This document shows, piece by piece, positions 1 to 64,000 of a stretch of DNA of 64,000 bases. The DNA lies in NCBI GenBank assembly GCA_037043015.1, contig CM073321.1, forward strand, positions 4,283,001-4,347,000, in the 5' to 3' direction. The notes under the pieces were generated by a model. That model searched no databases. It was given only the letters and a program-made list of their open reading frames with translations, and was not told the origin of the DNA. The position numbers and the translations under genes are program-made. Within the stretch, counting starts at the first letter, position 1; each line of letters opens with the position of its first letter. Source of the stretch: Bryum argenteum (taxonomy: Eukaryota > Streptophyta > Bryopsida > Bryales > Bryaceae).

Positions 1-1125
1 TTTCTAAATAAAGTTCCTATACAATAAATTCGATGCAATTTTTATCTTAAGGTGAAGTCTGACATATTTAATTAAATATGGTCAGTCCACGATCTACAAT
101 TAAGTACAATAGTTGCAAAATGATTTCCATAATCTAGATTCCATGAAGATACTCTTCAAATATGTAGATTTTAAGGTCATGGATGGAGGAATCTCCACAT
201 GTTTTAAAGTCCATAATAAGCCCAAACTCCATATTTAATTAAATGATGCATAAGTCTTATTAAGTATTAGGTTATTAATATCTTATCTATAAGTTTATTA
301 CTATTAACGTTTTTGTGTATATGCAATTGCTAACAATTCTTAATTGAATGTTGATTATTATAACTTCAAATTAAATTATACACTTCAAATTAATTCTATC
401 ATATGCAATATTTCGTTAAAAATTGTATGAGTAAACATATTTTTTATTAAATTCTGTTTACTTCTTCGTATATACGAAATATATTTGATAATTGTATACA
501 ATCTAATATAGTAAATGATATTTATCACATATTATATTCCATACTATTTATCTATAAATAAAAAATATATCTTTCAAATTGTTAATTCATACAATGTAAA
601 TATAATCTTAGTATATTATGTAGAGTATCAAATTGATTCAGTTATAGATTGTACTGATGAAATCAACTATCTTAACTTTAAATTTTAAATGAAATCTTCA
701 AGGTTATCAACGATGAAAAATTTATACTATTTCATAAGTAAGTTTGTAAATCTTGTTAAATACACTTTGGAATATTTAATAAAAGAAGTTTTAATATACA
801 TAAAATTTTATGTTTAAACTTAATTTCATTGTATAGATGCTCAATGGTATATATGTCATTTAAATTTTTTTAACATAAAGCTTACCAAAATAAGATTACA
901 TTTGAACGTTTTAATTTCATTTGTAGATGCTTAACCTTACAATTGGATGTTGTATTGAAATGTTCAAAATCAGTTGCAAATATGGACATCTTTTCGTTTA
1001 AAATATGCATTTATCAAATACAATCTATACATCCATTGATCTTTAAAGTTAATATTCTATTCTGCAGATTTCAGTAACTATTTTTAATTAAATCGCTGCT
1101 GATTGTCCAAGAAATGGAGATTTCA
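1..1125. other. AT-rich sequence, no gene seen
   Basis: Very AT-rich DNA with many short A and T runs. I see no open frame, RNA gene or clear repeat. Confidence 0.6.
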
Positions 1126-1445
1126 GCATATAGCCTGATTAGCCTGAGATGTTTCCATCCAAGCGCACCTTCCTTAAAGGCATTCGCCCTAGATAAACTA
1201 ACCAACATGCAGTGTTCCGCCTCTGTTTCGGCACTTAGACATCCTTAGACGAAAGAGTGATATTCCAAGATTGGAGGTGACGTTACACGTCACCAACTCT
1301 CACCTATCTTTCACATTCAATGAAGGTTGTCATTGCAAAGCTATAGTAAAGGTGCACGGGGTCTTACCGTTTAGCCGTTAATACTTCGCATCTTCACGGA
1401 GAGTTCAATTTCACTGCCTCCATGTTGGAGAAAGCAGGGCAGCCA
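1126..1445 (-). rRNA. Fragment of mitochondrial-type large-subunit rRNA (probable nuclear insertion)
   Basis: On the minus strand this reads as part of domain V of a bacterial-type LSU rRNA. The segment at about 1330-1415 contains the near-universal string AAGACCCCGTGCACCTTTAC followed by TATAGCT, and upstream of it 'AGTGAAATTGAACTC..CCGTGAAGATGCG' in broken form. A second block at about 1150-1215 matches the later 'GTTAGTTTATCTAGGGCG' helix region. It covers roughly E. coli 23S positions 2030-2300 and stops abruptly at both ends. 'GTGCACC' in place of the bacterial GTGAACC, with 'AGCTTTGCAATGACAACC' after it, fits plant mitochondrial rather than plastid LSU. It lies in AT-rich nuclear-looking DNA, so I infer a mitochondrial-to-nucleus insertion, not a working rRNA gene. 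Confidence 0.8.
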
Positions 1446-2275
1446 TTTTATTCTTATCGTTAGTATTACTTATTTTGTGACGTTCTATTAGATTTATACT
1501 TTCATTCTTGAGGATTAAATAACTAAATAAACATCTGAGTATTTTAGAAAGTCTATGTGTGAGAAATTGAACCTATTTTATACTTATGTCTTAAATTATT
1601 TGACCTTGTGAAATCATAAGAATAAGATTTATAAAAACCAATTAAAGAAATGAAATTTTTTAGTTCAGTACCTTCTTAAGCTGAAAGGTAAGCTTAAAAC
1701 ACGTAATTCGTTATAATGAGAATATGCAGATTATCAAATTGATGAAAATTGAGCTTGAGTTGAGCCAAATGTCTAGTGTGGGTACATTTACCTCAACCCA
1801 AGCTAAACCCACATTAATTATCTCAAAATCAGTGAAGAATACCATTATAAAAAATTACGTGTTTTAACCGAATCGAGTTTAATTCATCATAATTATATTG
1901 CTTTCGTTGTAATTATTATAATGAGTCATAAACATATGCAACTCCTTACGCCCTGTTATGATGTATTTCACACAATATAGTATAATTTATATTTATTTTT
2001 AAGTATTGTGGTTAATCTTGGACATTTCTTTGTTTAAAAAGATGTTCATACTTCAAATTAAGGATTGTAAAACTTATTTACGTTTATTGAAATTATATTT
2101 TTGATATTATTTGTATAAAATATACTTTTAAATGAAGAAGCTTCGCTATAAGACTATCTTAGAGTACTCGATAATATATCCTGACTGATAACTCATTATT
2201 GCCCATGTACTCAACACTCTATTGTCTAATCCACCTGATTTTGAATGCTGCTTGCAAAGTAGAAAAGACTCAGCC
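1446..2275. other. AT-rich sequence, no gene seen
   Basis: AT-rich sequence with no convincing coding potential or repeats. Confidence 0.5.
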
Positions 2276-2280
2276 TCATT

Positions 2281-2544
2281 GTGAGGCTTCCATCGTTAGC
2301 AATGCCTTCAGAACGTAGAATGTTCAGCGTTTTAGACGCAGAGCTGCCTACAGCAACGAATTGGCTTGATGTAGAGTGGGTGCTAATTCTCTTCAAATTC
2401 TGTAGCAATGGTATCGAGTTTCTTGAAAAGCGCAAGAAGTTTATTGGCCCTGTTGGTAGTCTTATATTACGTTCCTTCGAGCGCAAAACATCACAGAGGC
2501 GAAAAGATTGGCCTGAGAACAAATCGTCGTTTGAACAACCTTAG
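2281..2544 (+). pseudogene. Degenerate fragment: hAT-like tail joined to a gene A family fragment
   Basis: An 87-codon frame made of two unrelated-looking parts. Bases 2418-2523 are close to 9230-9335 inside gene A: both encode FLEKRKKF-type sequence followed by GPVG, RSFERKT and DWPENK, with only scattered base differences. The first part (about 2300-2410) contains PSERRMFSVLD and then a Leu-rich stretch, which recalls the C-terminal dimerisation region of hAT transposases; that resemblance is weak. I read this as a relic of a gene A family copy next to hAT sequence, not a gene. It shows that the gene A family is repeated in this genome. Confidence 0.6.
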
Positions 2545-3453
2545 AGAGTAATGAACTGCATCGACGTATTTATGTTTTGAACATGACTTTTCATTAATAA
2601 TTTATTCTACTACTTTATAAATATATTTAAATGCATACCAAAGAACAAAAATGGTTTTAAATGAACATGCAATAGGAATAAATGTACTGAAATGATCGTT
2701 GTACAATGTGACTAACAATGTGGCGAACAATGTACTCTAATACATGTTTTCATATTTTTAGAATGTAATCATAGTCATTATACTATTTAAAATATGTCTT
2801 TTTTAATTTATATAGCTGGTAAAATTCTAGATAATAGGCAATATTTATAGTTTCTAAGTTATGAATTTTATTGAAACTCTCTAGGCAATAGCATGATTTT
2901 ATAGTTTCGGAGCACTTAATATAATTAACCTATATTCGACATCAAAAAAATCCAAATTTTCATTTGTGCTAACACTCACTGTCTTACTTAATTATATTTA
3001 TGAATCTCTTATCGTCAAATTTTGAATTCTAAAATAATGTTCGAATTAACAATTCAGTTATTAACTAATTTTGTCAAAGACACTACTTATAGCAGTATCA
3101 AAAATTAAAAAAATATCATATTATATTTTTTAATTATCTATATACAAACTATTATATTCAACCATAACTTTATGCAATATCAGATCATTCGCAAAAAACA
3201 AGTGTATTTCATATGTGGTAACAATCTATTCCTAACCTTCTCTAAAATAACCTACTATGAAAGAGTGTATTTATTAATTTCTTATACCTAAATGACATAT
3301 CTATAAAATACTATATATTTGGTTAACCAATTTATTAGTCTATTAAAGTCAATAAAACTCTTAATTGAACTTTAAAAATAATTGATTTATTGACCTACTA
3401 TTTTCAAATACCAAATTCTTAAGATCATATATTTATTAACGTATTAGTTCCTT

Positions 3454-3499
<46 letters not shown>

Positions 3500-4522
3500 T
3501 ATTAATATGTTTAATAAATAGTCGAATCAATAATCTCTTATTTCAATGTGTATTCAATAATTTGTTTATTATTAGTTATGTTTCAAATAACTATATTTAT
3601 AAGATATTGTATCTTTTGCTGCTCAATTTATTATATGATTGTATATTTATTTATTTTTGTACATTTACATATTCCTGAAAAGTCTATAAAGTATCTACTG
3701 ATTGACAAATTAAATGTGGATTAAGTAATCTCTTCATTAAGACTTATGTTATCCAAAAAATAATCCATCAAAGATATTATTTATTAATGTGTAATACGAA
3801 AATAACTTATTTTACAAAAAGGTAGATTCTTACTTATTTATTTATTTAATTATATTTTTATTTTTCCTAAATATAGAAGAGCTATTATGATAGAGAGTGA
3901 TCATTTTGATTCCTGATTTTTTTAGAAATGACATCAATTTTTTATTTTTTTTTTTTTTAACTTTTGCATTTCGATGTAATCGCATATATCTTTTCCTACT
4001 TAAGTAAACTCCAGTGTGACTAGAGTACGAAACGAAAATTCAGCTTTCTAAAAACTTATGGTTATATTTATTTATACTAACAAAATATTAATTGTACTTG
4101 TCAATACCCATAATCTAAAAATAGTACATACTACAGAAGTAGAAGAAATTAAAATGTATAAGACAATTTTTGTTACAGAAATTCAATATATTTGTTTTAC
4201 TAAGATGATTTAAAAATTACAAATTAATTACAAGGTGAAGAGCCTTATAAAGAATTATTTTTATTCTAAAATGGTTTTTACCAATGTATACTATAGGTGA
4301 TAAAAACAAAACATGACAACCCTTTATTACAGTAGATAGGGAACAATGTACTCTTTAAATTTACGAGTTCAAACTAAGAATTTAGAGTACTTTACAATAC
4401 TGAAATTAGTCACAAACTTTCATTAAAAACCTAAACATGTATTTAGTCAAATTTTGGACAAAAATTGGACATAAACATAGTCAAATCCTAGTCAAAACAT
4501 AGCCAAGAATTAGAGAAAAAAA
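2545..4522. other. AT-rich sequence with an (AT)n microsatellite at 3459-3495
   Basis: No gene is apparent. An uninterrupted (AT)n run of about 37 bp lies at 3459-3495, and a T-run of more than 10 bp lies near 3945-3958. Confidence 0.7.
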
Positions 4523-4630
4523 TTAGTAAACATTAGTAAACTAGTAAACATTAGTAAAAATTAGTAAACATTAGTAAAAATTTGTAAGCATTAGTAAAAT
4601 TTAGTAAACATTAGTAAATATTAGTAAACT
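4523..4630 (+). repeat. Tandem repeat of a roughly 10-bp unit, TTAGTAAACA
   Basis: The unit TTAGTAAACA and variants (TTAGTAAAAA, TTTGTAAGCA) recur about ten times head to tail. It ends about 20 bp before the long inverted repeat at 4652. Confidence 0.85.
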
Positions 4631-4651
4631 TAAAATCACTAAGGTAAAAAC

Positions 4652-4766
4652 GTTTTCCATGCCCATGATCATGTGCATGGGCATGGTCATGCACACGGCC
4701 ATGTATGTGTGTATGACCACCATGCGCATGACCATGCCCATGCATGTGATCATGGGCATGGAAAAC
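4652..4766. repeat. Long inverted repeat (hairpin) built from CATG-rich units
   Basis: The left arm (4652 to about 4693) begins GTTTTCCATGCCCATGATCA. The right arm (about 4725-4766) is its reverse complement with only a few mismatches, ending TGGGCATGGAAAAC. The loop is about 30 bp. The arms are themselves made of CATG/GCATGG repeats. Antisense frames across it read as His-rich runs (HDHAHAHDH) by chance of this composition. It could be a foldback element or a terminal hairpin. Confidence 0.85.
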
Positions 4767-5254
4767 TTTTTCATGATGGGACCTCCACGTCCCACCATCG
4801 CCGCCAACGCACCGTCCATCCCCTGACACACTCCACCCCATCCGGACTCATTAGTTTCCTGCATTCCCTCTCTCTCCTTTGCTATTTGCGGGACTCGTGC
4901 ATCGTGGTTTTGTCGTTAGTGTATCTCCTTTGCGCCATTTGCGACTCGTCCATCGGGTTTTGTCTCTTTTTATCTCCTCTGCGCTGCATACTCGTGCCAC
5001 TCGTTTTGTCGTTTTGCGCTTGATTCGCGCCATTTTGCTTCAAAAGTCGTGCGTGAGTCTTTGTAGGGGTTTGCGCCGGGGTGAGGGTGCGAGGCTCTCC
5101 GATTGAGTGCTTGGCGGAGGTATTTCTTGAAGCTCTGTAGTTTAGTGCTTAGCGGAGGTTTAGGGTTTCGATTTCTAGTTGAGTGCTTGGCGGAGGTCGG
5201 TTTTGCTATGTTGTTGAGTGCCCGTCGTTGAGGCGATTTTGTTTCTCCGCAGTG

Positions 5255-5594
5255 TTTTCGTTGGGCGGAGGTGCCGCCGCTCGGGAGCCAGCGGTGTTTT
5301 CGGAGGTTCTCGGTGTAGGCGCTTTTTCGCGGGGAGGTTTCGGAGGTGCCGCTCCGCAGGTGTTTTCGTTGAGGCGGAGGTGCCGCTGCTCGGGGGTGCG
5401 TCGCAGTGTTTTCGGAGGTTCTCGGTGTAGGCGCTGTGTTTTCGGAGGTTCTCGGTGTAGGCGCTTTTCCGCAGGGAGGATTAGGAGGTGCCGCTTTTCC
5501 GCTTGTGTTTTCGTTGACGCGGAGGTGCCGCTGCTCGGGGGAGCCCATAGTGTTTTTGGAGGTTCTTGGTGTAGGCGCTTTTCCACAGGGAGGA
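5255..5594 (+). repeat. GC-rich tandem repeat, three copies of about 90-146 bp
   Basis: Copies start near 5255, 5360 and 5506. Each carries GTGTTTTCGTTG, GGAGGTGCCGC, TCGGAGGTTCTCGGTGTAGG and CGCTTTTCCGC in the same order. The middle copy holds an extra internal duplication of about 34 bp (5407-5462). The region is strikingly GC-rich between AT-rich flanks. Long open frames in several registers here come from repeat composition and I do not treat them as genes. Confidence 0.85.
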
Positions 5595-5900
5595 AGGTTA
5601 TCTGCATTTGCTTGCCGGATTGGGGTTCTGCTTCCCGGCTACTTCTGCTTTTTGGAAGTGATTAGCGGCGACAGAAAATTCCTGAATTCTTCTTCCTCGT
5701 AAGTCCTCTGTCCCAATTTAATCTACTTTGATTACATCCCATTTGATTGCATCCCATTTGATTGCATCCACGCATTTTCCGATTCATTGCAGGTAGGAAC
5801 TGGATTTAAGCTAAAATTTTCAATCTCTCATCAGATTTTGCCATTCTTAGTTTGAGATTTAGCTCGACGTGAAGTAGTTGCGCAATTTAATTGAGCCGGT
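5595..5900 (+). promoter_or_regulatory. Possible 5' UTR exon and intron of an unidentified transcript
   Basis: A strong donor (CTCGTAAGTCC, GT at 5699) and acceptor (TTCATTGCAG, ending 5792) bound a 94-bp candidate intron. It contains three tandem copies of a 15-bp unit (TTTGATTGCATCCCA) at about 5730-5770. There is no convincing coding frame on either side, so this may be a non-coding leader, or chance. Confidence 0.3.
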
Positions 5901-6494
5901 CACTAGTAGGGATGTGTTTGTATGCATGATTTGATTCTTGCATCCATTCTTGTGCATTGCTTGTCATTGTTTTTTTCTGTAATACATTACGGTTTCATTG
6001 ATCATCTTGTCTTTGAAAGTGCCTGACACTAATGTACTAATTTTGACTTCGAATGTGCTCAGCAGTATTAGATTTCTGTTCTTCACAATAGCACTTCTTT
6101 TCTAACTGCATTCATGTTGAATCTTGTGTGTGTGTGAATTCCATTTTAAGCATTGAAAAAAATAATGGATGCAGCATGTTCTGTTGAATTGGGCGGCTTA
6201 TGAATGGAGAAATTAGACTTTGTCCTTCAGCTACAATATCATTAAACTCCCAATCGAACTCCCCAACCAATTTTTTTCATACAAGATCTGTAACTCATCA
6301 CAAATGCTAACATGCAAACGAATTTAATCACATCCTTCCCATATCATGACTAAACACACTCTTGTGCACGTCAAGCCAAGGACAAGCGCAGCAACCAAGC
6401 GCAATATCAACTAAAAAAAAGAAAATGGCAGACAGGTAACGATCATCACCTGCATTCTAATGATAATTTAGCTAATAACTAGTTAGGTACTCCT
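5901..6494. other. Intergenic sequence, no gene seen
   Basis: No coding signal found. It leads into the palindrome cluster upstream of gene A. A half copy of the palindrome (GATTTAGCTCGA) lies near 5858. Confidence 0.5.
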
Positions 6495-6838
6495 TACAGT
6501 TTAGCTCGAGTCGAGCTAAACTGTAGTTGTCAGAGGCGCTAGCTGATCTATTGTGTGGTCTATTCACTGGTCTTTGCAGTTTAGCTCGACTCGAGCTAAA
6601 CTATAGAGGTCAAGAAAGGCAAACAACGGAGTCCTAATAACGACGTAGTTTGAGGATAAGGCCAAAGGGTAAAGGCTACACTACAATGACGTTGAAATGC
6701 AATAACTACACAATTGTCCCTACAGTTTAGCTCGACTCGAGCTAAACTGTAGAGGCCAGTTCCGTTAACAGTTTAGCTCGAGTCGAGCTAAATCAGAGGG
6801 GCTCGTGCCAACAACGCTTTAGCTCGAGTCGAGCTAAA
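6495..6838. repeat. Cluster of five perfect odd palindromes upstream of gene A
   Basis: Five copies of one palindrome lie at 6495-6525 (31 bp), 6578-6602 (25 bp), 6721-6751 (31 bp), 6772-6792 (21 bp) and 6818-6838 (21 bp). The core arm is TTTAGCTCGA, then a single G or C, then the exact reverse complement of the arm. The longest copies extend the arm to TACAGTTTAGCTCGA. The DNA between copies is unrelated (spacings 83, 143, 51 and 46 bp start to start). The last copy ends 75 bp before the gene A start codon. A one-base centre leaves no room for an RNA loop, so a DNA site for a dimeric protein is more likely than an RNA hairpin. That function is inference. Confidence 0.95.
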
Positions 6839-8417
6839 TCGCAGCGATCTTTGGGATGTACTGAAAACTCATCATGTGTATCGAAACCGACTATCAACTA
6901 ACACAACTTCTACATGAACAAATCAAGAGAAGGCACGAGTTGAAGAGGCGCTCCAAAGACTTCTTCAAACTCGGGGCCGCTAGACGCTGACGAAGACGAT
7001 GGAGACGACACGAAGCAATTAGACTGCTGGGAATTCAAAAACCCCTCAAAAGTAGTTTCATGGTCTGGAAGGTGGATCCCATATACTGCATTTCTCACCC
7101 TTGTCGTCACATACGAAGGGGATGTAGAAGACCCCATGTGCGTTGACATCGACTCCAAGCTGACTGACTTCGACCACGAAACAGAGAAGGAAGTCATAGC
7201 GACGTGCACAACCTTCAAGGAGGATGACAAGGAGTGTGCCTACAACTACGCCATATTGATCGATATCAAGCAGACTCGTTTCGACTTGGGGCAGTTGGTG
7301 GAGAGCTTAGAGGCGTCCAGTTTCGATGATATCAAATCAACACTGAAACAGGATATGCTTACTAAAGCATGGCAAACAAAACAGGGGGGAGCTCTCAAAC
7401 CCAAGCAGCTCGCGATCAAACTGCGATCTGTAGTCTCTGCACTAACGCACGCTGACATTATGGCGAAGACTATACACCTGAAAGGGAAAGCTCCACTGGA
7501 AGGATCTGGGCTGACTGCAATCGGGAGCGGCGTACATAGCAGGACCCCAACGCGCCCGCAACGTGCAACTAGGCCTACCCCAACAACCACCACGGCTACA
7601 GACTCGCCTGTAATGAGGAGAGAAGCTCCCGTGAAGAAGTCGACCGAGGCGAAGAAGAAAAAAAATATGCTCATCTCCGAAGAGGATGCTTTAACGGCTT
7701 TGAACGATGCTATTCAATGCATTCCAAAGAACGTTAATACCGTGGAGGAGATCGACTTCGAGAACGTCAACCTAATCTATTAGAAGTTCTTCACGGACTG
7801 TCAGGACTGTTTCGTCTTTCCGAAACCTGACACAAAGATAGAGGTCGACACGATGAGGATGATCGAGTCCCCTCCCGAATGGACCATTTGGGCTTTCGAG
7901 AAGAAGGGCAAGACCGACTTGATGAATTATCTCATCAATATGCCCGACAGGTCCCAGAAGCAAACGCTCTGCGTCATGCCGAAACTTGATGTGAAGCCGA
8001 ACGGCCTGGAAGATATGCAGGACTGCGAGTTTTGGATCATCAACGGCCAACACAAAGGTTGCCGCCTCGAAGCGTATGCTTGAGTCCAAAGTCCTAAACA
8101 ATTCGCAAAGACTTTCGGGTATGGTCAGCTTTCGTAGTATGGACAAAGGATGAAGCCAAGCTCCGCAAGATATCGGCGTTTTATAACAAAGTGAACCACT
8201 TCACTCCATTTAAGCCGACATGGGCATCGAACATCCTTGCCGCCCGCACTGTGTGGGAGAACTACGGGCGCCAGTGAAATGACATGCAATGAGTCGGGGT
8301 GGCGGATAAGCGTGTGCAAACAAAGCGAGTTGTGTCACAATTCGCAAATTTTGACGTAAGTATTACCTCATGTTGCATCACATATCTACCTTCTATCATA
8401 GCAAATTGTTCCCCGTA

Positions 8418-8446
8418 ACAGTTTAGCTCGACTCGAGCTAAACTGT
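8418..8446. repeat. 29-bp perfect palindrome inside gene A intron 1
   Basis: The arm ACAGTTTAGCTCGA, a central C, then its exact reverse complement. It lies 115 bp upstream of the acceptor at 8561. The equivalent intron of paralog A2 carries a relic of the same palindrome (31906-31926). Confidence 0.95.
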
Positions 8447-9960
8447 CGTTGCTGCTTAATAAACCAAAGATATATACAGCTGTTGAATTCCGGATGCACA
8501 CAAAAGCTAAAGTTACCGCTCTCTTTCACTCTGACATCTTACATTACTTGTGGTATTGCAGAAATTCGTGGACTCCATTCGACATAGGTTCGCCATGATT
8601 GATGTTGCCAAGGCCCAAGGAGAGGTGAAGCACAAGGTCTTGTCCCTAACGAATGAGTGAAAGATTATCACCTTCCCCAAGATCTCGGAACCCGTGGGCG
8701 AGTTGATTGGAAGTGTTGCCCAGGGGACCCTTATCGACCCCTACTCCTTGAGGCGGTGTGTGACAAGCCAGGGTTCAAACCAGACAAATGATCAAACCTT
8801 GTCGAGGGAATTTTTTAAGAACCTCGGTAACCTTTCGGAGTCAGACCATAGAAAACTCTGTTCACATATGTTGAATAGGTCAGGTCCGTCACGGAAACTG
8901 GAGTACCCGAAGGTTACTCTCAAACAACCGGTAACTTTTCTTGAAGATTGCTACTCCGTGAAGGAGTACGTTGAACGGTTGAAGCGTAAGGCGACCGCCC
9001 AGCTTCAGATCCACAAGATCAGTCCCCAACTCGGAATCTTCAAGAACAACGAGTTCGACGTGGATGCGTGGAAGAAATTCAAGAAAGACTTCCACGTCAC
9101 GAAGGCCTCAAAGCGCGCACTCTTGGAATGGGGGATTCCTGATAAGTACTACGCAGATCAGAGGCAAACCCAGCACATGAATACCAGCTGTGAAGATCTC
9201 TCTCCCTACGCGAAGAGGTTCTTTGAGGTGTTTCTCGAAAAGCGCAAAAAGTTTACTGGCCCTGTTGGTACTCTCATATTCCGTTCCTTCGAGCGCAAAA
9301 CACCACAGAGGCTGAAAGATTGGCCTGAGAACAAATGGCCAGAACCTGCAACCGAGATGAACGTCGGAATCATCGACTTCAGATTGGTTCCGGGTAGTTG
9401 TAGTTCCTCAGCTGATTCCTCGCCTGACCACCCATTCTTTGAAATGTTCATGGCGATCTTATCGTCCCAGAACAAGCCAGCTCTGAAAGATGTTCCCTGC
9501 TGGTTATTTATTTGCGGGGGTGAGAGTGAATACGCGCAAGTTGAGGCGTTCGCGACAAATCTTGCATTCTTCCCAGGGAATTATAAGCTGATCCCGTTGA
9601 TGTACTATCCATCCCCGCACGAACGGCTCGCTGGATACAACGCGAAAGCGAAGCAAGCCTCAGCGCCTGTGCGTCTTCTCTTCATGATCAGAGGAAACGT
9701 GAACCTTGCGCGTATGCCTCAGGCCGAGTATCGCGCTCCAAAGCACGCGCTTTACGAGAAGCCGCGGAAGTACAACGAGTCACGGTACCACATGTACCCG
9801 ATCGAGTTAAGGATGGATTTTTATTTGCAGGTCATCCAGCTTTTCTGTCAAGAGCAGGAGAACATTTTTCTTGTCTACGCCGGCGGGAAAGCAGTCTGCG
9901 CAAGCATGGTAAGCTTCGCTGTAGTAAAACTCGATTATCCTCGCTCGCATAGGAACCCCT

Positions 9961-9989
9961 ACAGTTTAGCTCGAGTCGAGCTAAACTGT
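9961..9989. repeat. 29-bp perfect palindrome inside gene A intron 2
   Basis: The same 14-base arm as in intron 1, with G at the centre. It lies 76 bp upstream of the acceptor. Confidence 0.95.
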
Positions 9990-10998
9990 CAAGCTTGTTT
10001 TCAAATCATTTCCGCTTTAGTTACAGATGATTTCAGTTCTTTAAGCTGCACTGTTTTCTTTGTAGATGTTGTCTCTCAACGCCTACGCTATATTCGACGC
10101 CGAAGATAGAGAGGACATCGACCAGGCGTACGATGAAGGGCTTACTCTTGATCCTACTGACTTCTCCGTGAAAGGGAATTTCGTTGACAAAGTCGAGTTC
10201 CCGGAGGTTGGCGCCATGCTCTTGAAAGGCAAGCGCAAAGCTGTTGCGTCTTTGGATGACGAGGCCCTCGACGATGAAGCGGACGTCCCCGACCAGGAGG
10301 ACTCTGGGTCAAGTGGAAGGCAACTTCACGGTGAAGGCAGCACTTACAGCCTTGGTTCCGGAGGGGATGACGAAGAGCAATACATGGAAATCGACACGAC
10401 CCCTCGGACACCGCAGGAGTCGCGTACTGCTCCCGGGCGAGGAGGAGGTAGAGGGAGTGCAAAGCGGAAACGTAATCCCCTGTCGAGGGACTCACCCTCA
10501 AGTAGGTTCAAGGCCGAGGAGAGTGCTGAACTGGCAGCACTACAGCGCAAGGTTGAGGAGGAGATGGCACACCGGAAAAAGTTGGAAGAGCTCCTTGCAC
10601 AGCAGCAAATTGAGCAGCGGGAACGCGAAAAGAGGGAACAGGAACGCCATGACAGGATGATGGAGATGATGGAGAGTTTAACTGCCGGCCACGCATTAAC
10701 TTCAGTGCGGACAATGGCAACCACTCCTGCTACACAGGCTATACCCACTTCGCTGCAACCACTCATGTCCCTGCCGCCTCCAACTACCGAGCCTCCCACG
10801 CCTGCGCCTTCCTCTCCTATGCCTGAGATACGACCTGTGGGTGACGAAGAAGAAGAATCTCCAGGTCCTCCTTCAACTTAGATTTTGGATCGAGTGTATA
10901 GTATTTAAGCTGTAAATGCCGGAAAACACATATACATGTGAAATTTTGTATCAAACTCAGACATTTTTTTGTAATTAATACACGCCTTTACTATTTTG

Positions 10999-11025
10999 CA
11001 GTTTAGCTCGACTCGAGCTTAACTG
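10999..11025. repeat. 27-bp palindrome, one mismatch, between gene A and the FCP1-like gene
   Basis: Arm CAGTTTAGCTCGA, central C, right arm with one A-to-T change (GCTTAACTG). It is 118 bp after the gene A stop and 73 bp before the FCP1-like start codon. Confidence 0.9.
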
Positions 11026-11097
11026 TTGCCCTTTTTCCTATCTGCTTCTTGATGGCTCCCATATTCTATTTCCTCCATCTTATCGTTTCCTAATTCC

Positions 11098-12262
11098 ATG
11101 AATTTGTATTGCTTGCCAGATGTTAATTTGGATGACGAAGCAATCGATGTTCCAGTCATGGATGATGTCACGCTTGAATGTTATCACCATGAGCGGGTTC
11201 CACCGGTGGAGGACACACTCAAATTGCATGATGTCTCACATACACAGAATGTTGTTGTTGTCCGTGATGAGATAGATTGCACTGAGCAGTCACTCGGGTC
11301 AATGGGTGTCCAAGTTGACTTAGAGGAGAGCAATTATGATAATCAGGTATTTTCTGTTCCACAAACACTGCTCTCACCCATGCCTTCGTTGCGATGTGTT
11401 TTATGGTTCTGACCTTGAATTCATCGCACCAGTGACGAAAGCTCCCCAGTAATTTTGTCGTGGTGCGCCGTTTTCATTTCAGGTCAACGAAGCATCGGTC
11501 AATGATTTAATTTCTAGAGAAGACATAGGTGGGGTTCCAAGCAAATCCTCCGGTACTTGGTTAAATGTTGTTCTCGACCTCAATGGTATTCTCTGCAGTT
11601 GTACCCCATTTTGGAAAGCTAAAGGATACAGAAATCGTGACTTCCGTATTCACTTAGCGACATTGCCAACCGAGGTGGGGAAGAAGCTTGTATGGGTGAG
11701 GCCCAACTGTAAGGACTTCCTCTCTCGGGTGGCATCGTTTGCTTCCATCACGGTTTGGAGTTCGATGATGACAGCAACTACAGAAGCCATTTGTGATTTT
11801 CTCTTTGGTCCGATAAACCCTATAAGGCCATTACGAATTCTTGGTCAAGAGGACTGTGACATGATTCCCTTGAAATCTGGTGGGAGCCGACCTTTGTTCA
11901 TGAAGGAACCGGGAACTCAGAAGTCTATCTTCCTTAAGACCTTGTCAGCTTATCTCTTCAATAGCTTCGATGGTTTTTATACGGAGGCTAATACGCTCAT
12001 CATAGATGATAGTCCGGTGAAGCACGTGCTTAATCAGCCAGAAAATGTTCTTTTACTACCATCTTGGTCTCACAAGGACAATAGGGCACACGAGGATTCT
12101 ATTTTGTTAGATGAGGTTTTGCCGTATCTGTTAGAGCTCCATGAGTTTGACGGTTCCCTTAGCAAGTTTCGGTTATCGTTACCATTTGGACGTGCCATGA
12201 TATATGATGATCGTGCATCATTAGATCTGTATAATGATATACAAAAGGCATTAATAGAATGA
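11098..12262 (+). CDS. FCP1/SCP-like HAD-family phosphatase homolog with an altered catalytic motif
   Basis: Exon 1 is 11098-11346 (83 codons), intron 11347-11482 (GT-AG, phase 0), exon 2 11483-12262. The predicted product is about 342 aa and the frame is clean. Exon 2 encodes WLNVVLDLNGILC, then VWVRPNCKDFL and VWSSM, and near the end LIIDDSP. These are HAD motif I, the FCP1-type basic and Trp block, and motif III/IV (DD) of the NLI-interacting-factor phosphatases that dephosphorylate RNA polymerase II CTD and other nuclear substrates. Motif I is DLNGI instead of DxDxT/V: the acid/base Asp is Asn, so catalysis may be lost. The first exon is acidic with no known domain. It is one of the few undamaged genes here. 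A relative with DFNSILC lies at 18.45-18.6 kb. The start was chosen as the first ATG in frame; further upstream exons are possible. Confidence 0.7.
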
Positions 12263-12418
12263 AAAATTATTTTATATTCTATTGTCAAGTAATTTTCGAC
12301 CCTTTGATTTTAATTTGAATTTGTATCTTAGAATGTGAACCTCCCGTAGTAGCTTTGTAGGACTTTTCATTGGTTTCTGAATTTTCAGTTTGAAAAATTG
12401 TTGAAATAGAATACGCAG

Positions 12419-13168
12419 GGTGATTGTCGTGCTTCTGTGGATTCTCTGATGAATGCTGCGGATTTCGGGCCTTCACTTCGGAGTAGAGGACGATTATTGC
12501 AGTCTGCTGAAACGGCTCAATCTACCATGGATTTTTCGACAATCGCAGTAGAAGATGGAGTAGTTAACAGCCTTGTCACTAAGTCATCACCTCAAAAGGT
12601 GTTGCAATCGGCTTCCCCTGTGTCGCCTCCAAAAATAAATCAGAATGGTTCTCCTCTTCAAATTACATGTACGCCTACGAAGCGTATGTTATACGACATT
12701 GACGCGGATATTTGTGATGAAGCTTTTGTAAAGGTTTGTTCCACTGTGCATTTAGTGCTTTTGAGTTAAGTATTTGCAAGAACGAATAACTATTTGTAGA
12801 TATACTGCTATACACTCTTATACGTTACACAATTCTTAGACCTTGTACTCATATGCTACCTATTGCATGTATGTATCTATTCGCTCGTTCACTTATAAGA
12901 AATGCCATTGTTTCATTTTGTCCAGGATCCTGTTTTGGAGAGTCTAAATGCATGTCCTTTGAAGTCTACGGAACAACGAGCAATCAAGCCTTCGTCAGAA
13001 AACCGCCGTCACCCGCTACCTAAGTCAAGCATTGAGGACCGGCGTCGCGAAAGACTGCAACGCCTTCTTGATAATCCATTGATGCAAGACAATGATTCTA
13101 GCTGGACACGTCGGCGTCAACGAGCATTCATCCAATCTCGTATTGTTGCTTATGGTGGAACTCCGTAG
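12419..13168 (+). CDS. Hypothetical Ser/Arg-rich protein, two or more exons
   Basis: An acceptor (ATACGCAG, ending 12418) opens an exon at 12419-12733. A GT-AG intron at 12734-12925 is in phase and leads to exon 12926-13168 (stop TAG). The product has no domain I recognise. It contains VEDGVVNS, then a Ser/Pro-rich stretch, then a basic C-terminus with DRRRERLQRLLDN and WTRRRQRAFIQSR. The segment around EDGVVNS and the Ser/Pro stretch also occurs at 29.44-29.53 kb, so it belongs to a repeated family. The true 5' end is not clear; it could be an upstream non-coding exon, or the 3' part of a transcript that begins at the FCP1-like gene. Frames are clean. Confidence 0.5.
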
Positions 13169-13487
13169 TAGTTACATCTATTAACTACAGAAGTAATTTT
13201 GTATAGATTTGATAGTCATCACTCTTATATGGCATATTTTGTGAATCACGATTGATACTTACAAGCGAATAAATGGAATATTCTTTTATTCCCATCCTTT
13301 TTCTATCGTTTGTTTAGAGCTATGTCTCTTTTTACATATATTTATATCAATTTTGATGCATCATCTAGTACTTTATGCTTAACATTCATAGATATTTCAG
13401 ATGATTCTCTACTCTTAAAACTCCCAAAGTCCTGCATATTTCCCAATATAACGAATATGGGGTTACTTGTTAGTGATGATCTGATAA
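13169..13487. other. Intergenic sequence, no gene seen
   Basis: AT-rich spacer between the 12.4-kb gene and the CACTA-type element. No coding signal. Confidence 0.4.
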
Positions 13488-15851
13488 CACGAGAGGAAAA
13501 CAGTGTCCAAAGGGACACAGTTTAATGTGCGTTTTGACGCAGTTTAACGCCGTTTAACAGGGTCAATTTATGTGACGCAAAAATGCCAAAATAGTCACGG
13601 ACGTCTTTTGGGCTTGACGTCGCACGTCTAAACGTGTTAAACCGTTTAACATAAGATGACGTGCTACGTCAAAACGGGTCATTTTAGAGCAGGTAAGTGA
13701 CCTAGAGTCAGTAACTTCCGAAGTAACTTAGTTTCCAAGGTGGCTATGACATGGACATTTCTCATGTTTAATTTCTACGTGGTCTATGACGTGCACACGC
13801 CCTCGTCGTTTTGGATGGATGAAGAATTTGCTCATGTGGCACATTTTTAATGGCTGAGATTTAGACACGTGGCGTGATCTTGGATTTTGCATATAATTTT
13901 GCACTAGAATTTAGGTATCCATTATATACTTATATTGTGTTAACGTTGACGCAGAGTGACGTGTTTCTGGAATGCATCACCATCGTTAAATTTGACGTTG
14001 TTTAATATTGTTAAACACAAATTTCGTTTGTTTTAACGTGTTTCGGATGTTTCTTTAGACGTAGAGTGACATTCACGTTATCAAGTTATGACTAAAAAAA
14101 AGCAGAGCCTCATGTCAAAGTTGACACACTTAAATACGAATGTTACGTGTTTTAGCGTGTTTCGAGTAAAGAGACAAGACGTAGGATGACGTTCGCCACG
14201 TCATTCATTCGACGCAATTCGATGGCAGATGTGTGTCAAAAGAAATACAACATGACACAATATGACGGAAATGTAAACGTCAAAAGTGACGTTACATGAC
14301 ACATTCGATAACGTAAATGCAACGTTTAAAATAACACACTCTGACAGAAACATACACGAAATGGAGTGCAACATGAAGCTGGTCAGTGCTTTCGCCGTAT
14401 TAGATGGAAAATTAGCCACGGATATAAAGTCGCAAGTATTGAGTAGCATAAAGCATAAAGGCTACTTGTATGTGCTATGTGATAAGGTACTAGTTGCGTT
14501 ATTCTACGTCAATAGTGACGCGCTGGCGTTAAACCTGCGTCAATAGTGACGCATTCAAGTACCCTATATAATGGCGTCTCGAAAAACACAACCTTTGTCA
14601 CTTTTTACGGGCGCATCACTTTTGACGCAGAAACCCTAGCTGCAGTAGAGTGACTTTTTGGGATTCCTCATGCTGGATTCTTCTTGATCTGCACAGACAC
14701 GCTAAGTTTAATAAGGCACGTCATGCAATCAAACTAGGATGGAGATCATCACGATGCAACTCTTGAACAACCTAAGAATTGCAAAGAAAGAATAAAAACT
14801 TGTAAAACTCCAACACCTCTACAACTCATACTTTAACAATCTAACATGTTACTCTCTAAAAATGTAGAACTCTAACACAAAATGTGTAGAAATCAAAGCA
14901 AGACTGAGATTCTAGCTTATATCTTCTGTGAAAGTACCATGACCTAACTATGGCGGCTAACCCTAGCCGCCTCTGTTCATCCACCCGGATGAAAGTCATC
15001 CCTGTAGATGGACTAAAGTACGTTATTCTAGACGTCATAGTAGACGTCATGTGATAGGGTACTCATTGCGTTATACTACGTCAAAAGTGACGCGTTGGCG
15101 TTAAACCTACGTCAACAGTGACGCATTCACTTACCCTATATGATAACGTCTCAAAAACAGTGTTTAACACAACCTATGTCACTTTTGAAGAGTGCGTCAC
15201 TTTTGACGAGCGGGTCACTTTTGCCGCAATAACCCTAGCTGCCGCGAAAGCTTAAAGCTTCATGCACTTTCTTAAAACGAGTTTCCTAAAACACAATTTA
15301 ACATAATCTATATTACTTTTGACATTCACGTCACCACTGACACTCTCTAGAATCATTGACCAAGTCAAACCCTAACAGCCACGTTACCCTTACCATTGAT
15401 GCAATTGATACGTCAGCTATATCATTACGTTTTCTTAAACACACATTGACACAATTTTGCGTAAAGAAAGGCACCAACATCACTACTGACATCCCCCAGG
15501 ACCAAACACCTACTTGTCCTTGTCACCTCTATCTTCTAGATAAGCTTTCCATGTCACCAAGGCATTTCCACGTAAAAAATGAAGTACTAAAGTTACCCCC
15601 ACTAAGGGACGTACATGTCAACGTTGACGTGGTTCTGTTATTTTTAACGCAAAACCGTTCTTCCAAAATCCAAACGTGTCACTATCGACACTTGCTGTTA
15701 ACTCAACGTCAATAGTGGCAGAAGTATGTTAAACCGATTAACATGCACTATGTCAGTGTGGACAAGTTTTCCACACTAATTTTGATTAATCTAAGTATAC
15801 GTCACTTTTGACGCAAAATAACAATGGACAAAACACTGTTTTCCTCTAGTG
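13488..15851. mobile_element. Non-autonomous CACTA-type (En/Spm) DNA transposon, 2.36 kb
   Basis: The left end reads CACGAGAGGAAAACAGTGT. The right end, on the opposite strand, reads CACTAGAGGAAAACAGTGT, giving 18 of 19 matches. Both ends are flanked by TAA (13485-13487 and 15852-15854), the 3-bp target duplication expected of CACTA elements. The interior is dense in TGACGC, TTTGACG and ACGTCA motifs in both orientations, which looks like the subterminal transposase-binding repeats of this superfamily. I find no transposase frame, so it would depend on another copy. It lies just upstream of the gene A-like exon at 15976 and may have replaced or split the 5' part of that gene. Confidence 0.85.
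14486..15250 (+). repeat. Direct repeat pair of about 180 bp inside the CACTA-type element
   Basis: 14486-14660 and 15057-15250 share the order GGTACT, GCGTTATtCTACGTCAA, GTGACGCGyTGGCGTTAAAC, GCATTCA, ACCCTATAT, TTTTGACG and AACCCTAGCTGC. About 400 bp of unrelated AT-rich sequence lies between them. It could be an internal duplication in the element. Confidence 0.7.
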
Positions 15852-15867
15852 TAAGCTAGCTCATAGC

Positions 15868-15917
15868 GTCGGGTCGACGATAACACTTGACTTGGAAGTT
15901 GATATCGTCGTGTCGAC
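15868..15917. repeat. Two copies of a second palindrome family upstream of gene A3 exon
   Basis: 15867-15884 contains CGTCG, GGT, CGACG followed by ATAAC. 15903-15917 contains TATCGTCG followed by TGTCGAC in the opposite sense. Both are variants of the TTATCGTCGACCC/ACGATAA palindrome seen at 17491, 17599 and 17753. They lie 59-108 bp before the splice acceptor at 15975, much as the other palindrome lies before gene A acceptors. Confidence 0.65.
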
Positions 15918-15975
15918 TCTAACATCCCGACTTGTTTCACAATTTTAAAATGAATATGTGATTATTTCTATGCAG

Positions 15976-17973
15976 ATGTTCGAAGCGTACTATTTCGGCT
16001 TCAAAGACCAGAAGAAAGTGAAGGGAGCCTTAAAACTTGTTAGAGTCGCAAACATGATGGACAAGAACGATAATATGTTTGCAAATTCTCCATACACGAG
16101 CACGTACGAGCACCCAAAGAGTCACGTGCCCGTCATCGTGTACTCTGATTCACCCCCTACTCCGACATTTCCTCTGCAGTCACCCAACGAGCTAATACCT
16201 GCAGCTGTTAGACAGATCAAGTGTGTGGGTTCTCATCTCTCTAGCAATCCTCGAATTGAAGGTCTCAATCAGTTCGAGTCAAATACCTTCCAGATCATGT
16301 CACTGTTGTCGTCTTCCCCCAAATTGTCCCTAAATCCGACAGGGGAAGGGAGTGATGTGAGTTTGGCGCAGTAGAATCCCAACAAATCCGACAATGATGC
16401 GCAACGGAGGGAGGCGAGTGAGGCCAAGTCAGATTCTGTCCCAGAATCACAGTCAGTAGATGATCTTGCCCCATCTCTAGCGCGCACTCGTGTACATCCT
16501 GGCGGAGAAAGTCCAAACAACAACGACGCAATCGTGCCATACAATTAAACCGCTGCGGATATTGCGATGGAACAGCCGAATGACACCGCCAGAGTCTATC
16601 CTGTCAACGATGTCCTTGTCGGGAAGGTCGTTGAAGGATTTCTTGTAGAGGCTTTCGATGAGTCTGACGATCAGGACAATGCTGCAAACGCTACGATGGA
16701 TGAAGCTATTGGGGAGCAACATGATGGAGCTCGCGCTTCGATGGAAGAAGCAGTCGCGGAGGAGGCTAATGATGATTTAGTCCCAAGCGATGCTAAACAG
16801 CAGAACGACGAGGTTGCGCTAGATGGACAAAACAATGTCGAGTCTTCTAGGGCACAACATGAGAGAGCTGATGAAGAATCGGAAGCTGCTCGCTTGCGTG
16901 ACGCTGCTGTAGAAGAGGAGGAGGTCGTGAACGATGACGACGTTATAATCTCCGCAGTAGTAGCAAGACAACCTCCCAATCCAAAAGACATCATCAATTT
17001 GAGTGATAGTGAGTTTAATATTCACTCTTTGGTTAGCGATGATGAGGAAGATGATCTTCCCCCACCCAATATGAAAGCTCTCGTTGTCAAGAAGAAAACA
17101 ATAAAGGTCGAGAAGGACGACTGGGTCAAGGAGACGGCGAAGTTAGATAGGAAGAAGAAGCGGCGGGAGGCCAAGGCGCAGAAAAAGGCGGAGGAAGAGA
17201 AGGAGCGCCTAGCGGCCCAAAAGAAGCTTGCCGATGCTTAAGACGCAATTCGACTTGTGACGGAGAAAGTCACCCAGGTTGAGGCTGAGGCTGCGGCGAA
17301 ACTTCTGGCATTTCAAGATGAGGTAAAAGAGCAATTTAAATTGTTGCAGGAACAGTTGGCTAAGTTCGTTGTAGCGGCTGGTGCCCCTCAAAGCCAGTCA
17401 CTATCGGCTTGACCAGCCGCCACTGTATCTCTCTCGTCGCTATCTATGAGCGCTCCTCTGCGTGAGCCTTGACGAGATGATTTCCATGTTTATCGTCGAC
17501 CCAACGATATGTCTGGGACATCTTCTGACGCCGGCATCCCTTCAGTTAATCATCAACTTGTCGTCACTGCTGTCGCTAAGGTTCAGCAGACAGAGGTTTA
17601 TCGTTGACCCGACAATACAACTAACCTCACTCAGCAAGCTTTTGCTGCTACAGAAGCTGGCCAAGCAGTTGGCGCATCCGATGAGGTTGTAATCCTTGCG
17701 GATCAGGATCAGCAGGACCGAAATGACGTTGCTGAAGCCAAGTAGCCTGAGGGTTATCGTCGACCCCACGATAACACTTACCTTCTTGAACATGCCTATG
17801 GGGCTACCATAGATGGCAACCTGGTAGGAGGTTTGAAAGAGTCGCAATCGCCATCCACAACGGATGTAGATTTGGTCGACTACAAGTTGCAAGCTGAGGT
17901 CATCGTCGTCACTGAACAAGAAATTGCCCCTCCTCCTTCCCATCAACCTCCTGCCGCTAACGATCCCAATCAG
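15976..17973 (+). pseudogene. Gene A3: gene A 3'-exon-like sequence, one long frame with several in-frame stops
   Basis: An acceptor (TTCTATGCAG, ending 15975) and a donor (AATCAG/GTACAGG, GT at 17974) bound 666 codons that stay in one frame with no frameshift. The frame is broken only by stops at 16372, 16546, 17239, 17410, 17470, 17605 and 17743. The start, MFEAYYFGFKDQKKVKGALK, recalls the start of gene A exon 3 (LSLNAYAIFDAEDREDIDQA) and sits after an equivalent intron. The middle is very acidic (DDEEDDLPPPN). It is followed by a Lys-rich coiled coil (about 17100-17400, KKKRREAKAQKKAEEEKERL). The last third has a repeated YRRP-N/H-DN peptide encoded by palindrome copies. At 17605 the codon is TGA where the sister repeats have CGA. 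Membership of the gene A family is inference from position, start and architecture. Confidence 0.5.
17491..17775. repeat. Three copies of palindrome family 2 inside gene A3
   Basis: The copies lie at 17491-17509, 17599-17617 and 17753-17775. The best is 17753-17775: arm GTTATCGT, centre CGACCCC, then ACGATAAC. The spacing is 108 and 154 bp. In the reading frame each encodes YR(R/stop)P followed by an acidic or polar pair, so protein-level repetition may explain part of the conservation. Confidence 0.75.
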
Positions 17974-18449
17974 GTACAGGCATCTGACCCTTATTATTTT
18001 GGGTGATTCTATCTTGCATGGAGTCTTCCATTTGACACTCTAGGAAGTGGTTCTAGTTATGTTTTCTAATATGAATTCATTCGTCTTGATAGGATGTCAT
18101 CACCGGTTCATGATGACTAGCGCGCAGACGACCACCCCGTCTGTGGCGACATTTAATGTATTGTATCGTACAATAGTGTTGAGAAGTTGTCGTGAGTTTA
18201 TACAGACCTTAAAGATGTACATTATTTCAGACATATATATAAAGAGTGACAATTTTTTCAGAGACTTGCGCATGTGTCTAACTGTCATTGCATATCAATG
18301 TATATAATGCCAAGCTCCGGAACAATATATGCGTGCATCATCTGCTTACCTTGGAAGCTGATCGCTCCTATCCACTCCCGGCCTCCTCTATCTCATCATT
18401 TCATCACGTATCATCATATCTTTGTTTGTTGTGTACTGATCTGGTAGAT
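17974..18449. other. Probable intron or spacer
   Basis: No coding signal between the gene A3 donor and the FCP1-like remnant. AT-rich. Confidence 0.4.
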
Positions 18450-18690
18450 TGCGTCGAGGGTATGAGGGTGATCATTCAGATACCGCCCCCTCCGCCGCGG
18501 AGGAAGTGGGTGAACATTGTCTTTGACTTCAATAGTATACTTTGTCATACAGGGTTGCAGACGACGCGTGTCGTGAGTTACCAACCCGATGAGACCAAAA
18601 ATGACCCAATTTACCTCTAAAACCTAGCAAAATGGTCCACCTTCCGGGTAACGTTCCACGGAGATTCTGTGAAGTGCAAAGACAAGATAA
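18450..18690 (+). pseudogene. FCP1-like phosphatase remnant
   Basis: The frame from about 18450 encodes a Pro run followed by KWVNIVFDFNSILCHTG, which matches WLNVVLDLNGILCSCT in the FCP1-like gene at 11.1-12.3 kb. It is the HAD motif I region and again lacks the second Asp. It continues to a stop (18618-18620) and, in the same frame, to about 18690. There recognisable sequence ends where a GC-rich segment begins. Its place after gene A3 mirrors the FCP1-like gene after gene A, so the pair was probably duplicated as a block. Confidence 0.6.
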
Positions 18691-19774
18691 AGTACGGATT
18701 GACTACCGGTTCGACGCTACAACGACCTACCCAAATCTTGGTACACCGGACTAGTAGGTTTGGTGGTTTAGACCTAGCCGTTTCCCTAACCCCAAAACCC
18801 CAGGGTAACCGGTTTGGTGCTGATCCGGTTGCCCCTCTCAGCTCAAATGGTATCCTGACCGGTTAGGACTTAGTAACGATGGGTGATTTAATTTAACCTC
18901 CGTAAATCCTCGGAGGGGTCCTTCCTATTGGTTTGGAAGAGCGCGGAATGTCACTCTCTACCGGATGATTAAGGTGATCGGAGTTTCACCGTTTTGTGTC
19001 CTAGTGTCCTCACCTCTCCTGGAGTCCTTCCCTTACCACCACTGCCACTTTCCGGGTTTCTTCCCGAACAGTGGGTCACACAGCAATGATCCGGTTCTCT
19101 CCTCTTACTAGTCAAGGGGGGGGGGGGAAATTACTTGCGATCCGGATTTCAGTGAATGGCATCCCACCACTAGATCCACGAGATTTCTACTGACGAATCC
19201 GGAGGAGGTTTGTCAGTATCCAGGTTTGTGTACACTTCGGAGGGGGGACTTCCCTCAACCGAATATCCCGTCCAGGAGGTCGACGGTTAGGGCGGCTTCA
19301 CTCGCTAGCCGTAACGTCTCTGTCCAATCCGGATGATGTAGCAACTCACCTAACCGACAAAACACACCCCCCCCTAGGGTTGTTCGGATTCTCCCACTCG
19401 GATCTCTTACTGATCGTACTACCCCTCCAGCACTCCCTCACCGGGTACTAAACTAGCGACTACCAAATCAACAAGGGACTCTCTGTACCCACGCCAGGAC
19501 TCAGACCTCACTTGCATGCATACAACCCCGGAATCCCACACACACAACACAATACAAGGACAAGAGTTTCTTAGATGCAAGCTCAACCTTTACTCACAGG
19601 TGCGGAAATTACAGGAAAGACCCGAAGTACTCCGCAGAGCTTTTGATAAGTACATGGGGCCCCGGATTTCCCGGGAACCCTATCAGATCCGAAATTCCCG
19701 GACTCCGAGATTCCCGGGGTGAGTGTCAGTAAGGCATCTGCTATTTCTAGCTAAATCTAACCTAACTAACACTA
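18691..19774. other. GC-rich segment with CCGG-rich short repeats, no gene seen
   Basis: GC-rich sequence unlike its neighbours, with many CCGGAT, CCGGTT and ATTCCCGG words, and a G run of more than 10 near 19118. At 19660-19720 the words GATTTCCCGGGAA, ATTCCCGG and GATTCCCGGGG form overlapping inverted repeats. No coding signal. Confidence 0.5.
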
Positions 19775-21388
19775 AATACTATCTTCCTCCGGCGGCGTGG
19801 GTCGGCTCGAGGTGTCTGGTGGCGGGGCATTCCTCCTGGGAGTACCCTCCCATTTGCAGAAGGGATCTGCCTTTTGTCCTATCCGGGTGTCGATGGAAAA
19901 CCGCAGGATTTACTGAGTCCTCCGGCTCTTCCACCTATTCCGGAGCGCTTGTAGTTTTGACGGAGGGGGAACGGGGTGGGCCTCCTGTTCATCTTGTGGG
20001 ACCGTGGGCTCCTCCGGTTGTCCCTGTCCACCGTGATCCCCCACCTCCTCGCCTTGGGTCTCCAGTTGAGGTTCTGCCACCTCAGACTGCCCGGTGGGTC
20101 CTGACTCTTCACCTTCGATACTCGCAAGTAGGTCTTCACCCGGTTGCTGGGAGGGGCCGACCTCTCCTTCTTCTGTTTCCTCGACCTCTGCAAATCCGGG
20201 TACCCTCTCTTCACCCATGGTCTCACTTCCCGGAGGGGGTGTTCTAGCTCGATCCTCCTCCCTCTCCTCGGGCACATTACCATCCTCCGGAACTCCTTGC
20301 TCTTCCGGAACGGGTGGGGGCACCTCCTCAATTTCCATCGGCGTCGGTCCATAAGTGGACACCCCTGGGGGTGCGATCATCTCCTCCTCCGGAATGGCCG
20401 TTTCCCTCGCCTCCACGTGGGGGAGGGCCCCCAACAACCTGCCTGTGAGTGTCCGGAATTTTTTGAGACACTGATTAATCCCTGTTGAGTGCCTCCGGAG
20501 CAACTCCAGTGATTGAGGTGACTCACTAATCCCAATCCGGGCGTCGTAGAAGGTCGCCTTGGTTTAGGCCTCCGCATCCGGTTGCAGCACCTTCAGGATG
20601 GAGTGCAGCACCGTCCTGTCGATGTTCTGTAACTTGCGGAGTGCAGCCTCCTGCTCCTGCATGGTTCTTCGGAGGGCTTCCACCTCCGGATGTGCCCCCG
20701 TGTCCAAGGGGTCCGATTCGCATTGGACTCCCACGGAGGTCTTCTCCTTCAGCTGGGCTTTCAGCACCAGCTCCACCTTCTCCCTCCTTAGCTTGGCCGC
20801 CTCTCGCTGCATCTCCTCGGCCAATTCCGGATATCGTTCCACGTTGGGCGTCTGGAAGACCCTCTCGAGTCGTGCCAGCGAGGTGAACAGCTCCTCATTT
20901 TCCCGGTCCACCTCATCCATGGCCAGCCGGATGGGGTGGAGGATACCTTTGCTGGGTATACGATAGTAGGGGCGAGGAAGAATCGGAGTTGTGTTCCCCG
21001 TCCCTGGTGTTATGCCTCCCCTGTGGGACGACTCCGGGGCCGCCACTGATGCTGGGGTTGCAGGGGCTGGGTCGCTTCTCTGCTCCGGTAGCTCCAGCCG
21101 AAGGGGGGTGGTCCTCTCCGGAGTGTCATCCTCCTCCCCTACGAGCAGCCTTCTCTTCACCTTGGGTTGACTCCCTGGATTCGGTTCTTCTACCTTAAGA
21201 GGAGTCTGGTCCTGCATAGGTGTAGGGTCCGGACTTGGGGCCTGATCCTCCTCGATGGCCCTCGGGTTTGCCTCCGGACTGGCCGACCTCCTCCTCTTCT
21301 TGGTCTTGCGCTTGAGGTTGGGTAGCCGCCCTCCTGGGGGTCCCGCGCCAAGTGGAGACACCCCTGCGTTCTGCCCGGTTGCGGTCAC
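19775..21388 (-). pseudogene. Pro/Glu-rich coiled-coil protein of unknown family, frame not intact
   Basis: One minus-strand frame runs from an ATG at 21388 through about 530 codons, though not without interruption. The order is a Gly/Pro start, a basic KRKTKKRRR patch, a Pro-rich linker, and a Glu/Arg-rich coiled coil (about 20640-20960; ELAEEMQREAAKLRREK, then EVEALRRTMQEQEAALRKL). A second part starts LLRRHSTGINQCLKKF and is followed by a long Pro/Glu-rich stretch. I do not recognise the family. Sharp GC enrichment over 18.7-21.8 kb and the lack of introns suggest an inserted element; a gag-like structural protein is one possibility, with no zinc knuckle or pol nearby to support it. Confidence 0.4.
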
Positions 21389-22463
21389 TCGTGTACCTCG
21401 TTTCTAAATGTGTTAAACCATTTCTTGCACATCCACGTTTGGAGTATCCTTCATCCTCAGGTTGTCCACGGTCTCTGCTTCTTTCTTTTCTCTAAATCCG
21501 CACCCGTCCTGCAAGTCAAATTGGCCTCCAACTCCTGCAGTGGACTCTTATTGAAGAATTTCTTGAAGGCCATGTACCCAAGCACGACTAATTCCATCCT
21601 CTTTAAATATCCGCGTCAACGTTTCTTCACTAGAACCGATGCTAATTTCAACGCCCACAACTATATAATCGTCGGCAACAATCCTGCCGCTTATGTGGTT
21701 GTTCCTTCCGTGAACACTCTCTTTCCCGATCCTTGAGTCCATTCGCATCCGGGTCCACCCTCGCACTCAGACCCCTTAAAACAAATCTAGGACTTTTGTT
21801 TTGTCATACATTTGAGAGGTTCCTAGAACTTTCTTCAAGTTATGGGTGGTAAACCCTCTAATGACATGTCCAAGGACTCCAAGTTGTACTGCATCATGTC
21901 TACGAATGTGCCCTATGTGTGGAACCAGCTTCTGGTTAAAGGGAAAACATTACTGTGATTACTTTCATTTATCGTATTAGTTTTGAGAAAATTTGAATTT
22001 GCCTCAAATATAGCTTAATTGCAATGCTTCGGTTCTAATGTCATATCGGACCATCACCAATGCCGCCGTTTATGATTTTAAAATTGTCTCTTCTATGAGT
22101 TTTAATGATTTTACCATGCAAATGCCTTTCACAAACTTAGCGTTTATTTATATGATATTCAAGTTATTACTGTTCTGCGACATACTGCTTCCCTGGATGA
22201 TATTCTCCCACTTTGTCGCTCTTTGGTGTCAGATTCCTCTTTCAATAGTGAAGGCTCTGTGAGAGCGTGAAAACGCCCTCTTATTTAAAATAATATTTAA
22301 TGTGGTTTTTATTAATGAAAAGTCAACAAACCATGTCATTTGGAAGTAAATTGATGCAATTAGGATAATTTAATTATGAATGTAATATGTATATTAAAAG
22401 TTAGTTGTTGGAAGGCCTTTGGTAGATTGTTTGGCGCAAAATTAAGCTTTGGATTAGAATTAG
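21389..22463. other. Spacer, no gene seen
   Basis: GC content falls from about 21.7 kb. No coding signal or RNA gene seen. Confidence 0.4.
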
Positions 22464-22558
22464 TGGAGAAGGACTAGAGGAGGGAATATCCCCCCCAGTG
22501 AATCCAATGAATGATGGAGAAGGACTAGAGGAGGGAATATCCCCCCTAGTGAATCCAA
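22464..22558 (+). repeat. Tandem duplication of about 47 bp
   Basis: GGAGAAGGACTAGAGGAGGG followed by AATATCCCCCC and AGTGAATCCAA occurs twice in succession, nearly identical, so the duplication is young. Confidence 0.9.
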
Positions 22559-22961
22559 AAAGTAGAAATAGGCTAGTTGGTTAAATTAAAATCGGACATT
22601 TTACCGTTGGCCTTTCACCTCTAACCTTTGATGTCCATGTTAGTATTTATTATTGATTGTCTTTATTTTATTCACTTAATCCTTCTTTTGTGATGTCTAG
22701 GTTTAAGAAGAAGGAAGGCCTTGCGCCTCCTTCTTAATTCTTGTTTCTCCCCCTCTTCCTCTTATAATTTTTGATAAATAGGAGAAGGAAGGTATTGGCC
22801 TCCTTTTCACTCATCTTGACCTCCTTTTCTATTAGGTTAGGAGTTGCATTATATTCAAGTGTTGTTGGTCAATCTCCATTCAAGGCCGTTCGCTCAAATG
22901 TCCATTAGTCACTCGATTTTAGTCCAAGTTCAATGAGATTTAACGTAATCATAGATCTCTA

Positions 22962-23255
22962 GTAGAGCTTTCCAATGGTGGTAAGCACGTTCATATTGGA
23001 GTTATAGGGAGTGAGATATCGTCTCTCAAAGTCGGGGGTATTAGAAGAGTTTCCCCCCCTGGAGGTAAACAAGTCAGCCGCAGTAATTCGGCAATCAGTC
23101 ACAGATTTTTGGGTGTATGATTCTGAGATTTCTAGTGTGAATAGAGCGCTAGTAGAGCTTTCCAATCATATATGGCATGCTCAATTCCAATACATAGGGA
23201 GGGAGAAATGACCTCCCAAAGTTGGGGGTGTTGAAAGAGTTTTTCCTCCCCGGCG
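22962..23255 (+). repeat. Direct repeat pair of about 100 bp
   Basis: 22962-23062 and 23151-23255 share AGTAGAGCTTTCCAAT, CATAGGGAG/ATAGGGAG, CTCwCAAAGTyGGGGGTrTT and AGAGTTT followed by a C-rich stretch. The match is partial (perhaps 70-80 percent by eye). Confidence 0.65.
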
Positions 23256-23370
23256 GTTTTCTTCTTCTTCTCTCCTTTGCTTCTTGTTTTCTCTTAGTCT
23301 TCTCTTGTCTATTCCTCTTCTCTTCATGTAATCTTGTTCCTTAATCCCCTTGTGACGAATTGCCACCTCC

Positions 23371-23730
23371 TTGGTGGTTTTTGGCTCACATGCTCTAGGA
23401 CACTCTTCGAATTGCAGCGAGGGCGGTTCATATTTCCCCCTCCAGACAACGCGTCCTTTGTGGACTACACCAAGGAGGTCATGGATGATGACGATAATGG
23501 TGTTAATATATGATAGTTATGTCAATCTACATTATCGGATTATGGCACCTACAACTGATGAAATCCCGGTTATGACGTTGGACCGTGTGGCATGGATTAA
23601 TGACACTCTATTTCATTCTAGGGATCTTAATATCCAGTGCGATATAATTCCTGTCAAGCTAAATGATCCTTTGCAAACTGAGTTGTGGACATCCGCTCAG
23701 CATCATCGAGATAAGAAGTTGTTATACTAA
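23371..23730 (+). CDS. Short open frame of unknown meaning
   Basis: A 119-codon frame. Its second half (LHYRIMAPTTDEIPVMTLDRVAWINDTLFHSRDLNIQC) looks protein-like in composition, but I recognise no domain. A parallel frame just upstream reads FVDYTKEVMDDDDNGVN. This may be a decayed exon of a larger gene. Confidence 0.2.
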   Translation: MVVFGSHALGHSSNCSEGGSYFPLQTTRPLWTTPRRSWMMTIMVLIYDSYVNLHYRIMAPTTDEIPVMTLDRVAWINDTLFHSRDLNIQCDIIPVKLNDPLQTELWTSAQHHRDKKLLY

Positions 23731-24292
23731 GTTAGGGAGATAATCGGACGATTGTTTAGTAACCTACCGTCTTGGAAAGAAAACCGGATAGTAGAAGTGG
23801 TTGTAAGGGGAAGGACTCCGGACAGTGAGAAGAAACGAAGAAGAAAGGCAGTTAGGTGGAATTCAGATCACCCAATTCATCTTGTAGAGAGTAGATTAAT
23901 TCCGCTCTCTACAAATTATTAGGAAAGATCCCTCTGACAACTCACAAAGGTGAAACTAAATCAATGACGAGCGTATATAGTTAGGTCTACCCGGTTGCAA
24001 TTACAGTCTTTTGTAGAGAAACCGGATCTGGAGTTGTCTGGACCACTGTGGGTTTGGGGTTTTTGGCAAATGGGCTAGTACAATATAAGAGTGGTTTTAG
24101 AGACTGACTGGGTAAGGAATAGGTTGACCGAGTAAGCCGGTCGTTGTAGAGGTGAACCGATATTCTGAACCGGAAGAAACCCGCATTTCTCTTCACAGAA
24201 TCTCATAGGAACGTTAGCCGGAGAGTGGTCCATTTTGCTAGTTATTATCATAAAAATGAGTGATTTTGGACCTACTTTGGTTGGTAACTCAC

Positions 24293-24390
24293 GAAATTGC
24301 GCATTCTCCCGCCTCGCCACTGTTTGCCCACTCTCCCGCCTCGCCATTGTCTGCGCATTCTTCCGCCTTGCCACTGTCTTTGTAGTTGAC
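24293..24390 (+). repeat. 33-bp tandem repeat, three copies
   Basis: The unit contains GCGCATTCTCCCGCCTCGCC followed by ACTGTTT. Copies differ by a few bases. On the minus strand it would encode an 11-residue repeat (TVARRKNAQ/MARRESGQ), but no larger gene context is visible. Confidence 0.8.
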
Positions 24391-24812
24391 GATGTCGTTG
24401 CTCCCGTCCATTGTTTGAAGAGTTTGCTTGTCAATTTCCCTAACCATCTAACGCTCCGCCTCCGGTAGCAAGAGTGCCATGAGAGAGCGTTTCTTGGAGA
24501 CAAGCTGTAGGATTTTGCTGTATTTGCAAATGGAAGCATTTTTTTTTATCTCACGACTTTTTGTATCGTGAGCAAGTATGCTTGTGTCTCTGTTTCTTAT
24601 TTGTGAATCCAATAGTGTGGGTTTCTTGTAGGCTTCATCATGTTACTATTTTGCGCAAAAGAACGATAATCTCTGTTGCGGAAGGCTACATTGGCACAGA
24701 AATCAAGACAAACAATGTATATTATCATTGCACGATTTCCAAGAAGTATCCAAAGACATCATAGTCTTGTGCACAGATATCGATGCACTTTGACACTCTG
24801 ACGGCAAGTTAA

Positions 24813-25630
24813 TTTAGCTTGAGTCGAGCTAAATAGATTGTAGAAAACCTTGACGTCAAAGTTGGAACTCGTTATATCCATATCACTTTATTTAGCTTGA
24901 GTCCAGCTAGCTAGTTGGACATCTAAGTTCCCATATGTTTTTTTGTCAGTACATTTAGCTTGAGTGGAGCTAAATGGTCTATAAGCAAGCTCATTGAGAA
25001 TGTTTGCGCTTATATTTTTGGTGACTTAATTTAGCATAATTCAACAAGTCAAGTTAAATGACATGCCAGCTGCGGTCTCAATCTCCAGAGAAGTAGTATA
25101 GCTGTTGTGATATTTTTACTAAATATAGGTCATGGACTAACTAGACTTCCGTTTCTGTAGATTCTACAGTATTTAGCTCATTTTGAGATAAATGACTACG
25201 GAGACATAGTACTAAGTTTCATGGAACCTCAACATATTATAGGTTGTTGTGATTTTCTGCTATATATCCATCTGCGTCCGTTCACAACCAAAATTTATGT
25301 ATTTATTCTACAGTTTTCAACTAGCTTGATTCGAGCCAAATCAATCTACTTCAACGGATGATATATTTCATAATATTATGTTAAAGCGTGTTCATTGTGA
25401 ATTTTTTTATTCCTATTTTTGTATTTATATAACGCATTTGGTAACATATTGAGGAAAAATATTCTTGATTATACATACCTCTACGATATGATTGGATTAA
25501 GCTTAATTTGAGCTATCAGGATAACCAGCCTTCCTGATTACCTAAAATCTTTCTAATTCCAAGATAAGAGTACTAGAATTCATAGACTTCATCCTTGCTC
25601 ATTGGATTATTTACCTCGACCAGAGCTAAT
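24813..25630. repeat. Array of about eight decayed copies of the gene A palindrome
   Basis: Copies or half copies lie at 24813-24833 (TTTAGCTTGA, G, TCGAGCTAAA: one mismatch), 24891-24910, 24954-24974, 25030-25057, 25172-25192, 25320-25340, about 25498-25514 and about 25611-25626. They become less recognisable to the right. The spacing is about 60-150 bp and intervening sequence is unrelated. This resembles the 6495-6838 cluster but older. No gene A copy is recognisable next to it. Confidence 0.75.
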
Positions 25631-26936
25631 ATCAATGATCCTATTTTTATTGGTTCTATATTTAGTGATAGATGAGTTATCAATCACTAAGTTTAATCAC
25701 TAAGTTTTCAATGTGGTGTATATGTAGATCTACTTAGAAGCAAAATATGAGATTTGTAGTTGCTAAAATCCACCACGTGGAGTTTTATCCGTCTGATAGC
25801 GACTTCGACACTGACAAGAGTTTTCGAGAGGTAGAGCACTTCTTGTACACCCTTCTTTCTTAGTGAGATTGCATTTATGCGATGGTGTGTGTCTAAGTCT
25901 TCAGGGCCATGCATGATTTATGATTGATTCAACTTGGCCGAACCTATCAATGTAGTCCTCCCGGATTGCTTAAAGGAATGTCCACGACTTCCAAGAAGCA
26001 AATAGATCATTAAATTTGTGAATCTTTTCAATGATGGAGGAGACCTTGTTGCCAAAGGTATTTGTCAAAGTGTGGACTTCAAAATAGTCCAAGACTCTAA
26101 TGATGAGCAAGTAAGAGAAGATCAAATGGTTGTGCAAATTGTGAAGTGCTTGAATTTGAATTTCAGACCTGCAGATTCTATATATAGAACAAGGAAATGG
26201 AAACTAAGCCATGCCATTCACAATGGATGGTGACTACTTGATCATTTACATGTTGAGAAATACAACGCTGTTGTTTATGTCCACGATCATCCAAGGAGAA
26301 TTGGAGTTTGTCGAAATATGCCCACATATTCTTGGATATTTGAGCATATTTCATCGAAGTTGTCTAACGTCCTAGACACTTGACGAACACGACGAATACG
26401 ATGAACACGACAACTCGACAAAAACTGCCAAAAATGTGTCGAAGAAGACAACCTTGGGTTTTTTGCACAATTCACATGTTGGACTTTAGGTGGGTTGAGT
26501 TTTTGAGGATCTGGATATTCCCATTTTGATGGAATGCGTGTTTAAGCTGTTTGGAGCACGAGCATTAAGCCATTCGGGGTAGTAAGAGTCATCAATTTGA
26601 AAGTTGAGCATTTCCATTTGAAAGTTTTCTTCGTATCCCAAGTGGCATAGGTTTCTTGAACAACATTATTTTGTGTTGTAGGTTGAAAATATTGTACTTG
26701 AATATGGCCTAGATTGTTGTCATCAACATCAAAGTGTGTCAAAGCCCTTGCATCCCAGAAAGAGAGCATCCCCATTTGCAGGACGTAGAGCTATAAAATA
26801 CCTGGCGAAGACATCTCGACCAACCCGAATCGACGGTCTTAGTCTATCACACGCGCGGCCAATAAAATGTAGATTAGGCCCATGTTCATCGCGCAATTTG
26901 CCCGTCTTTAAGAATTCTCGTATGACAACAACTTAA
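25631..26936. other. Spacer with short protein-like frames, no gene assigned
   Basis: Short frames at 25747-25863 (starts MRFVVAKIHHVEFYPSDSD) and 26000-26233 (LVAKGICQSVDFKIVQDSND) look protein-like but match nothing I know. They could be decayed exons between the palindrome array and the DUF7869-like sequence. Confidence 0.35.
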
Positions 26937-26939
26937 GTT

Positions 26940-28399
26940 ACAGGCCAACACCCATTTTTCAAGATTGGAGACACTTCTATAGCCTCAATCGACGCATGCT
27001 TCATAGCTTGCCAATAGCAAATTACGGCATACGCTGCTCTTCTACATGGTTCAGAGATGTGTTTGGGTCCACTTGGCCCAATTCCAAACATTTTGGTTCC
27101 ACCTAAGCCATTGCCTCCTGTATTAAATGTACAAATGGACAATGCTGTTAGTGATAACAAAAATAGGTTTGTCTTTGGTTTTTGGTCCCATCTCGCAGTC
27201 AAATGGGTATTCCGAGAAGTATATGTTAACTTTATGCTAGTTGGTCCCACTCATGATGACATAGATGCATTATTCGGTTGTTGGAGCATGGCTTTGCATA
27301 AGGAGGATTATCCTGCTTTCCTTCTTCTCATGAAATCTTTCATGAAGCTAGATACGCTTCTTGTCATTCCTCACCTCGTTCAAGAGGTTTCTAACTTTAA
27401 ATCTTTCATTCAAGACTGGTTGCTAGAGGGTGATGAAGCATTGGTTGGACATACAAAAGCGCATCAATTCAAGTTTTTTCTCAATGCAAGTGGGTGCCTT
27501 GTTATGAAGTACAAAATTCATTGCCATGACGATGAATGGCTTCTTAGAGGTGATGATGGGGGCATTAAGTTATGGAAGGAGGATTCGGAAGGTAGATCAC
27601 TATGGCTTAGAGGGGTACGACAAGCTGTGCAGCCAATGCAGATGCGTCATTTGCTTGAGGAGGTGAAAGGAGTTTCAAGTTTTGTTGACCATTGGGAGCG
27701 ATTATCACGCGAGTCAATCGAATCGCAGCGATTGTATGAGCTTTTGTCATACTAGTGAAGCAACGTAAATTAAAGGATGCTTTTTGTATACCTATGGATA
27801 CACCAATATCTCCGCAACATTTTATCCCGTCAACTCTTGAGGAATCTTCAGCTTTGGAACATGGATTTTGGCCATCAACTCGTCTCGCACATGCTTTAGA
27901 AGATGAGTTTACATTGGAGGGGACACTTCGTGAAGAGTTAGGCGAGGACGACCACCTTGTTGGTCAAAGACTTGATCGACCAGCTCCGTCATTCCGAGTT
28001 GGACGTGACCTTTATAAGGGATATTTTGTTGCACTACGTCCATGCGGCACAGATGGCCGTCCATTTTGGCTTGGGCGTGCTATGTCTGATCCAAATTCAA
28101 ACCCAGACTTACTCAATACCGTAGAAATCCTATTCTTTTGTCCCATATCACGGGATAGGGATGTTCAAAAGTATTATACAGATTGGAATGCAAACAAAAA
28201 ACTACGTTGTACAGTTGAGAGAGGCGTCGACGTTTCATCTCAAAGTACAGGTGCCATATTCACAGCATGGAAATCTAAAACAAGGCAACGTAGGGGGAAC
28301 AACGGAATAGGGCAGAATATTACTATTATAGTATCTGAGATTCAAATCAATATCATCAAGGCCTCTTTGGGAGAACTTGCCACATCTACAGAAGAGTAG
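26940..28399 (+). pseudogene. DUF7869-like transposon-related protein, degenerate
   Basis: Two frames, 27057-27755 and 27755-28399, are offset by one base and read as one protein. The first has VQMDNAVSDNKNRFVFGFWS, then GVFREVYVNF-type sequence and VGPTHDDIDALF. The usual family signature is Q-DN..-NKN and VGHTHDDID, so the conserved GH has become GP. The second has YFVALRPCGTDGRPFWLGRA followed by MSDPNSNPD and the 'WNANKK...AWKS' ending usual for this family. A TAG at 27015 precedes the first frame. The family is widespread in plants and algae and is linked to transposon-like genes; its biochemical role is not established. The frame offset and stop mean it is probably not translated whole. 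Confidence 0.65.
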
Positions 28400-29232
28400 T
28401 TTTACATCAATGATGTTCTAGGCATCCCATGGACGCCCCTCTTAGACCCTTTAGTTCGTATTCAGATATACAGTCTTGAGTGTATTACATATACTTGTGT
28501 ATTTTGTTCATTTCCTATTATATATTCAAATTATGGGTATAGTATATATGCTAATTTTAGTATTGGGCCTTTAGAAATTGTCTCTTGTTAAATATTTCCA
28601 GATTCTCGCATCATTACTTCAATTTGAAATGTGTTGTAATCGGTATAAATAGCACATTTGTGTGGAGAGAATTCATCAAGTCATGAGTTGTTGGTGGTTG
28701 GTGAAGGCATTAAGTCACTCGCCGATGGTCGGGGTTCCGGGATCGAAATTGATGGAACTCGTTTGAGCAACTCTTGTGATACACATGACTTGGTGGTGCT
28801 AGTGTATAGGCAGGAAATAAATAGTGCCAATCACCCAACCTCGTATCACCAATCTACGAAAAGTGCTTTATATAGTGCTAACAAAAGTGGTCTTTATCAC
28901 TTTGTTTTATTTTCTTCATAATATGACTTACGTTTTACATAATTGTTTGATCTAAGTAGACCTCCCAATTTATATGGAAATTTTATTTTCATAATACATA
29001 TGCTTACGGTTGACCAATAATAGAGTGAATTTTAGCTCGATTGTACTCCATGTATCAATTTGGGAAATAATTGTTCTCCCATTATAACAAATACTGGGTT
29101 TAGGACGCAATTTTGTGTGACATAATTATTTGTAATTAATTCAATCTAAGCTTGCACTAAATGTTTATTTGTAAGTAATTTCCAATGTTTGTATTTCATG
29201 TTAAATTTTGCTTGTTTTGAATATGCTTACTG
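28400..29232. other. AT-rich spacer, no gene seen
   Basis: A short frame at 28658-28921 has no support from composition or homology. Confidence 0.4.
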
Positions 29233-30061
29233 ATGTGCGACGGAGTTCATTCTAAGCATTGTGTACAACATGATGGATATACTAGCATCCTCGAAACGAG
29301 ACGTCCTTATGGGCTGACTGGAAGTCTTCGCTCTGGATTAGATTCTGAAGGAGCTAGTTGCGACTCAATTCCATATTCCAAACCATGCTTGTTGCGATCT
29401 GCAGCCGACGCCATATTTGTGGCCATAGACTATTCCAAAGCGGACATTGAGGATGGTGTGGTAAATAGTTCCCCTAGTGGAGGTCTAGTCAAAACTCCTG
29501 TGTGTTCACCGTCTCCGTTGAGGCGCGTATCGTCAAGTCGAGAGGATTGTTTATTCGCCAAATGCGCGAGCTGGCAAGGGGACCAACCGTAAACTCAACC
29601 TCCTCTTTAAGGAGACGTCCAAACCTCAACAAGTGAAAGAGACGCCTGAGGTTGCTGTTTTTGAGCCAACTGTACCTGCAGCCGTCATTACTAGATCTCC
29701 ATATGTAGAGAAGGGAAGACTTTCTAGGGACTTTGTAGTTGTCGAACCTACTCACACTGGACTGCCACAACCAACAAGTATTTCAGTTATGTATAGAAAG
29801 AAGCTCTATGGCACAATGTCTCCGCTTCCTCTTCTAGAAACACGGTCCCTTTCGGAGGGCAAGGTGGGCAAGGCCTCAGATAGCATTAGAAGAAAAAAAC
29901 CAAAATATGAAAGAGTAGGATACGATAGTGCATATTATAATGCGGCAGGTGTAGGTTACACCTCTTGTCCTCCACGTCGAGTCGATATCATGAGAGGTTT
30001 GGCCAAGCTAAAAGCAGAAGAAGCTGCTAACGCAAGGGAAGAAGGATTATTGAAGAAGTGA
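29233..30061 (+). pseudogene. Relative of the 12.4-kb basic-protein gene
   Basis: The first frame (29233 to about 29540) contains DIEDGVVNSSPSGG and a Ser/Pro stretch, matching AVEDGVVNSLVTKSS in the gene at 12419-13168. A one-base frame change near 29540 leads to a second frame that continues to 30061 with ERIVYSPNARAGKG, a Pro/Val-rich middle, RRKKPKYERVGYDS and a charged C-terminus (GLAKLKAEEAANAREEG). There is no known domain. The frame change could be a tiny intron but more likely marks decay. Its position between the DUF7869-like gene and paralog A2 suggests a third copy of the 6.9-13.2 kb block, rearranged. Confidence 0.4.
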
Positions 30062-30554
30062 GCTCTCCAAGAGAAGATTTTTGTCGGAAATAAGTCTTTA
30101 CCTATAGATATAATTTTAAAAATTATGGACCTCAAATAGACATTTCATAGTCCATTTGGTCTGCGACTACCACATGGTGCCTATGTATAGTATAGAATCA
30201 TTCATATGTATGTCTTTTCATCAATGTTGTGAATTTATCAACATATATATGTATACAACAACATTATTAAATAAACTTGTAGTCTTCATTAAGACTCTTC
30301 TTCATCATGGCTCATGGATCCCATTCATTGCCGATGTTAGGTACTAATTTTTTACCCACATCTTCTACTATATGGCTGGTATATTTGTTCTATATTCTCT
30401 AAACTTACCTCAAGACAAATTCTGCTCCACAATGTATTGGTAATTGATGTCCAATTATTGTCATAATTATCGTTGGGTTCAACAACTATTTTTGTTCGGC
30501 AACTATTTAATAGTCTTAAAATGTGCATTTTGTCTCATTTTAACAAATATGGCC
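30062..30554. other. AT-rich spacer, no gene seen
   Basis: No coding signal between the two convergent pseudogenes. Confidence 0.4.
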
Positions 30555-32323
30555 TTAAATCCGCTTCCTGGAATGGTGGACATCCGCGGTATACGAATGT
30601 AGAACTCTAAGCGCAACTCTTTTTCGTTGATGCTGAGGTCGTGCTCCCCTATACATTCTCGGCTTCACGTACATGGGCAATTCTCGGGCATAGAATGTGT
30701 CGGGAATGTTATTGATCACATCTAGTGCATGGCTGCTCTTCTTTAAAAGAAAAAAGAGCGGGATGAGGTGTATGTCGAGGACTTTTCCCTCCTGGATGTC
30801 GTCGAAAAGCTCGTTGTCGACATGACAGTATGTTGACGACTTGGACTTATACTCATCCTTCATCTTGTAGAAGTACACAAGGCCTTGCGCATTTTGACTT
30901 GTGGTCTCCGTGACCCAAAGCCACATCTCAGGAGTTCAAATTGTGGGGACTGTCACCCATTTCGTCCACGCATTCAAAAAGTCTAATAAGTAGATATTGG
31001 CTATATCGTCTACTCTACTAGTGTAGCCCGGGACGCATCTGAGATTGATGATGCCCAGCGCGCATCTACCTTCACCCTAAGTGTAACCATGCTCCCAAGG
31101 CCTGAAGTGGAATGTCGTCGTATCCAACATTTAATGGTAAAGAACCGGGTTTGGCAGCTGAAATTGGTTCCTTTTCACATCCAAGAATTTTTTGAAGAAC
31201 TCCACAACATACTCAGAGATCTCTTCAGCAAATTTGTTCTTCGACTTCTTCTGGCGATAGTCGCTAAAGAAGGTGTCCCCGGGAACAGAGAGGAGCATCG
31301 CTATTGTCTGATGCTTAACGTTATAATTGACTTTGAACATGTCATTCTTGTCAACGACAAAGCTATTGTCACTGTCAAATAAGCCCAGTGATGGCTTGAT
31401 GTTGTACAACTTTTTGGCAACACATTCCTTCTTCTTACGCTTCTCCACCCACATCTTAGCCGAGACGCATTCCTCGTAGTTGATCCTCGGCCTTTTCACG
31501 GAGACCTTGGAATACGGAAGGTCTCGACCGTCGTCTCAATGAGAAGATGTTTAGCCAAGGTCTTAAAGTCATACTCCTCCAATCCTCCCATGGACTTAAA
31601 GAATTCACGATTAAGGACAACATCCTTGGCTTTCAAGTCCCAATCATGAGCTTGGTTAAAAGGCTCGCAAATACCGAGGTCAATTAACTCTCCTAGGCCG
31701 TGCGCGATGATAACCCTAGATCACAGCTGGTATACCTTCTCTGGAGCAGTGCTGGTTTCCAATTCGTTGATGAGGTCTGTTGGCTTCAAGAGCTGCTTAG
31801 TTCTTTTTGTGTTCATGCTCATGAAGCGTTCCATTATGGCAGACTCAAAATCTTGAAGAAAAAACAGAGACGTAATTAAGAAACATAGCAAAATCAAATA
31901 GGAGGTTTAGCTTGGCTTGAGCTAAATTCCTCGCAGTCAAGTTGAAATGAAAATCTAGTATGTTGCAAGACCTATGCGATACTTCTATCGGGCGAGTGAA
32001 TGCTCGATCAATTCAAGACCGGACTTTGGCTGCGTACTATACTTCGAGAGCGACTCGTAGGCCGTCCACACACTCCTCACACCTAAGATGTTCGTGAACC
32101 ACAAAAGTGTGAACGTTCCAGCCTTGTTGGACTCGATTGCCATGATGGGCACGTCCATCATCATGGTTGCGTTAGAATGCCAAACAACCTCTGCTCGCCA
32201 AGTCTTAAGCGGAGATGTCACGGCGTCCACACGTTCGTCGGACATCCGTTGGGGGTTAAGAGACCGTCCGTGACTTAGATATTTTAGACTTTTTACTAAG
32301 GCTAAATGGCCATCGACGTGCAT
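30555..32323 (-). pseudogene. Gene A2: diverged paralog of gene A, truncated and broken
   Basis: The minus-strand order matches gene A. 32323-31985 has NILGVRSVWTAYESL (gene A NILAARTVWENYG). An intron of about 120 bp follows. Then come FESAIMERFMSMN (gene A FVDSIRHRFAMID), VVLNREFFKSMGG (TLSREFFKNLGN), NYEECVSAKMWVEKRKKK with SLGLFDSDNSFVV (LEDCYSVKEYVERLKRK, QLGIFKNNEFDV), YVVEFFKKFLDVKRNQF (YAKRFFEVFLEKRKKF), and from 31050 GIINLRCVPGY (GIIDFRLVPGS). It stops before the part equal to the gene A YAGGK motif. Stops include TAG at 31982-31984 and TGA at 31721-31723; a frame change lies near 31500. Similarity is moderate, so the duplication is old, while the intron position is kept. Confidence 0.7.
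31906..31926. repeat. Relic palindrome in the conserved intron of gene A2
   Basis: TTTAGCT at the left and AGCTAAA at the right bound a 7-base imperfect centre, the same outer arms as the gene A palindrome. It lies about 50 bp upstream of the A2 acceptor, in the intron equivalent to gene A 8356-8561. Confidence 0.7.
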
Positions 32324-32329
32324 TTATTG

Positions 32330-32640
32330 GCCGAACCGCCCTGGCGACTGGCCTTCGAGCTGGTGGTTGGCCAAAGTCACCGGTCGCCTCAGCCAGCCGT
32401 CGCCGTGCGCGACCAGTATTTGGTCAGGGCGACCGGTCGCCCGCGGTTGCCGACCGCCTGCGCGACCGGAATTTTGCTCGGGCAACTGGCCTCCGGGGTG
32501 GCAGTCAGCCCTGACAACCAACCTTTGGTCTGGCCGTTGGCCGTTGGCCGGCCTTCGGCCTGAGCTACCGGTCTTCGGCCTCGGCGACCGGTTTTTGGCC
32601 GGAAAACTTGGTGGCAATAGTTAACGGTCCCCGGAGCAAG
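32330..32640. repeat. GC-rich array of GCGACCGG/CGACTGGCC words
   Basis: Repeated words GGCGACCGG, GCGACTGGCC and TTTGGCCG occur in both senses, including a 16-bp perfect palindrome GGGCGACCGGTCGCCC at 32427-32442. It shares GCGACCG-S-CGGTC-type words with the arrays at 51.5, 53.7 and 56.3 kb. Frames across it are compositional. Confidence 0.7.
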
Positions 32641-32920
32641 CCATTTTCAAATTGCAACGGTCATATTCAGAGTTTGATGGTATATAAGAGAAGAGACATA
32701 GAGTCTCACTTCACTTCTGAATTACTTCCCAAAGGCTTAAAGCAACATACATCCGGTTATGTATTCATTGCTTAGTAAGCATTGAGTTCAGAAGTGAAAA
32801 TTTCTGTAAGGAACTCTTGACATTTTTTTACACTTCCCGGTTCCATCACACTTGTAACTTTGAGGTGTCTTATTTATCAAAATAGGGCCTGCTGCATATA
32901 AGCCTTGGTGTAGAGACATC
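32641..32920. other. Spacer upstream of the hAT transposase
   Basis: The sequence GGTATATAAGAG at about 32680-32692 could be a TATA box for the downstream gene. Nothing else is seen. Confidence 0.35.
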
Positions 32921-35771
32921 ATGACGGAAGGCAAAGCGTTCGGGTCCTTCATACAGTGCTCCTTATGTCACGTAAAAGTTTCCAAGAAGAAGAGTTGGAA
33001 TGTGAGTCATTATGGGTATGAGAAGATTCCAGGACATCGGGATTCGAGTTCTGCCATTTGCCCAAAGCTGCAGAGGCAAATTAGGCAGCTATTTTTAAGA
33101 TGTGGGGGGGACTTCCCTCCATATAACGGAGAATTGGACAGATTTCTTGGTGAATGTTCCCTCACTCCATCCACGAACGTTCTGTTTGCCTCAAAACATG
33201 GCATTCCAGAAACCCCTAGGAGTGACTCTTCTGTAAGGTCCTCTTTAGGCACCCCCATGAATTCAGCAAATCCTATGGTTGGAGCAACCTCTGCTTCTTT
33301 CATCCTCATGAGAGGAATTAAGGATAATCGCCCAATGATTGGATCTATGAAGCAAATCAAGCAATCTGCAATTGAAGCTACTTTTGCAGAAGCGGATAGG
33401 CAGGAGTCGGATAAACTTTGGGCGAAATTTTTCTATGAAGCAAATATACCACTCTCTGTAGCCCGGAATTATGCGTTCAAAGTAGCTGTGATGAAGACTG
33501 CTGAATTTCGAAAATCCTATGCTCCACCATCTTACCATGACATTTGGACAAGGTTGTTGGGAGATATAAATATTGAGTTACAAATGAAACTAGACAGTAG
33601 ACTCTCGGAGAGCCTTCGGAAGTATTGCGGAACTTTGGCTATGGATGGATGGTCATTTGTGACTATTCGCCCTTTGGTGAATGTGATGCTCGTGACTCAG
33701 GCTGGAGAGCTTTTTCTTGGAGCTGTAGATACTAATGGTATAGAAAAGACAGCGGTGTACATATCATCTCTCATGTTGAAGTACACAGAAAAAGTTGGAC
33801 GAGAGAACATTATCCAAGTATGCACTGACAATGCTTTTGTAATGCTCCATGCTTTGAGAATAGTCCTTGAGAAATATCCACACATTTTTATGCAAGGGTG
33901 TGCAACACATGCAATGGACTAGTTGTTGGAGGTTTGGGAAAAGGTGGTAGAACGGCGAAAACTTTGTTCATGGCTAAGAAGATGATTAGATTTATCAAAA
34001 GATGGCAAATGCCCCTAGTTGCGTTTCGTAAACATGAGGCGAGATTCAACCTAGTGATGCGTGGAAAAACAAGATTTTCTAGCCAATTCATAATGATAGA
34101 TCCTTTGTTGCAGGTCAAGACATCATGGGAGGAAGTTGTTGTTGATCCTATCTTCACAACCCATACTTCAAAGAAGACAATATCAGCTAGAGATAAGATT
34201 ATATTCTCTCGTAAGGTCAAAAAGGTGGTTTTGAGTGATGATTTTCGGAAGCACTGCAAAAGATTACGGGATATGGTGGCCCCCGTAGTCTATGCTCTGA
34301 GAGAATTTGACGGCAAGGCTCCTAGTACGGGCAAGGCTTGGCATATCATTTGTGTTCTTCCGAAGCATGCCCATACTTTGCATGCACCGCCATTCTCTTT
34401 GGAACCACATGAGGTGGCTACCGCAAAGGATGAGTTTTAACATTGGAAACCGTTCATGGCAACCGATTTACATGGTGCGGCTGCACTTCTTAATCCTTAT
34501 TTACTACATGATGCAGAGTTAGCTGACAATCCTGATCTTACAATAGCTTGCAAGAGTGCTTTACAAAAACTATGTCCTCTGGAGGATTATGCAGACGTGG
34601 TGAATGAATGTCTTGCATTTCGAGTAAGGGATCCACCATTCGATGACATGGTGGAGCCTAAGACTCAAAAATTAGCTCCTCATGCATGGTGGGAGTTTCA
34701 GGGTGCTTGTGCTAAACTCCTCTCTCCAATTGCAAAGCGAATACTAGCACAGACCTTATCCTTATCGGCTTGCGAACGCAAGTAGAGTAGCTACTCTTAT
34801 GTTCACGACAAGAAACGGAATCGATTACTACTAAGGAGAGCTGATGACTTGATTTACATATAATCTGACTCAAAATTGCATGCGAATAATAAGTTGAGTG
34901 ACAACGGCAGATAGTATAGAGAGAACATGGATTCAGAGGAAGACCATGTATATGAAGACGATGAGGAAGCTGTCGAGCACGACTCATTGTACGGTGACAA
35001 TGATACTTTTGAATTTGGTGATGAAGACAATGATACGACTTTCTTCCCCGCTTCTAATGATGAAGATGCTCTAAATGTTCACAATGCTAAGGATGATTTT
35101 ATCGCCCATAGTGCTTCGGCGGATGATTTAGAGGACTTGCAGTCGTTAGCACAGTTAATGAGACAAGGAGGCATAGACTAATCGAATAACATCCTACCTG
35201 TTATTGCTAGAAGGATTGTGGTGGAAAACGAGGCGACGGACGTGAAAACCACCCTGTGCAATACTAGTGGCGGCACTATGAGTTCTGATCTGGTCGTAGA
35301 GAATATTGTGTCCTATAGTAAGGATCAACTATCTTTACCATGTGCTACTCCCCGCGCTTTATTTCAACCCTCTACTATAAGGGTTTTGACAACCATGGAG
35401 AAATCCTCTATGGGTTTGGTATCACTTTCAAGAGCCAAATATGGCAGCATTTCTAGTGACTCGGGTAGGTATTTAAAAATGCCAATGTTCCTGGTAGTGC
35501 CACGTGGTTACAGCACATGCTTGGTTCTTCCAAGCCGCGTAAATGTAAATCTGCAACGGATACAATTATTCAATCGAAGAAACCAAAGATCCCTGTTAAT
35601 CTCACAAAATTTGGTACTTGGCATAAATGTGGAAATATACAATATTCAGAAGACAAGCCCATAATCAAACAAGAAGTTCCGAGCGATTATGAATATGATC
35701 CTACGGGGTCTAGTGGAGCTGAAGTGAAGGGAGACAACGATTATAAACAATCCTCTGATGCTGATGAGTAG
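32921..35771 (+). pseudogene. hAT-superfamily transposase pseudogene
   Basis: The start at 32921 gives a BED-like zinc finger region (CSLCHVKVSKKKSWNVSHYGYEKIPGH). Next are a DUF659-like block (about 33400-33700: NYAFKVAVMK, LAMDGWSFVTIRPLVNVML), CTDNAFVMLHALR and GCATHAMD (about 33820-33920, catalytic region). Then come FIKRWQMPLVAFRKHEARFN, LLNPYLL and the C-terminal dimerisation segment HAWWEFQGACAKLLSPIAKR to SACERK (about 34690-34785). In-frame stops are at 33920, 34438, 34783 and 35179, with a frame change at 33922-33960. The stop at 34783 sits where hAT proteins have the Trp of CERNWS. An acidic, Asp-rich tail (34927-35180) and a low-complexity end follow. Terminal inverted repeats were not found. 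Confidence 0.8.
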
Positions 35772-36119
35772 TTAAAATTTGCTTCTTTATGTGGTATAGG
35801 TTCATAGAACTTATTCTTACTATAAATATTGTAGTTTTAGTTTAGTCGTAGTACTCTATTCTTACACTCCAAATGCATTTGGAGTTTCTATTGTCTAAGT
35901 GACTATTTAAAGTGTTCAAAAAATTTATATATATATCTCTACATACTTGTCTCACAATGGTCTTGACTCTCGAGCATAGAGAAGAAATGCACATTAAACC
36001 AAAAAAATTGCAACCCTTTACTTCAAAAATAATTCTCCATGAGTCAATGGTGGCATTTTCATCATTTTTAAAACAACATCCATACAAACTAGGAAAAGCC
36101 TATCTTTATCTACTTAGTT
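35772..36119. other. AT-rich spacer, no gene seen
   Basis: No coding signal between the hAT tail and the 3' end of the minus-strand RING gene. Confidence 0.4.
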
Positions 36120-36477
36120 CTATTCCGTTGAAACTAAAGGTTCATCGGATTGATCGATTTGAGCTATTCTCTGAGTACGCGGTCTTTGGCTTGGATGGGC
36201 AATTCTACTGCCCTCTTCATATTTCTGATCCACGGCTGCAAATTCGCGGATCCTTTCCGCCTCCCAACTATCCTCGCCATCTTCGCCATCTTGCCTCTTC
36301 TGCTTTCTACTAGCACTACTAGAAAATCCAGCGTCCAAATCAATGTGAAAACGTTGAAATTTTCACTTGATACGGACGCGTTGATCCGGACATTGATCAA
36401 CACAAAAGTGTTGATATTATCTGTTGATTCGGTCAAGCATAATTCATTTTTTTACTAAATTAAAAATAAAATTAAAA

Positions 36478-36630
36478 CAACCAATGGGGCCCACCTTAAA
36501 CCAGATCGTCATACGAGTGGGGCCCACTTTGAACCCCTCCAAGGCCCTAAGTGCTAGGGGCCAAGATCAAACCCACGACCTCTCGGCTCCCAACTCACGT
36601 CCTTCGCCACTACACCACCTAAATCCATGT
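36478..36630 (-). mobile_element. tRNA-derived SINE-like sequence inside the CACTA-type element
   Basis: On the minus strand a pol III A box (TGGTGTAGTGG, 36607-36617) and a B box-like GGTTTGATC (36565-36573) are 33 bp apart, as in tRNA-derived SINEs. A GC-rich body with the duplicated word GTGGGCCCCA follows to about 36480. No poly(A) tail or target duplication was found, so the ends are approximate. Confidence 0.55.
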
Positions 36631-36726
36631 ACATACATAATTGTTTTAATTTTTTACTTATAGGGAAATGGCTCCATTGGCTATTAATTTGCCTTGTAAA
36701 AATGTTTTTTTTTTAAAGTTTTTTTT

Positions 36727-37070
36727 GCACTATTTCATGCAGGTATTTTTCTACATATATTTATTTTTTTAATTTTATTTAGGCTAAGGCGTCTTTTTAC
36801 TGCCCAACAGACTTTGAATATTTTTCACGATGTAAAAAAATTTTTTTTTCAAATTTTTTTTATGCTCTATTCCATGCAGATATTTTTCTACATATAGAAA
36901 AAATTTCGAAATTTTTTGAATTTTTTTTTTTTTTTTTTTTTTTTTGAGGCTGGGGCGTCTTTTTTCTGCCCAACAAACTTTGAATTTTTTTCACGATGTA
37001 AAATTTTTTTTTTTTTTTAAAATCATTTTATGCTCTTTTTTGTGCGGGTATTTTTCTACATGTAGGAAAA
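36727..37070 (+). repeat. Tandem repeat of about 135-168 bp, 2.3 copies, T-rich
   Basis: TGCwCTATTyCATGCAG followed by TATTTTTCTACAT starts at 36727, 36862 and (diverged) 37030. GGCGTCTTTTTwCTGCCCAACA and TTTCACGATGTAAAA follow in the first two. Long T runs differ in length between copies. Confidence 0.8.
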
Positions 37071-39061
37071 GTATCAAAAAGTTTTGAGTTTTTTTCTTTT
37101 AAAGAAGTGAGAATGCCCCAAAGCATCTTCGTTTTTCATTTTGCATTTTAATCAATGTCAGAAAAAGATTAAAAAGATTCCCAAAGATTCCAAAGATTCT
37201 GGAAGATTCCAAAAATATTCCAAGATTATTTCATAAGATTCCAAAAAGATTCCATATTTGATGAAATTTTGTTGATTCGGTCATTACACTACTCAAATCA
37301 ACAAAATATATTTAACAAACTGTTGATTTTTACAAAAAGCTCAAAAATCAGTGAAAACAGTCAATGCAGTGCCCCAAACAACAAAAATCTGTTGATTTTA
37401 TGTTGATTCGGTCACAGTTTTCTAGTAGTGTAGGATCTACTTGTTTGTTATGTAAGATTTCCATGGCCTTCTCAATTCGTGCAACGACATCGTGTACAAT
37501 ACCTTCGAAATCATCCATTTATATAAATGATTCTACTTTTGGATATAAAATACATGTCCTTAAATATGAAATGGCGTCATCCATACGCTTATCAAACTTC
37601 TGCACTGCATCCCAATAAGAGACCTCCACATCTTGAAAAGAATTTTGTGCTATCAAAGTCCGGTATATAGCGGCTTCTTCCAATTTTGCAAGGACCACAG
37701 CTCTTCCAATTGGAGTATGATCATACTTCTTGTACTCGTCTCCTAAGCCAGTTGAATCTGTTATTTTGTGCCACGAACCATCTTCTCCCTTTTCCACTCT
37801 GTTTGGGAAAAATCGAAAGAAACGGTTGTGTTCGATGCTCCAATGCCCTCCAAAATTATGACAAAACAACTCTCGTTGCTCTTCATCTTTAATATTCCTC
37901 GCCCTTATCTGTACTTCGTAATCTTGTGTCATCCAAAATAAGAGATCTCTTTCTCCACCATATTGAATGCTTAGTTGGTGTTTTGATTCGAACGTACTCC
38001 ACTCAAGTGCATTTCTCAATCACGGTAGTGTAGAATTTTCTTTGGTAGTTAATCCAATTGAACATTCTATCCGTTGAACTCGTGCCCCAGTGGCATAAGA
38101 TCTCGTATCCCCATCATCCCGTAGAATCTCATGCTAAATGGGGAGCGACATACCGGACATACCAATTTCGTCATGGCATATCGGCATATGCAAGTAACAT
38201 GAAAGTTATGGCCATATTGGCCCAACGTGTATGCTCCCTCTGGACAAAAATGATGTAGGCACACCGCACATTTCTCCTAAATATTGTCGGAGGACCGTCG
38301 CATGTTTTAATTACAATGCGAGCTCACTCTTGTAGGTGCAATGAGAATCTATTGTACGGCGCCCATCCTTCCTCTATTTCCAAAGTCCAATCAACATCAT
38401 TGTTTCTCCCCATCTTAGAGTAATATGTACGCTCCATCATCTCTTCTGCATCGCCCCAAATAGTGACGTCTATGGGGTCATATCCGTGTTTTGTACTCAT
38501 CTTATGAAACTTCTCCAATGAAGTATCTAGAGCTTCACGTAAATCTCTTGATTTAGCTGCAATAGGTTTTAGATCCTCTTGTGCCCTCGAAACCAAACTC
38601 TCCCTGTCTTGAAGTCGATGAACCCATCCCAACCATGGTAGTGTGCATTCTTGGAGTAGTGTAGAATCTTCCGTTTTCAAGGTGTTTTGTAATGCATCCA
38701 ATTTAGCGAGTGCCTCATCTCTCTCCTTATTCGCAGCCTCCAACTTCATCGCCCATGCTCGTGCATCTGCAAGTGCATTATCTCTTTCCTTATTTGCTAT
38801 ATGCAACTTCATCGCCCACACTATTACCCGACTGACATAACAGGGCAACCACGGCGACCAAGGCGGGAGCAATGAAGACAACAGGGCAACCACAACACAC
38901 TTGACAGAGGCCATAGCGACCAAGGCGGAGGCGATAGCTGCTGACCAAGGACACCACGGCACTTTGGATAAAGGCATTGCCTGATTTCTAGGACCTCTAC
39001 GGTGCGACGTAGGATATAAGCAATAGAAAATAGGAGAAGAGACACTCGTAGTTGGCACCAT

Positions 39062-39431
39062 AGAAGTATACGTTCAGGCTAGCTCAATCGATACTCCAAT
39101 GTACTCAGATTCCGTGGCATGAATGTAAAGGCCAAGAGCCAATCACTCTCTCTCTCCCATTGAAGCTCTCTCTCCTTCCTCTCTCTGTCTGATTGCTGTG
39201 ATTGCTTGGATGGCCATGACCAAAAACCTAACCCCTCGACATCTACTATATGTCTTTGCCTTCACAACGTTCTCCGCGGTATCAGAGTAACCGCAGTTGG
39301 GATTCCGGACGTCTGCGCCTTACCTCGACAACCTTATTCGCCCCGAGTCACCAAACCACCTTCGACATCTCCTTAGCAGAGCGTAGTCTGCGAGACCACC
39401 ATCCTCGATATCCATATTCTTCCAAAGACTC
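39062..39431. other. Probable promoter side of the RING gene; CT-rich stretch at 39140-39195
   Basis: A (CT)-rich run (CTCTCTCTCC, CTCTCTCTCCTTCC) lies upstream of the minus-strand RING gene. No other feature seen. Confidence 0.35.
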
Positions 39432-40010
39432 CATAGAATAAAACCCTATAAGAAATCCATCGAGATTTAAATGTCTTAAATAAGACATCTAAAGTTGATT
39501 AAACGTCTTAAAAATTACTTTTAGACTAAAAGTTGGATTAGTGTTTAAGATGACATCAAGAAGACAGTTGAAATATAGGAAGACGTCTTGGAAAATATGA
39601 CGTGTCAAGGTAAACTTGGGAGGGTAAGAAGTGGGTCACGTGGAGGACACATCAGCGCCATGTGGACGGGCAGTGCCACATAACGATGAATTTCATGCTG
39701 ACGTGGAGTTTTCCCTGGTCAATTAAATCGTGACGTGGTGGCGCCAAAATCCAATGTAGATCCGAGAAAATCTAACGTGGCACTCGGGAAAATCTGACCT
39801 GGCATGCCATGTCAGCATAGTTTTGACTGCTTTTATATTGAAATAATGGTCATAAAAGACATTTAAAAAAAAAAAAAGGATGTCTTACGAGACATAAAGA
39901 TGTGTAATGAGACCTTTTACAATGTCTTATGAGACATTTTACAATGTCTACGCTGATGTGTTTAGTAGTCTAAGCACATCGTCGGAGTCGTCCACTTAGA
40001 CATTGTAGTG
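39432..40010. repeat. Region of inverted TAAGACATC/GATGTCTTA words; possible DNA transposon relic
   Basis: TGTCTTA and its reverse complement recur in both senses at 39470-39520 and 39880-39960, with ACGTGG/CCACGT words between. The right edge, read on the minus strand, is CACTACAATGTCTAAG, like a CACTA end. The left edge (CCCTATAAGAAATCC near 39443) only loosely resembles one, and no target duplication was found. Confidence 0.35.
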
Positions 40011-40339
40011 ATTACTTTTCATATTGCTTGATGTCTTAGATGATGCTTTGGGGGATGTGTATAGGATGTTTTCTGTGGTCTTACAAAATGTTTTATAAGA
40101 TGTCTGCGAGGATGTTTTGGAGTTGTTTTTTGTGATATTTCACAAAAAGTTTCATAGGATGTCTTCAAAAATGATGTCCCTCCACGTTGTCCCTCTACTA
40201 CCATCGCTTGCGGTCGATATCTCTACGGTCATGTGCATGTCCTGCCGCTGCACATGTTCAAAAAGTCAATATAGAGTGCATTTAAACAAGGGGTTTCTAA
40301 AGGCAAAGAATTGTGATTTAGTTTCATTTAATTGCACTA

Positions 40340-40762
40340 AACCTCAATTCCGTTAATTTGGCAATATTCTGGTAAAATGGCACGATTTAAGGTGGAAAAA
40401 TGAAAAAAACAACACTCGTTTTTGACATAATAGAGCAACCTTTTCTGAGCGGCCGCTCAAAACCAGAGATATTTCTGAGTTGCCGTTGAGAAAAAACTGC
40501 CCTTCGACAGAATTTGAAGGTCAAAATTCATCAAATAGTGTGATATTATGGAATTTTTGATGATATTACAGAAATTTGTTGATATAATGGAAGATGTGGG
40601 TGATATTAAAAAACGTGCCATTTTGCAAGCATAAATCTTTGAGATTTTGAGTTCAAAAATATGCCGGTAAAATGGCACGTTTCAGAAACGCGACCAAATT
40701 GGCACAACATGGCTTTGGCAATATGGCACAAAGAATTGTGCCATTTTAACGGAATTGAGGTT
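40340..40762. mobile_element. MITE, 423 bp, superfamily not assigned
   Basis: The left end is AACCTCAATTCCGTTAA followed by TTTGGCA. The right end on the other strand is AACCTCAATTCCGTTAA followed by AATGGCA. Both are flanked by ACTA (40336-40339 and 40763-40766), a candidate 4-bp target duplication. Subterminal words AATGGCAC/GTGCCATT repeat in the right 150 bp and once at the left. No coding frame. Confidence 0.8.
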
Positions 40763-40852
40763 ACTACCTAGGTTGATATAGTTTTCATCATGACTTCAAG
40801 ATATCGACACAGTTATACATTCTTGCGCACATTTGCTTAGACATTCAGGCAG

Positions 40853-41000
40853 ATATCCTTGAAGACATCCTTGAAGACATCCTTGAAAACATCCTTAAAG
40901 ACATCGTTGAAGACATCATTGAGACATCCTTGAAGACATCCTTGAAGACATCCTTGAAGTCATCATTGAAGACATCCTTGAAGTCATCATTGAAGACAAT
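40853..41000 (+). repeat. Minisatellite with a 12-bp unit, GACATCCTTGAA
   Basis: About twelve copies of GACATCCTTGAA and variants (GACATCATTGAA, GTCATCATTGAA) lie head to tail. The unit is a multiple of three and the minus strand reads DVFKDVF/NDDFKDVF, but this frame has no gene context. GACATC words continue thinly to 41275. Confidence 0.9.
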
Positions 41001-41656
41001 GTCATAAACATCCATCCTGACATCTGTTTGCGGCCTCATGTCGTGTTTTGTCGCCTCTCTGAAGTTGTGAAAAAACAGCAACTCACTTACTTTGGCATAC
41101 TTCTTCTATGTTCATGTGTTCTTTAAGCTTTCCTTACCACCGTAGGGGGACCCCAACCCCTCATGTCCACCCTACAAAACGGAATTCAATCAACACAATT
41201 AGACATACTTTTAGACATCTTCATAAACAAGCCCTAAGACATCCCAATAGACATCATCATAGACATCTGATGACATTTTTAGGTTATCAACCACAAGTAA
41301 TCAAGCTTCAAAGTTCTTTCCACAACAAAGCAGATTTTGTAAGTCATAGAGTTTCTGTCATAACAAGTTTTAGGGTTTCTTCCACAACAAATCAAATACT
41401 ACAAGTCCTAGGGTTTCTTGTACATGATGCTTTTGAAATCTACTAACTACAAGTCCATGGCTCTCTCTACAACTACTATTCTCTTATTGTACTTAACAAT
41501 AATTTTAAACTGAATGAAAACAATTTAGAAATCCTCTACACTTCAAACACTAATTCCTTACAAAAACTAATGCAGAAATGAGCTTTGTCCGACCTCTACT
41601 TCTACTTAAAGGTCTCATGACCTAACTATGTCGGCGGCAACAATCCCTGACTACAT
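41001..41656. other. Spacer before the LTR element
   Basis: Scattered AGACATC words to 41275, then sequence with no feature. The word CATGACCTAACTATG near 41615 also occurs at 14940 inside the 13.5-kb CACTA-type element. Confidence 0.4.
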
Positions 41657-42250
41657 TGTTAACGGAATATTCGTAGTATATTCGCTAGGCTATTTTTAGT
41701 CTAGTCTCCACCCGGCAGGTATAGACCCGGCAGGCGATACCCGGTAGGGTCAGCAAGTCGGTTATCTATTTGGCATAGTTAGAGTCCTAAACGAGTTTAG
41801 GACACCCGACTTTATGGTCGACTTAGCGGCCAGTCGGGTGACTTGTTATGACGAGCTGGATCGATCGGTCAGTCAGACCCACCGACTATATGTACCACTC
41901 TCTTCTCCGTGAGGGTTGTTGGTAGTCAATCTATTCTCTTTTTGCCAAGTAACCTCGGAGTTCGCATAGTCCTCTATTCTGTTCTTTCGTTGTGTGTGTT
42001 TGAATAGACTAGCCGACTTTTGTTTTGCGGGATCTCTCGATCCGTTCGTGAGAATCGTGTATTTTCTCTCCCTCTAGCGTTTGGCGGACCCGACATAAAG
42101 CTATCTGGTCCTTCTAGGTACTCACTAGTCGGTAGATTCAACTCTCTTTCCTTCTTGCTAGTAGCGCTTTTGATAACCCGACATTACGCGTGACTAGTAG
42201 AAAACTAACTTAGACTCGTTAGGGTGTGTTTCCAAAAAACCACCTTAACA
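41657..42250 (+). repeat. 5' LTR of the Ty3/gypsy element
   Basis: 594 bp, beginning TGTTAACGG and ending CCTTAACA, so the ends form the short inverted repeat TGTTAA/TTAACA. It is followed directly by TTTGGCGACC, which resembles the tRNA primer-binding sites of plant gypsy elements. Confidence 0.75.
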
Positions 42251-43076
42251 TTTGGCGACCTATGCTTGAGTTCAATTCCATTGTTTCTAGATCGCGCAGA
42301 TCCAAGTAGAACAGGTAGATCTCCCAACATTGGGCTACCGTGCGATTGTCCAGTCCAAAGATTTTGGATCTCAGAACGAGTAGAAATCGTGTAGAGCATG
42401 CCGACCCGGGATGTCGACCCTACACAAATCTGCTCTCGAAAGTGTCTCGCTATAGAATTTTAGAAGTATGCAACCTACCGGTCGGTTGGCACAAAAGTTG
42501 TTTCCATCAAGGTTTCAAAAAAAAATCGTCTCTACACTCAACAAAGACTTGACCTAGTCGGGTAGAGTACGGCAACATAGCTAAAACGCGCCTCGGAGAT
42601 CATAGTCGCTACAGTCTATCCAAAGAAAAGTAGAGTCGTCTAAGAGTGTTAAGATATTTGTAGAGCGGTGCGTGGAAGAAGCTCACGGTGCCAAAAGAGC
42701 AACTAGGTGAACTCACACAAAACACCAGCCAAGCGGATCGCAGCGCGGACTCTACCCGCGATCCAGTTCGGATCTAGATCTAGATCGAGATCCGAAAAAC
42801 CGGATCTCGATCCGAAAGTGACACGTCACCATTATGACGGGTCCACGACGCGCGTCTTTGCCGGCTCTCCCGAGCGGTCGACTTACCACCCAACCACCGG
42901 AAAATTCCACATCAGATCGGGAATGGCGCAGGTTGCGATCCGGATAAATCCAACTCTAGACACCCGACAATCGACCCCAAGGGCCAACCCCTCTCGACAT
43001 ATAGCGTCGAAGACAAGTCTCAGCATCCACGTCGGATAAAGCGTCCCTGCACCACCTGGTCGAATACACCCAAGGT

Positions 43077-45989
43077 ATGACGGACGTCCCAGAAGGTACA
43101 GTCTTTCACGAAACGTCTTTTCCAATGAATCGTGGCGGGTATACCGACCCGACCCGACCTGTGGCCAATTTGCCACTAACATCGTCAACAGCAGATCAAT
43201 ACACCCGACCGAGTGTGGCGACACATACGATTTCGTACCCATCAACGCCCCAGCAGAACCGGGACGACCAACCACCACTTCCTGACCGACCGTCTAGTGC
43301 CTACCAGCGGCTTGTCAGGTACAATCCTGACCCGTCCATCATTATGCAAGAGCGTCAGTACGAAATTGATTTACTACGTAGTAGTCGGGCCGAACTCGAC
43401 CTCCGTGTGGTTACTTTGTTGTCTAACCCGGGCCAGGCAGAGCACCCGCCCCTACCAGGTCGGACCCCTCAGTCGGCATCATCTTACCAGGAACCTAGTT
43501 CTCCTAGTCCAATGATGAGCCGACCAGGTACACCCCTAGAAGAAAGTCCTTCCCCGACTACTAGACAGGACTTCGACTCCCATACGGTCCATCAAATACA
43601 GACTATATATAATCAAGGAGTCGACCCGCTAGCAGTCAGACCCGCCCTAGTACCCAACATTCGCACGCACCCACCGGATGTATTAACATTAGATCCGCCC
43701 GTCAACCTTCCACCCGACTATAGAATGTCGACCCTACACGCTTTGACCCAACACCGTCATCAGGCACAGCCGGCGCAACGGGTCTTAGTTACCCAGCCGA
43801 CCGCCACACCTGTATCATCCTCGACTTTTTCCTAGCCATTCTCAGCCAGCACTTATGGTCGATCGGTAGACCCACAGTCACTACCTAGGCAGGCTGTGAG
43901 TCTACCAACTGCACCTGTACAAACGGTCACCCGACCAACCACCCTACCCTATCCGTCGGTGTGTACTTACTGTCACACCCTGGGCCATACTATTGAATAC
44001 TGCCCCTATTTAGTGGCACCCAGACCAATAGCACCAGGTCCGGTACCACCTGCCTACCCGGCAGCGGTAGGACCGACTTACTCAGTTGTTCCGACAGCAC
44101 CTGGTCCAGTACCGCCTGTCTACCCGACAGCGGTAGAACCGACCTACCCAATCGTTCCGACAGCATCTACACTTGTACCGCCCGTCTATCCGACAGGTAC
44201 GGTACCACCATACCCTGCCCAACCGAACGGACCAGTACCACCATACCCTACATACCCGACCGGAGCAGTCCCACCACACCCTGTCTATCCGACAGCAGCG
44301 TACCCAGCCCGCACGACTGCCAGGAAACCAGTGGTCATGCCGACCTATAAAGAAGGTAAGTGTGTCATGACCCATGTCAACCGTTTTGTCAATGCGTTGA
44401 TGCTAAACGGAGAAACAGATCCGAATATATGCATTGCCCTGTTTGGTAATTCCTTAGACGATGCAAATAATTATAATTGGTTCACCAACCAACAGTCGAC
44501 CCTACCCTACCAGGACCTGCAGGGTCTAATGGAGGCCTTTAAATACCGGTATCAGAATATTGATAATGATGACCAAGCCTACCTCATATTCCGTAGTCTC
44601 AAACAGGACACTAAGGAGTCGGTGGATGACTATTATGAGCGTATGATGAAACTGGCCGGTCAGTTCAAGGTATCTCCAGCCGACAATTTCCTACTAAGCA
44701 ACTTTCGAGGTGGCTTGTTGAAGTATTTGCAAGTAGCGACAGTTGGACTACCCAGATCCACCCTGGCACAGGCAAAGCAGTCGGCCAAGCTTGCTGAGAG
44801 CGGACTACCAAAGGAACCCAACCCAACCCCTGATGCCACCCGACCAGATCACGTCGACCGGACAAAACGAGTTGTATGCAAAATATCGAGACATGGAGAG
44901 AGCGACTGCTGGCGGAATCCAGAGAGCGACTTCGCAAAACGACGAGCAGCAGCAGCACCGACAATGGCCGTTGCAGCACCAACTCCTACCCAATCGTCAG
45001 TAGGGCTGACGGGTCGACCCCCGCGGGCTACATTCCCGAAACGAATCTTCCCTTGTTCCCTGTGTAAGCTTATGGACCACCCGACAGACTTGTGTCCCAT
45101 GCTGAAGGACCCAAGGGTCGTCAAATTTTTGAGTCAACAGACAAAGGAAACAAAACCAACCACCTCGACGGTGATCATAGAAGAAGCGCCATCGACTTCG
45201 GTGGGAGTCGTGACAGTAGCTGCCATAACCCGGAGCAAGATACTACAGGAGGAGACACTACCCGACCAGAACCTACCGGACGAACCCGACTGGCACGCAC
45301 AGGAGCCGCTGCAAGACCAGATGATGCAGGACGTAAGACAGTTCCAGTCAAAACTCGAGTCCCCGACTTTTATATATCCACAGTCAAGAGCAGACGAACT
45401 GCAAACCGACTGGGATTCAGAGGCACTACCACAGCAACCGACTTCGCCTCACACGACGCCGACAGCCTCTGACCAAAACATACCCCACTCGACCGATTCG
45501 GCATTAGGTGAGTTACACCAGCGGTTTTGGAACAGCAAGTTGCAGGTGTCCCTAAGAGAGCTTTTTCAACTCTCACCGGTACTGACTGCCCTAGTCCGGA
45601 GTCGACTACACCAACTGGCGTCACCCGACCTACCCCCTACGGTCAACCCTCTACCCGAAGCAGTCGTCATAGCAGCTGCCGAGACGGTAGACCGATACAT
45701 GCCGGTAATATCAGTGTCGGTCGGTAAGAACGTGGTCGACGACGCCCTTATCGATGGAGGCTCTGGGGTCAACGTGATCACAGAGGAGGAGCGTCGAAGG
45801 TTAGGCCTTCCAAAACCGTCTCCAGCCCCGTTCAATTTGAAGATGGCAAACGACACCTTAGCCCGCCCTAAGAGGCTAGTACGGGATGTCAAGATCCACA
45901 TCCATGGCATACCTTACGTAGTAACAATGGTGGTGCTGGACTGCTCGACAGTCAAATCGGACTACCGATTGCTGCTGGGTCGACCCTAG
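43077..45989 (+). mobile_element. gag and protease region of the Ty3/gypsy element
   Basis: A Pro-rich leader frame is followed by a 697-codon frame (43896-45989). That frame has a CCHC zinc knuckle (CTYCHTLGHTIEYC) near its start, a Pro/Tyr-rich repeat (GPVPPxYP, 44030-44310) and the gag capsid core (44340-44810, with DDANNYNWF and LIFRSLKQDTKESVDDYYER). A second CCHC knuckle (CSLCKLMDHPTDLC) follows near 45055, and an aspartic protease with DGGSGVNVI near 45755. A zinc knuckle before as well as after the capsid core is unusual for gypsy gag. Confidence 0.85.
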
Positions 45990-46040
45990 CTCCGGCATGC
46001 TAAGGTAATCCATAATTGGGGTAATAATGAAGTACAGATC

Positions 46041-49000
46041 ATGCGGAATGGCACAGTTAGGACTGTCCAAATCAATCGAGAATTGGGGTACGAGGCGGTT
46101 ACACCACACGCCCTCGTATGTTATAATTTCGTTGAAGGCATAACAAATGAGGAAGAAGCCATACTACTGGCATCCGACCCCGACCTTCACTTACTGGGTA
46201 CCATCGACTGGAATCTCCTGGCGACCGACTCTCCGGCATACCGACCGGAAACGGTCGACCCCCACTTCCAGTCGCATGTCGACCCAGCAATACAACCACG
46301 AGCCTCACTACAGGTAGCGGTTCCAGTCGACCGGTACCTTTCGACTAAGATCGACCCTATAGACGGCACCACAGGCCCACCCATGGAGCCAAAGATGACC
46401 CGACCTCCACATGTCGACATCCCCCATACGCCCGGAGAGATGCTGCTCGATGAGACACCCATCCAGCAGAAACTCCAGTACATGGACATTGTCCACTGGA
46501 ACCACAATGAAGACGATCGACTCGACCTTGTCAACGTCGGTACCCCTACCGACCCGAAACTGCTGAAGTTGAATGCCAACATGAGCCCAAAAATCAGGCA
46601 GGGGGCGGAGTCCTTGTTCACTGAGTACGTTGACATCTTCGCCTTCTCGTATAAGGACTTACGGGGCATTCCGGAGCACATAGCGACACATCGAATCGAA
46701 CTCGATCCGACTATGTCGCCCAGCTACCAGGCCCGGTATCGCATGAATCCCAATTATGCACAGGCGGTCAAAGATGACCTGGAGCGACTGTTAACTGCCG
46801 GGTTCATCGAACCGGTTGACCAGGCATCCTGGCTATCACCTATCGTTGTGGTGCCGAAGAAGAATGGCAAGCTGCGCATCTGTGTTGACTTTCGTCGACT
46901 CAATGTTGCCACTAAGAAGGACCCGTACCTACTACCCTTCACAGATGAGGTACTCGACACAGTCATCGGGTATGAAACATACTCATTCCTGGATTGTTTT
47001 TCAGGCTACCACCAGGTCCGGATCCATCCAGCCGACCAACCTAAGACGGCATTCATTACCGAGTGGGGCGCGTATGTCTGGGTTGTCATGCCGTTTGGAC
47101 TAAAGAATGCTCCCCCGACCTATCTGCGCATTGTCAACCAGATTTTCAAGGAGTACCTGGGCAACTTCATGAAGCTGTTTTTGGACGACTTCATTGTTTA
47201 CAGCGACATGGCGACACACCTACCGAAGCTCAGACTGGTTTTTGAAAAATGTCGGCAGTACGGGGTAAGTTTAAACCCTGAAAAATGCATTTTCATGGTA
47301 CCGACAGGTGTCATCTTAGGGTACATAGTCGGAAAGGAAGGCAAGTTCCCGGATCCTAAAAAGATCCAGGCGATAGTCAACATGCCGACACCCACCACTG
47401 TGAAGGCCATCCAGGAGTTCAACCGCCTAGCAGTCTTCAATCGTTGTTTTATATGCAGCGATCATGGAACCCATCACACGACTGACTCGGAAGAACGAAC
47501 CGTTCATCTGGTCGACCCAGTGCGAGGCAGCCTTCCAGGCTATCAAGTCCAAGTACACGTCAGCACCCATTCTGATCGGAGTCGACTGGTCACTAGAGTT
47601 CCATATCCACACCGACGCATCCGACATAGCTGTCGGGGCAGTGCTGGCACAAAACCCGACCGGCAAGGTCGACCAGCCCATTGCCTACGCTTCGCGACTA
47701 CTGAACAAGGCGGAGAAGAACTACACGACAACAGAGAAGGAGGCTCTCGCCATGGTCTACGCCATTAACAAGTACCGACACTATTTGCTCGGTAACAAAT
47801 TTTTGTTTTATGTCGACCATCTAGCTTTGCAGTAGTTGGTGAACAAGCCTTAGGTGTCGGGGCGACTGGCACGATGGTTACTACTGTTCCTGGAGTTCGA
47901 CTTCACCGTCGTATATAAACAGGGTAAGACACATGGAGTAGTAGACGCCCTATCACGCAATGAGGGCGCTGAACCGGCAGTCGGCATCCCCGACCAGCCC
48001 AATGTCGCGCACCTGTTCAAAGTCCACCCCGATTGGTTTCAACCGATAATCGACTACCTCCAGTCGGGTACGTTTCCGACCACCATGTCGACCGAAGCGC
48101 GGAAACGGTTGGCTCACAAAGCCATCCCGTTTCAGCTTATATAAAGGCGACTTTACCGACATGGTAGACCCCGCCAGGTTTTGACCGGCACCCAGCCGAC
48201 AACCATTCTGCAAGAGTTACACAAGGGCAATGCTGGAGGTTACTTTTCACACGACATCACGGTGAGAAAGATTTTGGATGCAGGTTACTGGTGGCCGACC
48301 CTATACTAGGACACTATCCGGTATTGCCAGTCGTGTCACGACTGCCAACTGTCGGGTGGTCTGCCAACTGTCGGGTGGTCTGCCAAAGTCTGTATCCACG
48401 AAACTGGTAACGCAGCTCCCCGCCGAACCTTTCATGAAGTGGGGACTCGATTTCATTGGACCAGTAGTCAAGACCCGACAAACCGGGTGCCGGTACATCC
48501 TAGTGGCAACCGACTATGCCACGAAGTGGGTCGAAGCTCGCGCACTACGTGGCAACACTGCCAAAGAGACCGCCAAGTTCCTGTACGAGGCGATCTTGAC
48601 GAGATTCGCCTGCCCATTGCAGCTGGTAAGCGATCAAGGCAGCCACTTCATTAACAAGACGATCCAGACCCTGACCGACCATTTTCTGCTGCGTCATACA
48701 ACGTCCACGACGTACTACCCTCAAGGAAACGGATAGGCAAGGTCGACCAACAAAGTGATCGTCCGTATGCTGCAAAAGTTAGTCGACCACAACCGAACCG
48801 ACTGGGATGTCCAGCTACATACAGTCTTGTTTGCACACAGGACTGCCTACAAGGTAGTGACTGGCCACTCTCCTTTCCAGTTAGTCTATGGACTAACACC
48901 TCTGATGCCGACCGAATATGTCATACCGACATTACGATCAGGACCCTTAGATCTCCACCCCAAGCGTGTTCTCACTGCTCGAGTAGCCGACCTGGAGAAG

Positions 49001-49390
49001 CTAGACGAAACCCGACACACTGCTGCACTCCATCACAGAGCCACGCAGTGGAACAGGGCCCAATGGGCCCAGACACAAGGCCCGACAAAGCAGTACAATG
49101 TGGGCGAGTATGTTCTGTGGCACCCCAAAGGCGCTAACCTACATGCAGGCAAGCTACGTGGCAAGTGGTTCGGACCCTACCGGATACAATATGTTCTTCC
49201 GAACAATACTGTCCTCCTGGTTAGCATCCAAGACTTTGACCCCAACCCGGTAGTAGTCAATGTCGGTAAGCTCAAACCGTACCGAATAGCAGAAGATCTA
49301 ATACCGACGGATTTTCCGAAGCCGTCCCTTAGCAAGTCCGATGTCAAGAACATGGTGCTACGTAATGAAGACGAGCTTCCGGGCTCTTGA
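46041..49390 (+). mobile_element. pol region (RT, RNase H, integrase) of the Ty3/gypsy element
   Basis: The RT core has WLSPIVVVPKKNGKLRICVD, VMPFGLKNAP and the active-site motif FLDDF (about 46830-47200). RNase H follows (HIHTDASDIAVGAVLAQ, 47600-47660), then the 'HGVVDALSR' tail. Integrase has a zinc-binding remnant near 48200, the core start MKWGLDFIGPV (48435) and the C-terminal GKWFGPYRI region (49160-49300). There is no chromodomain. Confidence 0.9.
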
Positions 49391-50372
49391 CCTGTATCCG
49401 TCGCATTGACGACCTTGACCTGACCCGATATATTAGAATCGACCCTTTCCATACTTCTCAAACAGCTTAACAACAGTTTTGAAAACCCGACCCGACACCT
49501 TAGAGTCATCCCGATGATCGGCCAAAAGTCAATCGGTCGTTGGATCGGCAATTAAGACGACAGGGGACGCGATTCATCGCCAATCATCTTCCAATCCACT
49601 ACTAAAGGAGTATTCAGTGGCAGCCGTCGAAGTTGTCACTTCGACACCATTAAGGTAAGTATTTAGCCCCATGGCCAAACCTCCCTCCCCTCCTTTTTCA
49701 TTTCCCTTGCTTTCGCCCTCGCACGAGCAAAGACACCGCAGCTCTTGCACTTTGCGATCTTGGAGGAGTTCCGAGCGGCGGTTTTTTTACGAGGAGAAGC
49801 GCGCTTGCCGGCGATCGCCCGGTCGAAGCAGGTCGGCAGCAGATTCGGCACGCAGGAATAGCGGGAAGAAGACGGAGTTGCCGGCGCAAACCCAACTTGG
49901 GTCGGCAGGAGAGAAGTGGACGGGCGACGCGCAGCCGGGGTTTTTGCGCAACCAACATTTACCAGAAGCGGCGAGCACCGATCGGTAGCAAGGAGAGATC
50001 AGCTTGCAGGCGCGAGAGTTTGCGCCCTGCCGACGGCCAACGGCAGCTACCATCACGCACGGAGGACGCGATATAGCACACCTCTTTGAATAGCACCGCC
50101 TTCTTTTTGTCGGCAGCGTTTTTTAGGGTTTTAGAGGAGGAGCGGAGCAGCAGTGCGAAGTTTCACGGTACCGACGTTTCGCAACCGGGACCGATTGTCG
50201 CTTCGCCGAAGACATGAGAGGCACGAGGCAGGGTTCCTCGCAAACCCTACCGACATCCGCCAAAGATCGTCCCGGTCGGTCGTCATGACAAAGAATTCAC
50301 CACAAGGCGGCGCGCACTGGAGAGACCGACCAAGTTCACGTTACGGTAACAACGTCGCCCCCTCTTTTCTGC

Positions 50373-51350
50373 ATGTCGAGTCCTTCCGCACACAGATACG
50401 CACCCGATTCTCCGATGGCGCGTGGAAAGTCGACCGCCCCGGACAGCCGTGTGACTCGCCAGCCACGCCGGATGAACCAGCCCGAACCCATCCGGACAGC
50501 AGACGGTCGGTACAAGGTTCTGTCCTTCGTACGCATGACGAAGTTGGTGGAGTGGCGAGCGTTTGCACACAGCAATGAGGCGGAGCTGCAGTTCGTCACC
50601 CAACTCGGCCTTCTTCCGTTCTTTATGCAGAACTGGGCGAACCCAATGGCCGCACCCAGGATGGAGTTGGTAGAAGAGTTTGTGAACGCAGCTGACATTG
50701 ACGACAAGACGGCGATCACGGCCAAGGTTCGGGGTCGGTTCGTCCGAATCGACGTAGAGCTGATCCAGCGATTTTTGAAGCTACCGACCGGAACGACCAT
50801 GGAGCCCCTCGTCGAGGTCGAACAGCTTGTCGACTATCAGACCTTGCTGCAGACGTATCGCGTGCCGGAAGAAAAGTTCGACGTAGGCTACACCATCTCC
50901 CGGTGCCACGTTAGGTTCCGACCATGTTTGAGAGGTATGATCCCGGGCCTTAGTTTCAAGCGCAAGATAACTTACATCAGCAACGAAACGTTTGCGGTTT
51001 TGGCAGCCACAGAGACACTAGCCACCTCCGGCGACGGGTCGTGGAACTGGGCGCAATTGACGCTCGAGTCGCTTATCATCGACGTCGAGGCAATCCAGCC
51101 CTCGAAAACCCTGCAGTGCCCGTCGGCAGAGGTACTCGACAGATTGGTGGAAGCTTTCTTTTCATCAACTGAAGCCGGTGCACAACCGACCACCGAAGCA
51201 GAGCAGCAGGTGGCAGAGCGCAGGAGGCTGGAGGAGAACACCAGGAACAACTTTAAGGGCCCCAACTACCTCCTGGCCAATGGTGGATTAGGCATCGACC
51301 CCCAGACCAGGGTTGTCTTATTAGACAAAATTTTCGGAATGTCTGTCTGA
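50373..51350 (+). mobile_element. Extra frame downstream of integrase in the Ty3/gypsy element
   Basis: A 325-codon sense frame. It has MELVEEFVNAADID and VRGRFVRIDVELIQRFLKLP, a pattern like the 'putative plant transposon protein' domain found in or next to gypsy elements in many plants, and a Glu/Arg-rich C-terminus. It carries no envelope features. Its role is unknown; such extra frames are found in several plant gypsy lineages. Confidence 0.6.
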
Positions 51351-51519
51351 TTTGTCGTATTGGACATGTCTGTATGACGTCCGGTCGACGAAAATGTCGA
51401 CCGTACCAAACATTACATAGTAAAAAACTTGCTGAGATTTACCTTGAGGTAAAAAGCTATTTTCCTACGTGGCGTAGGGTTGATAATGACGTGGAAAATC
51501 AAAATACACCTCACAGTGG

Positions 51520-52010
51520 GCGACCGCGGGTGGGCGAACTCGCTAGGCGACTGACGGTCGCACCGGGCGAACGCTCGGTCGCTTGCCGCGATCGCCGACG
51601 CCCTAGCCGCCATGGTAGAAAGGCGATCGGGCGGTCGAAGATGGAGACCGGCGGTCGCCCGACAACCGCTAGTAGGCGACCGCCGGTCCAGTACTGAACG
51701 ATCGGCAATCGCCCTGGCAACCGCGCTATTAGCGATCGGCGGTCGGCCCCGGGCGAATGTCGGCCGCTGAAGGCGATCACGATCCCGATGGATGGGCGAC
51801 CGCCGATCCACTCGTGGGGCGACCTTCGGTCGAGGGGGCGCGACCTCCAAATGGGAGGGCGCGACGTATGTCCGGGCGCGACCTGATCGCGCGAGCGCCG
51901 ATGATGCAATGGACGGGCGAACGTCGGTCGTTAGGGCGACCGCCCGATCCAAACCGGTGGGCGAACGTGGGTCATCAAGGCGACCGCCGGTCCACTCATG
52001 GGCAAGGACT
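51520..52010 (+). repeat. GC-rich array with GGGCGACCGCCGGTCCA units, copy 1
   Basis: Words GGGCGACCGCCGATCCA, GGGCGAACGTCGGTCG and GCGACCGSCGGTC repeat about every 30-45 bp, mostly in one sense. GACCG-S-CGGTC is itself an odd palindrome. The segment 51910-52010 is closely matched by 53690-53780 in copy 2, through to GATGGGCAAGGAC. Confidence 0.85.
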
Positions 52011-53669
52011 AACCTTCCTCCCGGGCGTGTTTGTCGAATTATCAAAGCAAGAATGAATTTATATAATGGCTTTTGGTGGCAAGTATTTGGAACCATCAAA
52101 ACTAAAAACAAAAAAAAAAAAAAAAAAAAAAAAAAGATAAATGGGGCAATAATGTGATTTTAATACTTGGACTTCCTAATGATGACCCTATAAAAATGAT
52201 CGAATCATAAAAAAAACCATAGGGAAATCGTATCCATATGTCATAATTTAGGTGCACCCACCACAACATCGAATGATAAGGGAAAAGAGAATGAAAGCGT
52301 AGAGGAGGTGATACGAACACTTGAATTAGGTAATAAGGGCCTCATAAATGTAATGGAAGTATTCATAAAACCATAGGAGAATGCGAACTATGTGGTTGAA
52401 TTTATATGGGGATATTTGAATTGCGGGGTTTGAAGCCCGGGGGCATATGTAAATATATAAGCAAAAAGGGAGTGGAAGGGGTGTTGATAACTTTCCTAGG
52501 TGATTCATATTGTGTAAAAAATATGGTATAAATCTTAGGGGCACAGGACGAACGAAAGTATTTTTCCCGAATTTCTAAAAATTAAATAGTCATGTGAAAG
52601 TAGGCGGTGTGCGCACATGCATACGAAAACAAAGTGGGGAATGTAATTTGAACATTTGGACTACACTAAATAGGTACATTAGTGTTAAATTTTTATAAGA
52701 TTTGAAAATGCTACAAGTTTTTACTTTTGGGATAAAATTTTTACCAAGAGTATCGATTACAATACTATGTAAGGATCCCCATCTTCACCATTGTAGAGGG
52801 TACAAATATTGACTAATAGTAAAAACTTATAGCCTATTTATGTAAATTAGTGTATCTAACACTAATCTACCTATTTAGTGTAGGTAATATGGATAATATG
52901 AAAATGATGGAACCATCAAAAATATTATAGGACAACCTGTACTATTTTTCCCAAATTAATATAGAATTTTCGAAGTAAGTAGAGCTTTAAATAATAGATA
53001 AAAAATAGTTAAATGGAGAGAAAAAATATTTTAAAAAGAATTGGACTATGTAATAACTACCTTATGAACATGATGGAGCTATAAAAAAAATCGTTGGAGT
53101 AAAGGATCTATAGGGTGGATTTTGGTTACAAGCACTTACAAACACCAAAACTTCAAAAAATAAGAAAAAATAGATAAAGGGGGTAAGGGGACAATTTAAA
53201 CCCTTAGACTACCTAATGATGACCCTATGGAAATGATGGTGTTATTTAGAAAATCGTGGGGATATGTCACCTATAGGTCATCATTTGCTTGTAAGTCATT
53301 TGAATGAGTAGAATATTGAATGATATACGGAAAATAGATTTGTGGAAAGGGATAACGATTTTAAAACTTGTGTTGACTAAAAAAGACCTTATAAAAATTA
53401 TGGAAGAACAAAATTTCCCGTAAGAGAAACGTATCTACATGTTATGATTTACTTTGACTTTGTAGGATGCTAAGTAATAGAGGAAGTTATACTAAAGGGG
53501 GGAGGAGGTGGTTTTATTATTTTCTCTAACCGTATTAAATATATTAAATCATGAAAGAAGCCACATGGAACTTGGATTTACATGGAAGGAAATACTTGGT
53601 GTTAATTTGATTCAACCCTGGCATGGTATAGGATACTTGGTGTTAACTTCATTCAAAACCTCCAAATCG
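52011..53669. other. AT-rich sequence between two GC-rich arrays; poly(A) at 52110-52135
   Basis: No gene seen. It contains an A run of about 26 bp and the MITE at 52664-52880. Confidence 0.5.
52664..52880. mobile_element. MITE, 217 bp, with TA flanks
   Basis: The left end is CACTAAATAGGTACATTAGT followed by GTTA. The right end on the other strand is CACTAAATAGGTAGATTAGT followed by GTTA, so one mismatch in 24. TA flanks both sides (52662-52663, 52881-52882). The TA duplication would suit a mariner/Stowaway-type MITE, while the CACTA start would suit a CACTA one. No coding frame. Confidence 0.8.
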
Positions 53670-53940
53670 CGCGACCGCCAATACAGCGGATGGACGAACG
53701 TCGGTCGCTAGGGCGACCGCCGATCCAGTTGATGGGCGAACGACGCTGACAGGGCGACCGGCGGTCTACGTGATGGGCAAGGACCCAAGGAGAAAGTGTC
53801 CGCGAGCCTCCGCGCACCCTCCTGCTGGGGCGACCGCCGGTCCAGGCGATGGGCGATCGTCGGTCGCTAGGGCGACCGCCGATCCAGCGAACGACGGTGA
53901 CAGGGCGACCGGCGGTCTACGTGATGGGTGCGAATATCTG
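53670..53940 (+). repeat. GC-rich array, copy 2
   Basis: The same units as 51520-52010, with an internal duplication: 53690-53780 and 53850-53935 both run ACGTCGGTCGCTAGGGCGAC or near variants, then CGATCCAG, GACAGGGCGACCGGCGGTC and TACGTGATGGG. Confidence 0.85.
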
Positions 53941-54619
53941 CTTCCCCCCCTTTTGCTACAAATCTTTTTCTGCATATTTGAAATCATGTACGAATCATTG
54001 CCTTTCGAGGTTTTGGGGGGTTTGTAAATATATTCATTGACTCTAAATACTTGCAACTAAATCCCACCATATATTTATACGTAACTTGTACAACTTAGTT
54101 ACGATTCCAAATTTTTACAAATTATTTATCATTACTTCATCGTGGATTAATACTAATCAAAGGTTTCCAAAATTCAATATCATTATATATACATATGGAA
54201 TGGTATAGACGACATAAGTTTCTAAAAGACCATTGTCCAAAGTATCCACCAACCTACCAACATACAAACCTACCAACTTAAATAATTACCAACCTACATA
54301 CCATTCTAAGAACCTTTTTTTAGATATTTCCAAATCATGCATTTAAAATAAAAAATAAAAAAATAAAAAGAATAAACAAGATGATTAAAATAACACCGTG
54401 CGCATATATACAAATAATAAACATAACATCGTTCAACGGGTATCTTACCAGTAAAAAAATATCATATAATCAAAAAAATACATTGTATAACATCCAGCCT
54501 AGCACTTATCTCCCAACTTTCAGTTCACAAATAAAATAAAGTAAATGGATATAACCAACACACCAACGTCTTTCTAAAATTTGATTCCGCTTACTCTAAT
54601 CTTCTTCCATTGTACTTTA
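53941..54619. other. AT-rich spacer, no gene seen
   Basis: No coding signal. Short tandem words CCAACCTACCAACATACAAA lie near 54250. Confidence 0.5.
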
Positions 54620-56066
54620 GATTTTTTTTAGATGGTACCAGCTCCGACATTTCTCCTTTGTCTTATTTGCAATACATAGATCTTCGATCCTTGCATTTAA
54701 GAACCTCTCCTCTTCTGCGAGCACAAGTAGCTTTTTGACCAACTCCTCAGTTGTTTCATTGCGCTGTGAACTTTGACCCTCTTCTGCAATATCCACGGTT
54801 CCATCTATTCTATTGAGGACTAACTTTTCCTTGTTCCCCTTCAATCTTATTGATGCTAGGATCACCCTTTCGATCTCAGCTCTCAAGGCATCGAAATGTT
54901 TCATCTGCTTTTTGAGCTCTTTCTCATAATCGACCTGATCCGATGCAACCAGAGCTCGGAGAACATTCGTCGCCTCCTCTTGGATCTTCATTTTTGCATC
55001 CTTGATTACCTCTATGTCATGTTGGAGTTCAACACACTTTGCCCGTTCGTATGACAAAGCATGAAACAAATAATCATAATCCTCATAACCCTTCTTCCAC
55101 AACTTCATCCACGAATCATCGTTTTTATTCGGGCGTTTCGCTTTGAAGACTACTTGAACTTCCTTCTCCAGCTCTACTTCTTCATTTCCTTCTCTTTACA
55201 TGTTCAATCGTTTCCATTGGATATTCTAGAGTCCCATCCTCTACGCTAACATTTGTTTGAGGAGAGGCGCTCATAGCGGGCCGAACTATAACTTTGGGTG
55301 TTCCCAAAGTACAAGCACCAAACATTGCTTCAACCTCCATGTATTCAATGACATCCGCTTCTCCTTCTGTTCGTAGGTCCTCGATGTGCTTCACAGGTGC
55401 ATCAATCACATCCAAATCTTGCACGCTTGTTTCACCCACATGAAAGTGTTCAACGCCACCAATAGAACCTTCTACAAGAGGAGTATGATGCTCCCTCTCG
55501 TTAACCTCTTCTTCATCAGAATTAGGATTTACCCAAACATACACATCATCAGCATCCTTATCTTTCCGATGCCTTGCTGCCGTAAGTCCTTCTCGTGGGT
55601 TTTCTGTCAATGGGGCTCTTGGAATATCTTACTTGGTTGGAAGGAAGAATTGAGGCGATTTTTTCATTGAGCTCCAATCCACCACTTTCTCCAATATTAC
55701 CTCTGCATACACCATTTGAGCAATATGATACGAAACCTCGTTCTTGGTGACATTCTTGCCTTTATAAAGGAACCTCCACACTTCAATACATCGTTGTACG
55801 AATTCGTCATGCTTACAATAGTGCAGATTTGCAGCATTTAATTTCAAGTGCGTCTCATGTCGAAAGTGTGGAAACAACTTGCTGATGTGGCACCAGGCGA
55901 TGTAATTCTTCACTGTTGTCTGACTCCACACACCCTCTTCGGTCTCCCACCCCGGAAAAGCGTGTTGAGTGGCATCTTGGAGAATACGGTGATTCCTCTT
56001 GTGTTTATTTCCTCTCCTACTGCGTCGTTCGCCGAGTACTATTTTACGTTCCGCAATTGCAGTCAT
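54620..56066 (-). pseudogene. Coiled-coil protein of unknown family, broken
   Basis: From 56066 to about 55195 one minus-strand frame runs with a single TAA at 55629-55631. It contains a charged Arg/Lys start, VKNYIAWCHISKLFPHFRHE, YKGKNVTKNEVSYHIAQMVY and a very acidic stretch (PNSDEEEVNERE). After a frame change near 55190 it continues EEVELEKEVQVVFKAKRP, then MKLWKKGYEDYDYLFHALSY. A long coiled coil (54640-55000) follows, with DYEKELKKQMKHFDALRAEI and TTEELVKKLLVLAEEERFL. There is no known domain. The middle coiled coil and charged layout resemble the RING gene at 36-39 kb, but I see no RING finger. Confidence 0.4.
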
Positions 56067-56254
56067 TGTTACCTCCGATCACGGAAATGCGGCTATGATG
56101 TGATGTTAGATACAAAACACCAAAAATAGTGCAGTCCACGTTGGCCTCCAATCGAGCAAGCAAGTGGCAACTTTGAGTCGACACCAGACAATGCGCAACA
56201 CCACGGCACGTGGACTGAAAAGTGACGACTACGGCCAATTACGATTGTATTTAA

Positions 56255-56470
56255 CCTCCTGTGGCAGGGCGACCGGCGGTGTCACGGCGACATCGTTAGG
56301 GCGACCGCCGGTCCAAATGTTTCTTGCAAGACTCGCTCGAGGCGACCGCGGTCAGTGCAGCAAGAGACCTCCGGGGCGACCGCCGGTGCAACTTCAGAAG
56401 AGTATCGATCCAGCCTCAGCGAAGCGCTTCGGGGCGACCGGCACTCTGCAGGGGCGACTTCGCGAGAGCT
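56255..56470 (+). repeat. GC-rich array, copy 3 (short)
   Basis: GGGCGACCGGCGGT, GGGCGACCGCCGGTCCA, GGCGACCGCGGTC and GGGGCGACCGCCGGTGCA occur within 200 bp, the same family as the arrays at 51.5 and 53.7 kb. Confidence 0.75.
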
Positions 56471-56536
56471 CCCGCTCTTTTTCTTGGATCCTCTTTATGC
56501 AATATTCAAATCTTGAATTAACCGATTCAAGCATCT

Positions 56537-56602
56537 CCCCATTCCCCCTTCAATCCCCCTCATCCCCCCTCATCTCCCCTCATTCCCTCTCATTCCCACT
56601 CC
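56537..56602 (+). repeat. C/T-rich short tandem repeat
   Basis: TCCCCCTCAT and CTCCCCTCAT repeat about six times. Confidence 0.85.
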
Positions 56603-58005
56603 GTTCTTCCTATATCTCATTCACAATTGAAAATGATTCTCATGGTCATGGGCATTTTGCCAAGAGCGGTGACCATGATACATGAAAAATGTATTTTATG
56701 CTCACTGGATACTCTTGTGGTGTAATATGGATTTAGATCGATACAAGTTTAATCACAATTTACAAAATTATAATTTTCAACATTCTCAAAATTCTCAACA
56801 TAAAATACTCATCAAATATTGGTTCCAAAAGTACCCTCAGTAATGGGTTGATAAGAATGTCCGCAAATCATTAGTCTTCTTGACTTCAAATATTTACCTT
56901 CAAAAAGTGGTCACTCATTTTTTCTCCAAACATATAATATGTCATGATATATCACCTTTTAATTTGGTAAGCAACTAATTCTCTCAGTGCTTTCTAGGGT
57001 ATATGCACTAATTCCATTCACTTAATTGTATTTCAAGGCCTTATTATTTGACTTGCCAAAATTTTCAAATTCCTCCCCCCACTCAATTTAACCAATTTCA
57101 TAATGTTATGAGCCCATAAACTCATTGCAAGAATAATCTATCAGTCGGATATTATATACGGAGATCTTATAATTTATTGAAGGCTCCACTGATATAAAAA
57201 GAAACTAGAAATTGTTCTTGAATGTGATGTTAAAATATGAGGTGCAGTTTTGGTACAAAAATGGTATCTTATCTAGATGCTAGAAATGGACTACCTTGGA
57301 TTACATTCTTAGATTGTAGGTATTGAATCGTTAGATTCATTAAAGTGTTTTCATGCATTGAAGAGGCTGATGCTCTATAAATGAATTCACATTTTATCAA
57401 TTATTATAAATGATTAGGCACGATATGACTTCTTAAAATATACACCATACAAAATAATATATACCATTCATGCCTACGAAGAGGACGAGGAACTCTCACC
57501 CCATCCTTCCTCCCATTCATTAGGACGTAGCTACCGTGTGAGCGGAGAGCGGTGAGTGGTGAGCGTTGAGCCATCAAGTTTCAGGAATTTGAGCGCAGAA
57601 TTGGTATTTTTAGTAAAAAAAATTCTAAAAATAATATTTCACTATTTATTTCTGGAATATTCTCAAGAATATTCGAATATTCTTGACTTATTACCGTGGT
57701 TTAATGTTCCTAAACCCGTGGAGATAAGGCTAAAGTTTCAGAAATTCGGTCGACTTAAACCACGTTCTTCAAACGTTAAGAGACATTTACAAATTTTACA
57801 GAGTAGACTAGTATATTATTACTGTAAAATCAACAGTCCAAGTTTGTATAGCAAATCATAATTTTTTGTAAATACGGATACATTTATTGATTATAGTAAA
57901 ACGCTGAAATCAAAATAAATAACGTGTGAAACACACGATTACAGGGATAACATGTAGAATGGGTAGATGTGGATGTTGGTTTACGAAATCTGACCTTGAG
58001 GTAGT
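56603..58005. other. AT-rich spacer, no gene seen
   Basis: No coding signal. A short G-rich repeat (GAGCGG, GAGCGGTGAG, GTGGTGAGCG) lies near 57540-57570. Confidence 0.5.
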
Positions 58006-61000
58006 CTACTCTCTAACTTGGTCTAGGATTCCCCTCTCTAGAATCATTTTCACCTCGTTGAAGCTGAGGGTGGGCGCGTGGATGAAGAGGTCTCTATCAA
58101 TATCAAACTTGCATACCAATACCAACACGAAGTATAGGTGCTTGCAATGTCTATACGGTTCGCCTTTTCGTCCTAACTTAGCTATGGTTTTTTTGAACAC
58201 CGGGCAAGAACACTCAGGGTTCTCACTAAGAGATAGTTTATAGATAGACTCTGAATCTGACTCCAAAGCAACGATACATCCAAAACCAGGTTGTGGTATC
58301 ATGGTCACCTCGAGTATTTTTGCCTCCATAGCACGAGCTGAGTCAATGTTCTTCATGTGTTTCGAAGTCACAGCCTTGATGCGTCGAAGAACTTAGACTT
58401 GCGTGATTTGGGGTACAGATCAGCCTTGTCTGGCACAGGAATATGTGACAAGTCTCTCGGTGGGGCAGAAGTATTGAATGTGCGGTTGAGAGGAAGGCGT
58501 TCCTTTTGTGGGAGCCGAAAACCCGCATTCTCCAATGCCTCTATTTCGTCCACTGTCAGATTAGTCCTAATCTTCACGGGCCAAACAGAGGGAATAGGCG
58601 GTCGTCCTTGTTTACGAGAGAACGGCTCAATCCATTTACGTCGACTGCCTTTCACACAACGCTCAATGTCGTCTGGACAAAAGATGAACTGATCAGTTTT
58701 TTTTGGACCTTCTTGAGGACGCTGCCATACTCCGGTGTAAGTTGGAGCTGCGGTCGCCTTTCCGTTTTGGACAATGCGGGATTCACATTTCTTCCTGGTC
58801 TTAGCCATAATACCCCAACAAGCCTTGGATGAGGATTCCTTCAAACGAGCAATGTGCCATAGACGCTCATTCACCCTCGTCTCTTGGATAGCAATGACGC
58901 GCTGAATACTAGGTCCTGGAGAAGAGGACGGCTCCAGCGGTTGCTCCTGAACTTCATCTTCTTCGTGGATAGGACTGAGATTCTCAGCAAGAGCTCGTGT
59001 GACTCTTCTCCCTATTCGAGGACGTGAGTAGCTCACGGTGTCAGGTCGATGAGTTTCATCTTCAGCACCAATGGGAACATCAGCCTTACGTTTCCTGGAA
59101 CCAAAGATCTCTACCCCTCCAAGTGGGCGTCACGCGTACAGTAAGCTTCTGCTTCAGGGAAGTCCATAACAGCCTTGTTGAGGCAAGATGGATTGCCGGA
59201 TCGATTAGCACGACGTTGAGCGGTATAAAGACGTTGACAAAGTTCTTCTACGGATGGTCCAGAACCACTTGCTCCGCCCTTGTTAAATTGATGATAGCCG
59301 ACGACTTGGAGGAAGGCTCGAACGTAATCGTCAACTGTTGCGACGTAGAGATCTCTACCCTTATTGCCAGACGCTTGCAGCCACTTGTTATGGATTGACT
59401 CCGCAAGATTACAAGAAGGCATCTCGGCGAGTTCTTCTGCCGAATATTTTTTTTCCTGGAATGTACAAACGTATTAGGCCTTTATCCATAACTTAAATTG
59501 TACTTAATTCATTTTCACAGAATATAAATCCACATAAAAATTAACTAATACCATATAAAAAAGAACTGCTAATTTCTGTGGTTCTGTCAAAACATTACAA
59601 AAGCTACATTAGAGCATGACAACAGCAAAAATATTGCAAAGAAAGTGTACACTTACTAGTTCCATAAATCCACCCCATTGTCTGTATCTGAAGTGCCAGT
59701 ACGCAAGCCAATGTCCCAAGTGTTCAAACCCAACTTCTGAGGTGGCCTTCGAAGATGCCCACCACGCTCTTATAGCCCAATATCGGGTCTCAGCCTCTTC
59801 CATGGTGCGCGCATCCTTGTACTGCTTACAGAGAATCCGGTGTTGGCCTTGCAATTCCGGGGCACAATGTATTGTTTTGTATGTTTCTCAAGAGACTGCG
59901 TCCAATGGAAATAACATGTGCGTTCGCGGCCTTCCATGGGGACAGCAAGGTTTCCAGAGCCGTAGATGATGCGCACTGCGTTCTAGTTGGCTTGAGCACT
60001 ATCAGCCATAAACCCTTGGAACTGCGGCATGGGTACTCCGTTCCTGGCCATCACATGATTAAGGTTCTTCTAGAAGACGAGTTGAGCATCTTTGTCCTCT
60101 GACTGAAAATCACAGCATGCAATGGTTAGAATGCGTTGGTAACGTGAGTCGTACACGTGGCAGGCCATAGTGGTCCAATCCGTAACGCGGTAGACATGGT
60201 CAAACATCATCCAGGCGTGGGCGAGATTTCCTCCAGGCTGCATACGGCGAACCAGATCAACACCGGTACTGGGGCCGACCTCCGACATTTTGAATATGAA
60301 GACTTTCTCGGATTCGTCGCCTTGGCCAGGGAACATGTTGCGTTGCACATATGCCCAGTTGCTGAGACCTCTGAGCTTTGTGATCCCATCGAGAATGCCA
60401 TACCTACGCAAGTACTTGAAAGTGTAGATACGATTGCGCATGCTGGGAGAGTTTAACTCTTTGCATTGTTCAAAGACTAGTTCCAGCTGCTGAAGAGAAA
60501 GATTGCCGGTTTCGGGGTCACCTTCGTCACGGAGAAGTAAGTTACCTAACAAGTCTTTGCTGGTTTCCATAACTATTTTGGAAACGGTTGCTTGAGGGTT
60601 ACGGTCAACATGCTCTTCTAGTAACTCATCTATTTGTTTTCTTACACATCTATAATCTCCAACTTTGACAGGGTGTTCGTGCGTTCCTATATGGACACAT
60701 GCACGCTCTTGACAATCTTCTCCAAGTACGTAAAAGATTTTCGCAGAACAAGGCGCAACACAAACAGGAGGTTGTTTGCAAAGCTTACAGACCAACGTCG
60801 AGGTGGGCGGGGGCGATCCGCCTACTGGGAAGGGGTCTTTGGTAATGCCTTCAAACTCCACATCGTTCACTCCAGCGACTCGATCAGGTCGTTGTAAGAA
60901 GTCGCAGTTTGGATTGTGGCACTGTAGATGTTCTACACAGTTCGAGTATTGGAAAGACAACCCCTGCGTATTGCTGATGTTGGTGGTCATTGTCCTAGTC

Positions 61001-61782
61001 CACACATGACCGTCGTACCGTTTATCCATCCCCTCCATGGACTTCGCGACCTTCTGAGTTGCAGACGGAAGAGTGGGCGGAAAGATGAAGAGAACATCGC
61101 CATTGAATGACGGAGGCAAGAAAGATACGTTGACAGTGCGGATGGTTTTGAAATCGATTTTTTTGAGGAGAGTCTTGCTACTAGGCATTCTAGCGAGATT
61201 ACAGAGGGATGGAAGAATTTTTTTGGGTTTTACAATTTGCGATGAAAGTAAAGACGGAGGGGTGGCTCTTAGATAGTTATCCCTAACGAGAGGTGGCAAT
61301 GGAATATCAGACGACCTACGACATGGTTGCAGAGGAGAGTTCTTCTCGTCTTCTGATGAATCCCATATGTCAATGGTGACTTCCAGACCTGGTTCGACCT
61401 TGACACGAGTAAGAGCTGGAGCAACCGTGGAGATAGTAGAAGAACTACGTGGAGTCAGGAGAACTGTTGACGCGTTCATGACGGACTCAGTCAAGCCGTA
61501 GAGGCGATACTTTCCTGCTCTAAGCTTCCAGATTGTAGTATTGTTCTCTAGGATGATTGGATCTACGACCATGGAGTACTGAACATGATTAGTATCAGGT
61601 TCTAGAACTTCTCTCTCTAACCACACGGAAGATACATCATAGCCGAATCGAATTCCAAGCCACAATGCAGTGATGTCTACGACACCTTCAAGCCCTACGG
61701 ACATGCAAATGGGAACAAGTGCTCCTTGTGACACAATCTCAACGATGCTTGCAGCAATGGGTTCAGAGGAGGAGGAAGCCAT
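58006..61782 (-). pseudogene. MULE (Mutator-like) transposase-related protein, broken
   Basis: The start at 61782 opens a 570-codon frame. It has a Ser/Pro-rich first third, a Cys-rich segment (CHNPNCDFLQR, then CKLCKQPPVCVAPCSAKIFY and RACVHIGTHEHPVKVGDYR), and the transposase core start (WMMFDHVYRVTDWTTMACHV). A TAG at 60070-60072 interrupts LVF/KNLNHVM. The frame then gives FMADSAQANQNAVRIIYGSG and CYFHWTQSLEKHTKQYI. A one-base change near 59860 leads to ELQGQHRILCKQYKDA, then ETRYWAIRAWW and WHFRYRQWGGFMEL. Next are NLAESIHNKWLQASGNKG (59360-59415) and, after another frame change near 59110, a basic linker. A SWIM zinc finger lies at about 58140-58220 (CSC, 19 residues, CKH), typical of MULE transposases. 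The gap at 59430-59600 may be an intron. Confidence 0.75.
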
Positions 61783-62290
61783 GATGTCCGAGAGGACTTG
61801 AGCATCGACAGTAAATGTAAGGAAAGGAAAGACACTAGGTATGATACCGTTTATACGAGAGAATTTGTACTAAGATCTCGTAATGAAGAAAATAAGGTGG
61901 AGAGAGTGATTAAATCAGAAAGTCACCATAAGGAAGAGTGAATATTGTATACCAATAGGCAATTATAATTAGTGTCATTAATTTGCAAGTGGTGACAGTC
62001 TCAGAATTGGAAAAGTGACGGCGGCCGGCATTGTCAGAGCATTTGTATGCGATTCAAAAAATAGATTAGCATCTCATGTCAGAGACTGCCACTGTTGGCA
62101 GACCATGAGCCGTCATAGCTGATGCGATAATTTATGATCAACTGTGCAAACTAGGTTAGGGGGCGGCTTGTAAACTTTTTATAAATAGGAGTAGGACGAC
62201 GAGATGGTCCTTTTCTTTCTTCGTTTAGCTGGTGTATGTAAGGGTTTGAGACGGTAAGATCTGAGTCCTTTTGTTTAGAGTCTTGAAGTT
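61783..62290. promoter_or_regulatory. Divergent promoter region
   Basis: Between the minus-strand MULE-like gene and the plus-strand gene at 62291. A clear TATA box, TATAAATA, lies at 62180-62187, 104 bp before the plus-strand ATG. For the minus strand a TATAAAC lies near 61851, about 70 bp before its ATG. No other motif was identified. Confidence 0.6.
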
Positions 62291-63054
62291 ATGGACGCGG
62301 TGAGTTTGGGGTCTGAGAGATCGAATGAGAGTGTGCCTAAGAAGAAGAAGAGGAGAGGGGGTACTCGTTTCAGTAATACGAAAGCGCGCAAACGAAGTGC
62401 ATTGCGAAAGGCGGGTGCGTCTAGGTCGAGTGGAGATGAGGGAGGCCTTGCTGATTATGAATTAAACGATGATGAAGTCGGGCCCCAGTATAGGAGGAAT
62501 CTGAAAATGCGGTCGATTAATCTTGACACAGTGATCGAGATTAACAAGAAAGACACTGTTGAAGATGGGAACGAATTCAAGAGATTTATTGATGAGGAAG
62601 AGCGCGGTAGAAGTGGATCGACATCTAGCGAATCTCTATGTTATTACATAGGAGGTGATGAGGTTGCACAGGATTCAGAGAAGCAGGTACGGTAGTATTC
62701 TTGAGATTTTGCAATTAAATTATGGCACTGTGAGTTTAATGAGTTTAATGTTTGTCTACTAGGGTGATGCCGAGGAAGGTATGAAGGACGATACGAGAGA
62801 TGATTTAAGTTTTGGCGGTACGGAGAAAGATTTTGAAGACTGTGCAGAAAACAAGGAGCGGATGGTCGAAAAGAAGAAGTTGGCAGATGTTGAAGATGAT
62901 GAAGATACCAGTGATCGTATCTTAGAGGAGGAGGTAAATTACATGACGTTTTTTTTAAGTGTCATGAAGGAATCTGGGCACATTTTAGCATTCACGTCCA
63001 TAGATTAGACATTTGATTATGTTTCCACAGTACGCCAATGTAGATTCTAATTAA
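62291..63054 (+). CDS. Small acidic/lysine-rich, probably nuclear, protein; three exons
   Basis: Exon 1 is 62291-62686 (132 codons), intron 62687-62762, exon 2 62763-62933 (57 codons), intron 62934-63030, exon 3 63031-63054 (YANVDSN and stop TAA). Both introns are GT-AG and phase 0, giving an uninterrupted 196-aa product. Residues 17-22 (KKKKRR) and the following KARKRSALRK look like a bipartite nuclear localisation signal. The rest is acidic with Lys-rich patches (MVEKKKLADVEDDEDTSD) and no known domain. With a good TATA box 104 bp upstream, this is one of the best candidates for a live gene here. The start is the first ATG after the TATA box. Further downstream exons cannot be excluded if exon 2 is spliced otherwise. 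Confidence 0.65.
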
Positions 63055-63269
63055 GTATTGCTTTAGTAATAAAAATGTGACGTACTTTATAAAAGAAGGT
63101 TTGTTTGGTTTTGATAACTCTAAAGCATGTCAGTTTTGAATGCGGTACAAGTGTAAAGTCTTTTGAATAAAAGAGGCCCGCTGGGATAATATAAAAGGAT
63201 GGAAGGGTATAACCACTAGTTGGTACGGATATACATGGAGAGGAAGGGGTATCGGGTAGAGCAGTGTTA
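63055..63269. other. Spacer, no gene seen
   Basis: AT-rich 3' flank of the 62.3-kb gene. An AATAAA at 63167-63172 could serve as a poly(A) signal but is over 100 bp downstream. Confidence 0.4.
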
Positions 63270-63480
63270 TAAGGCCCCGGCCAAGTTAGACCACGGTATA
63301 AGCGCAGGGTATAATCCCCGGCCCAATACAGAGGTATAGACCCTCGGCAGTCCAGGTAATTAACCTCCGGCAAGGGTATAAACACACGGCCCCGGCAGAC
63401 CCAGTCGAGGATATCAATCCCCGGACCAGGCAGCACCGCCGTTGGGTACCGGGGTATAATCCCACGGCCCCGGCAGCAGT
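63270..63480 (+). repeat. Minisatellite with GGTATAA / CCCCGGC units
   Basis: GGTATAA, GGTATAG or GGTAATT followed by a CCCCGGC-type word recurs about every 25-35 bp, roughly seven copies, with loose conservation. Confidence 0.75.
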
Positions 63481-63484
63481 TATG

Positions 63485-63680
63485 CCCTGCCATGTCCAGT
63501 AGATGCCCTGCAATGTCCCGTAGATGCCCTTCCATGTACCGTATATACACTGCCATGTCCCGTATATTCTCTCTCATGTCTCGTATATACCCTGCCATGT
63601 CCCGTAGATGCCCTGCCGTGTCCCATATAGAATCTGCCATGTCCCGTATATACTCTGCCATGTCCCGTAGATGCCCTGCG
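63485..63680 (+). repeat. 21-bp minisatellite
   Basis: About nine copies of CCATGTCCCGTAGATGCCCTG or the variant with GTATATAC. The length is a multiple of three, so the minus strand reads a 7-residue repeat (DMAGHLR/DMAEYIR) with no gene context. Confidence 0.9.
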
Positions 63681-63835
63681 AGAGACCTGCCCCTATGACG
63701 CCCGGCCCATGCCTTGCCCGAGACCTGCCCCTAAGACCCGGCCCATGCACTGCCCGAGACCTGCCCTTATGACGCCCGGCCCATGCCCTGCCCGAGACCT
63801 TCCCCAATGTCGCCCGGCCCATGCCCTGCCCCGTG
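63681..63835 (+). repeat. Minisatellite of about 36-39 bp, four copies
   Basis: CGAGACCTGCCCCTATGACG followed by CCCGGCCCATGCCCTGCC repeats four times with small changes. It directly abuts the 21-bp array. Confidence 0.9.
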
Positions 63836-64000
63836 GATGGCCATCTCATGCTCGGGAAGTTTCCACGGCCAGTCCGCCAGCTCGCTCAGTCTGTCGACTT
63901 CTCTCCTGCCGCTCCCTCCCCGTCCGCTTACCTCCCCAGCGCAAATTTCAGATTAGGCAGGTGATGTCAGATCCTTCAGGCAAGTGATCATGTGTAATTT
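63836..64000. other. Window end, no gene seen
   Basis: GC-rich, then normal sequence. Nothing identifiable. Confidence 0.3.

Follow-up and report, generated by a model that had tools for sequence, protein, structure and literature searches.

Why eight copies of one long, odd palindrome should lie in and around a single gene was the question raised by a stretch of 64,000 nucleotides of the Bryum argenteum genome (contig CM073321.1, hereafter the window). An initial annotation made from the letters alone had attributed the palindromes to this gene, called gene A, and had proposed that they are DNA sites for a symmetric protein, with self-regulation or a partition-like function among the possible roles.

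Palindromes and gene A in the window

All eight palindromes were found at the places originally claimed, seven as exact 21-mers and one with a single mismatch. Five exact copies form an array upstream of gene A (6500..6520, 6580..6600, 6726..6746, 6772..6792 and 6818..6838), and the spacings of this array (80, 146, 46 and 46) are repeated exactly in the copy at C1:1313698. The sixth (8422..8442) is located in intron 1 (8356-8561) and the seventh (9965..9985) in intron 2 (9909-10065), the splice ends of both introns having been placed by eye and by homology, and the eighth (11002..11022) is the one that carries the mismatch. No such palindromes were expected by chance, and none appeared in 100 dinucleotide shuffles, compared with the eight observed. 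The longest perfect units, measured by reading, were 33 bp (6720-6752) and 31 bp (6495-6525); the 31-bp unit reported before is therefore real, but it is not the longest.

The window gene A is a relic on the forward strand, interrupted by several in-frame stops (7781, 8081, 8658 and others) and by frame changes. Exon 1 (6944..8355), which includes stops and frame changes, was delimited by alignments that leave its true start unfixed; it holds a ParB-like motif (IINGQHKG..). It is followed by exon 2 (8562..9908, with the stop at 8658), a low-complexity exon 3 (10066..10881, 3' splice end not fixed), exon 4 (11120..11346, from a by-eye comparison with protein P0193 of the moss Ceratodon, splice ends also by eye) and exon 5 (11483..12262), which encodes an FCP1/NIF-like phosphatase domain (Pfam PF03031, E 8.3e-15). 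None of the eight palindromes falls in an exon of this model, as had been stated. Ceratodon has 16 annotated relatives of gene A (1291-1587 aa); the precomputed annotation gives a NIF domain for ten of them, and the domain was C-terminal in all three relatives that were scanned (P0193, P0194 and P0207). The NIF exons at 11120-12262 would thus be part of gene A, and the eighth palindrome, formerly placed just downstream of the gene, probably lies inside intron 3.

Gene A copies are under protein constraint (dN/dS 0.12-0.34). Exon 5 has DLNG in place of DxD, which we take to be the motif expected in this domain, and one of the two expected catalytic Asp residues was missing in all the loci examined (n = 8/8), which makes a phosphatase role doubtful. 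Profile searches of gene A against Pfam, PHROGs and PDB yielded nothing credible outside the NIF domain, and no proven DNA-binding domain.

A family of large DNA transposons

As judged from sequence comparisons, gene A of the window belongs to a large DNA transposon family, of which it is a decayed gene copy, and the palindromes are probably cis-acting sites of that family. Three full elements were read, E1 (21.5 kb, C1:507054-528556), E2 (29.1 kb, C1:3197611-3226705) and E3 (26.7 kb), and terminal inverted repeats, a feature of cut-and-paste-type DNA transposons, were present. The family also includes short derivatives, such as a 166-bp non-autonomous element with the family ends in the window (1698..1863). 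A 4-bp target duplication was detected in three of the four elements compared (CAAG in E1, ACAT in E2 and TTAA in the 166-bp derivative), while no clear duplication was found for E3. Among 100 AACACGTAATTCGTTATAATGG ends listed, 16 inward neighbour pairs were counted within 30 kb, whereas the random control had a mean of 1.9 and a maximum of 7 (n = 1000). These element tips differ in sequence from the palindrome, so the idea that the latter is the conserved tip of a MITE was rejected. The right terminal inverted repeat of the gene A element (AACCCCATATTCGTTATATTGG, reverse strand) was located at 13443..13464, and the alignment with another copy (L040) stops at 13464/13465.

Two genes are placed divergently in the elements: gene A, with its C-terminal FCP1/NIF-like domain, and gene B, which contains a DUF7869 domain with conserved Asp residues (Asp 414, 539 and 581 were invariant across 30 aligned relatives). 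A second element in the window comprises a gene B relic (25922..28393, forward strand, from tblastn and DNA similarity), preceded by two decayed palindromes (24813..24974, the weak sites starting at 24813 and 24954), and a right terminal inverted repeat (29079..29100, reverse strand); a further weak site, at 31906, has decayed and falls within what remains of a distant gene A copy (30536..32227, reverse strand).

Pfam matches above the cut-off were confined to DUF7869 (gene B) and NIF (gene A), and no Mutator/MURA-type transposase domain was found. Cut-and-paste transposases have a DDE/D RNase H fold; a PDB profile search with gene B returned nothing credible. VANDAL transposons are Mutator-like elements, from which the present family differs in having DUF7869 as gene B and no Mutator domain by Pfam. 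CACTA (En/Spm) elements have CACTA ends and 3-bp duplications, whereas the ends here are AACACG.. / AACCC.. with 4-bp duplications. Literature searches retrieved no paper on DUF7869, alone or with transposons, and nothing relevant on TnpA/Spm; among the articles listed on moss DNA transposon superfamilies, and on Ceratodon transposons and the sex chromosome, no title or abstract opening named this element family.

Distribution and symmetric variation of the sites

At one mismatch or less, 8728 palindrome sites were detected in the genome, in contrast with none for the reversed control. Thirteen regions were read, containing 262 sites in 53 clusters, mostly before gene A and gene B and in the introns of gene A. 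Only six of the 262 sites touched a coding alignment, and those that were resolved proved to be intron or alignment-edge cases. The palindromes do lie near and inside gene A, but they are not a feature of this gene alone, since gene B has its own array and the sites number thousands genome-wide. In E1 and E2 sites were also present near the gene B end, and one cluster (C1:813.7 kb) had no adjacent gene B match. The expected enrichment near gene A family members was confirmed for the exon-2 matches listed on C1 before 2.59 Mb, each of which (n = 7/7) lay no more than 6 kb from an exact 27-bp site, compared with 8% of random places. Distant gene A copies have intronic sites too, as had been anticipated, and copies about 30-59% identical keep the same site layout. 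The statement that the palindromes are not a tandem repeat applies to much of the window copy, but other copies have tandem arrays, with periods of about 33, 35, 46, 53 and 80 bp.

The inner 11 bases (CTCGANTCGAG) were kept as sequence in all the classes seen, and the inner core is common even to families that have reached synonymous saturation (between-family pS 0.76-0.87). The outer bases differ by family in both arms together, with 1323 sites of the CAG..CTG form, 1221 of the CCA..TGG form and 3 hybrids. Part of this split is accounted for by two ancient site types having been inherited, with no need of present selection. Within the family of E1-E3, positions 11 and 12 differ from the family base in about one in five arms. 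In a second genome, presumably from a moss, the layout of gene A was unchanged and the core was symmetrically changed: on contigs C243 and C269 the gene A introns have sites with TTC..GAA in both arms (n = 7/7 at two mismatches or less), a form with one occurrence in the genome of the window, and on C74 GTTTATCCTCGAGTCGAGGATAAAC lies between gene A exons 1 and 2. A contig carrying gene B (L052) has three sites upstream of the gene.

Candidate roles of the sites

Symmetric change from family to family is what one would predict of sites that an element-encoded protein recognises in order to control its own copies. We therefore regard it as probable that such a protein binds the palindromes as homodimer sites and acts on copies of its own element. 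The proposal that a symmetric protein binds these DNA sites remains the leading reading, supported by arms that change together between element families. The binding protein would most likely be the gene A product, for which gene B could equally be substituted as a candidate, and the site arrays would let it locate its own element copies and occupy their non-coding portions. The first suggestion is borne out in that the sites go with gene A and with the introns of that gene, and self-regulation stays the leading idea from it. The membership of gene A in a transposon had not been foreseen, nor had the sites before gene B and the thousands of sites genome-wide. By analogy with VANC, the most likely role, held with slightly less than even confidence, would be to keep the element genes expressed against host silencing, the next choices being autoregulation or the assembly of a transposition complex.

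Work on the VANDAL/VANC system of Arabidopsis describes short, element-specific motifs arranged in tandem, mainly in non-coding sequence, lying upstream of one gene and in the introns of others, with a motif type that varies by family (PMC5735166, PMC10398659); VANC21 motif arrays, for instance, are placed upstream of VANA21 and in the introns of VANB21 and VANC21 (PMC5735166). The moss elements likewise have family-specific arrays in their non-coding parts, and differ in that their sites are odd palindromes of 21-33 bp, whereas the VANC motifs in the same sources are 8-9 bp long and arrayed in the same orientation (PMC5735166, PMC10398659).

An overlapping explanation, differing in the role given to the sites, is that gene B (or gene A) binds them to build the transposition complex and that the control of expression is secondary. 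In En/Spm, TnpA is a second element protein that binds repeated sites near the promoter and the ends, its binding to subterminal motifs serving to assemble the transposition complex, and the protein proposed here would resemble it in acting on repeated sites near a promoter and ends. Half-sites (TTTAGCTC) do occur around the gene B terminus: E1 has four within 165 bp, E2 has two within 101 bp, and E3 has one within 101 bp and another at 417 bp. In E1 and E2 there is, in addition, a site close to the end of gene B. However, most of the sites lie kilobases from both termini, in introns and before both genes, and within 600 bp of the gene A terminus there was only one decayed site (three mismatches, at 518 in E1) and one half-site (at 533 in E2). 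Unlike in En/Spm, the sites are found throughout the element, and gene B is a DUF7869 gene. We consider this explanation unlikely.

Joint change of the two arms would also be required by a helix, so transcripts folding at the sites, and feeding small-RNA silencing or splicing control, could produce the same pattern, and a triloop hairpin can be drawn by reading. With a single odd base at the centre there is almost no room for a loop, though, the inner bases are conserved as sequence beyond what pairing demands, and sites also precede the genes, all of which makes RNA hairpins improbable. Core changes within families were one-sided in 153 cases and two-sided in one, a weak point against hairpins because many copies are relics. 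The binding site of a host regulator, exploited by the element as a promoter or enhancer, would fit the position of sites before both element genes; a single factor would be expected to keep a single site, yet the element families of a single genome differ in their two-armed forms, and we give this possibility a similarly low standing. Least probable is that a small mobile or satellite-like repeat, separate from the element, invaded it: the very large copy number and the tandem arrays with differing spacers would suit this, but the sites hold the same gene positions in the second genome and among families that are saturated at synonymous sites, most sites of a family share its two-armed changes, and no terminal repeats or duplications of their own were seen by reading.

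Dispersed palindromic sites are characteristic of ParB-parS partition systems, and the IINGQHSVAASK stretch of gene A resembles ParB; here, in contrast, the sites belong to a transposon. The partition-like function suggested initially depends on the ParB-like motif, and homology to ParB was not significant: the hhalign comparison with 12 of 14 fetched Rhizobium ParB domains was in register, at P 0.043 and a probability of 1.2%, and Pfam detected no ParB_N domain in 15 gene A relatives. A link to ParB or phages drew no support from tblastn of a 177-aa piece, which gave only matches with E of at least 0.3 in phages and at least 6 in plasmids. A viral origin was discarded, searches of viral contigs for gene A and the site having confirmed nothing (22 pattern stretches, none confirmed; none in a second search), as was a bacterial origin: apart from contig L052, a bacterial and archaeal scan yielded only one site, shared by two Rhizobium genomes, whose loci (8 kb) contained no gene A or gene B, and by our own estimate about 0.2 sites were expected by chance in the 257 Gb scanned. 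In the bacterial REP palindromes with RAYT transposases, short palindromes are likewise tied to a transposase-like gene, and there the palindromes are the mobile unit, whereas those of the moss elements are parts inside a long element.

More tentatively, and with slightly less confidence than in the anti-silencing role, the elements may constitute an unnamed superfamily of giant DUF7869 moss transposons with their own addressing system, in which the gene A protein and the long palindromes change together by family, recognition and de-silencing by each family being confined to its own copies. If true, this would represent an independent evolution of a VANC-type function with symmetric sites, a second example of a transposon that seems to label its copies through sites coevolving with an element protein, and it may help to explain the heavy accumulation of elements on an apparent moss sex chromosome. 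Gene A would then encode a multi-domain protein whose terminal FCP1-like domain is apparently inactive, and the symmetric, family-specific sites would make coevolution directly testable through protein/site swaps. The uncharacterised DUF7869 domain is now tied to elements that bear inverted ends and target duplications.

The palindromes and the transposon that carries them

The eight palindromes that the initial annotation reported near gene A (6500-11022) were all present, seven as exact 21-mers and one with a single mismatch, and none appeared in the shuffled window sequence. The window occupies C1:4283001-4347000 of the 258.8-Mb assembly (25 contigs), in which 8728 matches at ≤1 mismatch were detected; a reversed control pattern yielded none. 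The enrichment predicted near gene A family members was borne out in the part of the genome that was read: all seven listed exon-2 matches on contig C1 below 2.59 Mb had a perfectly matching 27-bp site no more than 6 kb away, compared with 8% of random places. A copy at C1:1313698 reproduced four spacings of the window array (80, 146, 46 and 46). GC-rich direct repeats of ~47-63 bp are located ahead of this array (window 5243-5609).

The reading covered twenty 10-kb stretches: 19 took in sites 1-100 of the genome-wide list, every one on C1, and the other was an adjacent stretch with no site in that list. Gene A relatives occurred in three of the 20 at 76-96% identity across long matches, others at ~30%, and in both groups the palindromes were positioned alike: ahead of the gene, within introns 1 and 2, and again further along. 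Comparison of the copies revealed sharp ends at AACACGTAATTCGTTATAATGG; gene A belongs to a transposon. The three elements read whole were E1 (C1:507054-528556; 21,503 bp), with a CAAG duplication, E2 (C1:3197611-3226705; 29,095 bp), with an ACAT duplication and other repeats inserted, and E3 (C1:3020524-3047198; 26,675 bp), without a clear duplication, while a 166-bp derivative with TTAA duplications was found at window 1698-1863. The genome contains 440 + 449 element ends at ≤1 mismatch. Among 100 listed ends, 16 inward-facing neighbour pairs ≤30 kb apart were counted (1000 random placements: mean 1.9, maximum 7). Twelve of these pairs span 13.7-29.4 kb and another spans 4.7 kb; the other three are 151-bp derivatives.

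The window element ends at 13464, the same point at which its alignment with another copy stops, and its remaining half would lie to the left of the window; in a related copy (C1:200000-219999) that other half contains an array as well as a match to gene B. Two element copies carry, upstream of gene A, a second copy of ~107 bp from its exon 2 (window 2418-2524; locus L032, 9299-9407). Other repeats recognized by eye in the window were Ty3-like retroelement reading frames (43836-49390) and frames resembling relics of a FAR1/Mutator-type transposase (58006-61869, minus strand) and a hAT-type transposase (32864-35771).

The products of genes A and B

The spliced gene A query gave 18 matches, 16 of them from Ceratodon, and 12 of these 16 bear UG or VG locus tags, which we take to denote sex chromosomes. 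A NIF domain was annotated (precomputed) in ten of the 16; the domain scan detected it in protein P0193 (E 4.4e-12) and did not find it in P0208, a Physcomitrium relative. Since relatives possess this domain and a NIF exon in the window matches P0192, P0193 and P0205, window gene A, with splice sites set by eye and homology, probably extends to 12262; thus the site at 11002, correctly reported but placed downstream of the gene, probably lies in intron 3. One of the two expected Asp residues of the NIF motif was changed (DLNG or ELDG) in all eight loci examined, and a pattern search of 17 relatives returned DLNG in eight and no pattern match in nine. Within families, gene A copies showed dN/dS values of 0.12-0.34, indicating that the protein was constrained during element spread. 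A ParB-like stretch in gene A, IINGQHSVAASK, is largely invariant and aligned in register, without significance, with Rhizobium ParB domains. On C1 (44.1 Mb, 17% of the assembly) fell 76 of the 102 listed, best-scored exon-2 matches, a share from a biased sample in which 100 of 979 candidates were scored, and many of the listed C1 matches contain stops. These features, together with the Ceratodon tags, suggest that C1 could be a sex chromosome.

Gene B, the second gene of the family, matches DUF7869 (E 3e-29), as does its relative P0072 (E 3.5e-42). It has 227 relatives; among 120 listed, most entries were nameless, the named organisms were mosses (Physcomitrium, Ceratodon), and one entry carried only the name transposase. 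From the named relatives, the host genome is probably that of a moss. Asp 414, 539 and 581 (P0072 numbering), invariant across 30 aligned relatives, would suit a DDE/D enzyme.

Symmetry and placement of the sites

Thirteen regions, 11 picked for listed sites plus the window and L051 (a C2 locus picked for its gene A), held 262 sites (≤2 arm mismatches) in 53 clusters, and six of the 262 touched a coding alignment. Of those six, window 8422 and the L051 site lie in intron 1 by splice signals, three are at the extreme edge of an alignment, and the last (C1:3197000 region, 24043) would, by analogy only, also be in intron 1. No gene B match adjoining the cluster at C1:813.7 kb was found.

The sequence TTTAGCTCGANTCGAGCTAAA is common to the element families despite saturated synonymous sites (pS 0.76-0.87), and the centre CTCGANTCGAG was present in all site classes seen. 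With families assigned by region, the flanks beyond TTTAGCTCGANTCGAGCTAAA read CAG..CTG in the window family, AG..CT in the L051 copy and GnCCA..TGGnC in the E1-E3 family; positions 11 and 12 had the family base on ~84-93% of arms in the window family and ~80-82% in the E1-E3 family. Exact genome counts were 1323 CAG..CTG, 1221 CCA..TGG and 3 hybrids, a split that two old, inherited types may partly explain, but the majority of a family's dispersed sites share one flank type. Core changes within families affected one arm at 153 positions and both arms at one, CpG transitions representing 62 of the 155 arm changes, as expected for methylated, decaying copies.

When bacterial and archaeal genomes were scanned, the site turned up in three places. 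Two correspond to a single shared site with the same core in Rhizobium (L053 914, L054 567), loci in which no related gene was found, and this palindrome is probably due to chance. The third place is contig L052 (4.3 kb), which belongs to an assembly labelled uncultured cyanobacterium (AVDCRST_MAG81). It codes for a relative of gene B (48-54% identity), ahead of which lie three sites: one is exact and has CAG..CTG flanks, and each of the other two has one mismatch. We infer that L052 is moss DNA; the assembly appears to hold plant (moss) contigs (L052 and L055-L058). Protein P0039 comes from a similar assembly, AVDCRST_MAG94.

Gene A matches in the L052 assembly were located on contigs C243, C269 and C74. 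On C243, introns 1 and 2 contain sites (two intron-2 sites being crossed by a weak alignment); sites also lie in the interval from exon 3 to the NIF exons, and one lies past the latter. C269, without a NIF match, has one site before the gene, one between exons 1 and 2, one directly after exon 2, and three more further on, at the place of intron 3. All seven sites that the site search recovered from these two contigs read TTCAGCTCGANTCGAGCTGAA, with both arms altered; a closer reading of C243 added four, of which the ATC..GAT one is two-sided and perfect and the other three imperfect. The window's genome has a single instance of the TTC..GAA form. The gene A on C74 is more distant (28% identity), and the palindrome between its two matches, GTTTATCCTCGAGTCGAGGATAAAC, is also perfect but differs in sequence and is 25 bp long.

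A candidate role in expression control

The dyad symmetry kept, the both-arm changes between families and the non-coding placement in both element genes suggest that each site would be bound by a homodimer of an element-made protein. Such sites might serve self-directed control of expression by the element, most likely anti-silencing, a reading to which we give somewhat less than an even chance. It is favoured because the closest worked example is VANC, the anti-silencing protein of Arabidopsis VANDAL elements, and it ranks above assembly of a transposition complex at the palindromes, which we regard as unlikely. The remaining probability is divided among autoregulation without anti-silencing, RNA hairpins, binding by host factors and hitch-hiking of a separate repeat. 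In the VANC reports (PMC5735166, PMC10398659), motif arrays are described upstream of VANA21 and in the introns of VANB21 and VANC21, the motifs occupy mostly non-coding regions and vary in type by family, and VANC expression leads to methylation loss.
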